The translations under genes were made by a program, and so were the position numbers. From NCBI GenBank assembly GCA_963965975.1, contig OZ014420.1, positions 1,452,001-1,516,000 on the forward strand: a stretch of DNA of 64,000 nucleotides, given 5' to 3'. The notes below the pieces were generated by a model that did not search any database, had not been told where the DNA came from, and worked only from the letters and a program-made list of their open reading frames with translations. The DNA comes from Xestospongia bergquistia (lineage: Eukaryota; Porifera; Demospongiae; Haplosclerida; Petrosiidae). Of the stretch, positions 1 to 64,000 are shown piece after piece; positions within the stretch are counted from its first letter, which is position 1; each line of letters starts with the position of its first letter.

Positions 1-1040
1 GTGAATTATTCTCCCGTAATCTTCCGTACAAGGAGGGTTTACAAGTAAAATGGCGTATTCTATTGAGACTATAACATTTGTCATAGCATTACAAAGTTAA
101 TTCTTCAGTAGCTTTTTCTCTATGACAAAAGCACATAGTGGGTGCTAAGCACTGATCTTTGGTGTTTAAATCAAGAAAGCGGTTGTGTAGTTAATGATCT
201 ACGGCAGTGGAAAAAGAAAGCAAGCAAGCAAGAAAGAACACTTTCGACTTTTTGTAATTTGCTGAATCTAGAATTCTACTTCGTTCTAGTCACTATCGAG
301 GTTTTAGTCATCTGAGGTCAGCTTAGAGAGTGACTTTAAAGCAGTTATAAAGCCGAGCGCGCACGATTTTTGAGAGATATCGTCGTGTAAAGCGTAATAG
401 AGTTTAATGAAGACGCCATTTTTACCGGGGCATCCCTGCATATAGTGTTGCAACCGCACACTATAATATAGATACATAATGACCTTTTTAATTAGTTTAC
501 TAATTTATAAATGCATTGACATCAAAGTTGATGTAATTAATGAGTCATTTTAAAATCTTCAAAAGGGTTCCATACTATACAATATCATTTCTAAAGCAAT
601 TAACCGTTGTTAACATTTAACGATGTTTCATTCTATTGTCTTAAGTTTGACAATTTCATCACATTATTCACATTAGTTTAAATGAATATACACAATGATC
701 AGTGATGTCAGAATTGCTAGTTCAATAGTTCAAATTACTCCAGTGGTAGTTTCATTTATTTTGCATATGACAAAACTACCAAATTTGGTAATATTTCATT
801 GCAGTACTGCAAGATGCTGATCTTGATAAGCAGGATTAACAATTTCATCACACCTTTCACATTCACTTACAAATAGATCCAACAATCAATGTTGTCACCA
901 ACTTATGTTTGTTACATTAGTCTAATGGTATTGTTTCACTGTGCTGCTATGCAGTGATGATAACCTACTATTGTCATCCTTATCATGCTCTTGTTTCTTT
1001 AGTTTTTTATAGCAGCATCCCTACATGTTTTAATTTTTGT
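1..1040. other. AT-rich sequence without a recognised gene
   Basis: No convincing exon, RNA gene or transposon end is seen. The only local structure is a short inverted repeat, TATAGTGT at 441-448 against ACACTATA at 458-465. From about 1040 the sequence becomes paralogous to 43690 onward. Confidence 0.5.
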
Positions 1041-1782
1041 AGAAAATTTTTTTATTACTAGTATAAATTGAATCCCTTTATGTATTGGATTATACAATTA
1101 GTCTGTGTCACCACCATACTCTTATTTTTAGCAAACTATTTGTAAATATATGTAATTGTAAGAAATTAGTTTACATGTTATATGTTAGAAGTTTTAAGTG
1201 ATCATATTTCACCTTTAGTTAGTGATTGTAAGTCACTTGTTTTACTTTGGTTGGTGATATAAGTTAAGTCACAAAGTGTTGGTCACTTCCTATTTCTACC
1301 TTGTTTGTCCTTGGTTTTTAGAATGTGTACATTACCTACAGATTATACAACATTATATTTTAGTCTAATGATCATCAAGGATATTACATGCTCTTAATAT
1401 TTATTTTTAGTTATTTCTGTAATTCTACTGACAAAAAGGTGTGTGATAACTCAGTTCATATAAGTCTAATATACTTTTGATTCCATTTGAATTCATATGC
1501 TGCAATTAAATCACAAAATAAAGCTGGTCCAATTGACAATAGAAGTCCAACAAATCAATGCAACACTGATTGATCAAAAGCTACAACAAAAGGATGCAAG
1601 TGAAGCTCTCAAAAAGTTATATTCAACTGAAATGATATATACAAGTGAATCATTAGACCAAATCAAAATAGTTGTTCTGATGAGAATATTATTAACTGTC
1701 TTACATAACCAAACCTACACAGGATAGTGTGTCCGAAAACTGTATTAGTGATTGTAGAAAAATATTTGTGACAGTATTGGCT
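1040..1782 (+). repeat. Segmental duplicate of 43690-44885
   Basis: This stretch aligns in the same orientation with 43690-44885, the region downstream of gene 2, with scattered substitutions and small indels. It contains a 76-codon open frame at 1497-1727 whose counterpart near 44595 is disrupted, so I do not call it a gene. It is read as the 3' flank of a further unit upstream of gene 1. Confidence 0.65.
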
Positions 1783-2145
1783 GTTCACTGTGACTCAGCT
1801 GGTTGCAAAGTGTCAACTAGATATGTTAATGAAGTATTTTGACTCTATGAAATATATAACTAGTATACAAGATAATAAATGAAAAAACATTTCATAAGAT
1901 TCTTATTGTAGTTGTAACTTATGTAATATTAAATAGTAGAGGGCAAGAAAGGCTGTAGTATTGCAAGTAGGTTTTCTTAGAAGTCAAAGAATGCTAAAGA
2001 TAACAGAAAATTAAGTGTGTTAGTAGTCAATAAGTCAAGAAAATTTTATTTGTCACAATCATAGTAACATAGCTTAATTAAGAAAATACAACAAGCAAAC
2101 AAAAATAATAATGCAGAAAATAAACATACTTGTATACTATATACA
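1783..2145 (-). repeat. Inverted copy of 46440-46800, carrying a piece of a linker exon
   Basis: The reverse complement of about 46440-46800 aligns here, while both flanks align with other unit 2 segments in the forward direction. Around 1785-1850 the minus strand carries part of the Ser/Gln-rich linker exon seen at 46737-46825. The block therefore marks an inversion or a templated rearrangement in an earlier unit. Confidence 0.6.
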
Positions 2146-2149
2146 ATAT

Positions 2150-3100
2150 GTACCTAATGAACCAGTCGAAAATCAATGAAAACACTCCATACCATATGAT
2201 GATCCTTTTTTGATCTTAAATTTCCTATATAGCTGCCAATTCTTTAAATGACATTATACCACTAATTGTTTATTTGACTCAAACACTTCAAACTTAGCAT
2301 CAATGTTTATTTTAATGGAAGATCTTCATTAGTTGCAATAGTATGTTTGAGGAAGCCAACTAGTTTGCTAAAGAGCTGAAGACTAAACTTCAAGGTGATG
2401 ACATTGATCAAGCCTTTATATTTCAATATGTAAAAGACAATCCTACTGATCATGTAGATGGTTGTGAATTTTTTGTTGCTGAATCACATGAAAGTATTTT
2501 GATTCTGACATGTGCCATAAAGAGATTATTGATGCTCATGATACATCTACAAAAAGAGTCTTCCCAAATATCTTTTTAAAGATTGCAAACCTAATTATAG
2601 AGAGGCCAATATGCTCATGCTATATATACACATGATTGTCAAGCAATTCTAGTAAATTATATAACCTTTAAAACTACAAGTGTGGAGGATCCACAATATG
2701 GTGATCTTCTAAGATCAATTAAACAAAAAGCTGTTGGTAAGTCTCCACTAGTAAGAACTAACACTGTGACTTTCAATTATTATTTGTAGGAAGTCAAGGT
2801 GGTAAAGATGCATACGTGTACAGGAAAAGTGTATCAACTGGTAACAATAGAATATTTGGCCTGACCCTTTGAGGTATTTTTGAGTCTTGAAATCAGTAGA
2901 GCTAATTGAATATTTGCTGTAGATGTTGAAAACTAAACATAGGATTACTGCATACATGCAACCAAATCTCGAAATTTCTACATATAATTAGCACAATTCA
3001 CGAGTGTCCAACACAAAGTAATAAAGCAATCGACTATTGCAGAATGTGCTCCTTTAAGGGAGTTTGATTCACTTTCAATGGTCTGTCTGTGATTTATGAT
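2150..3100 (+). pseudogene. Decayed coding segment of an unrecognised gene (unit 0 copy)
   Basis: The block aligns with 49385-50300, and partly with 43320-43690 and 23680-23960. A stretch at about 2630-2737 reads as an uninterrupted exon-like frame (VEDPQYGDLLRSIKQKAVG) ending at a GTAAGT donor. Further on, around 2800-2900, lies the counterpart of the frame at 23667-23864 (GKLYQLATTEHLGLPF), here broken. Different copies carry different frame breaks, which suggests unrelated decay rather than selection. The family is not recognised. It sits immediately upstream of the conserved promoter, so it may be the 3' end of a former neighbouring gene. Confidence 0.4.
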
Positions 3101-3179
3101 GCTTCTTAGATTGTTGATACTAAAACAAGTCTGAAGATGTTGCTATTAAGCAGTCATTCTTGAATGCCAAGGTACCCTC

Positions 3180-3400
3180 CTTTTAGCAGGGGAGGGGCTA
3201 GCGCTGGCTACATGTGATTAGTTGTTACGCTTAGCTTTGTGATTGGCCATACTATTTACACGTCATTATTAAGTTGTTCTTGGCCAGACTCACTTTTTCC
3301 TAGGGCTGTAGTGACCTGAGGGCAATAGTATACCATCTCCCTTGTGTAATTTGGCTGTATATTTTGCTAGCTGGACTTTGTTCCTGGTGTTCCATATTTG
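3180..3400 (+). promoter_or_regulatory. Conserved promoter and non-coding exon 1 of gene 1
   Basis: Three copies occur, here, at 24035-24252 and at 50435-50644, and they are better conserved than their surroundings. All carry, in order, a GC-box-like GGGAGGGGCT (about 3190), an inverted CCAAT box ATTGG (3242-3246) and a CRE-like ACGTCA (3260-3265). They then share a pyrimidine-rich stretch and an exon-like segment ending ATATTTG before a GTAAGT donor at 3401. No ATG-led frame is preserved, so exon 1 is read as 5' UTR. Position, orientation and one copy per gene argue for a shared promoter; the transcription start is not defined by sequence alone. Confidence 0.6.
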
Positions 3401-5146
3401 GTAAGTCGATACATTAATTTCACATTAAAATATGGCTTTTTTCTATCAAGACTCTAGCCACAGCATTTACATAATCATGAATACTAGCAGTATTTAACAA
3501 TTAGTTTGTATCTTAATCATAGACCTTTTTTAAATATTGTGTGTTAACGTGGTAATAACTGAAATCTGTTGGGTTTTGCCTTGAAGTGAGTCATGTGATT
3601 ATAAGAAATAACCACATCTCCATAATAGCTGTACACAACTAGCATCATGTAGTAATACATATGCTTAGTTATAATTTGTATATGTAATAGAATGAGTATA
3701 ATTAGAGATAAATTACAGGAGTGTTGTCTTTTAAATAATTAAAACTTCTTGAGGCTAAGCTAATCACTTTAAGAAACCGTAAATTATCCTGAATTTATTT
3801 GACTGTATTCTATTACCAATTTATCCTCCACTTTGACAAATTGTTGTTTTAAGAGAAGACAGCTTGTCCACAAAGTGGAGGCCATAGTCACTATTGAACT
3901 ATTCTTATCTTTACACTCACTATTAAATATTACGAGAAAACTATTTGTTCACTATAGTATTGAAACTAGATTATAATTAAACAAGTCATCCTATGATGAT
4001 TTTAGAAGACACTATAACTTCATACTGAAACATTGACTAGAACTATAATGATTGCATAATTAGAAGCAGTGCCTGTTAAAGACTATAGTTATGAATCATA
4101 CAAATATAGGTATAGGAGCAAGCTAGTGAGATCATTTGAACATTAGCAGTCACAATCATTATCATAGCACTTGTACATGTGGTTAGTGTTAATTAAAATC
4201 ATGGGCTGTCATTAGTTAATGATGAGGTTTAATTTCTTTTGTTGCTCTTTAAAGTCACACACAATAATATTTTAAAAATGTGAAGGTGGACATATATACA
4301 TATCACATAGTCTGAAACAATCGTATTTTTTACAGTTGATCAAAACAATATGAAGACAAGAGGCTAAGTTCTGATATGCTTTTCTCATGTTGGATGGTTA
4401 TTATAACTGAAAAAAATTTATCTGTTGGAGAAAATGGTGAAAGAATGCTTTAAAAATGCCAATGATATTTTGATACTATTAAAGCAACTACATAAGACTG
4501 ATAATATTAAAATTAACTTTGTAGTAAGCAATATATAGCAATGTTAGTGTAAAGAATCAGTCTGTAAAGTCAAAAGTAAAGATAATGCAAACATTGTAAA
4601 TGTATCATAATAAAAACAATTTTAAAATCCTTGTTTTGTAACTGGTAACTCAAAACCAAAAGAAAATAGTAGCTAACCATTTTTGGAAAAAAAATTGAAA
4701 CAGTGTTGTTTTATAAAATTAGACATCTACTTTACAAATTATATTTTAGACAAAACTATTGATTTCTACATTATGACACATCTTCTAATGATAATAAATT
4801 TATTTCAGACAAAATTTAGAAACCGATGTAATGTAGTGATTGTGTGTATAATAATACAATAACAATAATGTAAATAAGATAACTCACAATACTAATGTCA
4901 TAGATGTCCTTTTTATTGGTTTAATATAATACCATTCCTATATATGTCTATTTTAGATGAACCTTTCTAAATGAATACAGACAATACTAGGAACAAATAA
5001 TTACAAAAGATATAGGATTCTTATAATCTTTCCTATTATTGTATTTTTACATGACATTACTGTTCTTTGACTAGTTTCTAGTCTTTGCTCTATAAATTTC
5101 CTCTATTATTATAACAACTGTTCTTATAACTTTTATCATTATATAG
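3401..5146 (+). repeat. Intron 1 of gene 1 (paralogous to introns at 24253-27167 and 50645-60677)
   Basis: It begins GTAAGT and ends in a TATATAG acceptor. It aligns over most of its length with the other two intron 1 copies, which differ by insertions: about 1.2 kb at 24260-25440 in unit 1, and a Tc1/hAT nest plus a Gypsy fossil in unit 2. No separate gene is seen in it. Confidence 0.55.
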
Positions 5147-5198
5147 AATTAATGTAATGATAATGGCTGAAAAACAAGATCAAGACCACTATCATCTT
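5147..5198 (+). CDS. Leader exon of gene 1, 12 codons
   Basis: The exon follows a TATATAG acceptor, has a 16-base 5' UTR piece, then ATG at 5163 and 12 codons (MAEKQDQDHYHL) to a GTGAGT donor at 5199. The three copies in the window (5163, 27183, 60695) all keep exactly 36 coding bases and the donor, although sequence after the donor decays, with stops in copies 1 and 3. The exon ends in phase 0, which matches the phase 0 start of the 25-base exon at 10949. The predicted junction gives HYHL-AKRVHAVED. The intron between would be 5.75 kb and hold the satellite. Splicing is inferred; transcript data would be decisive. Confidence 0.5.
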
Positions 5199-5421
5199 GT
5201 GAGTCTATCTTTGAAGTTGTTATCATAAATCACAAATAGTAATAAATTTATTAGATACTTTGTTCATATTCATAATGAACTCTAAATCATAGTTATAACT
5301 AATTATTATTATGATTGTTATTTGACTACAATATTCTTTCTTTTTTCGTATCTTTAACCTTTTTTTCCATTAGTTGTAGCAGTTAAATGTCTTTATTTAA
5401 ATTTATTTATAGTTTTTCTTT

Positions 5422-8400
5422 CTTTAATATACTGTGATCATATTCTGACGACTTCTTACACTGTATCACTTTTTTATTTACTATGATCATATTATCTTGA
5501 CATCTAAAACTATATCTCACTTATCTAGCGTGTAAGTTCGAACACACATTAGTATTATGTATTGTTTAATTGTGTGTTCATTTTAAATTATTGTTTATCT
5601 CTCTTTTATTTACTATGATCATATTGATGACATATAAAACTATTTCCCACCTATTTAGTCTGTAAGTATGATCACACATTAGTATTATGTATTGTTTCAT
5701 TGTGTATTCCTTTTAAATTATTATTTATCTCTCTTTTATTTACTATGATCATATTATGATGACATCTAAAACTATATCTCACTTATCTAGCATGTAAGTT
5801 CAAGCAAACATTAGTGTTATGTATTGTTTCGTTGTGTATTCATTTTTAATTATTGTTTATCTCTCTTTTATTTACTATGATCATATTGATGACATCTAAA
5901 ACTATATCTCACTTATCTAGCCTGTAAGTTCAAGCAAACATTAGTGTTATGTATTGTTTAATTGTATATTCCTTTAAATTATTGTTTATCTCACTTTTAT
6001 TTACTATGATCATATTGATGACATCTAAAACTATTTCCTACCTATTTAGTCTGTAAGTATGATCTCACATTAATATTATGTATTGTTTAATTGTGTATTC
6101 CTTTTAAATTATTGTTTATTTATCTTTTATTTACTTTGATCATATTATGATGACATCTAAAACTATTTCCCACCTATTTAGTCTGTAAGTGTGATTACAC
6201 ATTAGTATTATGTATTGTTTAATTGTGTATTCATTTTAAATTTTCGTTTATCTCTCTTTAATTTATTATAATCATATTATAATGACATCTAAAACTATAT
6301 CTCACTTATCTAGCATGTGAAGTTCAAACAAACATTAGTGTTATGTATTGTTTAGTTGTGTATTCATTTTAAATTATTGTTTATCTCTCTTTTATTTACT
6401 ATGATCATATTATGATGACATCTAAAACTATATCTCACTTATCTAGCCTGTAAGTTCAAACAAACATTAGTGTTATGTATTGTTTAATTGTGTATTCCTT
6501 TAAATCATTGTTTATTTATCTTTTATTTACTATGGTCATATTATGATGACATCCGAAACTATCTCACCAATATAGATTGTAAGTGTGATCATACATTAGT
6601 GTTATGCATTGTTTAATTGTGTGTTCATTTTAAATTATTATTTATCTCTCTTTTATTTACTATGATCATATTGATGACATCTCAAAACTATATCTGACTT
6701 ATCTAGCGTGTAAGTTCAAACAAACATTAGTGTTATGTATTGTTTAATTGTGTGTTCATTTTAAATCATTGTTTATCTCTCTTTTATTTACGATGATCAT
6801 ATTATAATGACATCTAAAACTATATCTCACTTATCTAGCCTGTAAGTTCAAACAAACATTAGTGTTATGTATTGTTTAATTGTGTATTCCTTTAAATCAT
6901 TGTTTATTTATCTTTTATTTACTATGATCATATTATGATGACATCACAAACTATCCCACCTATTTAGATTGTAAGTTTGATCATACATTAGTGTTATGTA
7001 TTGTTTAATTGTGCATTCATTTTAAATTATTTTTTATCTCTCTTTTTTTTATGATGATCTTATTATGATGACATCTAAAACTATATCTGACTTATCTAGC
7101 GTGTAAGTTCAAACAAACATTAGTGTTATGTATTGTTTAATTGTGTATTCCTTTAAATCATTGTTTATTTATCTTTTATTTACTATGATCATATTATGAT
7201 GACATCACAAACTATCCCACCTATTTAGATTGTAAGTGTGAACATACATTAGTGTTTTGTATTGTTTAATTATGTGTTCATTTTAAATCATTGTTTATCT
7301 CTCTTTTATTTACGATGATCATATTATGATGACATCTAAAACTATATCTCACTTATCTAGCCTGTAAGTTCAAACAAACATTAGTGTTATGTATTGTTTA
7401 ATTGTGTATTCCTTTAAATCATTGTTTATTTGTTTTTTATTTACTATGGTCATATTATGATGACATCCGAAACTATCCCACCTATTTAGATTGTAAGTAT
7501 GATCATACATTAGTGTTATGCATTGTTTAATTGTTTATTCATTTTAAATTATTATTTATCTCTCTTTTATTTACTATGATCATATTGATGACATCTCAAA
7601 ACTATATCTGACTTATCTAGCGTGTAAGTTCAAACAAACATTAGTGTTATGTATTGTTTAATTGTGTGTTCATTTTAAATCATTGTTTATCTCTCTTTTA
7701 TACACTATGATCCTATTATGATGACATCTAAAACTATATCTCACTTATCTAGCCTGTAAGTTCAAACAAACATTAGTGTTAATGTATTGTTTAATTGTGT
7801 ATTCCTTTAAATCATTGTTTATTTATCTTTTATTTACTATGATCATATTATGATGACATCACAAACTATCCCACCAATATAGATTGTAAGTGTGATCATA
7901 CATTATTGTTATGTATTGTTTAATTGTGTGTTCATTTTAAATCATTGTTTATCTCTCTTTTATTTACGATGATCATATTATGATGACATCTAAAACTATA
8001 TCTGACTTATCTAGCGTGTAAGTTCAAACAAACATTAGTGTTATGTATTGTTTAATTGTTTATTCATTTTAAATTATTATTTATCTCTCTTTTATTTACT
8101 ATGATCATATTGATGACATCTAAAACTATTTCCTACTTATTTAGTCTGTAAGTATGATCACACATTAATATTATGTATTGTTTAATTGTGCATTTATTTT
8201 AAATTATTGTTTATCTCTCTTTTATTTACTATGATCATATTATGATGACATCTAAAACTATATCTCACTTATCTAGTCTGTAAGTTTGAAGAAACATTAG
8301 TGTTATGTATTGTTTAATTATGTATTCCTTTAAATCATTGTTTATTTATCTTTTATTTACTATGGTCATATTATGATGACATCCGAAACTATCCCACCAA

Positions 8401-9038
8401 TTTAGATTGTAAGTGTGATCATACATTATTGTTATGCATTGTTTAATTGTTTATTCATTTTAAATTATTATTTATCTCTCTTTTATTTACTATGATCATA
8501 TTGATGACATCTCAAAACTATATCTGACTTATCTAGCGTGTAAGTACAAACAAACATTAGTGTTATGTATTGTTTAATTGTTTGTTCATTTTAAATCATT
8601 GTTTATCTCTCTTTTATTTACTATGATCATATTATGATGACGTCTCAAAACTATATGTCACTTATCTAGCGTGTAAGTTCAAACAAACATTAGTGTTATG
8701 TATTCTTTAATTGCATGTTCATTTTTAATCCTTTTTCTCTCTTTTATTTACTATGATCATATTATGATGACATCTAAAACTATATCTCACTTATCTAGCC
8801 TGTAAGTTTGAACAAACATTATTATTATGTACTGTTTAATTGTGTTTTCATTTTTAATCCTTTTCTCTCTTATTTACTATGATCATACTATGATGACATC
8901 CCAAAACTATATCTCACTTTAGCATGTAAGTTCAAACAAACATTAGTATTATGTATTGTTTAATTGTGTAGTCATTTTAAATCATTGTTTATCTCTCTTT
9001 TATTTGCTATGATCATATTATGATGACATCTAAAACTA
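5422..9038. repeat. 132 bp satellite array 1, about 27 monomers
   Basis: The monomer contains TATGATCATATTATGATGA, then CATCTAAAACTATATCTCAC, TTATCTAG, three variable bases, GTAAGT, ACATTAGTGTTATG and TTTAATTGTGT. The period measured between ATGATC marks is 132 bp in clean stretches. Monomer types alternate: one with TCACTTATCTAG, one with CCACCTATTTAG, one with ATCCGAAACTAT. A seven-monomer higher-order repeat of about 915 bp is visible from the rare TATGGTCATA variant at 6531, 7445 and 8361. The array lies in the long intron between the leader exon and the gene 1 body. Confidence 0.9.
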
Positions 9039-9609
9039 ATGTGGAAATATTTTCAGTCATAGGACAATTGCCCTATGATTGAAAATATATGCCGGACATG
9101 TTCATCATCAGTAAATATGCAGCTTTCATTGTTTTGTCAGCTTGATCTGTAGCAGAAGCGAAAATTGGAGCAGCATTGAGAGAATCTTGGTCTGCTTTAA
9201 TGGCATCAGTATGTTCTAGTGATATACCATGATCAACTAAAGCCAACCTTCTAAAATTAGTTGACCCACGTGACATTCTTCTTATAATGAGTATAATGAG
9301 CTTACAGTATGGTACTGCTGTCATAGAAAAGCCATGAAAAACCTTCCAACCAAGATCTCACAAGCTGCCTGCTATCAGCTTCATCATCATGTCTTGTTTG
9401 TTTGGACGATGTAGTAGCTGTTTTGGGGTCGCTTTACTCCTGGCAGATATCTTTGCGTGCATATAGCTAAAATATTATGGGTGTGGCTGTTTGTCCGTTT
9501 CCTCTGTGGCTGAAGGGTTAAAAATCGGATAACTGTGTCCTTCAAAATCTTTGGACAATTTTGCCAAAAAACGGACAATCATGTCCGCCATGACCGGCTA
9601 TTTCCACAT
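9039..9609. mobile_element. 571 bp foreign segment with short terminal inverted repeats inside the satellite
   Basis: It is bounded by ATGTGGAAATA at 9039-9049 and its reverse complement TATTTCCACAT at 9599-9609. Just inside the left end a near-perfect hairpin spans about 9047-9089, and CCGGACATG and CATGTCC motifs form subterminal inverted repeats. The insert is richer in G+C than the satellite. Its minus strand has two open frames (83 and 63 codons) of no recognised family. A clean target duplication is not visible and about 25 bp of satellite seem lost at the junction, so it may be a MITE-like element or a captured fragment. Confidence 0.5.
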
Positions 9610-9840
9610 CAATGAGTATGATTACATATTAGTATTATGTAATGTTTAATTGTGTATTCATTTTAAATTATTGTTTATCTCTCTTTTATTTACTATGATC
9701 ATATTGATGACATCTAAAACTATTTTCCGCCTATTTAGTATGTAAGTATGATCACACATTAGTATTATGTATTGTTTAATTGTGTATTCATTTTAAATTA
9801 TTGTTTATATCTCTTTCACTGTTACATTGTATCCCTCTTA
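9610..9840. repeat. End of satellite array 1
   Basis: Nearly two further 132 bp monomers continue after the foreign segment. They degenerate at about 9840 into sequence paralogous with 37540 onward, the start of the body half of each unit. Confidence 0.8.
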
Positions 9841-10059
9841 TTTAGCCTGTAAATATAAATACATTATGTATTGTTATACATGGTAGACAGTTCATGCACA
9901 ATTTTTTATATATGTAACTTGGTGTGTTGGTTTTCAACACTTTTTAAATCAACTTTCGAGAGTGATGAATGAAGTAAACCTGTATATAGTATTCACTAAC
10001 TGCTCACATATACCATTACTTTTACTGGAAGCACTTTGAATTGGGCATAATTGATCAAG

Positions 10060-10640
10060 CTTCTGTGTATATTGTTCAGTTGCTCTTGCTCCTATACTGA
10101 CTGTTTTATCACACCCAAGGCTAAGTAAGGCCTTGGTAAATTTTGCTGGCTCTCTCTATAATTTGCATTTCAATGGACAGAAATTTAATATACCTTTAAG
10201 AAAAATATGTGTAAGGGGATGAAGGAGACAGACCAGAACAAGTTATGCTGTCTAACGTTCTCATGAAACACCAATCTACACCTCCAACTGTAGCTCTATA
10301 TAGGTTAATGTTGGCAATACATAATTGGTTACTAAATTCACTGAAACCAAATGTGTCTACTCAAGTAGGTAATAAGCAGCAGTTTGAGTGACTATTATGA
10401 AAATACCTCACTGGGTTGAAGGTACTGTTATTAAGAAATTAGAAGTTTCTGAGAAAATTGCTGATGGTCAAGTATGGAGTAGAACAATTGGATGATATCT
10501 GTGCTGACCAAGTGGATGAGAACAAGCAACTAACAAATTCTATTATTTATTGAAAATTGAATATAGCGCTTTCTCTCTCAGAACCAATTATTGTTGTATT
10601 CAATGAACTTGTAGACCTCATAACCAACATATCAAAATAC
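10060..10640 (+). mobile_element. Ty3/Gypsy pol fossil, unit 1 copy
   Basis: Translated pieces recall the C-terminal part of a Ty3/Gypsy integrase, for example IPHWVEGTVIKKLEVSEK. The same fossil, more complete, lies at 38040-39230 in unit 2 at the equivalent place, so the insertion is older than the unit duplication. It is badly broken and no LTRs are recognised. Confidence 0.5.
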
Positions 10641-10948
10641 AGATACCTCAATAATATTGTGTTCTTATGATTGTATGTGGGCATGTTGTTTTGTGCATGT
10701 TCAATTGATTGCACGACCTCATTGTGGTTGTGTACCCTGTGTTATTAGTAATCTTGGTAATCCATATTAAGATGAACCTTATTGCTTTTCTTTGTTTCCA
10801 ATTTGATTAGATGTAGTGAAACATTCAATATTGGTTCTATTTAAACAAATTTATGATTGATGATAATTGTGATTTTCATTATACTTATAAATTGTATTAA
10901 CTTGTATTGTGTTTTTTGAAATACCTATCTCTTCTTTCCATTTTATAG

Positions 10949-13900
10949 GCTAAAAGAGTCCATGCTGTGGAAGGTAAGGCTCTTTAGTAATTGGATATTA
11001 ATTTTTGCTAGTTATTTATTAACCCTCACCATTCTCAGTGTGGGCAAGAATTATAGCAACTGTTGCGTGTTGCTCTAAGTCAGCAACTACAAAGTCTACA
11101 CCCACGAATTTGACAGGGAAACTGTAAAATATTCAGCACTATGTATTTGTTCTAGCTAAGTGAATGCCAAAGGCATAGAAAGCTTAAAAGTCATAAAAAT
11201 CTTTTAAAAACACAGGCAGGATGGAAGAGTTAATCACTTCAATGTTACAATTATGACATTGTTGCTTTTTTTATTTTATGAAACTTTACTCTTGGTTTGT
11301 TTTCCCTTAAAATAAATGAATATTAATTATACTTTTATAGATGTTGCTTACAGAAAAGCTCTAGCTGAAGGAGAGATGGATGTAGCATATTCCAGACTTG
11401 TGTTTCTAGGAGCAGCTGGTGTTGGAAAGACAAGTTTCAAACGATCACTCATGAAAAAACCTTGGAACCCTAACATTAACAGCACCATTGTCTCTGATGT
11501 CCATTCTCTGCAACCAATTGGACGAGAGTGGCAATCACTAGGTCGTGAAGATGAGGAGAAATGGAGAGAAGTCACAGAAGAAGATGAGCTGAATGAGATG
11601 GCAGAATTATTGGCTGCTGTACATCAAAACAGAACTAGCTTAAATGAGTTTAGTAGCAAAGTAATTGCTGCTACCAAGTTGTTTCCAGATTCTCGTATGC
11701 TAAAGACCTCTTCAATTTCAGAAGAAAAGATTGAAGAATTTGAGAAATCTCATGTTCAATCTCTTCTCTCTGAAGCTATTGTTCGTGCTAATTCTATACC
11801 CATGAGTTCAGCAAGAATTATTAAACTACAACCATTTCTTCATGTTTGGGATTGTGGAGGTCAGCCTATTTTTCTAGAAATTCTCCCAGCCTTCCTTACG
11901 TCACGTACTATGTTCCTTCTCTTATATGATGCCTCTAAGAGTTTTAAGGAAAAGTGGCAGTCTGTACAAACAGTAGAAGGAGAGAGAAGGTTTGAAGAAG
12001 AAGTTAACATTACCACAATTGATTTCCTTCTTAATTGGCTGTCCAATATTCATATTCATCTTGCAAAATATGTTGAAAAGAGAGCACTCTTAAATTATCC
12101 TCGTGTACTATGCATTGGTACACATGGTGACAAGCTGAAAGCTATGGGTCAAACATATGACCAAAAGATACAAGAAATTGAGTCATATTGCAAAGGAAAA
12201 CCATTTGAAGTTCTTATTGATGGTTTTCACATTGTTGATAATACCACTGCTGGGAGTGATGAAGGTGAAGATATCAATATCTCTAAAGTACGAGGTGCAA
12301 TACATGATTTCACCTACAATAAGCTCATTGTCAAAACACCAATTAGCTGGGTACTCTTTCGTAAAGTCATTCAAGCTCTCAAAGCAAATGTTATTAGTCT
12401 TAAAGAAGCTCATGCTATTGGTATAGCATGCAAAATACCCAGTGATGTTGTTCCCAAAGTACTCCTTTTTTACCATGACTTAGGAGTGCTCTTGTTCTAT
12501 CCTCATATTGGTGGTCTAGAAAATGTTGTCATTCTCAGTCCCAAATGGTTTGTGGATGCTCTTGGTAAGGTTTTAACTTTAAAAGGAAGAGAAGACCATA
12601 AAACACGACTTATGTGGGATCTATTACGCAACAAAGGAATCCTTGTCCAACCTCTCTATGTAGCTGCCTGGAGAGAAGTTGAAGGTCTTGATCCAGAGTC
12701 TTTGATTAACTTATTGGTTTGTTTTCGCCTTGCTGCTGAAGTGAAGACAGATCAATTTTATGATCCCAGTGTAAAGCAATACTTCTTACCATTAGTATTG
12801 CCTTCAGTCAAGGAAGCATCAATTTCACTAGAGTACCGTCAAAGAGCTACTCCATTACATCTCACATTTAGAACTGAGTTTGTGCCACCAGGTTTTTTTA
12901 CTCGTTTTATAACGACAATTGCGGGATCACCATTATGTGAGATCAACTTTGATAAAGGTGTATATCGCAATCAAATAAAGATTGAATTTGGAGATCCACC
13001 AATTGATAAAGTAATTTTAAGTGAGCTACCTCATGCTATTCAAATTGATATCCGTCGATATGCACCTGAAAGTGATGGTCTTGACAAGTTTACTCTTATC
13101 TGCCAAGAATTGTGTAGTTTAGTTAAGGAAGCGGCAAAAGAAGTTGACAAATGTCTATTTACCTGTGATGATATTGTTGACAATAATAAGTCTGGCAAAG
13201 TGTTCAAAGAAGTTCAATTTTTATGTGCTGCACATGAGTGTCAGTCTACTTCAGGTTGTCATTATTTAAAGCACAAGAAAGACCAGACCTGTGACCTATA
13301 TCTACATTGCGAAAACAATGATGAGTATCGTGAAGTTTTACCTGAAGAAGGCCTCTGGTTTCCTGACAAGAGCACAGAATTGAAGGTAAGTATTATTTGT
13401 ATATACATAAACATTTAATATTTTCATGATTATTGAAAGCAACCACATTGCAGGAAAAAGAGATGCTACATATTAGCAAAAAGATTCCAAACCAAGAAAA
13501 ATTATATCAGCTAGCTGCATGTTTGGAAATGACACAAAATTTAAACTACATTCTTCAAGATCCTTTTAAACAGAAACGAGCTGGCTTTGAACTATTGTAT
13601 GAGTGGGTAAATAATAAAGGAGGTGTACGTGATGAAATGGTAGAAGTTCTACAAGAAATAGACCTACCACACCTTGCTAACATGTAAGATGTTTTGTTAT
13701 ATAAAACAATAGTGTTTTATATCTAATTAAGGGTAAAGGAAGCTGAGTATGATCCTGAGAAGTTAGGCAAAAAAGGTTTGCATGAAGAAGGGGTTTGGCT
13801 TTCTGAGAAGAGACTTACATCAAATGTATGTGTATTTTTAAATAAATGTTGCTATATCATTCATATAATTACAGCAAACCAAGACATTGCAGCAAAAAGA

Positions 13901-15688
13901 GATGTTACTTATTAGTCAAAAGATTCCCAGCCCAGAGAAACTAAATGAGCTTGCTGCCTACTTGGAATTAACATCAAGACTCAACAACATTTTGCGAGAC
14001 CCTACTAAAAGTGAGCTAGCTGGCGTCCATCTATTATATGAGTGGGTAAAATATAAAGATGGAACACGTGATGAACTAGTGGAGGCTTTAAGAGATATAG
14101 ATCTACCTCAACTTGCTGTTCTGTAAGCCAAAATTATTTCCTTTTTGTAAACAACAATTATTTTATTTTTTAGGGTAGAGGTAGCTGAGTATGATTCTGA
14201 GAAGTTAGACAAAAATGTTTTGCATGAAGAAGGGCTTTGGTTTTCTGAGAAGAGACTTACATCAAAGGTATGTGTATTTATAAATAAATATTGCTATATC
14301 ATTCATATAATTACAGCAAACTAAGACATTGCAGCAAAAAGAGATGTTACTTATTAGTAAAAAGATTCCCAGCCAAAAGAAGTTAAAAGAGCTTGCTGCA
14401 TGCTTAGAAATGACACAAAATTTAAGCTATATTCTTCAAGATCCTTCTAAACAGAAACGAGCTGGCTTTGAACTATTGTATGAGTGGGTAAATAATAAAG
14501 GAGGTGTACGTGATGAAATGGTAGAAGTTCTACAAGAAATAGACCTACCACACCTTGCTAACATGTAAGATGTTTTGTTATATAAAACAATAGTGTTTTA
14601 TATCTAATTAAGGGTAAAGGAAGCTAAGTATGATCCTGAGAAGTTAGGCAAAAAAGGTTTGCATGAAGAAGGGGTTTGGCTTTCTGAGAAGAGACTTACA
14701 TCAAAGGTATGTGTATTTTTAAATAAATGTTGCTATATCATTCATATAATTACAGCAAACTAAGACATTGCAGCAAAGAGAGATGTTACATATTAGTCAA
14801 AAGATTCCCAGCCCAGAGAAACTAAGTGAGCTTGCTGCCCACTTGGAATTGACATCAAATCTCAACAACATTTTGCGAGACCCTACTGAAAGTGAACTAG
14901 CTGGCTTCAATCTATTGTATGAGTGGGTAAAATATAAAGATGGAACACGTGATGAACTAGTGGAGGCTTTAAGAGATATAGATCTACCTCAACTTGCTGT
15001 CATGTAAGGCAAATTATTTTCTTTTTATAAACAACAATTATTTTATTTTTTTTAGGGTAGAGGTAGCTGAATATGATTCTGAGAAATTAAAAAGCAAACA
15101 AAAGTCAAAACAGGTAAGCATTCAAAGTTATTGTTAACTCTGCTTTTTTAGTACTTACTTTTCAAAGACCTCATCAACAAGTCTTGTCAACACTTCACAA
15201 CCAGCCAAGTCACAGTCTTCACAAAAAGAGGTTCAAATAAATCAACAGTAAGAAAGCATGTAGTAATATATTTAAGTGCATATCTATCTATGTGTATTCA
15301 GGACAAGTATACAAAATGGTGGAAGTCTACCTAATGAATCAGTAAACAACACAGAAAATCAGGTTAGCCTTAGTAATGAAACATCACATGATTGATTACA
15401 GTAACATTTATATATTAAAACAGGCTTTAATGTCCATTGCCAGATTCCAGCCAAATTTATCTCAAACTCCACATACAATCACTCCTTTGATGTCAGCTTT
15501 GCCTCTGAAATCTGATGGTGATTTTTTACAATATGGTCATCGCATTCATAAAAATGTCTCAACCCTTACTTGTCCTTTGAATCCTACATCAACAGTTCTT
15601 TTACAAAATCCACAACCATCTGTTGAAGAAATGGCAGCAGTGAGTGACCAAACTAAGAAAATCGACAGCCATTCAATAACTAATTTAA
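10949..15688 (+). CDS. Gene 1, 5' part: Roc-COR GTPase with four tandem Death domains
   Basis: Exons inferred from phase-matched GT-AG sites: 10949-10973, 11341-13385, 13454-13683, 13732-13825, 13875-14122, 14174-14267, 14317-14564, 14613-14706, 14756-15003, 15056-15113, 15168-15247, 15302-15362 and 15424-15688. With the 12-codon leader numbered first, the P-loop GAAGVGKT lies at residues 44-51, switch II WDCGGQ at about 190-195 and the base-specificity motif THGD at 281-284, as in Roc GTPases. A COR-like domain follows (SWVLFRKVIQALK; LLFYHDLGVLLFYP), then a Cys/His-rich stretch and EEGLWF. Four Death-domain exons follow (LLYEWV; DELVEALRDIDLPQLA), joined by 31-residue linker exons. The last exon holds only the start of another Death-domain type (SDGDFLQYGHRIHKN) before unrelated sequence. 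An ATG at 11316 lies in the intron, so it is not the start. The family is a cytosolic GTPase-scaffold type in innate immune or death signalling by inference. Confidence 0.8.
13432..15113 (+). repeat. Four tandem Death-domain exon modules, ~440 bp period
   Basis: Each module is a Death-domain exon of about 248 bases plus a linker exon of 94 bases (58 in the last), with short introns of 46-51 bases. Starts recur at 13875, 14317 and 14756. Modules 1 and 3 are almost identical, including introns, as are modules 2 and 4. So the present array looks like a recent in-frame duplication of an ~880 bp two-module block. All exons keep the same phases (0 to 2, then 2 to 0), so modules can be gained or lost without breaking the frame. 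Confidence 0.85.
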
Positions 15689-16469
15689 GTAAGACAACCA
15701 TGTGTTATCATTTTTTCTTTTTAATTCACAAAAACCACCTGCAGCTATGTTAAAACTGGATATAAAAGCCTGTTTTAATATAAATTCCAACATAAAATTA
15801 CCATAAACAAAATGGTGCCATTATTATTAAAGCTATTATCCCAACAGATTTCCTGTCACAGCTGCTATGTGCACTCATATAGATAAAGGAGGGAAGGTGA
15901 TTAGAACAAAATTGACCAATTGTGACTTGGATCAGATACTAAAAAGTTTAGTTATAAATGTCAAGAGAATAGTGTTAACAGTGTCAGCTAGAGAGTGTAC
16001 CTACTGATTTTAGAAAACCTTTTTCATGCCAGAGATACCAAGCATCTATTAAAAAGCTTGCATAACTTCATTGAAATGGTAGCAATAAACAAAGTGTTCA
16101 CAAGACATGTAAGACAAGAATGAAATCAGCACAGTCCATACTAATAGTGTATATATGTGCAATTTACTTCTGTTTTGAATCCCACTTACCTCTGTTATTG
16201 ATTGTGTGCTTCACTAAGGCATACACCAGTTTTTATGATGGAGTATACATTTTTGATCATAAAACCTTACCATTGTCCCGAATAGATTTTAAGACAATAT
16301 AATTGCAAGATAATTCCCATTAAAAAGGCTTATTCCTAACTTGCATTTGCTTTAGGGCCCATATAGATAATGTATTATTTTCTCTGTGATGCAACAAAAT
16401 ATTTGGTCTTGCATACCTGTGGTTTTGGGCTTCAGAAAAACAATGTCATCTTCTTTAGTGTGATAAAAC

Positions 16470-16502
<33 letters not shown>

Positions 16503-17106
16503 GGAAACTTTGATGACATTTTGTCGAGATTAGTTAATTTTTGATCCCAGCATAAAGCAATACTTCCTACCTTTAGTATTGTCTTCATTCAAATATCACC
16601 AGTTTCACCAGGATACTGTCAAATAGCTACCCCTTTGCATCTCACATTTAGTCTTGACTTTGTGTCATCATTTTATACTTGTCTTATTAAAACAAGCGCA
16701 GAGTCACCATTATGTGAGATGAGCTTCAATAAAAGTATATATCATAATGAAATAAATATTGAATTTGGAGTTCCACCAATTGATGAATTGACCATTGCAT
16801 TGGAGGATAACCTAGTCTATGATGTCCATTTAGTCTTGCTTTTAAACCTTGATGAGTACAATGTCCTCTCTATAATAATAATAATAATAATTAATAAGGA
16901 CAAGCCCAAGTATGGTTGCATATACCAATAGTTCTTTCCTTCCAGCAATAATAGCTTTTATAATAGTTACAACTTCTTCATGTTTGTATGCTAAATAATT
17001 GAAATGAGTATACGTATCTGTTTCTATCAATGTGTCCATTTTATATCTATTGGTCCATCAATTGCTTTTGATTTCTGGTCTTAATTTTTTGTTTCTAATT
17101 TAATAG
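15689..17106 (+). other. 1.4 kb intron joining the Roc half to the ZU5 half of gene 1
   Basis: It starts GTAAGA and ends TTTAATAG. The upstream exon ends in phase 1 and the downstream exon starts in phase 1, which fits one transcript. The reading frame would run on to a stop at 15749-15751 if the donor were not used, so two separate genes remain possible. The intron holds a decayed COR fragment and a CA/TA microsatellite (about 16469-16501). Confidence 0.5.
16537..16800 (+). pseudogene. Decayed COR-exon fragment inside the gene 1 intron
   Basis: The sequence aligns with about 12755-13010 of gene 1 and 41400-41650 of gene 2 (recognisable pieces: PLHLTF, SPLCEM, IEFGVPPIDEL). It carries frame breaks and has no flanking splice signals of its own. 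It is the remnant of another Roc-COR paralogue, and it shows that a second gene copy once lay between the two halves of gene 1. Confidence 0.75.
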
Positions 17107-20100
17107 CTTCTGATAAAATGAAAGATCAAGAGGTGATAACATTAAATGAAACTGCTGAACTGACTTTACAACAAAGAGAAAGGAAAGAATTGACTAGTCG
17201 ACATTTTACAGGTATGACATAGATAATATTTTATCTAATGTAATCTTTTTACTTACATGCCTATTTGTATACTTTGTAATCATTAATTTATAGCATTATG
17301 ATCACTTAGCTATTGTAGTACCTCTGATAATAAATCATAATGTTATTGAAGAACTTCATGGAAAGCAAATATGATAAGATTTTATAATCATTATCTCATA
17401 GGCTCACAGCAAACAAGTAAGGTGAAAGATGTGTCCACCAATGTCACTAAGACACCAAATAACAGTGAGTAAAAGACTTTTATACGTTCTATAAAACTTT
17501 ACTCATTTGTTATTAAAGTGTGATGCCATACTATATACTAAGTTGTATATAATTGCAATAGCCTCATTGATAAAACATTATGATGATACTAATAATCAGT
17601 TAATGAATGGCACTACAAATATTTGAAATTATGAGTAAATGTTTTTGTAGAGACTACACAGAAGACTCTAGAAGCAGAGAGAAAAATAAGCAAAGTCAAA
17701 ACAATTGAAATAGAGAAACTGAAAGGTATAGAAGAGTTTTCTAGCCTAAACTATTTACATATGAAGCAATTTTACACATAACAACCTTTGCTAATTTATA
17801 GATACTGAGAAAGAATTACGTTCTAAATTAAGAGAAAAAGATCAACAGATAGAGATACTAAAGGAAAGAGTGACAACAAAAGACAAGATTATTGAACAGG
17901 GTATGTACCAGTTTACTATAAGTAATCATTAACCCAGTAATAGAGTACACATACATGTAATTAATTATTAATTGCAAAGACAAAGTTAACTTTATTATTA
18001 TTTGTTTTTTATTAGACCTGATTGCATATGCCATCACAATTAATTACTTTCTTATATATATTTTTGGACAGAATCATTTGAAGCTGCAAGGAAAAGTGTG
18101 AGCACACAAACAGAATCAATGAATCTGTCGGTAAATAAACAGGATGTTTCTGTGCAATTTAATTATCTCATCCCATCAAATGGTACTGCTATTTTATAGT
18201 TGATCCTCTTTAAAGTGAGTCCGCTTTATAGATACTCTCAAAGGTGTGTGTATTGGAGGGGAGGAGATGTTCCTAATTCAAGGAGAATCTCCTCAGTTCT
18301 TCAACTGGGAAAAATATGGATTGAAAATTACTGCTCCTGAAGGGACTTTGTCTCCAACAGATACCAGTGAAGTTGTTGTGAGAGCTCTGGTTGGTGGACA
18401 GTTTCAATTACCTGAAAACACAGAATTAATTAGTGTTGTCTATGCGGTATCTGTCTCCAAACCACTACTCAAGCAAGTTAAATTAGAGATACAACACTGT
18501 GCAGATCTAGTCACTCAAGATCATACCAGTTATCTGAGTTTTGCTACAGCTTGTATTACTACTAGACTCCCTTATCAGTTCCAGCTTGAAGAAGGAGGAC
18601 AATTCCACCCTGGTAATCAGTATGGCAGTATCTGTCTTTCGCATTTCTCTTTTAAGGCTATTATCAAATTTATCAAGAGATTGCTGGGATATCCTGCAAA
18701 CAGTGGATCATCTTCTGATGATGAATCACTCTATGTAGATGCTCCTGAACCACCTACTCAAGATTATGGGAGTGGAGTCAGTCTAGCAAAAGGTATGCTA
18801 AATAAAAAAAATTGCTGCTTCACATATTTTCTCATTATAGACAATTCATCAGTAATGAATTCTTGTATCAGAGCCATAGACAGAACAAAATTATTGACAT
18901 CCTCTTCATCAACTGATGATAAGCTCAACTCTATAGATGTGTCTACATTTAGTTTAGAGCATAGTCCACAAATTCCTCACTCAGCAACTCTACCTAGTGA
19001 ACAATCACAGATAAAAAGTAAACTACCTATTTAATAATATTCTTGCATATATTCCTCTATAGATGTGTCTCTTGTTAACAAGTCATTTCCTGATAACAAG
19101 TATGTAGCTCAGACAGTATATGAGGTTAAATGTCATGGTACTAAATGGTTGATGCACTTTATGGTTGCTAAATGCCTCAATGCTTTGCTAGAGGTAAGTA
19201 AAACATTAATAGAGTTGTGTTATATAATACAATATGTGTATAGTATATGAAGAAGTCTCTTCCATCTGATGTTGACAAAGATATTTGCTTATCTTTCACA
19301 TTTGAAGATGATTACATTGAATTAAATCTGAATGGAGAACAAGATCATCCATTTAATGGATGGAATATTGATCCTCACCTAGACCCAGTGGTATATGGGA
19401 CACTGTAGATTTGCATGTGTGGATGGATAATTTTTACAGGTATTATATAAAAGTGATGTGGATATGTTTGGTTCTGAAGATCCTCCATTTTGTGCTTCTA
19501 TACTGATCACAGTGTCTGCTAAACATTATCCTGATACAGTGGCTGGAATAAAATATTGTGTGCCATTAAAAGGAATTAAACCTCATAACATGAAGATAAA
19601 TATTATACGATCTCTTGGTGATAATAGTAATAGTAAGTATTGATGCACATTATGATATTTATTCATAATGTTCTTTTTAAGGAGTGTCAAGTACAGCATC
19701 AACTACAGCTTATGAAAGTGTATCTACTACTGGAGATTTAGGTATGATATTGTATATAGTATAATGTTGATATTAACCCCTGTCATTTTGATATTTATAT
19801 ATGATCTTTAGAACATGAAGTAGTTGTGCATAGTGACCCGCCTGTAATTATGATCAATAAAGATGCTGATCATTTTCATTGTTCCATTCTATTATGTCTC
19901 TATACACTATAGATGGTGTTCTGAATACTGAATGGGCCAGAAGGGCTTTAGTTCGATGTACTGATATCATTATTGAATCAACTATTGATCCCTTTGTTCT
20001 GGCAAGGAAAGTCTATTCAAAAGAAATCATTCCTGAAGATGTTTATAAAAGAGTGAGAGACAACCAAACTAGAGATTCAAAGGAGACACGCCTGGAAGAG

Positions 20101-20226
20101 ATTCTTGATTGTCTGAAAAGTCGTATTGAGCATAACGCTAATATTTTAAAGATTTTCGTGGATATTTTGAGACAATTAAGTCAAAATGACTTAGCTGATA
20201 ATATTGTAGCAAAATATAAAGGCTAG
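17107..20226 (+). CDS. Gene 1, 3' part: coiled coil, ZU5, UPA-like, CARD
   Basis: Phase-matched exons: 17107-17211, 17402-17464, 17651-17725, 17802-17900, 18072-18182, 18232-18792, 18841-19017, 19063-19193, 19244-19390, 19440-19632, 19682-19741, probably 19812-19832, and 19913-20226 with stop TAG. The first five encode charged heptad-rich coiled coil (LREKDQQIEILKERV). Exon 18232-18792 is a ZU5 domain (YGLKITAPEGTLSPTD) ending in CLSHFSFKA, with HFS at 18642-18650. The next exons fit a UPA-like domain (VYEVKCHGTKW; CVPLKGI). The last encodes a six-helix CARD-like domain (DPFVLARKVYSKEIIPEDVY). ZU5-UPA followed by a Death-fold domain is the layout of PIDD1, UNC5, NLRP1 and CARD8. If separate from the 5' part, the start could be ATG 17118. 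A 37-base intron in the 3' UTR (20243-20279) and ATTAAA at about 20416 are possible. Confidence 0.8.
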
Positions 20227-21319
20227 TGTAAAATATATCTTAGTAAGTGTTAATAATTAATCTTTACTTTCTGTTTCAGAATTAGCAGAATGCTAGAGAC
20301 ATATAGTACATGGATGTTTTCTTAAAGAAGATATCTTTAACAAAATGTAGTAATATGGAAAATTAATTCACATAGTAGTATGTTAATTATAATCATGATG
20401 TGACTAATATAAACTATTAAAATTGTTCTTTGATTAGTCTTTCTTTGCTGCTCCATTTTTTCACTACCTTTTTCTTATTATTTGTAACAATTAAGTTTCC
20501 TTCTCTTATTGAAACCATCCAACACACAAGAAAAGCATATCATTTAGTCTTATATAATAATACCCAAGCATTATATTCATCCATCAAAAATTCACCGCGT
20601 TTATAAAACTTGACCAATCAAATTGTTTCATTTAAGTTTATTAAATCACCATGACACCTGTTTTGAGATGTCCTATTGATTTATTTGCACTCTATAGTAA
20701 CTGCTACTCAGGTGATGATTCATAACTTATTTTGATCTTTTGGAACAGGTATCTGACAATACTATTGTTATTATTAGTTTTATTTCACAATTTAAGTAGA
20801 AAAAAATATAGCAAAAACTTCTTTAATATCACAGTTGTAACAAGGCAATTACAATTCAATACTTAACACACTGAAGGCTTTTTTTTGTCAGTCAGTCATT
20901 TCATTCAATTCGACCATAAGGACATTTGACCTATGTGATGAGGTGCAAATTCTGTAGTTATTATCTACTAAAAAGAAAACAGAAAAAGCTCTAAAACATG
21001 AAGAAAGACTTCTTGTCTGTCATAGTATATGCAGATACTATAGAAGTATACATATGCAGTAGTTTAAGCTAGTAACATAACTTGATTACAGTTTACTTAT
21101 TAGGAAAAAATAGGTATAGTCCTCTAGCAATATTTTTTACGAGTTTCCTTATTGGCAGAATTAATAAATGCATATAGACTTCTTAATCATGTCAGCTCAT
21201 TCAATGCTATGAAATTTTGTGAATTCATGGGCCTCAAATATACGTGTAATTTGTTTATGTCTTTTCTCTTAATCATATCAGATATTATAAATATATACAA
21301 CTTATGTAGTCATTATTAA
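20227..21319. other. Gene 1 3' flank
   Basis: Apart from the possible 3' UTR signals of gene 1, nothing gene-like is seen on either strand in this AT-rich stretch. Confidence 0.5.
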
Positions 21320-21415
21320 ACATTCCTTTTTCTCTCTTCTATTTACTATGATCATATTATGATGCATTCTACACTGTTTCCCACTTACTCAGTCTGTCAT
21401 GTGATAGTAACATTT
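21320..21415. repeat. Solitary, diverged satellite monomer
   Basis: A single part-monomer (TTTACTATGATCATATTATG, CCCACTTACTCAG) lies outside any array, just upstream of the orphan Death-domain exon. It may be a founder-like or dispersed copy. Confidence 0.75.
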
Positions 21416-21423
21416 TTCATAGG

Positions 21424-21850
21424 CTTCAATATCAATTGTGAGATTGCAACAAAATTTATCCCCAAGTCTGTCCACAATCACTCCTCTGACACCACCTGTG
21501 GCTTTGATATCTGATATCTGATGATGATCTTTTACGAAGTAGTCGTTATATTTGTAGAAATGTCTCCACCCTTGCTGGTCCTTTGGGTATCTCTATTGCA
21601 AGTCTTCAGGAAATTAAATGCAACTATAAAGATATGGAGACACAAGCTTACTGGGTAATGAAGAAGTGGCAGGAAGCTCACCCGAATACACGTCATCAAG
21701 ATTTTTATAACAAGTTGAAAATTTTAGGATTTGACAATGCTGCTGAAAGGTATCATTTTTCTGACATGTTTAGAATGTATTATTATTTCTTTCAATAGTT
21801 TGACAAATCCTGAGATTCCACCACCAAGTAATAATTGCTGTGATTGAAAC
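21424..21850 (+). pseudogene. Orphan terminal Death-domain exons beyond the gene 1 stop
   Basis: After an acceptor CATAG the sequence aligns with the penultimate exon of gene 2 (42492-42847): VETQAYWVLKKWQ there, METQAYWVMKKWQ here. A final exon near 21798 recalls gene 2's 42897-42954. A small duplication of TGATATC early in the exon shifts the frame. The rest stays open as a 71-codon frame (21583-21798). No transcript in the window would obviously join it, so it is called a relic of the ancestral Roc-COR-Death gene end. Inclusion as an alternative 3' exon of gene 1 is not excluded. Confidence 0.65.
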
Positions 21851-23660
21851 TATTTTGCTTTGAAAAAGTAATATTTTCTGAAGTATGTAATTGTTAATTG
21901 TTTCAAAATATTATAATTTTCAAACCACTTTGTTATTTTGCTTTGTCAGATTACAAATTAAGTTTGATTTTTTTTGTAATGATTTGTTGAGTTACAATAA
22001 AAAATATTAATCATAGACTTATAATATTTCATTGGTTTTAAACAGTGATCTGGTCAGACTTACAGTGGTCATAGGCATAATAATCATAAGTTGAATGTGA
22101 TCTTCTGTGTTTGACTCTAATTGTACTTGAATATAAATATGTTTTTTTAAAAATTAATTTTAATATTTCTTAACATTGCATACATACCCATTGGCATCTT
22201 ATTATTTTAGCTTGTATATGCTAAGACTATTTTAATGGAAGATAGTGACTACAGTGTTGTGATAAACCACAATATTGTAATATGAAACTGATAAGTTCAG
22301 GTTTAGATCTTGTAATATAGGTAATTCGTTGGTATAGTATAATATAGATATCATATCTATATATATAGCCTTTAACATTGTCACTTGTATATAGCTAAGG
22401 AAATAGCTCACAGTTACAAGGTACATAGATTTATTACATTAGAAATTTCCCCACACCTTGATTAAATTGTCTCTAATTATGAGAAAGTCCATTTGTTAAA
22501 TTACTAACTATTGATTGCACTCTATAATATATACCATCATTGTAGATGACAAGTGTCCTGTTAAACATGCAGTTCAAACATTGAACTATACTTCTTAATG
22601 TCTTACTGGTATAAATAAAAAATAAGTAAATGTGATGACTTCATTACTGTTTTAAACCAGGTTCTAAAATATGTCATTAAGAGAATGCTTATATACAAAA
22701 AATGGTCTATATAATTGTTCAAATTATCTTTAATGATATCAATATTAAACTTAAGAATGATGATATGGTAAGAGTGCATCCTTCAGTAATAACCACCAGT
22801 CAAACAACTTTATACTTTTATCTGGAAAAATTGTAGATACTGTATAGCCAAATTAATGATAAATACATACATAGTTTATTTCAAATCAGTCTCTGTTAAT
22901 TGCTTCAACTCTATTATTAAATATCTTACTCCGTATGACAATAACAATATTACATGTACAGAAGAGCTAAAATATTGACTCTAAGTCAAAATTCTGATGA
23001 CCAATTGAATAGGATGTCGTAAAATACTTAAGAAGGTTCTCATTATGTTCAATGATAATAGTTTATAAGTACATTGATTTTCCAACCAGATGTTGCAGTG
23101 CTATTTCATCATTCATATGTTTAATATCAAGTATATATATGGTGTCCACTGGATTTCCAGCCTACTGACAACATTTATGATCGCTAATATTGTTCATGCT
23201 TTTAATATGAGCAAAAGCTTTTGAATACAAGTTGTTTCTGAAATTATAATTTAAACTTTATAATAATTTATAAGTTTATATAATTTTTAGACCTATGGTC
23301 TAAGGATCAGATCAAATACCTATTCACTTATTGGCACTCTACACACTTACTTTAAAACAATTAAACCATGCAAATTGACACATCTAAGTTCCAAAGTTTA
23401 ATCTTTAGGGTATGGGATATAGTATTAGATTCTCTTAGAGTACAGTACCAGTACTCTTGACAGTGCTTTATTTTATAGATTACATTGAGTACTTCAAATT
23501 CTAAATTAACAGAATGTACAAGGATCTATATACATAGCTGTAAATTTATGTGTGCATGTATGTGTATGTATTGCACCTTTATGATTTTAATGAACTATAA
23601 AAGAGAATTTCTAGTAGGTGTGGTACAGGCCTTTGTCATCATGCATGCATATGACTTAAT
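21851..23660. other. AT-rich spacer without recognised genes
   Basis: Short open frames here have no recognisable family or splice context. Around 23100-23170 a short block resembles 45400-45450 of unit 2, in keeping with the unit duplication. Confidence 0.45.
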
Positions 23661-23960
23661 TTATTTATGGTCATATATACCCCCTCAGGAAAACTGTATC
23701 AACTGGCAACAACAGAACATTTAGGCTTACCCTTTGACAGATTAGTGACTCTTGACGTCAGTAGAGCTAATAATATTTGCAGGAGATTTGACCAATTTTC
23801 CATGATGTTGAAACTAAATATACGATTACTGCATAGATGCAGCCAAAACTCAACAATTCTATAAACTATCACAACTCATGCAGTGTTCAACACAGAATAA
23901 TAAATCAATCGAATATTGCAGGGTGCACTTTTCTATAGTTTTATGATATTGGTTAAATTG
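23660..23960 (+). pseudogene. Decayed coding segment of an unrecognised gene (unit 1 copy)
   Basis: A 65-codon frame (23667-23864; GKLYQLATTEHLGLPFDRL) aligns with broken frames at about 2820-2980 and 50060-50220. It is the best-preserved copy, preceding the gene 2 promoter by about 100-300 bp. It may be the last exon of a former gene. I do not recognise the protein family. Confidence 0.4.
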
Positions 23961-24034
23961 TTAACACCAAAGCAAGTCTGAAGATTTTGCTGATAAGCAG
24001 CCATTTTTGAAATGCCATTGTTGCTCACTAGTCC

Positions 24035-24252
24035 AGCTCACAGAGGGAGGGGCTGGCTAGTTTGGCTGTTATTACATGTAGCTTTGCGATTGGCCATCCT
24101 AAATCCCAGAATTACGTCATTATTACTCTATGCGCGGCCAGGCTCACTTTTTCGTAGGGGTGTATTAAGCTGAGGGCGAGACTATACCATCTTCCCTACG
24201 TATTTGGGTGTGTATTTGCTAGCTGGACTTTGTTCCTGGTGTTCCATATTTG
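24035..24252 (+). promoter_or_regulatory. Conserved promoter and non-coding exon 1 of gene 2
   Basis: It has the same order as the copy at 3180-3400: GGGAGGGGCTGG (about 24044), ATTGG (24089-24093), TTACGTCA (24112-24119) and the exon-like segment ending ATATTTG before GTAAGT at 24253. Here the CRE-like site has the fuller TTACGTCA form. It precedes the second leader exon in the same orientation. Confidence 0.6.
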
Positions 24253-26315
24253 GTAAGTAACTACAAGTTTTTTACACACCGTGACTATGTACCTATACAC
24301 TTTTGGTAAGCAGCCATCGGTGTATACGTTATGTTTATAAATCTTGTAGCTACTCAACCTCGATTTATAATCTACACATTATTGCAATAAATATTGATGT
24401 CTATTGCGTCTATAGTGTCTATAGTATTGGGGACACTACATTTGATGTAATATTAAGACATTTAGCTATAGTTCTAAGGTTTAAGTTTTATATATGTATG
24501 GTCCACCCCCTTAACTATGGTGTTTGGCACTTAACATTGCTAATATTGTGTAAGAATATCACACATTTCTGAGGGCTTTCCTCGCACTTTTTGCACTTGC
24601 ATACAGGGATCTCTAATAATTTTAAGTTATAATAAGTGACTATTTGTGACTAGTTGTCAATCAGGTAGTGCTTTAATTTCATTGTTGTATGTAGTTTATA
24701 TTTAGGATAAGTATCATAGTATGCAACAGACCTCCTGTCACAGAAATGGCAACTGCCATTTTTCAATGCTACTTAACCTATAGCATTGTAAAAGAAATAT
24801 ACCATAGATAATGTTTATTTCACTTTTTAATTTACATAGAGGCTAATTTTCAGAAAAGCTATGAGTCCAACATGTTAAAAAAGCACAAATTAAATGTTCA
24901 CACATTAATTTTTACAGATTATGAGCTTAGCAAAAATTAAGCTACAACAAAATTAACTCGATTTACAATAACTTAATGTAATATAATAGTATAACCTTAT
25001 CACATTTTTGGTTATTTCATGTCAACATTTTTCTCAATAGCTATAACAGTTAGGAAATCCAATGTGACAGTATCTTTGACTATATTGTCAAAATGACTTT
25101 GTTGAAAGCTAGCATTTAATGCACGATTTATAAGAGTAATCTTGATCATTATAAAATTTGAGTGGTTGATTGACAGTTCATGTATGTAGTTTCTGTGCAT
25201 TTGCAGTGTTCATTGCATATGACCTTTTTTTGCACTTTGCAGTTCTTTCTGAGAAAAGAAGATTCTTTGGTGTTCCATACTTAGTACGTTATAACTTCAA
25301 CACACATACACACTTACATAAGTAGAGTCTATGATAAAACCATTTCCACAAATGAAAGGTAATGTAGAGTTGGGCCAGATGGTAATGACAAAAAGGAAAG
25401 AATCAAGGTTAGGAGGAATACACAAATCTGTAGAAAGTCCCTTCATAGGTATACAGCTTTCACATTAAAGTATGGCTTTTTTCTATCAAGACCCTAGCCA
25501 CAACATTTACATAATCATGAACACTAGCAATATTTAACATTTAGTTTGTGTTAACTTGGTAATAACTGAAATCTGTTGAGTTTTGCCTTGAAGTGAGTCA
25601 TGTGGTTATAGGAAATAACCACAAGTCCATAATAGCTCTACACAAGTAGCATCATGTTGTAATACATATTCTTAGTTATAATTTGTATATTTAATAGAAT
25701 GGATATAATTAGAGATAAATTGCAGGAGTGTTGTCTTTTAAATAATTAAACCTTGAGGCTAAGCTAATCACTTAAGAAATCATAAATTATCCTGAATTTA
25801 TTTGACTGTATTCTATTACAAATTTATCCTCCACTTTGACAAATTGTTACTTTAAGAGAAGACAGCTTGTCCACAAAATGGAGGCCATAGTCACTATTGA
25901 GCTATTCTTATGTTTACACTCACTATTAAATATCATGAGAAACTATTGTTCACTATAGTATTGAAACTAGATTATAATTAAACCAGTCATGCTATGATGA
26001 TTTTAGAAGACACTATAACTAGTTTCACACTGAAACATTGACTAGAACTACAATAATTTCATAATTAGCAACAGTGCCTATTAAAGACTATAGTTATGAA
26101 TCATACAAATATAGGTATAGGAGCAAGCTAGTGAGATTGTTTGAACATTAGCAGTCACAATGATTATCATAGCACTGGTACATGTGGTTAGTGTTAATTA
26201 AAATCATTGGCTGCTAGATGTGTCATTTGTTAATGGATGAGGTTTAATTTCTTTTGTTGCTCTTTAAAGTCACACACAGCAATATAATTATTAAAAATGT
26301 GAAGGTGTATATATG

Positions 26316-26354
<39 letters not shown>

Positions 26355-27167
26355 CATGTACAATTGTAAGAAACTTTTTTTGACAGTTGATTAAAATAAT
26401 ATCAAGACAAGTGGCTAAGTTCTGATATGCTTTTCTCATGTTGGATGGTTTTTATAACTGAAAAAACTTATCTGTTACAAATAATGGAGAAAATGGTGAA
26501 AGAAAAATCCTTTGCAAATCCCAATGATATTTTGATACCATTATAAGACTGATAATATTAAAATTAACTTTGTAATCAATCTGTAAAGTCAAAAGTAAAG
26601 ATAACGCAAACATTGTAAGTGTATTATAATAAAAACAATTTAAAAATTATTGTTTTGTAAATGGTAACTAAAATCCAAAAGAAAACAGTAGCTAATTGTT
26701 TTTGGAAAAAATAAAAACAGTTTTATAAAATTAGACATCAACTTTGCAAATTATATTTTAGACAAAACTATTGATTTCTACATTATGACACATCTTCTAA
26801 TGATAATAAAATTATTTCAGACAAAAATTTAGAAACCGATGTAATATAGCGATTGTGTGTATAATAATACAATAATAATAATGTAAATAAGATGACAACT
26901 CACAACACTAATGTCATAGATGTCCTTTTTATTGGAATAATATAATACCATTCCTGTATTATGTCTATTTTACATGAATTTTTCTAAACAAATACAGACA
27001 ATACTAGGAGCAAATAATTACAAAAAATAAAGCATTCTTATAATCTTTCCTATTATTGTATTTTTACATAACATTACTGTTCTTTGACTAGTTTCTATAT
27101 AGTCTTTGCTCCATAAATTTCCTCTATTATTATAACAACTGTTATTGTAACTTTTATCATTATATAG
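24253..27167 (+). repeat. Intron 1 of gene 2
   Basis: The part from about 25440 aligns with the gene 1 intron 1 (3408-5146). The part 24260-25440 is extra and unrecognised. A (TA)n tract lies at about 26308-26350. It ends in a TATATAG acceptor. Confidence 0.55.
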
Positions 27168-27218
27168 AATTAGAGTATCATAATGGCTCAAAAACAAGAC
27201 CAAGACCATAGTCATCTT
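27168..27218 (+). CDS. Leader exon of gene 2, 12 codons
   Basis: ATG at 27183, then MAQKQDQDHSHL to a GTGAGT donor at 27219, with the same length and phase as the other two leaders. The target would be the 25-base exon at 39607, giving HSHL-AKNLHAVKD across a 12.4 kb intron. In this copy alone, unspliced read-through gives a 69-aa frame to 27390. This could be a small alternative product or the remains of a longer ancestral exon. Confidence 0.5.
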
Positions 27219-28082
27219 GTGAGTCTATCTTTAAAGTTATTATCACAAATCACAAATAGTAATAAATTTATTAGATACTTTGTTCATATTCATAATAAAC
27301 TAGTTATAACTTTGGCTAGGAATGAGCTAGAAAGAATTGGTTTACACCATCAAAATGCCTTAAAAGTCTACAAATTGTTATCAAAAAACTAGAGTGCAAA
27401 AAGGCGTAAACCAGTAATCACATGTAATTGAATGGTGTTCTTTTCATTCCACCATGGCTGATGTCACATGTAGTTGGCATATTATTAACAAATGATTGTG
27501 CAACCATTCTCTAACTTTAGTAAAAGGTTCAAAAACTGTTAAAAAAATACCTTTAATAGTAACCATACCATACAGTAAGATGAGATAATTACAAAGAACC
27601 ATGAGAGGCTTCAGTAATCATAATGTAACTATTCTAGTAAAAGAAAAAGTCATCTGATATAAATGTATAAATAATATAAAATATTGTGATTGTTATTTGA
27701 CTACAACGTTGTTTCTTTCTTCATATTTTTGCCTTTTTTTCCATTACTTGTATGAGAGGTGATTAATGCCAAAATAGTCATATTAGAAAGAGAGACTAGT
27801 GAAATCTTAGAGAGGGTACTAAAGTCTTAAATGGGGTGGTGATATTTTAAAATAGGGTAGTGACTTTTTAAAATAGGGCAGTGATAACATTCAAATAGGA
27901 TATACTCTATTAGAAATATCATAAACTGTGCATCATCAGTATTCATGATCAGTTACTTCAATTGTCACTTATCAGTATATACAATGATTTGGTGATCAAA
28001 TTTGATTACTATGGATATTCATATTGTTGTGTAAAAATGAACAGATTTGGAAGGGTGTTAATCTAATTTTTGTCATAATCTA

Positions 28083-30034
28083 TTCTTCACAAAATGAAAT
28101 GTTGCCAAATACAAGTCAATGCCATAGTTGGTTGAGGGAGAAAGTACTTGAACTGTTTCCTCTAGTTCAGAGTAATCATTTTCATTCAGAGGACATTCTA
28201 TAGCAGGAACAATAATTTCATTGGGAGTACTCAGATCATCTTTGGTTGATAATGAACCATCCCAGTCAACTCCATAGAGTCGTGCCTCCTCCTGTTGAAA
28301 GAAACAAGACTAGTCAAGTGCATATAGACATCTGTTAAGGCACAATATGTAATAGATAATGTACTGTTACTGTAATGTACTGAATGGGTTGTATGGCATG
28401 AGGGGTGTGGTCAAGAGACTGATACAGCATGAGGCAAAGCCAATTCCTGTATCAGTCTCAAGACCACAAACCGAGTGCCATATAACCCATATAGCACTGT
28501 AACAGTACATTATCTGGTTTATTGTTGTTACTTGAGCTAATCTTTCATTTCTTGTCAGCTTTACTGTTTAACGTCATTTGTTGCTATGCGTTACTAAGCA
28601 TGAGCCAATGAAATTCAAAGAGGCAAAGAAAAAGAAAAATTGGAAAGTGTGGAAAGAAAGAGAAACCCGAGCAAGAAAGGAAGATATAACCATCATGAAG
28701 CATTCCTTAGAAAACGATCAATAATCTCAATGAAAAGTAATGCTACAATCATATCAAACTTGCAATATCAGTCATATTGAACGCTTCCTGCTTTATGGGA
28801 AATATAGAATAGGCGGTGTCTTTCATCCACCCACACAAGTAACAACAAATACATATCTATATATATATTTTCATATTTATGGTCATATATATAAACAAAA
28901 TACCTCTGTTAGCTCATCAGGTGGAGGTTGTCTACATAGTCCACTTATCTAAAGCTGCATTGGATTAAGATACTCTTCAGATGAAAGAGGATGATTGTTC
29001 CAAGCATCCTGAAAGAGACGTAGTGCTGAGTTCATTTGTTGTATATACACATAAAGGAGACAAATGAAATGTACTTCATCATCAATATCCAATATGCCCT
29101 GATCCTCCATGTAGTAAAACAGTTGGTAGAAAAGAATAGTACATTGCAGAAATACATCACGCCAGAGCCTCTCAATTCTTTGGTTGTGGACACTGCGTCC
29201 AGTAATGAAGCTACCTCGGCCTGGTCCTCTGAGGGGATGTTGAAGTATGAACACTGCAATGCGTACATTTTCACCACCTCTATCTGAACGTACTCTACTT
29301 GGCAGTGCAGTGGCTCTTACTTGGTCAACAAACAGTTGTAGGACAGTTTCTGTTCAATTATTGTCAGCGCAATGTAGATATATTATTCTACAACTGAATC
29401 CATCAATACATCTATGAATGACAAACCTCCATCTGTAAATTAAATAGAAAATGATCTATTATGATATAAATGTGATAGCTGTAACTGATCAACTAAATAA
29501 TAACTTCAGCTGATCAATTTATGATTGCCATCAATGTGATACAGAGACCTTGGTGCTGCCACTCTGTATTCTCGTCTACAAAGACATCTCAATTGATGCA
29601 TCATTGTTCCTTCAGGACAGATTCTTCTTTGGGAGTCTCTGATTCTCCACTGTTGTATTCTAAATCCTTTTGATAATTCATTTGATGGTATCCACACATG
29701 GGGAATGGTCATAAATGCTTTTTATCAGTCTGTCTAAGTCATTGTCTGTTAGTTCTGAATACTAGCTGGGAGCGAGTAGAAAGACCATACTGGGACAGTC
29801 TTCTGTGAAGAGTTCTCACAGACACCCCAAGCATCTCTGACATTTGGGGGGCAGTGAGGTGATTCTCAACGAGATATAACAATTGCTGTCGTGGAATAAC
29901 AAATCTAGGTCAGCCAATGAGTCCATTGCACTCAACTGGGGGTGAATATTGCTCTGTATTTTCTGAAGCACAATCCCTGACGTTCTTAAGCATGTCCAGG
30001 GCAAATCTGATAAAGTTGAGTCCTGACTATTCAT
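28083..30034 (-). pseudogene. rve-type transposase/integrase-like gene, broken
   Basis: Minus-strand pieces, in order: a helix-turn-helix (SEMLGVSVRTLHRRLSQYGL) near 29830, LYHIDGNHKL near 29530, and [15 protein letters not shown] near 29170. A C-terminal exon (EARLYGVDWDGSL) ends near 28083. These match the widespread metazoan 'integrase core domain' transposase type, where DGNHK holds the first acidic residue. The last exon is preceded by a proper TTTCTTTCAACAG acceptor. The copy has several breaks and is not expected to be active. Confidence 0.65.
28354..28515. repeat. 162 bp near-palindrome inside the transposon
   Basis: The outer arms, 28354-28370 and 28499-28515, are perfect inverted repeats (AGATAATGTACTGTTAC). 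Inner arms at 28386-28398/28478-28490 and 28406-28427/28447-28468 are nearly perfect. It looks like a foldback MITE within the transposase intron. Confidence 0.75.
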
Positions 30035-30973
30035 TCAAACTTAGTACTCTTATACTTTCTGCAGCAATAAATTCTCAATAAACAAGCTCTAAAGAGAGTA
30101 AAGATGATTCTAAAGCATCACAGCATATGTTTCTTCTGTTTGAGAGAGCTTCAAAGTTGCTAGTGATCCGCCTCAGAGCATTTATACTCCACTTCGAAGA
30201 CATAACTAGTTCACTTATACTGAACCTGGAAATCCATTAATGGTAGGTACTCTATGCTTCGATACCACGTTTGGATATTCTGGTATCAAGTATATCTGAC
30301 ACAACACCTATTTTTTAGTAAACAATTGTGTAATATCAGTTAATAATTATGACAGCACCTGGTGATTGCGCATGCGAAAGTGCAGACTGCTTTAATAATT
30401 TCAATTAAATAAGACTTGTTGGATTGATATGAAACTATGGAAATATTATAAAGAAATGTTAAAATCTAATATATAATAATATGTCATGAGAGAGAGGGAG
30501 AGGAGACAGAAACATACCAGGCCAAACACTACCCTATATTTCTAATAGACTATATCCTGTTTGAATGTTGTCACTCAGCAAAAGAACTCTTTTTAAAATA
30601 GACTATCATTTTGCACAAAAGACCATATTTTACATTGAAAGATACTATCTAATTTAAAAAACACAGCCCTATTAGAATGTTATCACTTTAAAAGACACTA
30701 CCCTTTTCAAAATAGACTAACATTTTGCTCAAAAAGACTACGCTATTTAAATGCTACTACATTTAAAACCACTGCCCTATTTTAAAAAAGTCACTACCCT
30801 ATTTTAAAAAGTCACTACCCTATTTTTAAAAAGTCACCGCCCTATTTTAAAAAGTCATTACCCTATTTTAAAAAACCACCACCCTATTTAAGACTTTAGT
30901 ACCCTTTCTAAGATTTCACTAGCCTCTCTTTAATGTGACTATTTTGGCACTAATCACCTCTCATATTACTTGT

Positions 30974-31140
30974 AGCAGTTAAATTTCATTTTTATTTATT
31001 GTTTTTCTTTCTTTAATATATTGTAATCATTTTCTGGTGACTTCTTATACTCTTTTATTTACTATGGTCATATTGTAATGACATCCTTCTCTGTATTCTA
31101 CTAATTTAGTTTGTAAATATAGACGTGCATTAGTGTTATG
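30974..31140. repeat. Start of satellite array 2
   Basis: After the 9 bp duplication the unit sequence resumes exactly where unit 0 runs into its satellite (compare 5380-5450). About one monomer follows before a hAT insertion. Confidence 0.7.
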
Positions 31141-32779
31141 AAAGGCTTCAACGAATATCACTTTTTTGCCTTCGAATAATATCCCATTTTTTATGAATAT
31201 TCAAATTTTGTGAGTGTGGCTTACTAATATCTAGGTGGAGCTTGCAATAATTAACACTGATGTCTACATTACTGAGAAACTGTATACTTATCCTTAAAAA
31301 CAAACTGTTTATACAAAATCAAAGTTCTTGTTCAGAAAACTAAAATGTTAACATGTTCTGGAGTTAATGATGATCTTAGCCTTGTTACTGTTAGCCCAGC
31401 AGTAGAAAACACTTTCAGATGGTGTTGATGTTGCTGGAACACACAAAAATCGTTTGGCTATCATTTGTATTAAAGGAAAACGATGCTGATTTGTTTTCCA
31501 CCATGTGAGAGGAAACTCTTCCTTGTTGAGAGATTTCTCCTGTAAAAATGAATCAACATCTAAAATAGGGTCTGTTATCACTGCCATCATCTTCATCTCC
31601 AAGAAGAATATCTAGAGCAGACTGAAGGTGAGATTGAGAAGTTGAAGGTTTAGTCTGCTGAGAATCATTGTCTTGTTGATGCTTGCTTTCTGTAAGTAAA
31701 GTATTACTTTGAGTTCAAGCTGTTTTGAAGTTGACAAGAATTTGCACTGCTTAAATCTAGGATTTGGGAGGAAGGATTTCACTAATCCAAACAGTACTGG
31801 TAGCAATGCCAAAACAGATACATTATACTCAGCACTCAAAACATGTAGTTGCTACTTGTAGTGGATGCAAAATTACTTTTGTATTCACACAAAGCTGTAA
31901 TGTGTGACCAGCACATTCCATAGAAAACCATCCTAGTTCATTTTCTAATAACCTTGTTGCTAGATCTATGTTAGACCCATTATTGTGGACAAAAGAAACT
32001 ACTTTGTTGCTATCAGCATTAAACTCCTTTAATAGGTCCAACATTTTATACTTTCTCCTGTATAACTTTCGGTTAGTGGAAATGTACCTAAAGCAAAACT
32101 TTTCATTTCCCAATTGTTGTCTATGTAATGTAGTGTAACACTGAGATAGCTCTCTGTTGCTATGCTTGTCCATATATCAGCAGTTATTGACAGAAACTCT
32201 ACATCTTTAGACAATATATCAATAACTTTTAATATTTACAGATCCATAGATCTTCTTAATGAGATTAGTGAAATGAGTGCCTGAGGGAAGTTTATAACCA
32301 GGTTCAAGATAAGCCATCAATTCTTGGAATCCTTTTCTATTAACTACATTGATTGGATGAAGATCTTTTAGAATCATACCTGCAATCAGGTTACTAATGG
32401 CAGCTGCCCTTTCATTAGAACATGAACACTTTTTGCTATAATTATCCATCTTTAGCTGCTTCTTAGGACAGCCGTTTGAGGCCACCGATTCAGATTCTAC
32501 TGGGTGTTTTCTCCTTAGGAGTTCCCTCATAGAACTGGTGCCACCATGGAATCTCAAAGTAAATTTGCAAAGTGAGCAAACAACTTGTGAATGATCTTCT
32601 CTTTCAAGAAACTTCCGCACTTCGCTTGTTTGTCTTTGACCTCCTGCCATTTTTTCAGTGCACGTGGCAAATTAATTACCCCAATCATGTTATGATAAAC
32701 AATTCAGCTTCAATTTTAATATTCGAATATGTAGTTAAACAAATAGTATTCAAATGTTTGGTTAATCGATGGAGCCATA
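31141..32779 (-). mobile_element. 1.64 kb hAT transposon in a satellite monomer
   Basis: The target duplication GTGTTATG occurs at 31133-31140 and 32780-32787, inside the satellite motif. The imperfect terminal inverted repeats are AAAGGCTTCAACGAATA and, on the other strand, TATGGCTCCATCGATTA. The 8 bp duplication and the protein both fit the hAT superfamily. Confidence 0.8.
31348..32650 (-). pseudogene. BED-finger hAT transposase, broken
   Basis: The minus strand carries a BED-type zinc finger (VVCSLCKFTLRFHGGTSSMR) at the N-terminus (32650-32219). A central segment follows (LSITADIWTS; LRHKM-like helices not resolved), then the hAT C-terminal dimerisation region (FPLTWWKTNQHRFPLI; LCVPATSTPSESVF) at 31602-31348. 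The pieces lie in three frames, so at least two frameshifts have accumulated and internal sequence is missing relative to a typical 600-700 residue hAT transposase. Confidence 0.75.
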
Positions 32780-35700
32780 GTGTTATGTATTGTTTAATTG
32801 TGTGTTAATTTTAAATCATTGTTTATCTCTCTTTTATTTACTATGATCATATTATGATGACACCTAAAACTATATCTCACTTATCTAGCTTGTAACTTTG
32901 AACAAACATTAATGTTATGTATTGTCTAATTGTGTGTTCATTTTAAATCATTGTTTATCTCTCTTTTATTTACTATGATCATATTATAATGACATCTAAA
33001 ACTATATCTCACTTATCTAGCAAGTAAGTTTGAACAAACATTAGTGTTATGTATTGTTTAATTGTGTGTTAATTTTAAATCATTGTTTATCTCTCTTTTA
33101 CTTACTATGATCATATTATGATGACATCTAAAACTATATCTCACTTGTCTAGGATGTAAGTTTTAAAAAAAAATTAGTGTTATGTATTGTTTAATTGTGT
33201 GTTCATTTCAAATCATTGTTTATCTCTCTTTTATTTACTATGATCATATTATGATGACACCTAAAACTATATCTCATATAATTATATAGGTTGTAAGTTT
33301 AAACAGACATTAGTGTTATGTATTGTTTAATTGTGTGTTAATTTTAAATCAAGGTTTATCTCTCTTTTATTTACTATGATCATATTATGATGACATCTAA
33401 AACTATATCTCACTTATCTAGGAAGTAAGTTTCAAACAAACATTAGTATTACGTATTGTTAATTGTATGTTAATTTTTAATCATTTTTGTCTCTTTTAAT
33501 TTATTTATTATGATCATATTATGATGACATCTAAAATTATATCTCACTTATCTAGGAAGTAAGTTTGAACAAACATTAGTGTTATGTATTGTTTAATTGT
33601 GTGTTAATTTTAAATCATTGTTTATCTCTCTTTTATTTACTATGATCATATTATGATGACATCTAAAACTATATCTCACTTATCTAGTCTGTAAGTTTGG
33701 ACAAACATTAGTGTTATGCATTGTTTAATTGTGTGTTAATTTTAAATCATTGTTTATCTCTCTTTTATTTGCTATGATCATATTATGATGACATCTTAAA
33801 ATATATCTCACTTATCTAGTTTGTAAGTTTGAACAAACGTTAGTGTTATGTATTGTTTAATTGTGTGTTAATTTTAAATCATTGTTTATCTCTCTTTTAT
33901 TTACTATGATCATATTATGATGACATCTAAAACTATCTCTCACTTATCTAGAAAGTAAGTTTGAACAAACATTAGTGTTATGTATTTTAAATTGTGTGTT
34001 AATTTTAAATCATTGTTTATCTCTCTTTTATTTACTATGATCATATTATGATGACATCTAAAACTATATCTCACTTATCTAGGAAGTAAGTTTGAACAAA
34101 CATTAGTGTTATGTATTGTTTAATTGTGTGTTAATTTTAAATCATTGTTCATCTCTTTTTTATTTACTATGACCATATTATGATGACATCTAAAAATATA
34201 TCTCACTTATCTAGAAAGTAAGTTTGAACAAACATTAGTGTTATGTATTGTTTAATTGTGTGTTAATTTTAAATCATTGTTTATCTCTCTTTTATTTACT
34301 ATGATTATATTATGATGACATCTAAAACTATATCTCACTTATCTAGAAAGTAAGTTTGAACAAACATTAGTGTTATGTATTGTTTAATTGTGTGTTAATT
34401 TTAAATCATAGTTTATCTCTCTTTTATTTACTATGATCATATTATGATGACATCTAAAACTATATTTCACTTATCTAGTCTGTAAGTTTGAACAAACATT
34501 AGTGTTATGTATTGTTTAATTGTGTGTTAATTTTAAATCATTGTTTATCTCTCTTTTATTTGCTATAATCATATTATGATGACATCTTAAAATATATCTC
34601 ACTTATCTAGTTTGTAAGTTTGAACAAACATTAGTGTTATGTATTGTTTAATTGTGTGTTAATTTAAATCATTGTTTTTCTCTTTTTTATTTACTATGAT
34701 CATAATTATTATGATAACATCTAAAACTTTATCTCACTTATCTAGCCTGTAAGTTTGAACAAACATTAGTGTTATGTATTGTTTAATTGTGTGTTAATTT
34801 TAAATCATTGTTTATCTCTCTTTTATTTACTGTGATCATATTATGATGACATCTAAAACTATATCTCACTTATCTAGCCTGTAAGTTTGAACAACATTAG
34901 TGTTATATATTGTTTAATTGTGTGTTAATTTTAAATCATTGTTTATCTCTTTTTTATTTACTGTGATCATATTATGATGACATCTAAAACTATATCTCAC
35001 TTATCTAGGAAGTAAGTTTGAACAAACATTAGTGTTATGTATTGTTTAATTGTGTGTTAATTTTTAATCATTGTTTATCTCTCTTTTATTTACTATGATC
35101 ATATTATGATGACACCTAAAACTATATCTCACTTATATACGTTGTAAGTTTAAACAGACATTAGTGTTTTGTATTGTTTAATTGTGTGTTAATTTTAAAT
35201 CATTGTTTATCTCTCTTTTATTTACTATGATCATATTATAATGACATCTAAAACTATATCTCACTTGTCTAGAAAGTAAGTTTGAACAAACATTAGTGTT
35301 ATGTATTGTTGAATTGTGTGTTCATTTTAAATCATTGTTTATCTCTCTTTTATTTACTATGATCATATTATGATGACATCTAAAACTATATCTCACTTAT
35401 CTAGTCTGTAAGTTTGGACAAACATTAGTGTTATGTATTGTTTAATTGTGTGTTCATTTCAAATCATTGTTTATCTCTCTTTTATTTACTATGATCATAT
35501 TATGATGACATCTAAAACTATATCTCACTTATCTAGTCTGTAAGTTTGGGCAAACATTAGTGTTATGTATTGCTTAATTATGTGTTAATTTTAAATCATT
35601 GTTTATCTCTCTTTATTTACTATGATCATATTATGTTGACATCTAAAAATATATCTCACTTATCTAGGAAGTAAGTTTGAACAAACATTAGTGTTATGTA

Positions 35701-35843
35701 TTGTTTAATTGTTTTTTAATTTTAAATCATTGTTTATCTCTCTTTTATTTACTATGATCTTATTATGATGACATCTAAAACTATATCTCACTTATCTAGC
35801 CTGTAAGTTTGAATAGACATTAGTGTTATGTATTGTTTAATTG
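32780..35843. repeat. 132 bp satellite array 2, about 23 monomers
   Basis: This is the most homogeneous array. ATGATC marks at 32843, 32975 and 33107 give a 132 bp period. Most monomers carry CACTTATCTAG-NNN-GTAAGTTTGAAC. It lies in the long intron between the gene 2 leader and body. Confidence 0.92.
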
Positions 35844-36113
35844 CACCGGCGGATCCAGAGTGAAAAAATAGGGAGTGCATAGACCGTGCGTGTAGCATGC
35901 GGCTAAATTTTTAACACTAATAAATATTCATATCTATTTATTTTCATAGCACACCCTTTTATTGTAAGGAGTGGCTGCAAGAATTTGCTATGAATTTACT
36001 TAAAGTAATAATTATGTACCACAAAGTGTGACTAAATGATTGGCTATGAATATTATTATAGAATAAAAAGGGGGTGCCTGTACACTCCAGGCACCCCCCT
36101 AGATCCGCCAGTG
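35844..36113. mobile_element. 270 bp hAT-type MITE, copy 1
   Basis: Terminal inverted repeats CACCGGCGGATC and GATCCGCCAGTG. The target duplication TTTAATTG (35836-35843) and TTTAATGG (36114-36121) fits the intact satellite sequence. There is no coding capacity. Confidence 0.85.
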
Positions 36114-37149
36114 TTTAATGGTGTATTCATTTTAAATTATTGTTCTTCTCTTTTTATTTACTATGGTCATGTTATAATGACATTCTACACTGTATCCCTT
36201 TTATTTAGCCTGTAAGTATATAAAGTTCATTTTAAATCATTGTTTATCTCTCTTTTATTTACTGTGATCATATTATGATGACATCTAAAACTATATCTCA
36301 CTTATCTAGAAAGTAAGTTTGAACAAACATTAGTGTTATGTATTGTTTAATTGTGTGTTAATTTTAAATCATTGTTTATCTCTCTTTTATTTACTATGAT
36401 CATATTATGATGACATCTAAAACTATATTTCACTTATCTAGTCTGTAAGTTTGAACAAACATTAGTGTTATGTATTGTTTAATTGTGTGTTAATTTTAAA
36501 TCATTGTTTATCTCTCTTTTATTTACTATGATCATATTATAATGACATCTAAAACTATATGTCACTTATCTAGTATGTAAGTTTGAACAAACATTAGTGT
36601 TATGTATTGTTTAATTGTGTGTTAATTTTAAATCATTGTTTATCTCTCTTTTATTTACTATGATCATATTATAATGACATCTAAAACTATATGTCACTTA
36701 TCTAGTATGTAAGTTTGAACAAACATTAGTGTTATGTATTGTTTAATTGTGTGTTAATTTTAAATCATTGTTTATCTCTCTTTTATTTACTATGATCATA
36801 TTATGATGACATCTAAAAATATATCTCACTTATCTAGTCTGTAAGTTTGGACAAACATTAGTGTTATGTATTGTTTAATTGTGTGTTAATTTTAAATCAT
36901 TGTTTTTCTCTTTTTTATTTACTATGATCATAATTATTATGATAACATCTAAAACTTTATCTCACTTATCTAGCCTGTAAGTTTGAACAAACATTAGTGT
37001 TATGTATTGTTTAATTGTGTGTTAATTTTAAATCATTGTTTATCTCTCTTTTATTTACTGTGATCATATTATGATGACATCTAAAACTATATCTCACTTA
37101 TCTAGCCTGTAAGTTTGAATAGACATTAGTGTTATGTATTGTTTAATTG
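36114..37149. repeat. Satellite array between the two MITE copies, about 7-8 monomers
   Basis: 132 bp monomers as in array 2. MITE plus satellite (1306 bp, 35844-37149) form a block whose MITE and right-hand flank recur at 37150, which points to unequal exchange within the array. Confidence 0.85.
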
Positions 37150-37419
37150 CACCGGCGGATCCAGAGTGAAAAAATAGGGAGTGCATAGACCGTGCGTGTA
37201 GCATGCGGCTAAATTTTTAACACTAATAAATATTCATATCTATTTATTTTCATAGCACACCCTTTTATTGTAAGGAGTGGCTGCAAGAATTTGCTATGAA
37301 TTTACTTAAAGTAATAATTATGTACCACAAAGTGTGACTAAATGATTGGCTATGAATATTATTATAGAATAAAAAGGGGGTGCCTGTACACTCCAGGCAC
37401 CCCCCTAGATCCGCCAGTG
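37150..37419. mobile_element. 270 bp hAT-type MITE, copy 2 (duplicated with its flanks)
   Basis: It is virtually identical to copy 1, including the mutated right target duplication TTTAATGG. This shows that it arose by duplication of the satellite block and not by a second insertion. Confidence 0.85.
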
Positions 37420-37560
37420 TTTAATGGTGTATTCATTTTAAATTATTGTTCTTCTCTTTTTATTTACTATGGTCATGTTATAATGACATTCTACACTGTA
37501 TCCCTCTTATTTAGCCTGTAAGTATATAAACACACATTAGTATTATCTATTGTATGCATG
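37420..37560. repeat. Last satellite monomer of array 2
   Basis: A diverged monomer (TTTACTATGGTCATGTTATA) passes into sequence paralogous to 9840 onward. Confidence 0.75.
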
Positions 37561-37706
37561 ATAGACCGTCCACGCTCAATTTTATATATATAAATGTAAC
37601 TTGGTATGTCAGTTTTTATCATTTTATTTAATAAACTTTCGAGAGTGATGAATGAAGCAAATCTGTATATAGCATTCGCCAACTGTTCACATATACCAAT
37701 ACTTTT

Positions 37707-37955
37707 CACTGGTGGATCTAGGGGGGGGGGGAGGTGCCTTCATTCATTACCCTTTTTATTCTATAATGATATTCATAGTCAATCATTCAGTCACACCCTG
37801 TGGTACATAATTATTATTTTAGGTATATTCATGGCAATTCTTGCATCCACACTTTACAATTAAAAGGGTGTGCTATGAATAATAAATAATATGAAGGGTT
37901 AAAAATTTTGTGTGGACAGTACACCCCCTATTTTTACACTCTGGATCTGCCAGTG
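37707..37955. mobile_element. MITE copy 3, inverted
   Basis: Ends CACTGGTGGATCTAG and CTGGATCTGCCAGTG, in the opposite orientation to copies 1 and 2. The empty site is present in unit 1 near 10010-10030 (ATTACTTTTACTGGAAGC), so this copy inserted after the unit duplication. CTTTT is repeated at both sides. Confidence 0.8.
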
Positions 37956-38039
37956 CTTTTACTGGGAGCACTTTGATTTGGGTGTAATTGATCAAGCTTC
38001 TGTGTATATTGTTCTACTTGGTACAGGAATGTAACTGAT

Positions 38040-39230
38040 GGTTCTTGCACTTTTAGACTGTTTTGGGCCACGATTAGATTCTTATATTAATTCTAGCCAT
38101 CAAATGGATAATCTAAAATTTCAGTGCTTGTGTATGTTTTGTAATGGTAACCATTAATCCTTGAGTGCAGGCTTCAAAGATTATAGCACTTTGCTAGTTT
38201 CTGTATGTGTGTGTGTGTATTTCACAGATTTCACAAAAACTACCAAGATTTAAGCCTCATATTTGAAGTATATATCTTCACTACATAACCTAGAACCCTT
38301 GCTATATTTGGTGACCAAAGTGTATGCGTATACAGATAGAAAGTTTTAGAAAGCAGAATACAATTTTGTGTCACTATCAAACAAGTGCTATCCTAAAGAA
38401 ATTGTTGGTAGAAAAGAAGCTTTTTTATGTCTAGAGTTAAGATTGCCCAATAGATCATGGAAATTTCATTGAATGTGGTGTTCTGATGTATATGTGGGGT
38501 GTATATGTGATGAGTACTTAGTAACTTTCAACCATAAGCCTTATGATGATGCATGACAGTTGCCAGGCATTAATAATAATGAAGCAAGAAGCTATTGTTG
38601 GTGGCCTGGTGTTGATCAGGACATGCAGAAACTTGCTAAGTCCTGTACAGCATGTCAATCAGTTGCTTCTATATCAACTGTTTTATCACACCCAAGGCCT
38701 TGGTAATGGATCCATGTAAATTTTTCTGCCTCTCTCTATAATTTGCATTCCAATGGAAAGAAATTTATGAGTTGACAAGTATATACCTTTAAGAAAAATA
38801 TGCGTTAGGGGATGAAGGAGACAGATCAGAGCAAGATATGCTGTCTAATTTTCTCATGAAACACCAATCTACACCTCCAACTGTAGCTCTATATAGGTTA
38901 ATGTTGGGAATACATAATTAGTTACTAAATTCACTGAAGCCAAATGTACTCAAGTAGGTAATAAGCATACTACACAAAAGAGCTAGCATGACAAGATAAA
39001 GCTGAACCATAGATGTTGGACAGTTTGAGTGACTATTGTGAAAATACCTCACTGGGTTGAAGATACTGTTATTAAGAAATATAAAAGTGTTACATTTCTG
39101 AGTAAAATTGCTGACAGTCAAGTATGGAGTATAACAATTGAATGATATCTTTGCTGATCAAGTGGATGAGAACAAGCGACTAACCAATTCTACTGTATAT
39201 TGAAAATAGTGCTTTCTCTCTCAGAACCAA
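38040..39230 (+). mobile_element. Ty3/Gypsy pol fossil, unit 2 copy
   Basis: The zinc-binding region of a Gypsy integrase is recognisable (ARSYCWWPGVDQDMQKLAKS), then HPRPW, and later a C-terminal part (FLMKHQSTPPTVALYRLMLG). It is badly broken and no LTRs are recognised. It shares its site with the fossil at 10060-10640. Confidence 0.65.
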
Positions 39231-39606
39231 TCATTGTTGTCTTCAATTAACTTGTAGACCTCATAGCCAACATTTCAACCTACAGATACCTCAATAATAT
39301 TAATGTATTATGTGTTCTTATGATTGTCTGTGGGCGTGTTGTTTGTGCATGCTCTTGATTGTAGAGAAGACACAACCTCATTGTGATTCTGTACCCTGTG
39401 TTATTAATAATCTTGGTAATCCATATTAAGATGAACCTTATTGCTTTTCTTTGTTTCCAATTTGACTAGATGTAGTGAAACATTCAATATTGGTTCTATT
39501 TAAACAAATTTATGATTGATGATAATTGTGATTTTCATTATACTTATAAATTGTATTAATTTGTATTGTGTTTTAAAAATACCTATCTCTTCTTTCCATT
39601 TTATAG

Positions 39607-42600
39607 GCTAAAAACCTCCATGCTGTGAAAGGTAAGGCTCTTTATTAAATGAATATTAATTTTTGGTAGTTATTCAGTAACCCTCACCACTCTTAGCATG
39701 GGAAAAAGTCATAACAATTGTTGTGTGTTGCTCCAAGTCAGCAATATCAGAGTCCACAGCCACAAAATTTGAGAGAAATTGTGAAAGTTGAGCATTATAA
39801 GTTTCTTTTAGCTACATGGCTGCCAAAGGCATAGAAAGCTTGAAAGAGATAGACCTTTAAAAAGCACAGACCAAATGGAAGAGTTGATTGTTTCAATGTT
39901 GTAACTATGACATTGTTGCTTTTTCTTATTTCATGAAACTTTTAATTTGTTTTATCTTAAAATAACAGAATATTAATTATACTTTTATAGATGTTAAATA
40001 TCGAAAAGCTCTAGCTGAAGGAGAAATGGATGTAGCATATGCCAGACTTATGTTCCTAGGAGCAGCTGGTGTTGGAAAGACAAGCCTCAAACGATCACTC
40101 ATGAAAGAACCTTGGAACCCTGACATTAACAGCACCATTGTCTCTGATGTCCATTCTCTGAGACCAATTGGACGAGAGTGGCAATCACTAGGTCGTGAGA
40201 AATGGAGAGAAGTCACAGAAGAAGATGAGCTGAATAAGATGGCAGAATTACTGGTTGCTGTACATCAAAACAGAACTAGCTTAAATGAGTTTAGTAGCAA
40301 AGTAATTGCTGCTACCAAGTTGTTTCCAGATTCTCGTATGCTAAAGACCTCTTCAATTTCAGAAGAAAAGGTTGAAGAATTTGAGAAATCTCATGTTCAA
40401 TCTGTTCTCTCAGAAGCTATTGCTCGTGCTAATTCCATGCCCATGAGCTCAGCAAAAAAAATTAAACCACACCCATTTCTTCATGTTTGGGATTGTGGAG
40501 GTCAGCCTATTTTTCTAGAAATTCTTCCTGCTTTCCTTACATCTCGTACTATATTCCTTCTCTTATATGATGCCTCAAAGAGTTTTGAGGAAAAATGGCA
40601 GGCTGTGCAGACAGTAAAAGGAGAGAGAAGGTTTGAAGAAGAAGTTAGCATTACCACAATCGATCTCCTTCTCAATTGGCTGTCCAGTATTCATATTCAT
40701 CTTGCAAAGTACGATGAAAAGGGAGCACTCTTAAATTATCCTCGTGTACTATGCATTGGTACACATGGTGACAAGCTCAAAGAAAAGGGTCAAACATATG
40801 ACCAAAAGATACAAGAAATTGAGTCATATTCCAAAGGAAAACCATTTGAAATTCTTATTGATGGTTTTCATATTGTTGATAATACCACTGCTGGGAGTGG
40901 TGAAGGTGAAGATGTCAATTTCTCTAAAGTGCGAAGTACAATACATGATTTCACCTACAATAAGCTCATTGTCAAAACACCAATTAGCTGGGTACTCTTT
41001 CGTAAAGTCATTCAAGCTCTCAAAGCAAATGTTATTAGTCTTGAAGAAGCTCATGCCATTGGTATAGCATGCAAAATACCCAGTGATGTTGTTCCCAAAG
41101 TACTCCTTTTTTACCATGACTTAGGAGTGCTCTTGTTCTACCCTCATATTGCTGGTCTAGAAAATGTAGTCATTCTCAGTCCAAGATGGTTTGTGGATGC
41201 TCTTGGGAAGGTGTTAACATTAAAAGGAAGGGAAGATCATAAAACACGACTAATGTGGGATCTATTACGCAAAAAGGGAATCCTTGTCCAACCTCTCTAT
41301 GTAGCTGCCTGGAGAGAAGTTGAAGGTCTTGATCCAGAGTCTTTGATTAATTTATTGGTTTGCTTTCGTCTTGCTGCTGAGGTGAAGACAAATGAATTTT
41401 ATGATCCCAGTGTAAAGCAATATTTCTTACCTTTAGTATTGCCTTCAGTCAAGGTATCATCACTTTCACCACAATGCCGTCAAAGAGCTACTCCTTTGCA
41501 TCTCACATTTAGAACTGAGTTTGTGCCACCAGGTTTTTTTACTCGTTTTATTGCGACAATTGCAGAATCACCATTATGTGAGATCAACTTTGATAAAGGT
41601 GTATATCGCAATCAAATAACTATTGAATTTGGAGATCCACCAATTGATGAAGTAATTTTAAGTGAGCTACCACATGCTATTCAAGTTGATGTCCATCGAT
41701 ATGTGCCTAAAAGTGATGGTCTTGAAAATTTTACTCATGTCTGCCAAAAATTGTGTAGTTTAGTTAAGGAAGTAACTAAAGATGTTGACAAATGTCTATT
41801 TACCTGTGATGATATTATTGACAGTGATGAGTCTGGCAAAGTATTTAAAGAAGTTCGATTTATATGTGCTGCACCAGAGTGTCAGTCTGCCTCAGATTGT
41901 CATTATTTAAAGCACAAGAAAGGCCAGACCTGTGATTTATATCTACGTTGTGAAAATAGCGATGAGCATCGTGAAGTTTTACCTGAAGAAGGCTTCTGGT
42001 TTCCTGGCAAGAGCACTGCATTGAAGGTGAATACTACTTATATATAATTATATGTGTAAAATTGTATGAAATTTTTATGATTATAGAAAACCACTACATT
42101 GCAACAAAAGGAGATGTGGGATATTAGCAAAAAGATTTCAAACCAAGAGAAATTACATGAGCTTGCTGCACATTTGGAAATGACACAAAATTTTAATGTC
42201 ATTCTACAAGATCCTTCTAAGCAAAAACGAGCTGGCTTTGAACTATTGTATGAGTGGGTAAATAATAGAGGAGGTGTACGTGATGAAATCGTAAAATTTC
42301 TACAAGAAATAAATTTACCACAACTTGCTGACATGTAAGATATTTTATTATAAGAAATGATAAACTGTGTTTTAAATCTAATTAAGGGTAAAAGAAGCTG
42401 AATACGATCCTGAGAAATTAGGTAATATGAAGAGTCAACAAATGGTTAGTTCTAAACACAACAGTTTTCTTTACTTATAGTTATTATACAGGGTCATCGA
42501 AAACCATCAGTAAATCCAATCAATATACCACCTTTTAGTTCTAAATCTGCCAGTTGTGAATCTGCTATTGCTCAGTCTCTACCCACAATCACACCTACAA

Positions 42601-42954
42601 CTACTTTAATATCTGATATTGATCTTTTACGATGTACTCGTCATATTCATGGAAATGTATCCATCCTTGCTGGCTCCCTTGGTATCTCTTCTAAAACTCT
42701 ACAAGAGATAAAACATGACTATGAAGAAGTAGAGACACAGGCATATTGGGTATTAAAGAAATGGCAGAAATCTGTCTCAAGCAATGTTCAACATCAAGAT
42801 CTTCATGACAAACTGCAGGTTTTAGGATTTAATAATGCTGCTGAAAGGTATCATTTTTTGTACATGAATAATAATATTATTATTTATTACCTATAGTTTG
42901 ATGAATCCTGAGATGCCACCACCACCACCACCAAGAAAATATCTTCTTATATAA
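39607..42954 (+). CDS. Gene 2: Roc-COR GTPase with two Death domains
   Basis: Phase-matched exons: 39607-39631, 39991-42026, 42087-42334, 42387-42444, 42492-42847 and 42897-42954, with stop TAA at 42952. With the leader this gives about 938 residues. It has the same P-loop (GAAGVGKT), WDCGGQ and THGD motifs and COR-like region as gene 1, with three residues fewer near residue 100. Death domain 1 is of the repeated type (LLYEWVNNRGGVRDE). Death domain 2, on 42492-42847, is a different type (RHIHGNVSILAGSLGIS; VETQAYWVLKKWQ). The C-terminus is NPEMPPPPPPRKYLLI. No ZU5 or CARD is found downstream. All exons are intact, with consensus splice sites, so the gene is likely functional. The ATG at 40026 would be an alternative internal start (residue 33). 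A role in Death-domain signalling is inferred from the domain set. Confidence 0.85.
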
Positions 42955-43080
42955 ATATGGATCGTACATACTGCAGTAGTATACATTGACTATATAACTA
43001 TTGTAATCTGCTAATACTAGTCTTGTACAAAATGGTGTTGCTAATTATTATAATTGATTTGTTTGTGGTAAAATAAGATT

Positions 43081-43155
<75 letters not shown>

Positions 43156-43174
43156 TATATATATATATATATAC
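43081..43174. repeat. (TA)n microsatellite
   Basis: An almost pure TA tract of about 90 bp with a few interruptions, just after gene 2. Confidence 0.95.
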
Positions 43175-44885
43175 TGGTAAGCAAGTTAGACACAAAATGA
43201 CCTTTTAGTCAGTTTACTTTATTTATAAATGTGTGTACTTTGACATTAAACTTGAAGTATACTTAATCCTCAAAAGTTTGCTGTAGTTACTAAATTTTTA
43301 AATAACATTATACCAATTACCTGTCAATCCCAAACATCAAACTTTGCAGTAGTTTTGTTATGAACATCTTCATTAGCTACAATAGTTCAATTGAGCAACG
43401 AGGTTGTTGTATAAAACCTGAAGGCAAAACTTCAAGGTGATGGTGTTGATCAAGCTTAAGCCTTTATTTTTCAAGATGTAGAGAACAATCTTGCTTGTCA
43501 TGTATGGTCCACAAAATCTAAGCTAGAGGAGCAATAAATGGTAGTGATATTGTCATTGCCATTATCGCATAAATATTTCTTGATTCTGACATATGTTATA
43601 CAATGATTTCTTATGCTTTTGATACATGTAGAAAATTAGTCTTCCCACTACTTTCAAAGATTGCAAACCTAACTATAAAGATCAATTAATATATACAAAC
43701 TAAATCCCTTTATGTACTGGATTGTACAGTTAGTCTGTGTCACCACCACACTCTCTTATTTTTAGCAAACTGTTTGGAAGTACATGTAATTTGTAAGAGC
43801 TTAGTTAACACGTTATATACTAGAAGAGTTTTAATTGATCATGTTTTACCTTTGGTTAGTGATTGTAAGTCACATGTTTTAATTTGGTTGGTGTTATAAT
43901 TTAAGTCACAAAGTCTTGGTCATTTCCTATTTGTACCTTGTTTGTCCTTCGTTTTTAGGATACATACATTACCTATATTTTACTAGATCATATTTTGGTC
44001 TAAAGATCATCAAGGATATTACATGCTTTTAATATTTTGTTTTTAGCTATACCTATAACTATACTGTATTTATTATTGTATAATATCTCTTATGAAGATT
44101 TTAAATCTATGTCAATGAAGATCAATATTTTGTAACCATCTAGCCAGCTTGAAAATATCTCAAGCTCCAACATACTCAGCTGGATTACATTAGTATCATT
44201 TTATTATACAGCTATATATAGTGGACATTCCAAATTCTTCCCTGGCTTCAATGCAACTTAATACCTTTCTACCAGTCATGCATTGAGATAGATAATAAGA
44301 AATCATTTTTTAATAATGACAAGTATATATCATCTAACTGTTCCAAAGTAATTAGCTATCCAAGTGTAATCATTCTTTTACATTTGGTACTAAGATAATC
44401 AATTATTTGATTCCCCCATATATAGAATACTACAAGACTAATTGTATATGTTATACTTCAATAAAAACAAGTAAATTAACTTAATATAAAGTATAATTTT
44501 TGGGATATTCAGATGAATTTGTCTTTGACAAGAAAGAGGTGTGGATAATTCAGTTCATAAGTCCAACATACTTTTGATTCTATTTGAATTCATATGCTGG
44601 AATTAAATCACAAATTAAAGCTGGTCCAATTGACAACAGAAGTCCAACAAATGACTGATTGATCAAAAGCTACAACAAAGGGATTTTTTAAAGGAGTTAT
44701 AAGTGAAGGTCTCAAAAAGTTATACTCAACTGAAATGATACATGAAATCATTAGACCAAATCAGAATAGTTGTTCTGATCAGAATATTATTAACTGTCTT
44801 ACATAGCCAAACCTACACAGGATGGAGTGTCTAAAAATGATATTAGCGATTGTAGAAAAATATTTGTGACAGTATTGGCTGTTCC
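43175..44885 (+). repeat. Unit flank duplicated at 1040-1782 and about 2280-2640
   Basis: The part 43320-43690 aligns with 2280-2640 (decayed coding DNA of the unknown gene). The part 43690-44885 aligns with 1040-1782. The order differs from the upstream copy, so the blocks have been shuffled. Confidence 0.6.
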
Positions 44886-45693
44886 GCGTATAGGATAAAA
44901 CATCACAAAATGACACACACAAAGGAATCAAATCATTAGTCAGTACATATATCCATTCCTTTTATCAATACCATTGAAAAATATGAGAAAGAAAACCAAA
45001 GTAAAAGCATTTTATGTAATCTTGAAAGTTTATTGTGTTTTTTTGATTAGTTAGATATAATTACATGTTAATTGAAATATTATCCAGCAATGAAACCATT
45101 TGACATTATTGTTTTACCTTGACTACTGGTGCAAACTTTTCACACATTATTATGATGTGTACCATAAACTGTGTAGCTACTATCATCATGCATGGACTGT
45201 TTTTTTGCATGCATGGCCAAAAGAATGTGGTCCCTATGATGTTGTATTGACACTATATTAGTGTAATTCTACACTATTATACTCTAATTACAGAATGTAA
45301 AAACAATAATTACAAAAAATGAGATTGTAACTTCATAAAAATAATTTAAATATTAAAAGGAAACTACAAAGTATGATATTCTATCATTTGGATTGTTTTT
45401 ATCTCTCATTATCAAGTATTGCATCCACTGGATTTCTAGTCTACTGATAGTATTGATCTGAAGTTGTCAATTAAAGAATTAAATAATATTTGTGAGTTGC
45501 TTTAAAGGTTTTTTTCTCTATAGAAAGGAAAGCTTTTGAATTTTAGCTGTTTGAACTCATGATCAGGTTTATTTAGCAATTACATTGTAGTAGACTTAAC
45601 AGCTGTTACATGTACACAGACTAAATACTGTATCCTCACACATAGCCACATAAATTTAGAACACTCTATAAAATTTATGTGCATAGCTTTCTT
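44886..45693. other. AT-rich spacer
   Basis: No gene or mobile element end is recognised. A short block at 45400-45450 resembles 23110-23170. Confidence 0.4.
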
Positions 45694-48600
45694 ATGAAAG
45701 TAGCTAAAGATGTCGATGCATGTCTATTTGGCAGTTTGAGAATGGAGAATGATAATAATGAGTCCGAGTCTGGCAAAGTATTTTTAAAAATCGGTTTGTA
45801 TGTGCTGCACCAGAGTGTCTGTCTACTTCAGGCCCTCATTACTTGAATCATGTGAATGGACAAAGCTGTGATCTAAATATTTACTATGAGAAAAGTGATG
45901 TGTATCATGAATTTCTGCCTGAAGAAGGCCTATGGTTTTGTGAGAAGATATACTTACATCAAAGGTATGTGTATTTGTAAGCAAATTCTGCTAGTCATTC
46001 ATAAAATTACAGCAAACCAAGACATTGCAGCAAAAAGAGTTGTTACTAATTAGTCAAATTGATTCCCAGCCAAAGAAGCTAAATGAGCTGTTGCTAATTT
46101 GGAAATGAAATCAAATCTCAATACTATTTTTCAAGACCCTCATCAAAGACAATTACCTGGCTTTGAACTATTGTATGAGTGGATAGAAGATAAAGGTGGA
46201 ACACGTGATGAAGTAGTTGAAACTTAAAGAGACATAGATTTACTACAATTTGCTGACATGTGAGGAAACATTATTTTCCTTCTTGTAAAATAATGAATAT
46301 TTTTGTTTTAAGGTAGAGGTAGCTGAATATGATTCTGAGAACTTAAAAAACAAACAAAAGTCAAAATAGTAAACATTTAAAGTTATAGTTAACTCTGCAT
46401 TTTTCTTCCTGGTACATAAACTATGCCAGAAAACCCCAAATAGTTTTAGTCAATATGGTATATATTGTATACAAGTATGTTTATTTTCTACATTATTATT
46501 TTTGTATACTTGTTGTATTTTCTTAATTAAGCTATGTGACTATAATTCTGACAAACAAAGTTATGTTGACTTATTGACTTTCTATTAACTTTAGCATTCT
46601 CTGATTTTAAGAAAATCTGTTTAGAGTATTACAGCCTTTTTCGCCCTCTAATAGTTAATATTACATAATTTACAACTAACTAAATTTGGTATGTTTTTTG
46701 ATTTATTATCTTATATACTATTTATATATTTCATAGAGTCAAAAGACTTCATTAACAAATTTAGTTGACACTTTGCAACCAGCTGAGTCACCGTCTTCAC
46801 AACATGATGTTCAAACAGATGAACAGTAAGAAATTTCAGAATAAAATGTTTAAGTACATTACTGGTGTATTTAGGACAAGTATACAAAATAATGGAAGTC
46901 TTTCTGAAGGATCTGTAAACGACATAGAAAATCAAGTAAGCTACACCCACATTTAATATAATTTTGTTTTTAAAGGAAAAATCTTAACGTATACAAATTT
47001 TCTGATTTTAAAGTACTTACTAACTTTGCTAAAATCGCACACATAATAAATTATAGGCTTAAGGATCTAGAAACGATTTAAAGGTGGTTGTTGGTATAAC
47101 TTGACTACGATGATCATCAACATGACATAACACATAGTGATGTTATCATAGTACAAGTCACACCAAGAAGCACCTAACACCCTAAAACCTAAAACCTAAC
47201 CCCCCCTCCCCCCCCCAAAAAAACAAACTATACATTCACATTACCATCATTAACCCTTATGACATATATCAATGTCATCATCATAGTACAATTTACACCA
47301 AAAAGTACCCAATTTTGACTCAACAAGCAATACAATGACAAAAATTATACATGATGGTCCTTTTACATAATCACACATGAATAATGAGTATGCATGAAAA
47401 ATAATTAGTCACTGTTACAACTCCTTTTTTAAATCCAACTTGAGTTGATGCAAATCAGTGACTTTGATATTGACACTTCTAGTTACAACTGCATTATGAC
47501 AGTTTAGGATATAGTGGAGGATGATTGGTCTAACTTCTTTTAATACTGTGCCATAGTTCATGTTCTTTGGTAGCCACACTTTGTCTCCAGTATTTAGATA
47601 TTTCTAGTCTCCATCCCAATGAGGATTATCGTATCTTTCTTTCTATTAATTCTCAACTTGTTTTCTTTCAATTGGACTTCATCAAAATTATAAACTTATG
47701 GTTTAAGCTAAATTTGAGTCATAGGGGATTGTGGCATGAATTCTTCTATTCATCAAAAGTTCAGAGGGTGCATAACCATTCTGTATTGGTATTAATTTGT
47801 ATATTAAAAGAGCTAAATATGGATCTGATGGCTTATTTAGAAGCTGTTAGATAGTTTGAGGGTAGTGAGGCTACGTGTGTATGGGTAAATCTGTAATTCT
47901 TGGCAAACTCACTGAACAGACAAGATGAATACTGTAGCTATAGTCTCTTACTAGACATTACTATCTCAGAATACCAAGTCTTGCAATTATACTCTTTATG
48001 TAAGTTAACAATCTTCAGATGTAGAACAATTCAGGTTTGAAATGTCAATAAATGGAGAACAAAGTTGACAGCTAATAAATAAATAGAACTCCATTTGAAC
48101 TTATCAAGGCCATTACATTCTCACTGAATCTTTGACAAACCAATGTGATGGCAAGTTCTTCCAATTGCCTCACTTTGTCTAGCTTTAGTGATGGCTATCT
48201 CCATCTTGAGATCAGCAACTAACTGAATTTGTTCTGACAATTTTGATCCTAGAGTTCAAAATTCCAAGCATGTATATGATCTGATCCTGAATAATCTAGC
48301 TCTTAATTCAATGTATCTGGTGTTTTGAGAGTGCATATAGCAATGTTATGAAAGTAAAAACTAGTTTGTCTTCTTTTATACTCATTTGTTGAACTTTGTT
48401 CATTCAAATACAAAAGGAAAAGAGAGACAAATCTTGATACTAGCACTCTTGTTTACACAATAGGTGAAAAGGCTGATGTTTTTTTAAAAAATCTTTGGAC
48501 AGAGTGCATGTACAGATGAAACAAATAGATATGGCATGATAGTATCAAAGTTTAAGTCACATTTTAGATATTGTAGGAGTATTATATCAATGCTATTTTC

Positions 48601-49240
48601 ACAAGGTATGTGGCTATTAATTGCTGCAAATAAAATTGACTCTTTGTATTATTAGCCACTGACACACATAGTGAACACGAGGCAAATTTCTAGTAATATA
48701 TTAAAATGCATCTATGCTCAGGACAAATATGCAAAATTTTGGAAGTCTTCCTAATGCATCAGCAAACAACAGTGACAATCAGGTATCAGTGTTTATGAAG
48801 AAATATCACATTATACTAACACCTTATATTAACATAGACTTCAATATCTATTGCCAATGATTTACGCCAAAGTCCACTCATGATTGCACCTACAGCTACT
48901 TTGATATCTGATGTTGATTTTTTAAGGTGTGCTCGTTATATTCATGGAAATATATCTATTCTTGCTGGCTCCCTTGGTATCTCTTCTACAAATTTACAAG
49001 AGATTAAACATGAGTTCAGGGAAGTAGAGACACAAGCATATTGGGTATTAAAAAAGTGGCAAGAAACTGCAAACTCAAGCAATGCTCATCAAGATCTTCA
49101 TGACAAACTGCAAGTTTTCTGATTTAATAAGGCTGCTGGTATCATTGTTTGTGCATGAACAATAAAGTTATAATTTCTTTATCTATAGTTTGATGAATCC
49201 TAAGATGTCACCACCAAGTAACTGTATTATTGTGTGAATA
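45694..49240 (+). pseudogene. Truncated Roc-family paralogue (Death-domain half only)
   Basis: Remnants in the correct order: the 3' end of a COR exon (to 45964), a repeated-type Death-domain exon (46013-46259), a short linker exon (about 46313-46366), and linker exons 46737-46825 and 46875-46935. A second copy of the last linker follows at 48722-48782, then a type 2 Death-domain exon (48838-49128) and a final exon near 49189. The first Death exon has a one-base insertion after LISQ. The short linker lacks a base after its acceptor. The type 2 exon gains a stop near 49120. The GTPase part is absent. Linker exons 46737 and 46875 remain open with consensus donors. It is probably the tail of a lost tandem gene. 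Confidence 0.8.
47430..48000 (-). mobile_element. Ty3/Gypsy integrase C-terminal fossil
   Basis: Minus-strand pieces SEFAKNYRFTHTHVASLP and GDKVWLPKNMNYGTV recall the end of a Gypsy integrase core and its C-terminal domain. It sits between the pseudogene exons at 46935 and 48722. It is old and broken, with no LTRs recognised; a poly-C tract near 47205-47218 lies just left of it. Confidence 0.55.
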
Positions 49241-49384
49241 TATGTGGCTCAAACATACCAGTTGAAGCACTGTAACTAATGTAGTTTGGTCTTGTCTACT
49301 AAACATTTTCTAACTATTATATAGTTGATTGTTTGTGGTAAAATATATTAACTGTTAACTCAATAATCCCATACTTTGATATGA

Positions 49385-50300
49385 AAGTTGAAGTACCTAA
49401 TGAACCAGTTGAAAATCAATGAAAACACTCCATACCATATGATGACCACTTTTTTGATCCTAGAATTTACTATATATCTGCCAATTCCTTAAATGACATT
49501 ATACCAGTAATTGTTTCTTTGACTCAAACACATCAAACTTAGCATCAATATTTATTTTATTCATTAGTTGCAATATTCCATTTGAGGAAGTCAACTAGTT
49601 TGATAAAGAGCTGAAGACTAAACTTCAAGGTAATGTCATTGATCAAGTCTTTATATTTCAACATGTAAAAGACAATCCTACTGATCATGTAGGAGAGCAA
49701 TATATGGTTGTGAATTTTTTATTGCTGTAATCACATGAAAGTATTTGATTCTGTTATATACCATAAAGAGATTATTGATGCTCATGATACATCTAGAAAA
49801 ACAGTCTTCCCAAATATCTTTTTAAAGACTGCAAACCTAATTATAGAGAGGGCCAATATGCTCATGCTACCCACATGATTGTCAAGCAATTCTAGTAAAT
49901 TATATACCCTTTAAAACTACTAGTGTGGAGGATCCACAATATGGTGATCTTCTAAGGTCAATTAAACAAAAAGCTGTTGGTAAGTCTCTACTAGTAAGAA
50001 CTAACACTGTGATTTTCAGTTATTACTTATAGGAAGTCAAGGTGGTAAAGATGCATACATGTACAGGAAAAGTGTATTAACTGGTAACAATAGAATATTT
50101 GGACTGACTCTTTGAGGTATTTTTGACTCTTGACATCAGTAAAGTTAATTGAATATTTGTTGTAGATGTTCAAGACTAAACATAGGATTACTGCATACAT
50201 GCAACCAAATCTCGAAATTTCTACATATAATTAGCACAATTCACGACTGTCCAACACAAAGTAATAAAGCAATCAACTATTGCAGAGTGTGCTCTTTCAG
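49385..50300 (+). pseudogene. Decayed coding segment of an unrecognised gene (unit 2 copy)
   Basis: It aligns with 2150-3050 in the same orientation, including the exon-like VEDPQYGDLL stretch and GTAAGT donor near 49980. Its own frame breaks differ from those of the other copies. It again lies directly upstream of a promoter copy. Confidence 0.4.
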
Positions 50301-50434
50301 GGGAGTTTGATTCACTTTCCATCGTCTGTCTGTGATTTATGCTGCTTAGATTGTTGATACTAATCAAATCTGAAGATGTTGCTGGGCCATTTTTAAGGTT
50401 GCTCGCCGTAGCCAGCCCTTCTTACCGCTGGGGA

Positions 50435-50644
50435 GGGGCTGGCTTCACGTGATTGTAATTGTTACGCTAGCTTTGTGATTGGCCATCCTAAATTCCAGAT
50501 TTACACGTCATTATTAAGTTGTGCTTGTCCAGACTCGCTTTTTCCTAGGGCTGTAGTGACCTGAGGACGACAGTATACCATCTCCCTTGTGTAATTTGGC
50601 TGTATATTTGGTAGCTAGACTTTGTTCCTGGTGTTCCATATTTG
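50435..50644 (+). promoter_or_regulatory. Conserved promoter and non-coding exon 1 of the third gene
   Basis: GGGGAGGGGCTGGC (about 50440), ATTGG (50478-50482), ACGTCA (50505-50510) and an exon-like end ATATTTG with the donor GTGAGT at 50645 (GTAAGT in the other copies). It implies a third family member running to the right, whose leader is at 60678. Confidence 0.6.
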
Positions 50645-51645
50645 GTGAGTAATTAGAGATAAATTACTGGAGTGTTGTCTTTTTTAAATAAATAAAACTT
50701 CTTGAGGCTAAGCTAATCATTTTAAGAAAGCGTAAATTATCTTGAATTTATTTGACTGTATTCTATTACAAATTTACCTCCACTTTGACAAATTGTTACT
50801 TTAAAAGAAGACAGCTTGACTACAAAGTGGAGGCCATAGTCACTATTGAGCTATTCTTATGTTTACACTCACCATTAAATATCATGAGAAAAGTATTGTT
50901 CACTATAGTATTGAAACTAAATTATAATTAAAAAAGTCATCCTAGCTATGATGGTTTTAGAAGACACTATAATTTCACACTGAAACATTGACTAGAACTA
51001 CAATAATTTCATAATTAGCAACTGTGTCTATTAAAGACTATAGTTATGAATCATACAAATATAGGTATAGTAGCAAGCTAGTGAGATCATTTGAACACTA
51101 GCAGTCACAATCATTATCATAGCACTTGTACATGTGGTTAGTGTTATACTATGTCCAAGTTGAGAAGAGAAGAATTTTAATTATATTCATTACTTGTTCA
51201 CGTGAATGTCATGCGAACACACCACGTTTTCTCTCGTGTTTGTGAACATGCCAACTGGAAAGAGATTGAGAGTGCAAACAAAGGAGGTTGTTGTGAATGT
51301 CTATGAATATTTTCAGGAACCTGGCAGGCGTAAACGGACTGAAGGATTCTGAAACGAACCTCTGATGCTACAAAACTTTCATGTACCAGCATCAAGAATT
51401 TACAGAAGGAGAAACTTAGCACAGGGGGAGCTACCTTTTCAACTCCAACAAAGAGGTACAGATTCTCCAGACGCCTGTTAGTTGATGATTTTGATCGTGA
51501 AGCCATCAGACGAAAAATATACCACCTCTATTGGTGCAAAGAGCATGTGACACTATCCAAGTTGTTTGTTGTGTTGAAAGAGGATAACCTCTTTCATGGT
51601 CAGAGGTCAACCTTCCACACCTTGCTAAGGGAAATGGGTTTCAAG

Positions 51646-54215
51646 TAGGCTTGGGCGGTATACCGGTATTTAGTTGTATCATAGTATGAAATTTAAACTG
51701 TAGTGGTATTATTTGGATTTTTTGGAAATACAACTATAGAAAAATCGAAATATCGCATTACTGTATACGGTATTCATTGTGCCACGTGTACGAGCCTGCA
51801 CCTGTCAATTGTTTGGATGAAGAGAACGATCTATGGATTTGGTGCCTAAACTTGGAACAAAAAGCCCTGTTTGGACTTATTTTGGGCTAGAAAAAGGTAG
51901 AGATGGGAAGCCCGTTGACAATAGTTCAGCAATTTGTCATACTTGCCGTCGAAGAGTGCTAGCCAAACACGGGAACACATCAAATCTACTTTCACACCTA
52001 AAAGCCAATCATGGCAAGTTGTATGCTGAAGCGAAAGAGGCCATGACACAAAGACAGCCTTTGAGTTCAACAGCTGTTACTAAAACTGTGGTCAGTCAAC
52101 CTACCATTGAGGAAACAGTAGAAAGCTGTCGATCATACGAACAGAAAGGAAAGCGATGGCAACAACTAGCTGATGCCATAACATTCTTCATAGCCAAAGA
52201 CGACCAGCCACTGTATACTGTCGAAAAGGATGGGTTCAAACAGCTGTTACTAAAACTGTGGTCAGTCAACCTACCATTGAGGAAACAGTAGAAAGCTGTC
52301 GATCATACGAACAGAAAGGAAAGCGATGGCAACAACTAGCTGATGCCATAAAATTCTTCATAGCCAAAGACGACCAGCCACTGTATACTGTCGAAAAGGA
52401 TGGGTTCAAACGTCTTGTCCGGGCTTTTGATGAAAGATATAGTATTCCGTCCAGAAGTTATTTCTCCAGGAATGCTCTGCCAAATCTTTATGCAGCCACA
52501 GAAGACCAGATCAAATGGGAAATCTGTGATATAAACAATTTCTCCACCACAACAGATCTATGGTCAAGTGAAGGAATGCTGCCGTATATGAGTTATACCA
52601 TCCACTTCTTAGATAATGATTGGCAGATGCAGAACAGATGCTTGGAGACACAGTTTCTTCCCGAAGACCACACTAGAGAGAATTTAGCTGAGGCCATAAA
52701 GGTGACTTTGGAGTCATGGGATTTAGATATGAATAATCAAATATGTTTAACAACTGACAACGGAACTAATATTACCTCAGCAGCCAATCAACTTACCATT
52801 TGTAGACTTTCATGCTTTGGTCATAATTTGCACTTAGCCATCACCAAGTCCATAAGAGACGATTCTCGATGTACTCGAGCTATTAGCTTGTGCCGAAAAA
52901 TTGTTAGTGCTTTTTCCATGAGCTGGAAAAGAAAGCGGGATTTAACTAAAGCTCAGCTGAACCTTGGACTGAAAAATAAATGTCTAGTTGCTGTAAGTTA
53001 ATTAAGTTAAAACATGCATGTTTTTTATTGAGGAATTTTTGGGATTTTTTTTTAAAACTTGCATAGGACTGTGCAACAAGGTGGGGGTCATTAGCTTAAA
53101 TGATCAAAAGGATTTTACAACAAGAGGAAGCAATCAGGATTGTGTTAAGCGCAGATCAAAAAACCACTCATTTCATCCTCACTTGGCAGGATATAGATGT
53201 ACTTCAGTCGATTGATGCTGCCTTTGCTCCTATTTCGTCTTTGACCGATATACTTTCTGGGGAAACGTATGCCACTGTATCAGCAGTATTCCTTATTCTG
53301 AACCTTCTCAACAACACGTTACTGAAAGAAAGTGAAGATGATACTCTACTAACGAAAAATCTTAAAAGTCGTATTAAGGTTGACCTTAATAAGCGCTACA
53401 CTGAAATGAGGTTAGGATATGATGTCTTCAGTATTCTACAAGTCTCAACTGTTCTTGATCCACGATTCAAAATGAAGATTTTATTCTTGATTTAAAAGAA
53501 GAGATAGCAACCAAATGTCTTTCTGTCTTAGCGTCATCTCAAGATAGTACGGTTAGTACCACACCATCATCAACACAGCCTAATCCACCACCTCCTCCTA
53601 AAAAACGAAAAACGTTGGGAAGTTTATTCAAAGACCAAGAGTGTAACAGTGAACCCCCCTCTGTATCCCCTCAGCAACAGGTAAATGCTGAGCTGGAAAA
53701 ATATCTTGACACAGAAAATCTCAATTTTGAAGAAGATCCGCTTGTATGGTGGAAGCTTAACGTTTCAAAGTATCCTAACCTGAAGGAATTGGCTCAAAAG
53801 TATTTCACTGTTTGTGCTACTAGTGCTGCCTCTGAGCGTATTTTCACTACCTCTGGACAGATTGTGAATCCTGCCCGAGCCAGACTTAGTCCAGACAAAG
53901 TCAATATGCTTACATTTCTCTCTAAAAATTTGAAGTGACTGTACCTGTTGACTTCTTATTGTATATCACTTATTGGCTTCTTATTGTATCACTTATTCCA
54001 GCGGTCTAGCCTTGTACAGGTATGATAGACAGTCAATGTAGTAACCATGTGTTTGAGTTCAGTTTTGTTTTTGTTTTTTTAATTTCTCAAAAATTAGGTG
54101 TTTGAGTTCAGTGGGGTTTTTTTAATTTCTCAAAAATTAGTAGGTATTTAGTTATATCATAATATATTTGTTGAAAATACCGTGGTACTATATTGCTCAA
54201 TACCGCTCAAACCTA
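51646..54215 (+). mobile_element. 2.57 kb hAT transposon nested in the Tc1/mariner element
   Basis: Terminal inverted repeats TAGGCTTGGGCGGTA and, on the other strand, TAGGTTTGAGCGGTA. The 8 bp target duplication GTTTCAAG lies at 51638-51645 and 54216-54223. The site is the exon-intron junction of the host transposase (GTTTCAAG then TGAGTC). Confidence 0.9.
51833..53938 (+). pseudogene. ZBED-type hAT transposase with a frame-breaking 170 bp tandem duplication
   Basis: It starts MDLVPKLGTKSPVWTYFGLE with a BED finger (CHTCRRRVLAKHGNTSNLLSH). Next come the hAT catalytic core (TTDLWSSEGMLPY; LTTDNGTNI; CFGHNLHLAI) up to a GTAAGT donor at 52993, then a second exon (QQEEAIRIVLSADQ; SILQVSTVLDPRFKM). 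A proline-basic stretch (PPPPPKKRK, NLS-like) precedes the dimerisation domain (DPLVWWKLN; CATSAASERIFTTSGQI) ending at 53938. A 170 bp segment (52071-52240) is repeated at once (52241-52410) and shifts the frame. One stop near 53100 and a shift near 53470 are the other lesions I see. The element looks recently active. Confidence 0.85.
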
Positions 54216-55285
54216 GTTTCAAGTGAGTCACCATAACTTTTGTTATGATGCCCATTAATATTGTACTTTATAGACATAAGCAAGTGGATGACAGACGCCA
54301 CTACTATGAACAACCACACATTATGGAACAGAGGCATTATTACCTTCGTTGAATGATGACGAACCACCAGAGAATAGGCCAGTTGTTTACCTTGATGAAA
54401 CCTGGGCCAATGCTCATGATGGTAAGGATTGTGCTTGGGTGGAGAGGGATGATGTGACTGGTGGAACCCTTGGTGGTATAAAAAGGCCTCCTGGGAAGGA
54501 TTGCACAGCTTATTATTCTTGGAGCTGGTGGTGAGATTGGTTGGATTCCCAATACCACTCTCATATTCAGATCCCAAAAAAATACTGGTGATTACCATGA
54601 TGAGATGACTGCTGATCATTTTGAGGAGTGGTTTGGTACTAAATTTCTCACAAATGTTCCACCTAACAGTCTTATTGTCATGGATAATGCATCATATCAT
54701 AGCCGTTGTAGTGACCCTGTTCCAGTCAAAAGTTGGACAAAGCAAAAGATGCAAGATTGGCTTCAGGCAAAGGGAGTTCAATTCCTAACAAATGCCTTGA
54801 AAGCTGAATTGTATAGCATCATACAAAGATTGAAACCTACCCCTCACCATGTTGTTGATGACATGGCTGCTGCTGCAGGTAAGAACTTAGTCAAGATAGC
54901 CTTTGTATTTATTGATATGTACATCATACAGGGCATGAGGTGGTCTAACTCCCTGTTGTTCACTGCACTCTTAATCCTATTGAGTTGGCATGGGCACAGG
55001 TTAAAGGTCACATCAAGGCCAACACTCGTGCATTTAACCTCCATGAGGTTGAGAAGCTGGCATGGGAGGGTTTCGATGTTGTGACACCTGACCGTTGGAA
55101 GAGCCTCATTCAACATGTTAAGATCCACTATGAAGACCACTATTGGTCTAATGATGGCCTCTATGAAGAGTTAGTGGATGAATTCATCATTTGAGTTGGA
55201 GGTGAATCAGATGAGTCTGATGATTCGGATCAATCTGATAGTTCTGATGATGATTAGTTCTAGGTATTCTCAGTCTTCCTTCTTT

Positions 55286-55371
55286 GTCTTTTGTGATTTG
55301 AGGCAGCTATAAAGCCACCATGGTTATTCAAAACCATGGTGGCTTTATAGCTGCCTCAAATCACAAAAGAC
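55286..55371. repeat. Perfect palindrome, 40 bp arms, 6-base loop
   Basis: 55286-55325 is the exact reverse complement of 55332-55371, with loop ATTCAA. A weaker outer pairing (AGGTAT near 55262, ATACCT near 55374) extends the foldback. It lies just after the transposase tail of the Tc1/mariner element. Confidence 0.9.
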
Positions 55372-55848
55372 GATACCTGGTTATTATTTTAATAATAATT
55401 GTTATAATATACCATTTGTTCATATAATTAGAATTGTAATTTTGAATTGCCACGTGACAGATGGCTGACTTCTCAAAGCGAAAATTGTTTTTTATTAAAC
55501 CCTCGAAGGTGTGCAATTTTAAGTATGTGAAAGGTATGCCATTGAAAATGTATGGAGTTTTCTAGTTTGCTACTTTCTCGTAGTGCTAGAGAGCCAAATT
55601 TTATATATAAAATGCGCATTTGCAAGCTAAATCGATTGTGCAAGTTCATGTCGATAGCACGTAAAACGGCAAAGTTATTCACATGTCTGGGTGGCTCTTC
55701 TCAACATGGACAGCCTATAATTAAAATCATTGGCTGCTAGAGGTGTCATTCGTTTATACATGCAGTTTACTTTCTTTTGTTGCTCTTTAAAGTCACACCA
55801 ACAATATATTTAAAATGTGAAAGGGGATATATATACATGTCATGTAGT

Positions 55849-56065
55849 TGAAATGACCAAGACGCACACAGTTGCAAAAAATGTCACAGTCAACAAAGAA
55901 CTAGTAAATAACATCAGACGAAACTCAACACAAATGACTCAAATAACAATATTATATAACAATGTGACTACCAAAACATATTGACTCAAATATAAAAACC
56001 AAAGACTTAAGTACCAAACTAACTTATGAATATTAATAAGTTACTAACTGAGGAAGGATATTATA
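55849..56065 (-). repeat. LTR (3' copy of the Gypsy fossil)
   Basis: About 217 bp, matching 59622-59828 over its length. Confidence 0.85.
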
Positions 56066-59000
56066 CTCCCCTCTACTTTAAAACCAGTTAAGCATTCATA
56101 GTAACTGATCAACGTACCCCACTCGAGCGATGCAGTGTTTCACCCGTACTTGTAGGAGTAGTATGTAATTCAACAGGTGTTTGATTTGGCACTAGAGGAT
56201 GGATGAATTTATCAATCATCAAACAAATCTTCAAATCATCTGAATGGTCAAATGCATCTTCAATATCAATATGATGAAAACGATTTGTTTGATAACTGAC
56301 TAAATAAAAGAAGTAAATTTCAAGTAAATTAAAGTAAAAGGTGTAGGTATGTAATAGATAGTGCTTGAGAGTGGTAATCTGCTGAGAGCATCAGCGTTAC
56401 TTATTTGGTTTGTACTGGATACTGTAATCGTAAGCTGATAATGTTAATTGTTAATGCGCAGCGCTGGACTCTTGATGACGACACTACTAGTATTGGTTTA
56501 GATTTGTTCAGTATGTATTTCAGTGGTTGGTGATCTGAGTATATTGTGAAGTGACAACCATAGAGATAGTGGTGCGATCTTTTGACCCCGACAACTATTG
56601 CTAAAGCTTCTTTTTCTAATTGTGAGGAAATCTTTTCAGCAGGAGCTAAAGTGCAAGAATGAAAGTTATTGGTTTGTCTCTACCATCATTCATACGATGA
56701 GAAAGTACAGCACGAATGCTGTATGGAGAAGCATCACAGGCCAGCAGTAATGGTTTCTTGTCATCATAGTGAACTAAAAGAGAAGAGGATTGTAATAAAC
56801 ATTTTACCTTTGTAAATGCTTCTGAATGTTCCATAGACAAATTCCAACGACTATTCTTATGTAGCAGTGAATGTAATGGGGGAAGTGAGTTAGGGAGGAA
56901 CTTGTGGTAATAATTCACTAAACCAAGAAAAAATTTTAATTCAGGAACATTATTAGATTGTGGAGCTTGTGTTATTGCTTGTACTTTTGAAGGAGATAGG
57001 TGTAACTCATTTTTGTCAATTACATTTCCTAATATTGAACTGACATTGCTGGGAAAATACATTTTGACTTCTTTAGTGTCAATCCAGCTGATTCTAATCT
57101 TGTAAAATGAGTTCAAGGTTATTTAGGTGATTTTGTTCATCTGTTCCAGTGACGAGAATATCGTCAATGGAAACACAAATGTATGGTAAGTCTCTGAGAA
57201 GAGTTTCCATTGTAGATGAAATATACAGCTCAAAAAGACTCAATGGAGGACACTCCTTCACTTCATGAATAATGACACAATCAACAACTAAGTAGCATTG
57301 ACCAAGTCTTTCCAAATGGCCAGTTGCTAAAAGGTAAGGTTGTGGCTGCTTTTTTCCTTTACAATTTTCTCAATATCCATGGCACCCTACATCAAACATT
57401 TCATTTCACATTAACACTTTTTGTCATACTATACCTTTGTAAAGTAGATAACCTTACTTGGGTCAGCTTTTGTCCTGGAATCTGGAAGTAACAGTGGCAG
57501 GATAACCAAACCTAACAATTAATCATTACCTATGTATGTCAAAATTAGTGCAATTTTTTACAAATTATGAACTGAGTATCTGATATTTCGTCCAGCAGTT
57601 TCTTTAACTGTACAGAATTCTGAGCATCGCGTTTAGCCTGTTGAAGTAACATTGGATAAAGCTCTTGCCATGCATCTTGAGAATCTTTAAGTGTAATACT
57701 GTTGTCACAAAGCCTCTGCATTTCCATCTATAGCTTCAAGTGCATAAAACATGTCCATCAGTAGAAAAAGAAATGTTTTACCTCTCTTTCCTTTTATAGG
57801 AATGGATACTTTTCAAATAAAGACACTAAATTACAAGGGTTATCAAGGATGTCCTGCAACGCATAGGAAAGGAAGAATCCATGAGCTCATCCACAACTTG
57901 AACATTAGCTTTGGTTTTTTCGAATTCAGCAATAAGAGCCTTGTTGTGTCTCGTAAAGACCATTTTGTCTTTACCTATGAAACAAAATGATAAAGATCTT
58001 TAAAATCTTTGACTACAAGATATAGGTAATGGTTTCTTTAAAACGACAGTTTGCTCAGGAGGTTGTGATTTGGCAGCTACATTAGACATCATGTTACACA
58101 ACATCATTCACATGATTATACCACTTGAAGTTGAAAGAACTACTTCCATATCATCTGAGGATTCTTGCTTCACAGGCCATAGTTTTTTATCTCTTCTGAA
58201 TTCCTTGAAACAGTTCATAAGGGATTGAATAATTGCATCCTGAAATGGTAACTGTAATTATAGTTACATTATTATATAGTGTACATATGGTGATCCCACA
58301 GGTGACTTCATATACTTGTACTTGTCACAAATACTAACGTTGACATTTCTATAGTTCTTAGCAGTTTGATAACACTTGTAAGCTAGCATAGAAGATGCTA
58401 CAGCTGAAAAAAATTGACTATGAGTCTCCTTTGTCAACTGCTTAGTTTTCTAATGTCACCTCTATGTTATGACGAAAATGCTTTGGCAAAGGAAATGGGT
58501 TTAACAATGGTATGGAGTCATTTGAACATTTTTCAACTTTTCTCTTCTTTTTACTGTTGCTATTGTCAAACAATGATGCATCACTTGTGTTAGCATCTAA
58601 TGATGACCCATCAGTATTATCTTCATCATCATCTTCTGACAAGGGCAATCTCCTTCTTACTCTTCTGGTAAAAGTCTTAGTTTCAGACTTGTGATCTGAG
58701 GTACCAGTTGGTGCATACTAGCTTCACTAGACTATACAAGATATTACGGCACACAAATGGTAGAGTGCTGCCATCACGTTACAATATAATTACCTTACAT
58801 CCTGTGTATCAGTTTCAGTTAGAGAATGTAGTGTTGATATAAAAACAACCTTCAGTTTCTCTTTATTGCCAACCTTTAGATCATGTGGCAAGAAAAGTCT
58901 AGCAATTGCTAGATGACCTTTCTTGCCGCTTGATCTAAAATCTACATTTCTGAATTTGCATTTCGTTGCATAATGATTTCCTCCATACCTATAGCACTCA

Positions 59001-59621
59001 ATGGTTATTGAAACTATTCTTTGTTTCCTCTCTTTAGACGGATTTAGTTGATGAACTGGTTGATGAGGTACCATGGTTGAAGGAGTTCCTTTTTGCATAT
59101 CTGCAATATCCTTGGCAGCTAATTCCATACCCTGAGCTGTGCCCAATGCAATTTGATAAGTTAGATTTCTTTCTTGTAGTAGCCGACTCTGTATTCTTGA
59201 GTTATTAATACCACGTACAATACAGTCTCGCACCATTTTGTTCTAACTTCATACTGTAATCACAATATTCGGCTAGTGATTTTAAGGCAGCCATGTAACT
59301 TGCGACTGATTCTCCAGACTCTCTAAACACGAGTATTGAATGTAAAATGCTGCACAATAGTGCTTGGTTTAGGATTGAAGAAGTCAGACAGGAATTTGAC
59401 TAGTTTATTGTAAGATTTATCATTCAAACTGGTAGGTTGAAGGAGATTCAATAAATCGTATGTGGCTGCTCCGCTGCACAACACCAAAATTGATTTCTTT
59501 TTGTTTCATCTGTAATATCGTTAGCCATGAAGTAGTATCCCAGTCTTTCAGAATATGAAGTCCATGATTTGCTATACTGATAAGTAAGCTTATATTCAAC
59601 TGTTTGACCCTAGTCGCCAAA

Positions 59622-59828
59622 TGAAATGACCCAGACGCAGACAGTCACAAAAAATGCCACAGTCAACAAAGAACTAGTAAATAACATCAGATGAAACTCA
59701 ACACAAATGACTCAAAAATAACAGTATTATATAACAATATCAATACCAAAACTCACTCATTCAAATAGAAAAAGTACCAAACTAACTTACTAATATTAAT
59801 AAGTTACTAACTAAGGCAGGATATTACA
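59622..59828 (-). repeat. LTR (5' copy of the Gypsy fossil)
   Basis: About 207 bp, TGTAATATCC to GGTCATTTCA on the minus strand, next to the gag side of the element. Confidence 0.85.
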
Positions 59829-60677
59829 GTAGTCTGAAACAGTTGTAAGAAACTTTGTTTTGACTGTTGATTAAAACAATATCAAGACAAGAGGCTAAGT
59901 TCTGATATGCTTTTCTCATGTTGGATGGTTTTTATAACTGAACAAAACTTACCTGTTACAAATAATGAGAGAAAATGGTGAAAGAATGCTTTGGAAATGC
60001 CAATGATATTTTGATACCATTATAACAACTATGTAAGACTGATAATATTAAAATTAACTTTGTAGTAAGCAATATATAACAACGTTAGTGTAAAGAATCA
60101 ATCTGTAAAATCAAAAGTAAAGATAATGCAAACATTGTAAGTGTATCACAATAAAAACAATTTAAAAATCCTTGTTTTGTAACTGGTAACTCAAAACTAA
60201 AAAAAGATAGTAGCTAACCATTTTTGGATAAAAATTAAAACAGTGTTGTTTTATAAAATTAGAGATATACTTTACAAATTATATTTTAGACAAAACTATT
60301 GATTTCTACATTATGACACATCTTGTAATTTTTATTAAATTATTTCAGACAAAAATTTAGAAACCAATGTAATGTAGTGATTGTGGGTATAATAATACAA
60401 TAACAATAGTGTAAATATGATGCAGCTCATAACATTAATGTCATAGATGTCCTTTTATTGGATTAATATAATACCATTCCTACATTTTAGATGAATTTTT
60501 CTAAACAAATACAGACAATACTATGACCAAATAATTGCAAAAAATAAAGCATTCTTATAATCTTTCCTATTATTGTATTTTTACATAACATTACTGTTTT
60601 TTGACTAGTTTCTAGTCTTTGCTCCATAAATTTCCTCCATTATAACAACTGTTATTATAACTTTTATCATTATATAG

Positions 60678-60730
60678 AATTAAAGTATATCATAATGGCT
60701 CAAAAACAAGTTCAAGATCATGATCATCTT
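60678..60730 (+). CDS. Leader exon of a third family gene, 12 codons
   Basis: A TATATAG acceptor, ATG at 60695, MAQKQVQDHDHL and a GTGAGT donor at 60731. Length and phase are the same as in the other two leaders, while sequence after the donor is decayed. The gene body should lie right of the window, after the satellite. Confidence 0.5.
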
Positions 60731-60966
60731 GTGAGTCTGTAAAGTTTTCACAAATTACAAATAGTAATAAATTCTTAGATACTTTGTTCATATTCATAAT
60801 AAACTCTAAATCAGAGTTATAACTTTGGCTAAGAATGAGCTAGAAAGAATTTGTTTGCGCCATCAAAATGCCTTAAAAGTCTGCAAATTGTTATCAAAAA
60901 CCTAGAGTGCAAAAAGTCGCAAACCAGAAATCACATGTAATTGAATGGTGTTCTTTAAATTCCACC

Positions 60967-61004
60967 ATGGCTGATGTCACATGTTGGAATGTGACATCAG
61001 CCAT
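60967..61004. repeat. Small perfect palindrome, 16 bp arms
   Basis: ATGGCTGATGTCACAT at 60967-60982 and its reverse complement at 60989-61004. The paralogous sequence at about 27452 has only the left arm, so the right arm is a local inverted duplication. Confidence 0.85.
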
Positions 61005-61324
61005 AGTTGGCATATTATTAACAAATGATTGTGCAACCATTCTCCAACTTTAGTAAAAGTTCAAAAACTGTTGAAAATACCATCAATAATAAACATACCA
61101 TACTGTAAGATGAGATAATTACAAAGAACCATGAAACGCTTCAGTAATCATAATGTAACTATTCTAGTAAAAGAAAAAGTCATCTGATATAATCCATAAT
61201 GTAAAATATTGTGATTGTTATTTGACTACAACATAATTTCTTTGTACGTATCTTTAACCTTTTTCTCCATTATTTGTAACAGTTAAATTTCATTTTTATT
61301 TATTGTTTTTCTATCTTTAAAATA

Positions 61325-64000
61325 TTGTGATCATGTTCTGGTAACTTCTTCCACAGTATCTCTCTTTTGTTTACTATGGTCATGTGTGATGTCATACTTC
61401 TCTGTATTCTACTAATTTAGTTTGTAAATATAGACGTGCATTAGTATTATATATTGTTTAATTGTTTGTTCTTTTTAAATCATTGCTTATCTCTCTTTTA
61501 TTTACTATGATCATACCATGATGACATCTAAAATTATATCTCACTTATCTAGCCTGTAAGTGTGAACAAACATTAGTGTTATGTATTGTTTAATTGTGTA
61601 TTCATTTTAAATCATTGTTTATCTTTCTTTTTTTATTTACTATGATCGTATTATGATGACTTCCTAAACTATATCCCACATATTTAGATCGTAAGTATAA
61701 TCATACATTAGTCTTATATATTGTTTAATTGTGTATTTACTTTTTTTCTCTCTTTTAATTTATCTATCATGATCATATTATGATGACATCTAAAACTATA
61801 TCTCACTTATGCAGCTTGTAAGTTTGAACAAACATTAGTGTTATGTATTGTTTAATTGTGTATTCATTTTAAATTATTGTTTATTTCTCTTTTATTTACT
61901 ATGATCATATAATGATGACATCTAAAACTATATCTCACTTATCTAGCGTGTAAGTTCAAACAAACATTAGTGTTAATGTATTGGTTAATTGTGTATTCAT
62001 TTTAAATTATTGTTTATCTCTCTTTTATTTACTATGATCATATTATGATGACATCTAAAATTATATCTCACTTATATAGCCTGTAAGTGTGAACAAACAT
62101 TAGTGTTATGTATTGTTTAATTGTGTATTCATTTTAAATCATTGTTTATCTTTCTTTTTTTATTTACTATGATCGTATTATGATGACTTCCTAAACTATA
62201 TCCCACATATTTAGATCGTAAGTATAATCATACATTAGTCTTATATATTGTTTAATTGTGTATTTACTTTTTTTCTCTCTTTTAATTTATCTATCATGAT
62301 CATATTATGATGACATCTAAAACTATATCTCACTTATGCAGCTTGTAAGTTTGAACAAACATTAGTGTTATGTATTGTTTAATTGTGTATTCATTTTAAA
62401 TTATTGTTTATTTCTCTTTTATTTACTATGATCATATAATGATGACATCTCAAACTATATCTCACTTATCTAGCGTGTAAGTTCAAACAAACATTAGTGT
62501 TATGTATAGTTTAATTGTGTATTCATTTTAAATCATTGTTTATTTCTCTTTTATTTGCTATGATCATATTATGATGGCATCTAAAACTGTATCTCACTTA
62601 TATAGCTTGTAAGTTTGAACAAACATTAATGTTATGTATTGTTTCATTGTTTATCTCTTTTATTTACTATTATCATATTATGATGACATCTAAACTATAT
62701 CTCACTTATCTAGGATGTAAGTTTGAAGAAACATTAGTGTTATATATTGTTTAATTGTGTGTTAATTTTAAATCATTGTTTATCTGTCTTTTATTTACTG
62801 TGGTCATATTATGATGACATCTAAACTATATCCCACCTATTAAGTCTGTAAGTATGATCACATATTAGTGTTATGTATTGTTTAATTGTGTATTCATTTT
62901 TAATCATTTTTCTCTCTTTTAAAATATCTACTATGATCATATCATGATGACTTCTAAAATTATATCTCACTTATCTAGCCTGTAAGTTCAAACAAACATT
63001 TGTGTTATGTATTATTTAATTGTGTATTAATTTTAAATCATTGTTTATCTCTCATATTATGATGACACGTAAACTATATTCTACTTGTCTAGCATGTAAG
63101 TTTGGACAAACATTAGTGTTATGTATTGTTTTTTGTTTTAAATCATTGTTTATCTCTCTTTTATTTTCTATGATCATATTATGATGATGCGTAAACTATA
63201 TCATATTTATATAGCGTGTAAGTTTGAACAAATATTAGTGTTATGTATTGTTTAATTGTGTGTTCACTTTAAATCATTGTTTATATCTCTTTTATCTACT
63301 ATGATCATATTATTATAATGACATCCAAAACTATATCAAACCTATTTAGTCTGTAAGTATGATCACACATTAGTATTATGTATTGTTTAATTGTGTGTTC
63401 ATTTTTAATCTTTTTTCTCTTTTTTAATTTTTTAACTATGACCATATTATGATGACATCTAAAACTATATCTCACTTATATATTTTGTAAGTTTAAACAA
63501 ACATTAGTGTTATGTACTGTTTAATTGTCTGTCATTTTTAATTGTTTTCTCTCTTTTAATTTACCTATTATGATCATATTATGATGACATGTAAAACTAT
63601 ATCTCACTTATCTAGGATGTAAGTTTAAACAAACATTAGCATTATGTATTGTTTTTAAATTATTGTTTATCTTTCTTTTATTTACTATGATCGTATTATG
63701 ATGATATCCAAAACTATCTATCACTTATCTAGGATGTAAGTTTGAACAAACAGTAGCATTATGTATTGTGTAATTGTGTGTTAATTTTAAATCATTCTTT
63801 ATCTCTCTTAAATTATTATGATATATTATGATGATATCCAAAACTATTTTCCTCCTACTTAGTCTGTAAGTGTGATAACACATTACTATTACATTTCGTT
63901 TAATTGTGTGTTAAATTTAAATCATTGTTTATCTCTCTTTTAATTTATTTACTATGATCATATTGTGACGACATCTAAAATTATATCTCACTTATATAGT
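61325..64000. repeat. 132 bp satellite array 3, about 19 monomers, running off the window
   Basis: Same monomer as arrays 1 and 2. A four-monomer block of about 527 bp is tandemly repeated (TATTTAGATC at 61681 and 62208). It starts at the same point of the unit as the arrays at 5422 and about 31015, so it lies in intron 2 of the third gene. Confidence 0.9.

Follow-up and report, generated by a model that had tools for sequence, protein, structure and literature searches.

Positions 10949-20226 of the window (the whole 64,000-nucleotide stretch of animal DNA that was analysed, probably from a sponge) hold two successive sets of exons, which we read, with moderate confidence, as a pair of genes arranged head to tail within a tandem array that is decaying, rather than as one fused chain. 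Gene 1 (~10949 to 15.75 kb) is predicted to encode a Roco protein with four tandem Death-type domains, and gene 2 (~17.1 to 20.2 kb) a protein with a coil-like stretch, a probable ZU5 domain containing an HF|S site, perhaps a UPA-like domain and, at the C-terminus, a domain resembling CARD. Both genes look like parts of cell-death or immune signalling.

Exon structure and the Roco half

When all 26 exons are joined, they give a protein of 1,948 aa in consistent phase with its sole stop at the end, and GT is found at 25 of 25 donors and AG at 26 of 26 acceptors (Table 1). The 13 + 13 in-phase exons of the original prediction are thus borne out, with GT-AG at every boundary and no internal stop. 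Its length of ~1,960 aa included a leader; the in-phase length agrees, and the leader is not confirmed, since exon 1 is in frame and identical to paralogue B (39607-39631) at 21 of 25 bases, but has an in-frame stop just upstream and no in-frame start codon. A scan of 9820-10945 for an upstream first coding exon (an ATG frame running to a fair donor) gave one stretch with three nested starts, ending at 10364, which was dropped when a scan for its counterpart in paralogue B (37960-39603) gave none. One exon had been marked as uncertain; in the present model exon 25, which can be skipped without a change of frame, is doubtful, and the donor of exon 18 is also weak.

Table 1. Coordinates of the exons and related features in the window.
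Feature	Position	Strand	Basis or remark
Exon 1	10949-10973	+	AKRVHAVE-, open at 5' end; splice sites, frame, paralogue likeness
Exon 2, Roc GTPase + COR	11341-13385	+	Pfam Roc, COR-A; motif spacing; dN/dS
Death-type repeat 1 exon	13454-13683	+	likeness to other three repeats; no Death match alone
Linker exon after repeat 1	13732-13825	+	GT-AG, phase, repeat unit
Death-type repeat 2 exon	13875-14122	+	Pfam Death 4.5e-4 alone
Linker exon after repeat 2	14174-14267	+	
Death-type repeat 3 exon	14317-14564	+	likeness to repeats 1 and 2; no Death match alone
Linker exon after repeat 3	14613-14706	+	
Death-type repeat 4 exon	14756-15003	+	Pfam Death 5.1e-4 alone; likeness to repeat 2
Linker exon after repeat 4	15056-15113	+	
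Exon 11, Ser/Gln-rich	15168-15247	+	similar DNA at 46742-46941
Exon 12	15302-15362	+	similar DNA at 46742-46941 and 48691-48871
Exon 13	15424-15688	+	head to ~15579 related to the family's terminal Death exon
Disputed: joining intron (original prediction) or intergenic gap	15689-17106	+	1,418 bases
COR fragment from another copy, decayed and with a broken frame	16536-16787	+	inside 15689-17106
Exon 14	17107-17211	+	in-frame ATG at 17118, 11 bases inside
Exon 15, linker	17402-17464	+	
Exon 16, Lys/Glu-rich, coil-like by eye	17651-17725	+	
Exon 17, Lys/Glu-rich, coil-like by eye	17802-17900	+	
Exon 18, linker	18072-18182	+	weak donor, score -1.36
Exon 19, probable ZU5 domain	18232-18792	+	sub-threshold Pfam ZU5
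Codons for His-Phe-Ser, where HF|S self-cleavage is predicted	18642-18650	+	in exon 19
Exon 20, Ser-rich linker	18841-19017	+	
Exons 21-23, perhaps UPA-like	19063-19193, 19244-19390, 19440-19632	+	no Pfam match
Exon 24, linker	19682-19741	+	
Exon 25, doubtful	19812-19832	+	donor score -1.44
Exon 26, CARD-like domain + stop	19913-20226	+	sub-threshold CARD_2, CARD
Broken copy of terminal Death exon, beyond second half	21421-21831	+	likeness to paralogue B
Paralogue B	39607-42954	+	Roc-COR; single Death-type repeat and linker; terminal Death exon; short final exon carrying the stop

Pfam matches above cut-off on the joined protein are Roc (E 6.9e-10), COR-A directly after it (E 3.6e-13, residues 342-478) and Death (E 3e-10, in two stretches); COR-B is not among the matches, and neither are LRR or ankyrin repeats in a model whose 5' end is open. 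Such repeats at the N-terminus are common in Roco GTPases, though not universal. Searched alone, the Roc fragment matches Roc at E 1.4e-11, and NACHT at E 0.073, which is below cut-off. Roc domains are marked by the motif classes P-loop, DxxG and [NT]xxD, and here GAAGVGKT, DCGGQ and THGDK are found, with ~140 residues between the P-loop and DCGGQ. Judged by these motifs and the COR domain that follows, the predicted gene 1 product is a Roco GTPase. Its Roc-COR exon is under purifying selection, since a comparison with paralogue B over 678 codons (88% identity) gives dN 0.055, dS 0.157 and dN/dS ~0.35. The profile search on the joined exons, which had been suggested as a check, gives matches above cut-off for Roc, COR-A and Death (the last through two of the four repeats), matches below threshold for ZU5 and CARD, and no match for UPA; the domain reading of the original prediction is right for the first half and, apart from the putative UPA domain, plausible for the second.

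The four tandem repeats are 62-90% identical in pairs, repeat 3 being 90% identical to repeat 1 and 67% to repeat 2, and repeats 2 and 4 being 90% identical to each other. Taken alone, repeats 2 and 4 fall just under the Pfam Death cut-off, and repeats 1 and 3, for which single searches gave no Death match at E<=1, are putative Death domains only by likeness to these two. Beyond the repeats, exon 13 matches the terminal Death exon of the family over its head (nhmmer E 2.2e-19) and at E 0.033 over its tail, which may be either unrelated sequence or the decayed, frame-shifted rest of that exon. A chimaeric exon 13 with a tail derived from the ZU5 gene was considered, as the similarity to the terminal Death exon ends at ~15579, and is not claimed here, since a collinear trace of that Death exon, marginal as it is, persists in a different frame.

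That same trace, which may continue past 15579 in the other frame, would fit a gene 1 that is itself degrading, with a frame-shifted terminal Death exon and a junk tail on exon 13, so that only the ZU5-CARD gene would be fully functional. We regard this as very improbable: the sister copies are indeed broken, but exon 2 (2,045 bases) and the four repeat exons are open, exon 2 carries the constraint given above, and the repeat pair has been duplicated yet is still open. As for the trace, shuffled sequences did as well as its collinear alignment to relatives R, B and D in 12, 81 and 49 of 400 cases, respectively, and as well as its local alignment in 30, 32 and 18 of 500; the collinear trace is weak, with other genomic segments matching its score in 4, 25 and 10 of 55 cases.

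The probable ZU5 to CARD-like half

The ZU5 match of exon 19 is sub-threshold, with E 0.081 over 24,736 models (13.7 bits against a cut-off of 21; profile positions 16-90 of 97), or ~3e-6 when recast as a test of a single family named beforehand. A PDB search with this exon returned four matches (E 0.28-1.2), none of them a ZU5 protein by name, and its single-sequence AlphaFold model has a pLDDT of 34.4. The exon encodes the tripeptide HFS, found in YGSICLSHFSFKAI at the end of the probable ZU5 domain, which is an addition to the features that were listed originally. Each of the ZU5 domains in PIDD is followed by HF|S, CARD8 and NLRP1 are cut at SF|S, and the HFS motif is found in PIDD and Nup98 (PMC3210808); a second histidine is needed for cleavage, namely H270 in CARD8 and H1186 in NLRP1 (PMC8081665, PMC3210808). 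The HF|S in the ZU5 exon suggests a self-cleaving, CARD-releasing protein, a reading weakened by the sub-threshold ZU5 match and by the second histidine of NLRP1 and CARD8, for which no counterpart was located.

Exons 19063-19632, the presumed UPA region, match no Pfam family at a limit of E 10, with or without the Ser-rich linker, in a search where HMMER filters discard most matches above 0.1 despite that limit. A PDB search of the region gave two matches only, both at E 0.4, and the best local match to the UPA domain of UNC5B is not significant, being reached by 309, 197 and 110 of 1,000 shuffles with three matrices. Exon 26 has sub-threshold Pfam matches to CARD_2 (E 0.0014; 19 bits against a cut-off of 28.2), RhoGAP (0.016), CARD (0.036) and Death (0.13). 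Its predicted model is all-helical at low confidence (pLDDT 56.7), and a fold search with it gave four weak matches (E 6.0-9.5), three of which are MAVS CARD entries, a hint only. With the 684-aa protein of the second half as query, tblastn (E<=10) finds matches nowhere else in the window.

The disputed join at 15688/17107 and the proposed tandem array

We prefer two genes for several reasons. The joining intron would measure 1,418 bases, against 45-367 for the other 24. Paralogue B, 28 kb downstream of gene 1, ends after its terminal Death exon (Pfam Death 5.5e-7) and a short last exon, with no ZU5-CARD part; no second ZU5-CARD is present in the window, and the single Death-type repeat of paralogue B has no Pfam Death match on its own. 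Finally, the joining intron contains a COR relic, and past the second half there is a terminal Death exon that is broken. The former shares 82.1% DNA identity with copy B (41395-41651) and 79.4% with 12754-13010, and its reading frame shifts between 16540-16593 and 16587-16799; the latter is 76% identical to 42609-42924 and matches Pfam Death (2.5e-5) in one frame, the frame being altered by a short tandem duplication. These DNA matches are from a self-comparison restricted to pairs of which one member lies in 15400-22000 and its partner outside satellites, and because of them the second half appears to be surrounded by what is left of another copy. The single chain that the original prediction had drawn from in-phase exons finds no support in these surroundings, namely the COR relic, the ending of paralogue B and the broken Death exon beyond. 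The in-frame ATG at 17118 was counted in favour of a separate gene 2.

The main alternative is one fused gene, in which the terminal Death domain was lost and exon 13 splices into the ZU5-CARD gene to give a single chain of ~1,950 aa; we consider this possible, and the less probable reading. It agrees with the phase, which is kept across all 25 introns, and with the lack of an internal stop, although agreement across 15688/17107 itself has a chance of 1 in 3. The donor at 15688 scores 6.33 leave-one-out and so exceeds the 95th percentile (5.97) of 386 background GTs, but the acceptor at 17107 is weak, scoring 1.88 leave-one-out (5.68 when the model includes it) against 360 background AGs with a median of ~0 and a 90th percentile of 5.1. 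Exon 13 diverges from the terminal Death exon at ~15579 and scores +0.091 per codon up to 15688, a level reached by 4 of the 247 open frames among 3,069 overlapping non-coding 109-base frames, and -0.266 per codon beyond. Since the exon is coding-like up to 15688 and not after, use of this donor is suggested, and for the same reason a fusion is kept among the readings. What supports the join is thus its phase, its splice sites and the coding-like codons of exon 13. Against it stand the joining intron, ~4x as long as the next longest (367) and with a COR relic inside, and the paralogue without ZU5-CARD. Scans for relatives of the single parts also count against a fusion: despite pattern matches, tblastn found none in viral_contigs and genome_contigs, collections of viruses, bacteria and archaea, which says little about sponges.

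For two genes, the 1,418 bases between them would be an ordinary gap if the host is a sponge similar to Amphimedon, for whose compact genome PMC4773876 gives a median intergenic distance of 587 bp, a mean intron size of ~326 bp (taken from a table by column position) and a head-to-tail arrangement in 57% of gene-to-gene regions. With the rest of its terminal Death domain lost, gene 1 ends unlike paralogue B, which argues against the two-gene reading. Downstream of the stop codon at 15751-15753, ATTAAA at 15826 is the first word that resembles a poly(A) signal, and AATAAA first occurs at 16084, positions that were also counted against it.

Proposed mechanism and known systems

In the preferred two-gene model, separate transcripts would be produced from the two genes. 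The Roc domain of gene 1 would bind GTP and COR would couple it to dimerisation; we infer that this GTP switch exposes or clusters the four tandem Death-type domains, which may then recruit other Death-fold partners. The gene 2 protein is probably self-cleaved at the Phe-Ser bond, and its halves would stay together until the N-terminal part is disturbed or removed, upon which the freed CARD fragment could polymerise, as in NLRP1 and CARD8, for an immune or death output. The locus would then be a tandem Roco-Death array, varying in the number and type of Death domains, beside a probable ZU5-CARD self-cleaving protein. Should the less favoured one-chain version apply, a GTP-controlled, inflammasome-like receptor would result, its Roco part and four Death-type domains fused via exon 13 to ZU5-CARD and controlling the self-cleaving CARD module; after the HF|S cut, the GTPase part would keep hold of the CARD fragment until its own removal. 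This would be a GTPase-gated version of the NLRP1/CARD8 cut-and-release logic in what is probably an early-branching animal, and would bear on the first assembly of inflammasome-like devices.

The human Roco protein DAPK1 consists of a kinase, ankyrin repeats, Roc-COR and a Death domain. Gene 1 resembles it in having Roc-COR and then Death, and differs in that four tandem Death-type domains follow COR and that the joined protein, with its open 5' end, has no Pfam match to a kinase or to ankyrin repeats. Sea-anemone NG3, described in the accessible part of PMC5094078 as kinase, Roc-COR, Death and TIR, is likewise an invertebrate protein with Roc-COR joined to a Death domain; here there is no kinase or TIR match and the Death-type domains are multiplied. 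The original prediction had treated Roc-COR and ZU5-UPA-Death-fold proteins as separate families in vertebrates; Roc-COR and Death-fold domains are less separate than that, as DAPK1 and NG3 (PMC5094078) join Roc-COR with Death. In PIDD1, CARD8 and NLRP1, ZU5-UPA is followed by Death or CARD (PMC3210808, PMC8081665), and gene 2 resembles them in a probable ZU5 with HF|S, as in PIDD (SF|S in CARD8 and NLRP1), and then a putative Death-fold domain at the C-terminus. In contrast to these proteins, a linker of ~100 residues separates HF|S from the next domain, the N-terminus is coil-like, and the second half has no LRR, NACHT or significant UPA match.

We found neither a combination of ZU5 with Roc-COR nor Roco, DAPK1 and Amphimedon treated together in the open-access literature, both weak negatives, and Roc-COR with ZU5-CARD is not described in the accessible sections of PMC8195603, PMC12909245 and PMC8260672. 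According to those sections, sponges and cnidarians have lineage-specific proteins in which ZU5, Death, TRADD-N and NACHT are shuffled, among them NACHT-Zu5 proteins and ones whose UPA-ZU5 modules are predicted to self-cleave, and one figure legend on the NLR architectures of sponges names COR. The locus described here differs from this set in that TRADD-N and NACHT are not above cut-off, and resembles it in its lineage-specific, shuffled architecture.

Exon structure and the first half

Over 10949-20226 (+), 26 exons were rebuilt with GT-AG at every intron of the model and phases consistent throughout, which bears out the original prediction on this point and gives a joined protein of 1,948 aa with a single stop (20224-20226). 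For the first half (exons 1-13, 10949-15688; here gene 1), where Roc-COR was foreseen, Roc and COR-A are encoded by exon 2 and both exceed their Pfam cut-offs. The exon 2 translation carries GAAGVGKT at residue 23, DCGGQ at 170 and THGDK at 260. The stretch from the P-loop to DCGGQ (11433-11849) spans ~140 residues in gene 1 and three fewer in its paralogue B, the other Roco copy; it is shorter in the usual small GTPases.

Exon 2 is followed by four Death-type repeat exons with one linker exon apiece and a period of ~440 bases. Repeat 1 shares 90% identity with repeat 3, and repeat 2 with repeat 4, a pattern that indicates duplication of a two-domain block; identity between repeats 1, 3 and repeats 2, 4 is 62-67%, and for this reason repeats 1 and 3 are counted as Death domains. 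The two-repeat block lies in tandem across 13335-15089 (13335-14207 and 14217-15089, 91% identical). Tandem duplication of this block suggests a fast change of repeat number in the Roco-Death family. The Pfam Death profile matches the joined protein at 3e-10 across two stretches, and repeats 2 (4.5e-4) and 4 (5.1e-4) singly fall slightly below the cut-off. Where four Death domains had been proposed, four related repeats are present; repeats 1 and 3 taken singly have no Death match at E<=1 in the Pfam profile search. Repeat 1 (13454-13683, 0.022) and the repeat of B (42087-42335, 0.028) give a weak Pfam MACPF_D2 match, which is below cut-off and ascribed to chance.

The second half

The second half (exons 14-26, 17107-20226) encodes, in order, Lys/Glu-rich coil-like stretches, a ZU5 exon, a domain at 19063-19632 and a CARD-like exon. 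Where ZU5-UPA and CARD had been expected, a ZU5 (Pfam E 0.081, profile positions 16-90 of 97) and a CARD-like fold (CARD_2, 0.0014) are likely, though both matches are sub-threshold and fall short of proof, whereas UPA was not found in the 19063-19632 domain by Pfam profile search or by pairwise comparison with the UNC5B UPA. ZU5 and CARD had been proposed ahead of the search, so library E-values were divided by 24,736, giving single-model chance levels of ~3e-6 and ~6e-8, respectively.

The ZU5 exon contains YGSICLSHFSFKAI, with His-Phe-Ser at 18642-18650. According to excerpts of PMC3210808, PIDD cuts itself at HF|S directly behind each ZU5, and CARD8 and NLRP1 do so at SF|S; self-cleavage of NLRP1 and CARD8 also requires a second histidine (PMC3210808, PMC8081665), and in rat NLRP1 release of the UPA-CARD fragment is blocked by the ZU5 part (PMC8081665). 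By analogy with these cut sites, self-cleavage of the second-half protein at its HF|S is predicted.

One gene or two, and the Roco copies

The claim of a single chain depends on 15689-17106, the joining intron or an intergenic gap. We prefer, with moderate confidence, two genes lying head to tail. A single gene, with both halves in one chain spliced from 15688 to 17107, is a credible if less probable alternative: phase agrees across the junction (chance 1 in 3), the 15688 donor exceeds the 95th percentile of background GTs (n=386), and codon content is coding-like before 15688 (+0.091 per codon) and not beyond (-0.266). Among 3,069 non-coding 109-base frames 247 were open, 4 of which scored at least as high as the exon 13 tail; the windows overlap, and this ratio is not a probability. 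A single gene would, however, need an intron of 1,418 bases where the other 24 measure 45-367, and an acceptor at 17107 that is weak when left out of its own model (1.88; 5.68 when included), and an in-frame ATG stands 11 bases into exon 14. In Amphimedon, the median intergenic distance is 587 bp and 57% of regions are head-to-tail (PMC4773876, in excerpt), so a 1.4-kb gap would be ordinary if the present genome is alike.

Self-comparison of the window and tblastn placed B at 39607-42954 and also returned several broken pieces.

Broken pieces of Roco copies located by self-comparison/tblastn
Feature	Position	Location
COR piece of a further copy	16536-16787	inside the joining intron
Terminal Death exon	21421-21831	beyond the second half
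Roco copy piece	45684-46345	
Roco copy piece	46742-46941	
Roco copy piece	48691-49221	

Over the 678 codons of exon 2, gene 1 and B are 88% identical, with dN 0.055 against dS 0.157, and both are therefore constrained, now or until recently. After Roc-COR, B continues with a single Death-type repeat and a linker, then with a complete terminal Death exon (Pfam Death 5.5e-7), and its short last exon carries a stop. This ending speaks against the single chain, as do the COR relic within the joining intron and the terminal Death relic past the second half; the COR relic is slightly nearer B (82.1% identity) than gene 1 (79.4%). No ZU5-CARD part follows B, the 684-aa second-half protein having no other tblastn match in the 64-kb window at E<=10. 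Two genes thus remain preferred; that the first of them is decaying is very improbable, and the weights behind all three readings are a matter of judgement.

Up to ~15579, the head of exon 13 aligns with the terminal Death exon (nhmmer 2.2e-19, profile built from three relatives); in the tail past this point, any similarity is marginal or no better than noise (nhmmer E 0.033). Against the relatives at 21.4 kb, 42.5 kb (B) and 48.8 kb, the collinear score of the tail was attained in 12, 81 and 49 of 400 shuffles and, when 55 other genomic segments were compared, in 4, 25 and 10 of them; its local score was attained in 30, 32 and 18 of 500 shuffles. Most of the terminal Death domain has therefore been lost from gene 1; the tail may be a replacement or a shifted remnant of that exon.

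The region 45684-49221 is a further fragmented Roco copy, with a COR end and a Death-type exon with stops, then relatives of exons 11-12 and of the terminal Death exon. The 5' flanks of the Roco copies (10086-10948 and 38663-39606) are 92.7% identical (786/848 aligned bases); since this exceeds the 81% of intron 1, the flank may contain a conserved promoter or may have been converted. Satellite DNA forms large arrays at 5464-9038, 32778-35843, 36225-37149 and 61439-63999, built on ~132 bases or multiples of that length; single satellite pieces also lie beside the Roco loci (9615-9816, 37418-37553) and next to the broken Death exon (21302-21414). Outside the Roco exons, 2150-3406 and 49393-50650 form an 88% identical pair, one member closely following a Roco relic. 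For ORF 2364-2576, a Pfam scan gave no match at E<=0.01. Matches at that level occur in 5 of the 10 ORFs scanned: mobile-element pieces (53459-53935, 31351-31611, 28952-29353, 56649-57122) match hAT dimerisation regions (4.8e-21 and 1.2e-12), an integrase core (8.9e-48) and a reverse-transcriptase RNase H-like domain (1.2e-13), and the fifth is a sub-threshold BED zinc finger.

Comparison with known architectures

DAPK1 carries Roc-COR together with Death. NG3 does likewise, as stated in part of PMC5094078, and gene 1 resembles both in this combination. In the sections of the sources concerned, COR is listed in a figure legend on sponge NLR architectures, and shuffled invertebrate proteins with UPA-ZU5 and NACHT-Zu5 modules are described (PMC8195603, PMC12909245). 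Roc-COR-Death and self-cutting ZU5-CARD/Death proteins are thus each already known, and no published description of Roc-COR and ZU5-CARD joined in one protein was found in the open-access literature. The second half, with its likely ZU5 and CARD-like fold, would resemble CARD8, NLRP1 and PIDD, which join ZU5 with CARD or Death and cut themselves, whereas here the cutting is a prediction.
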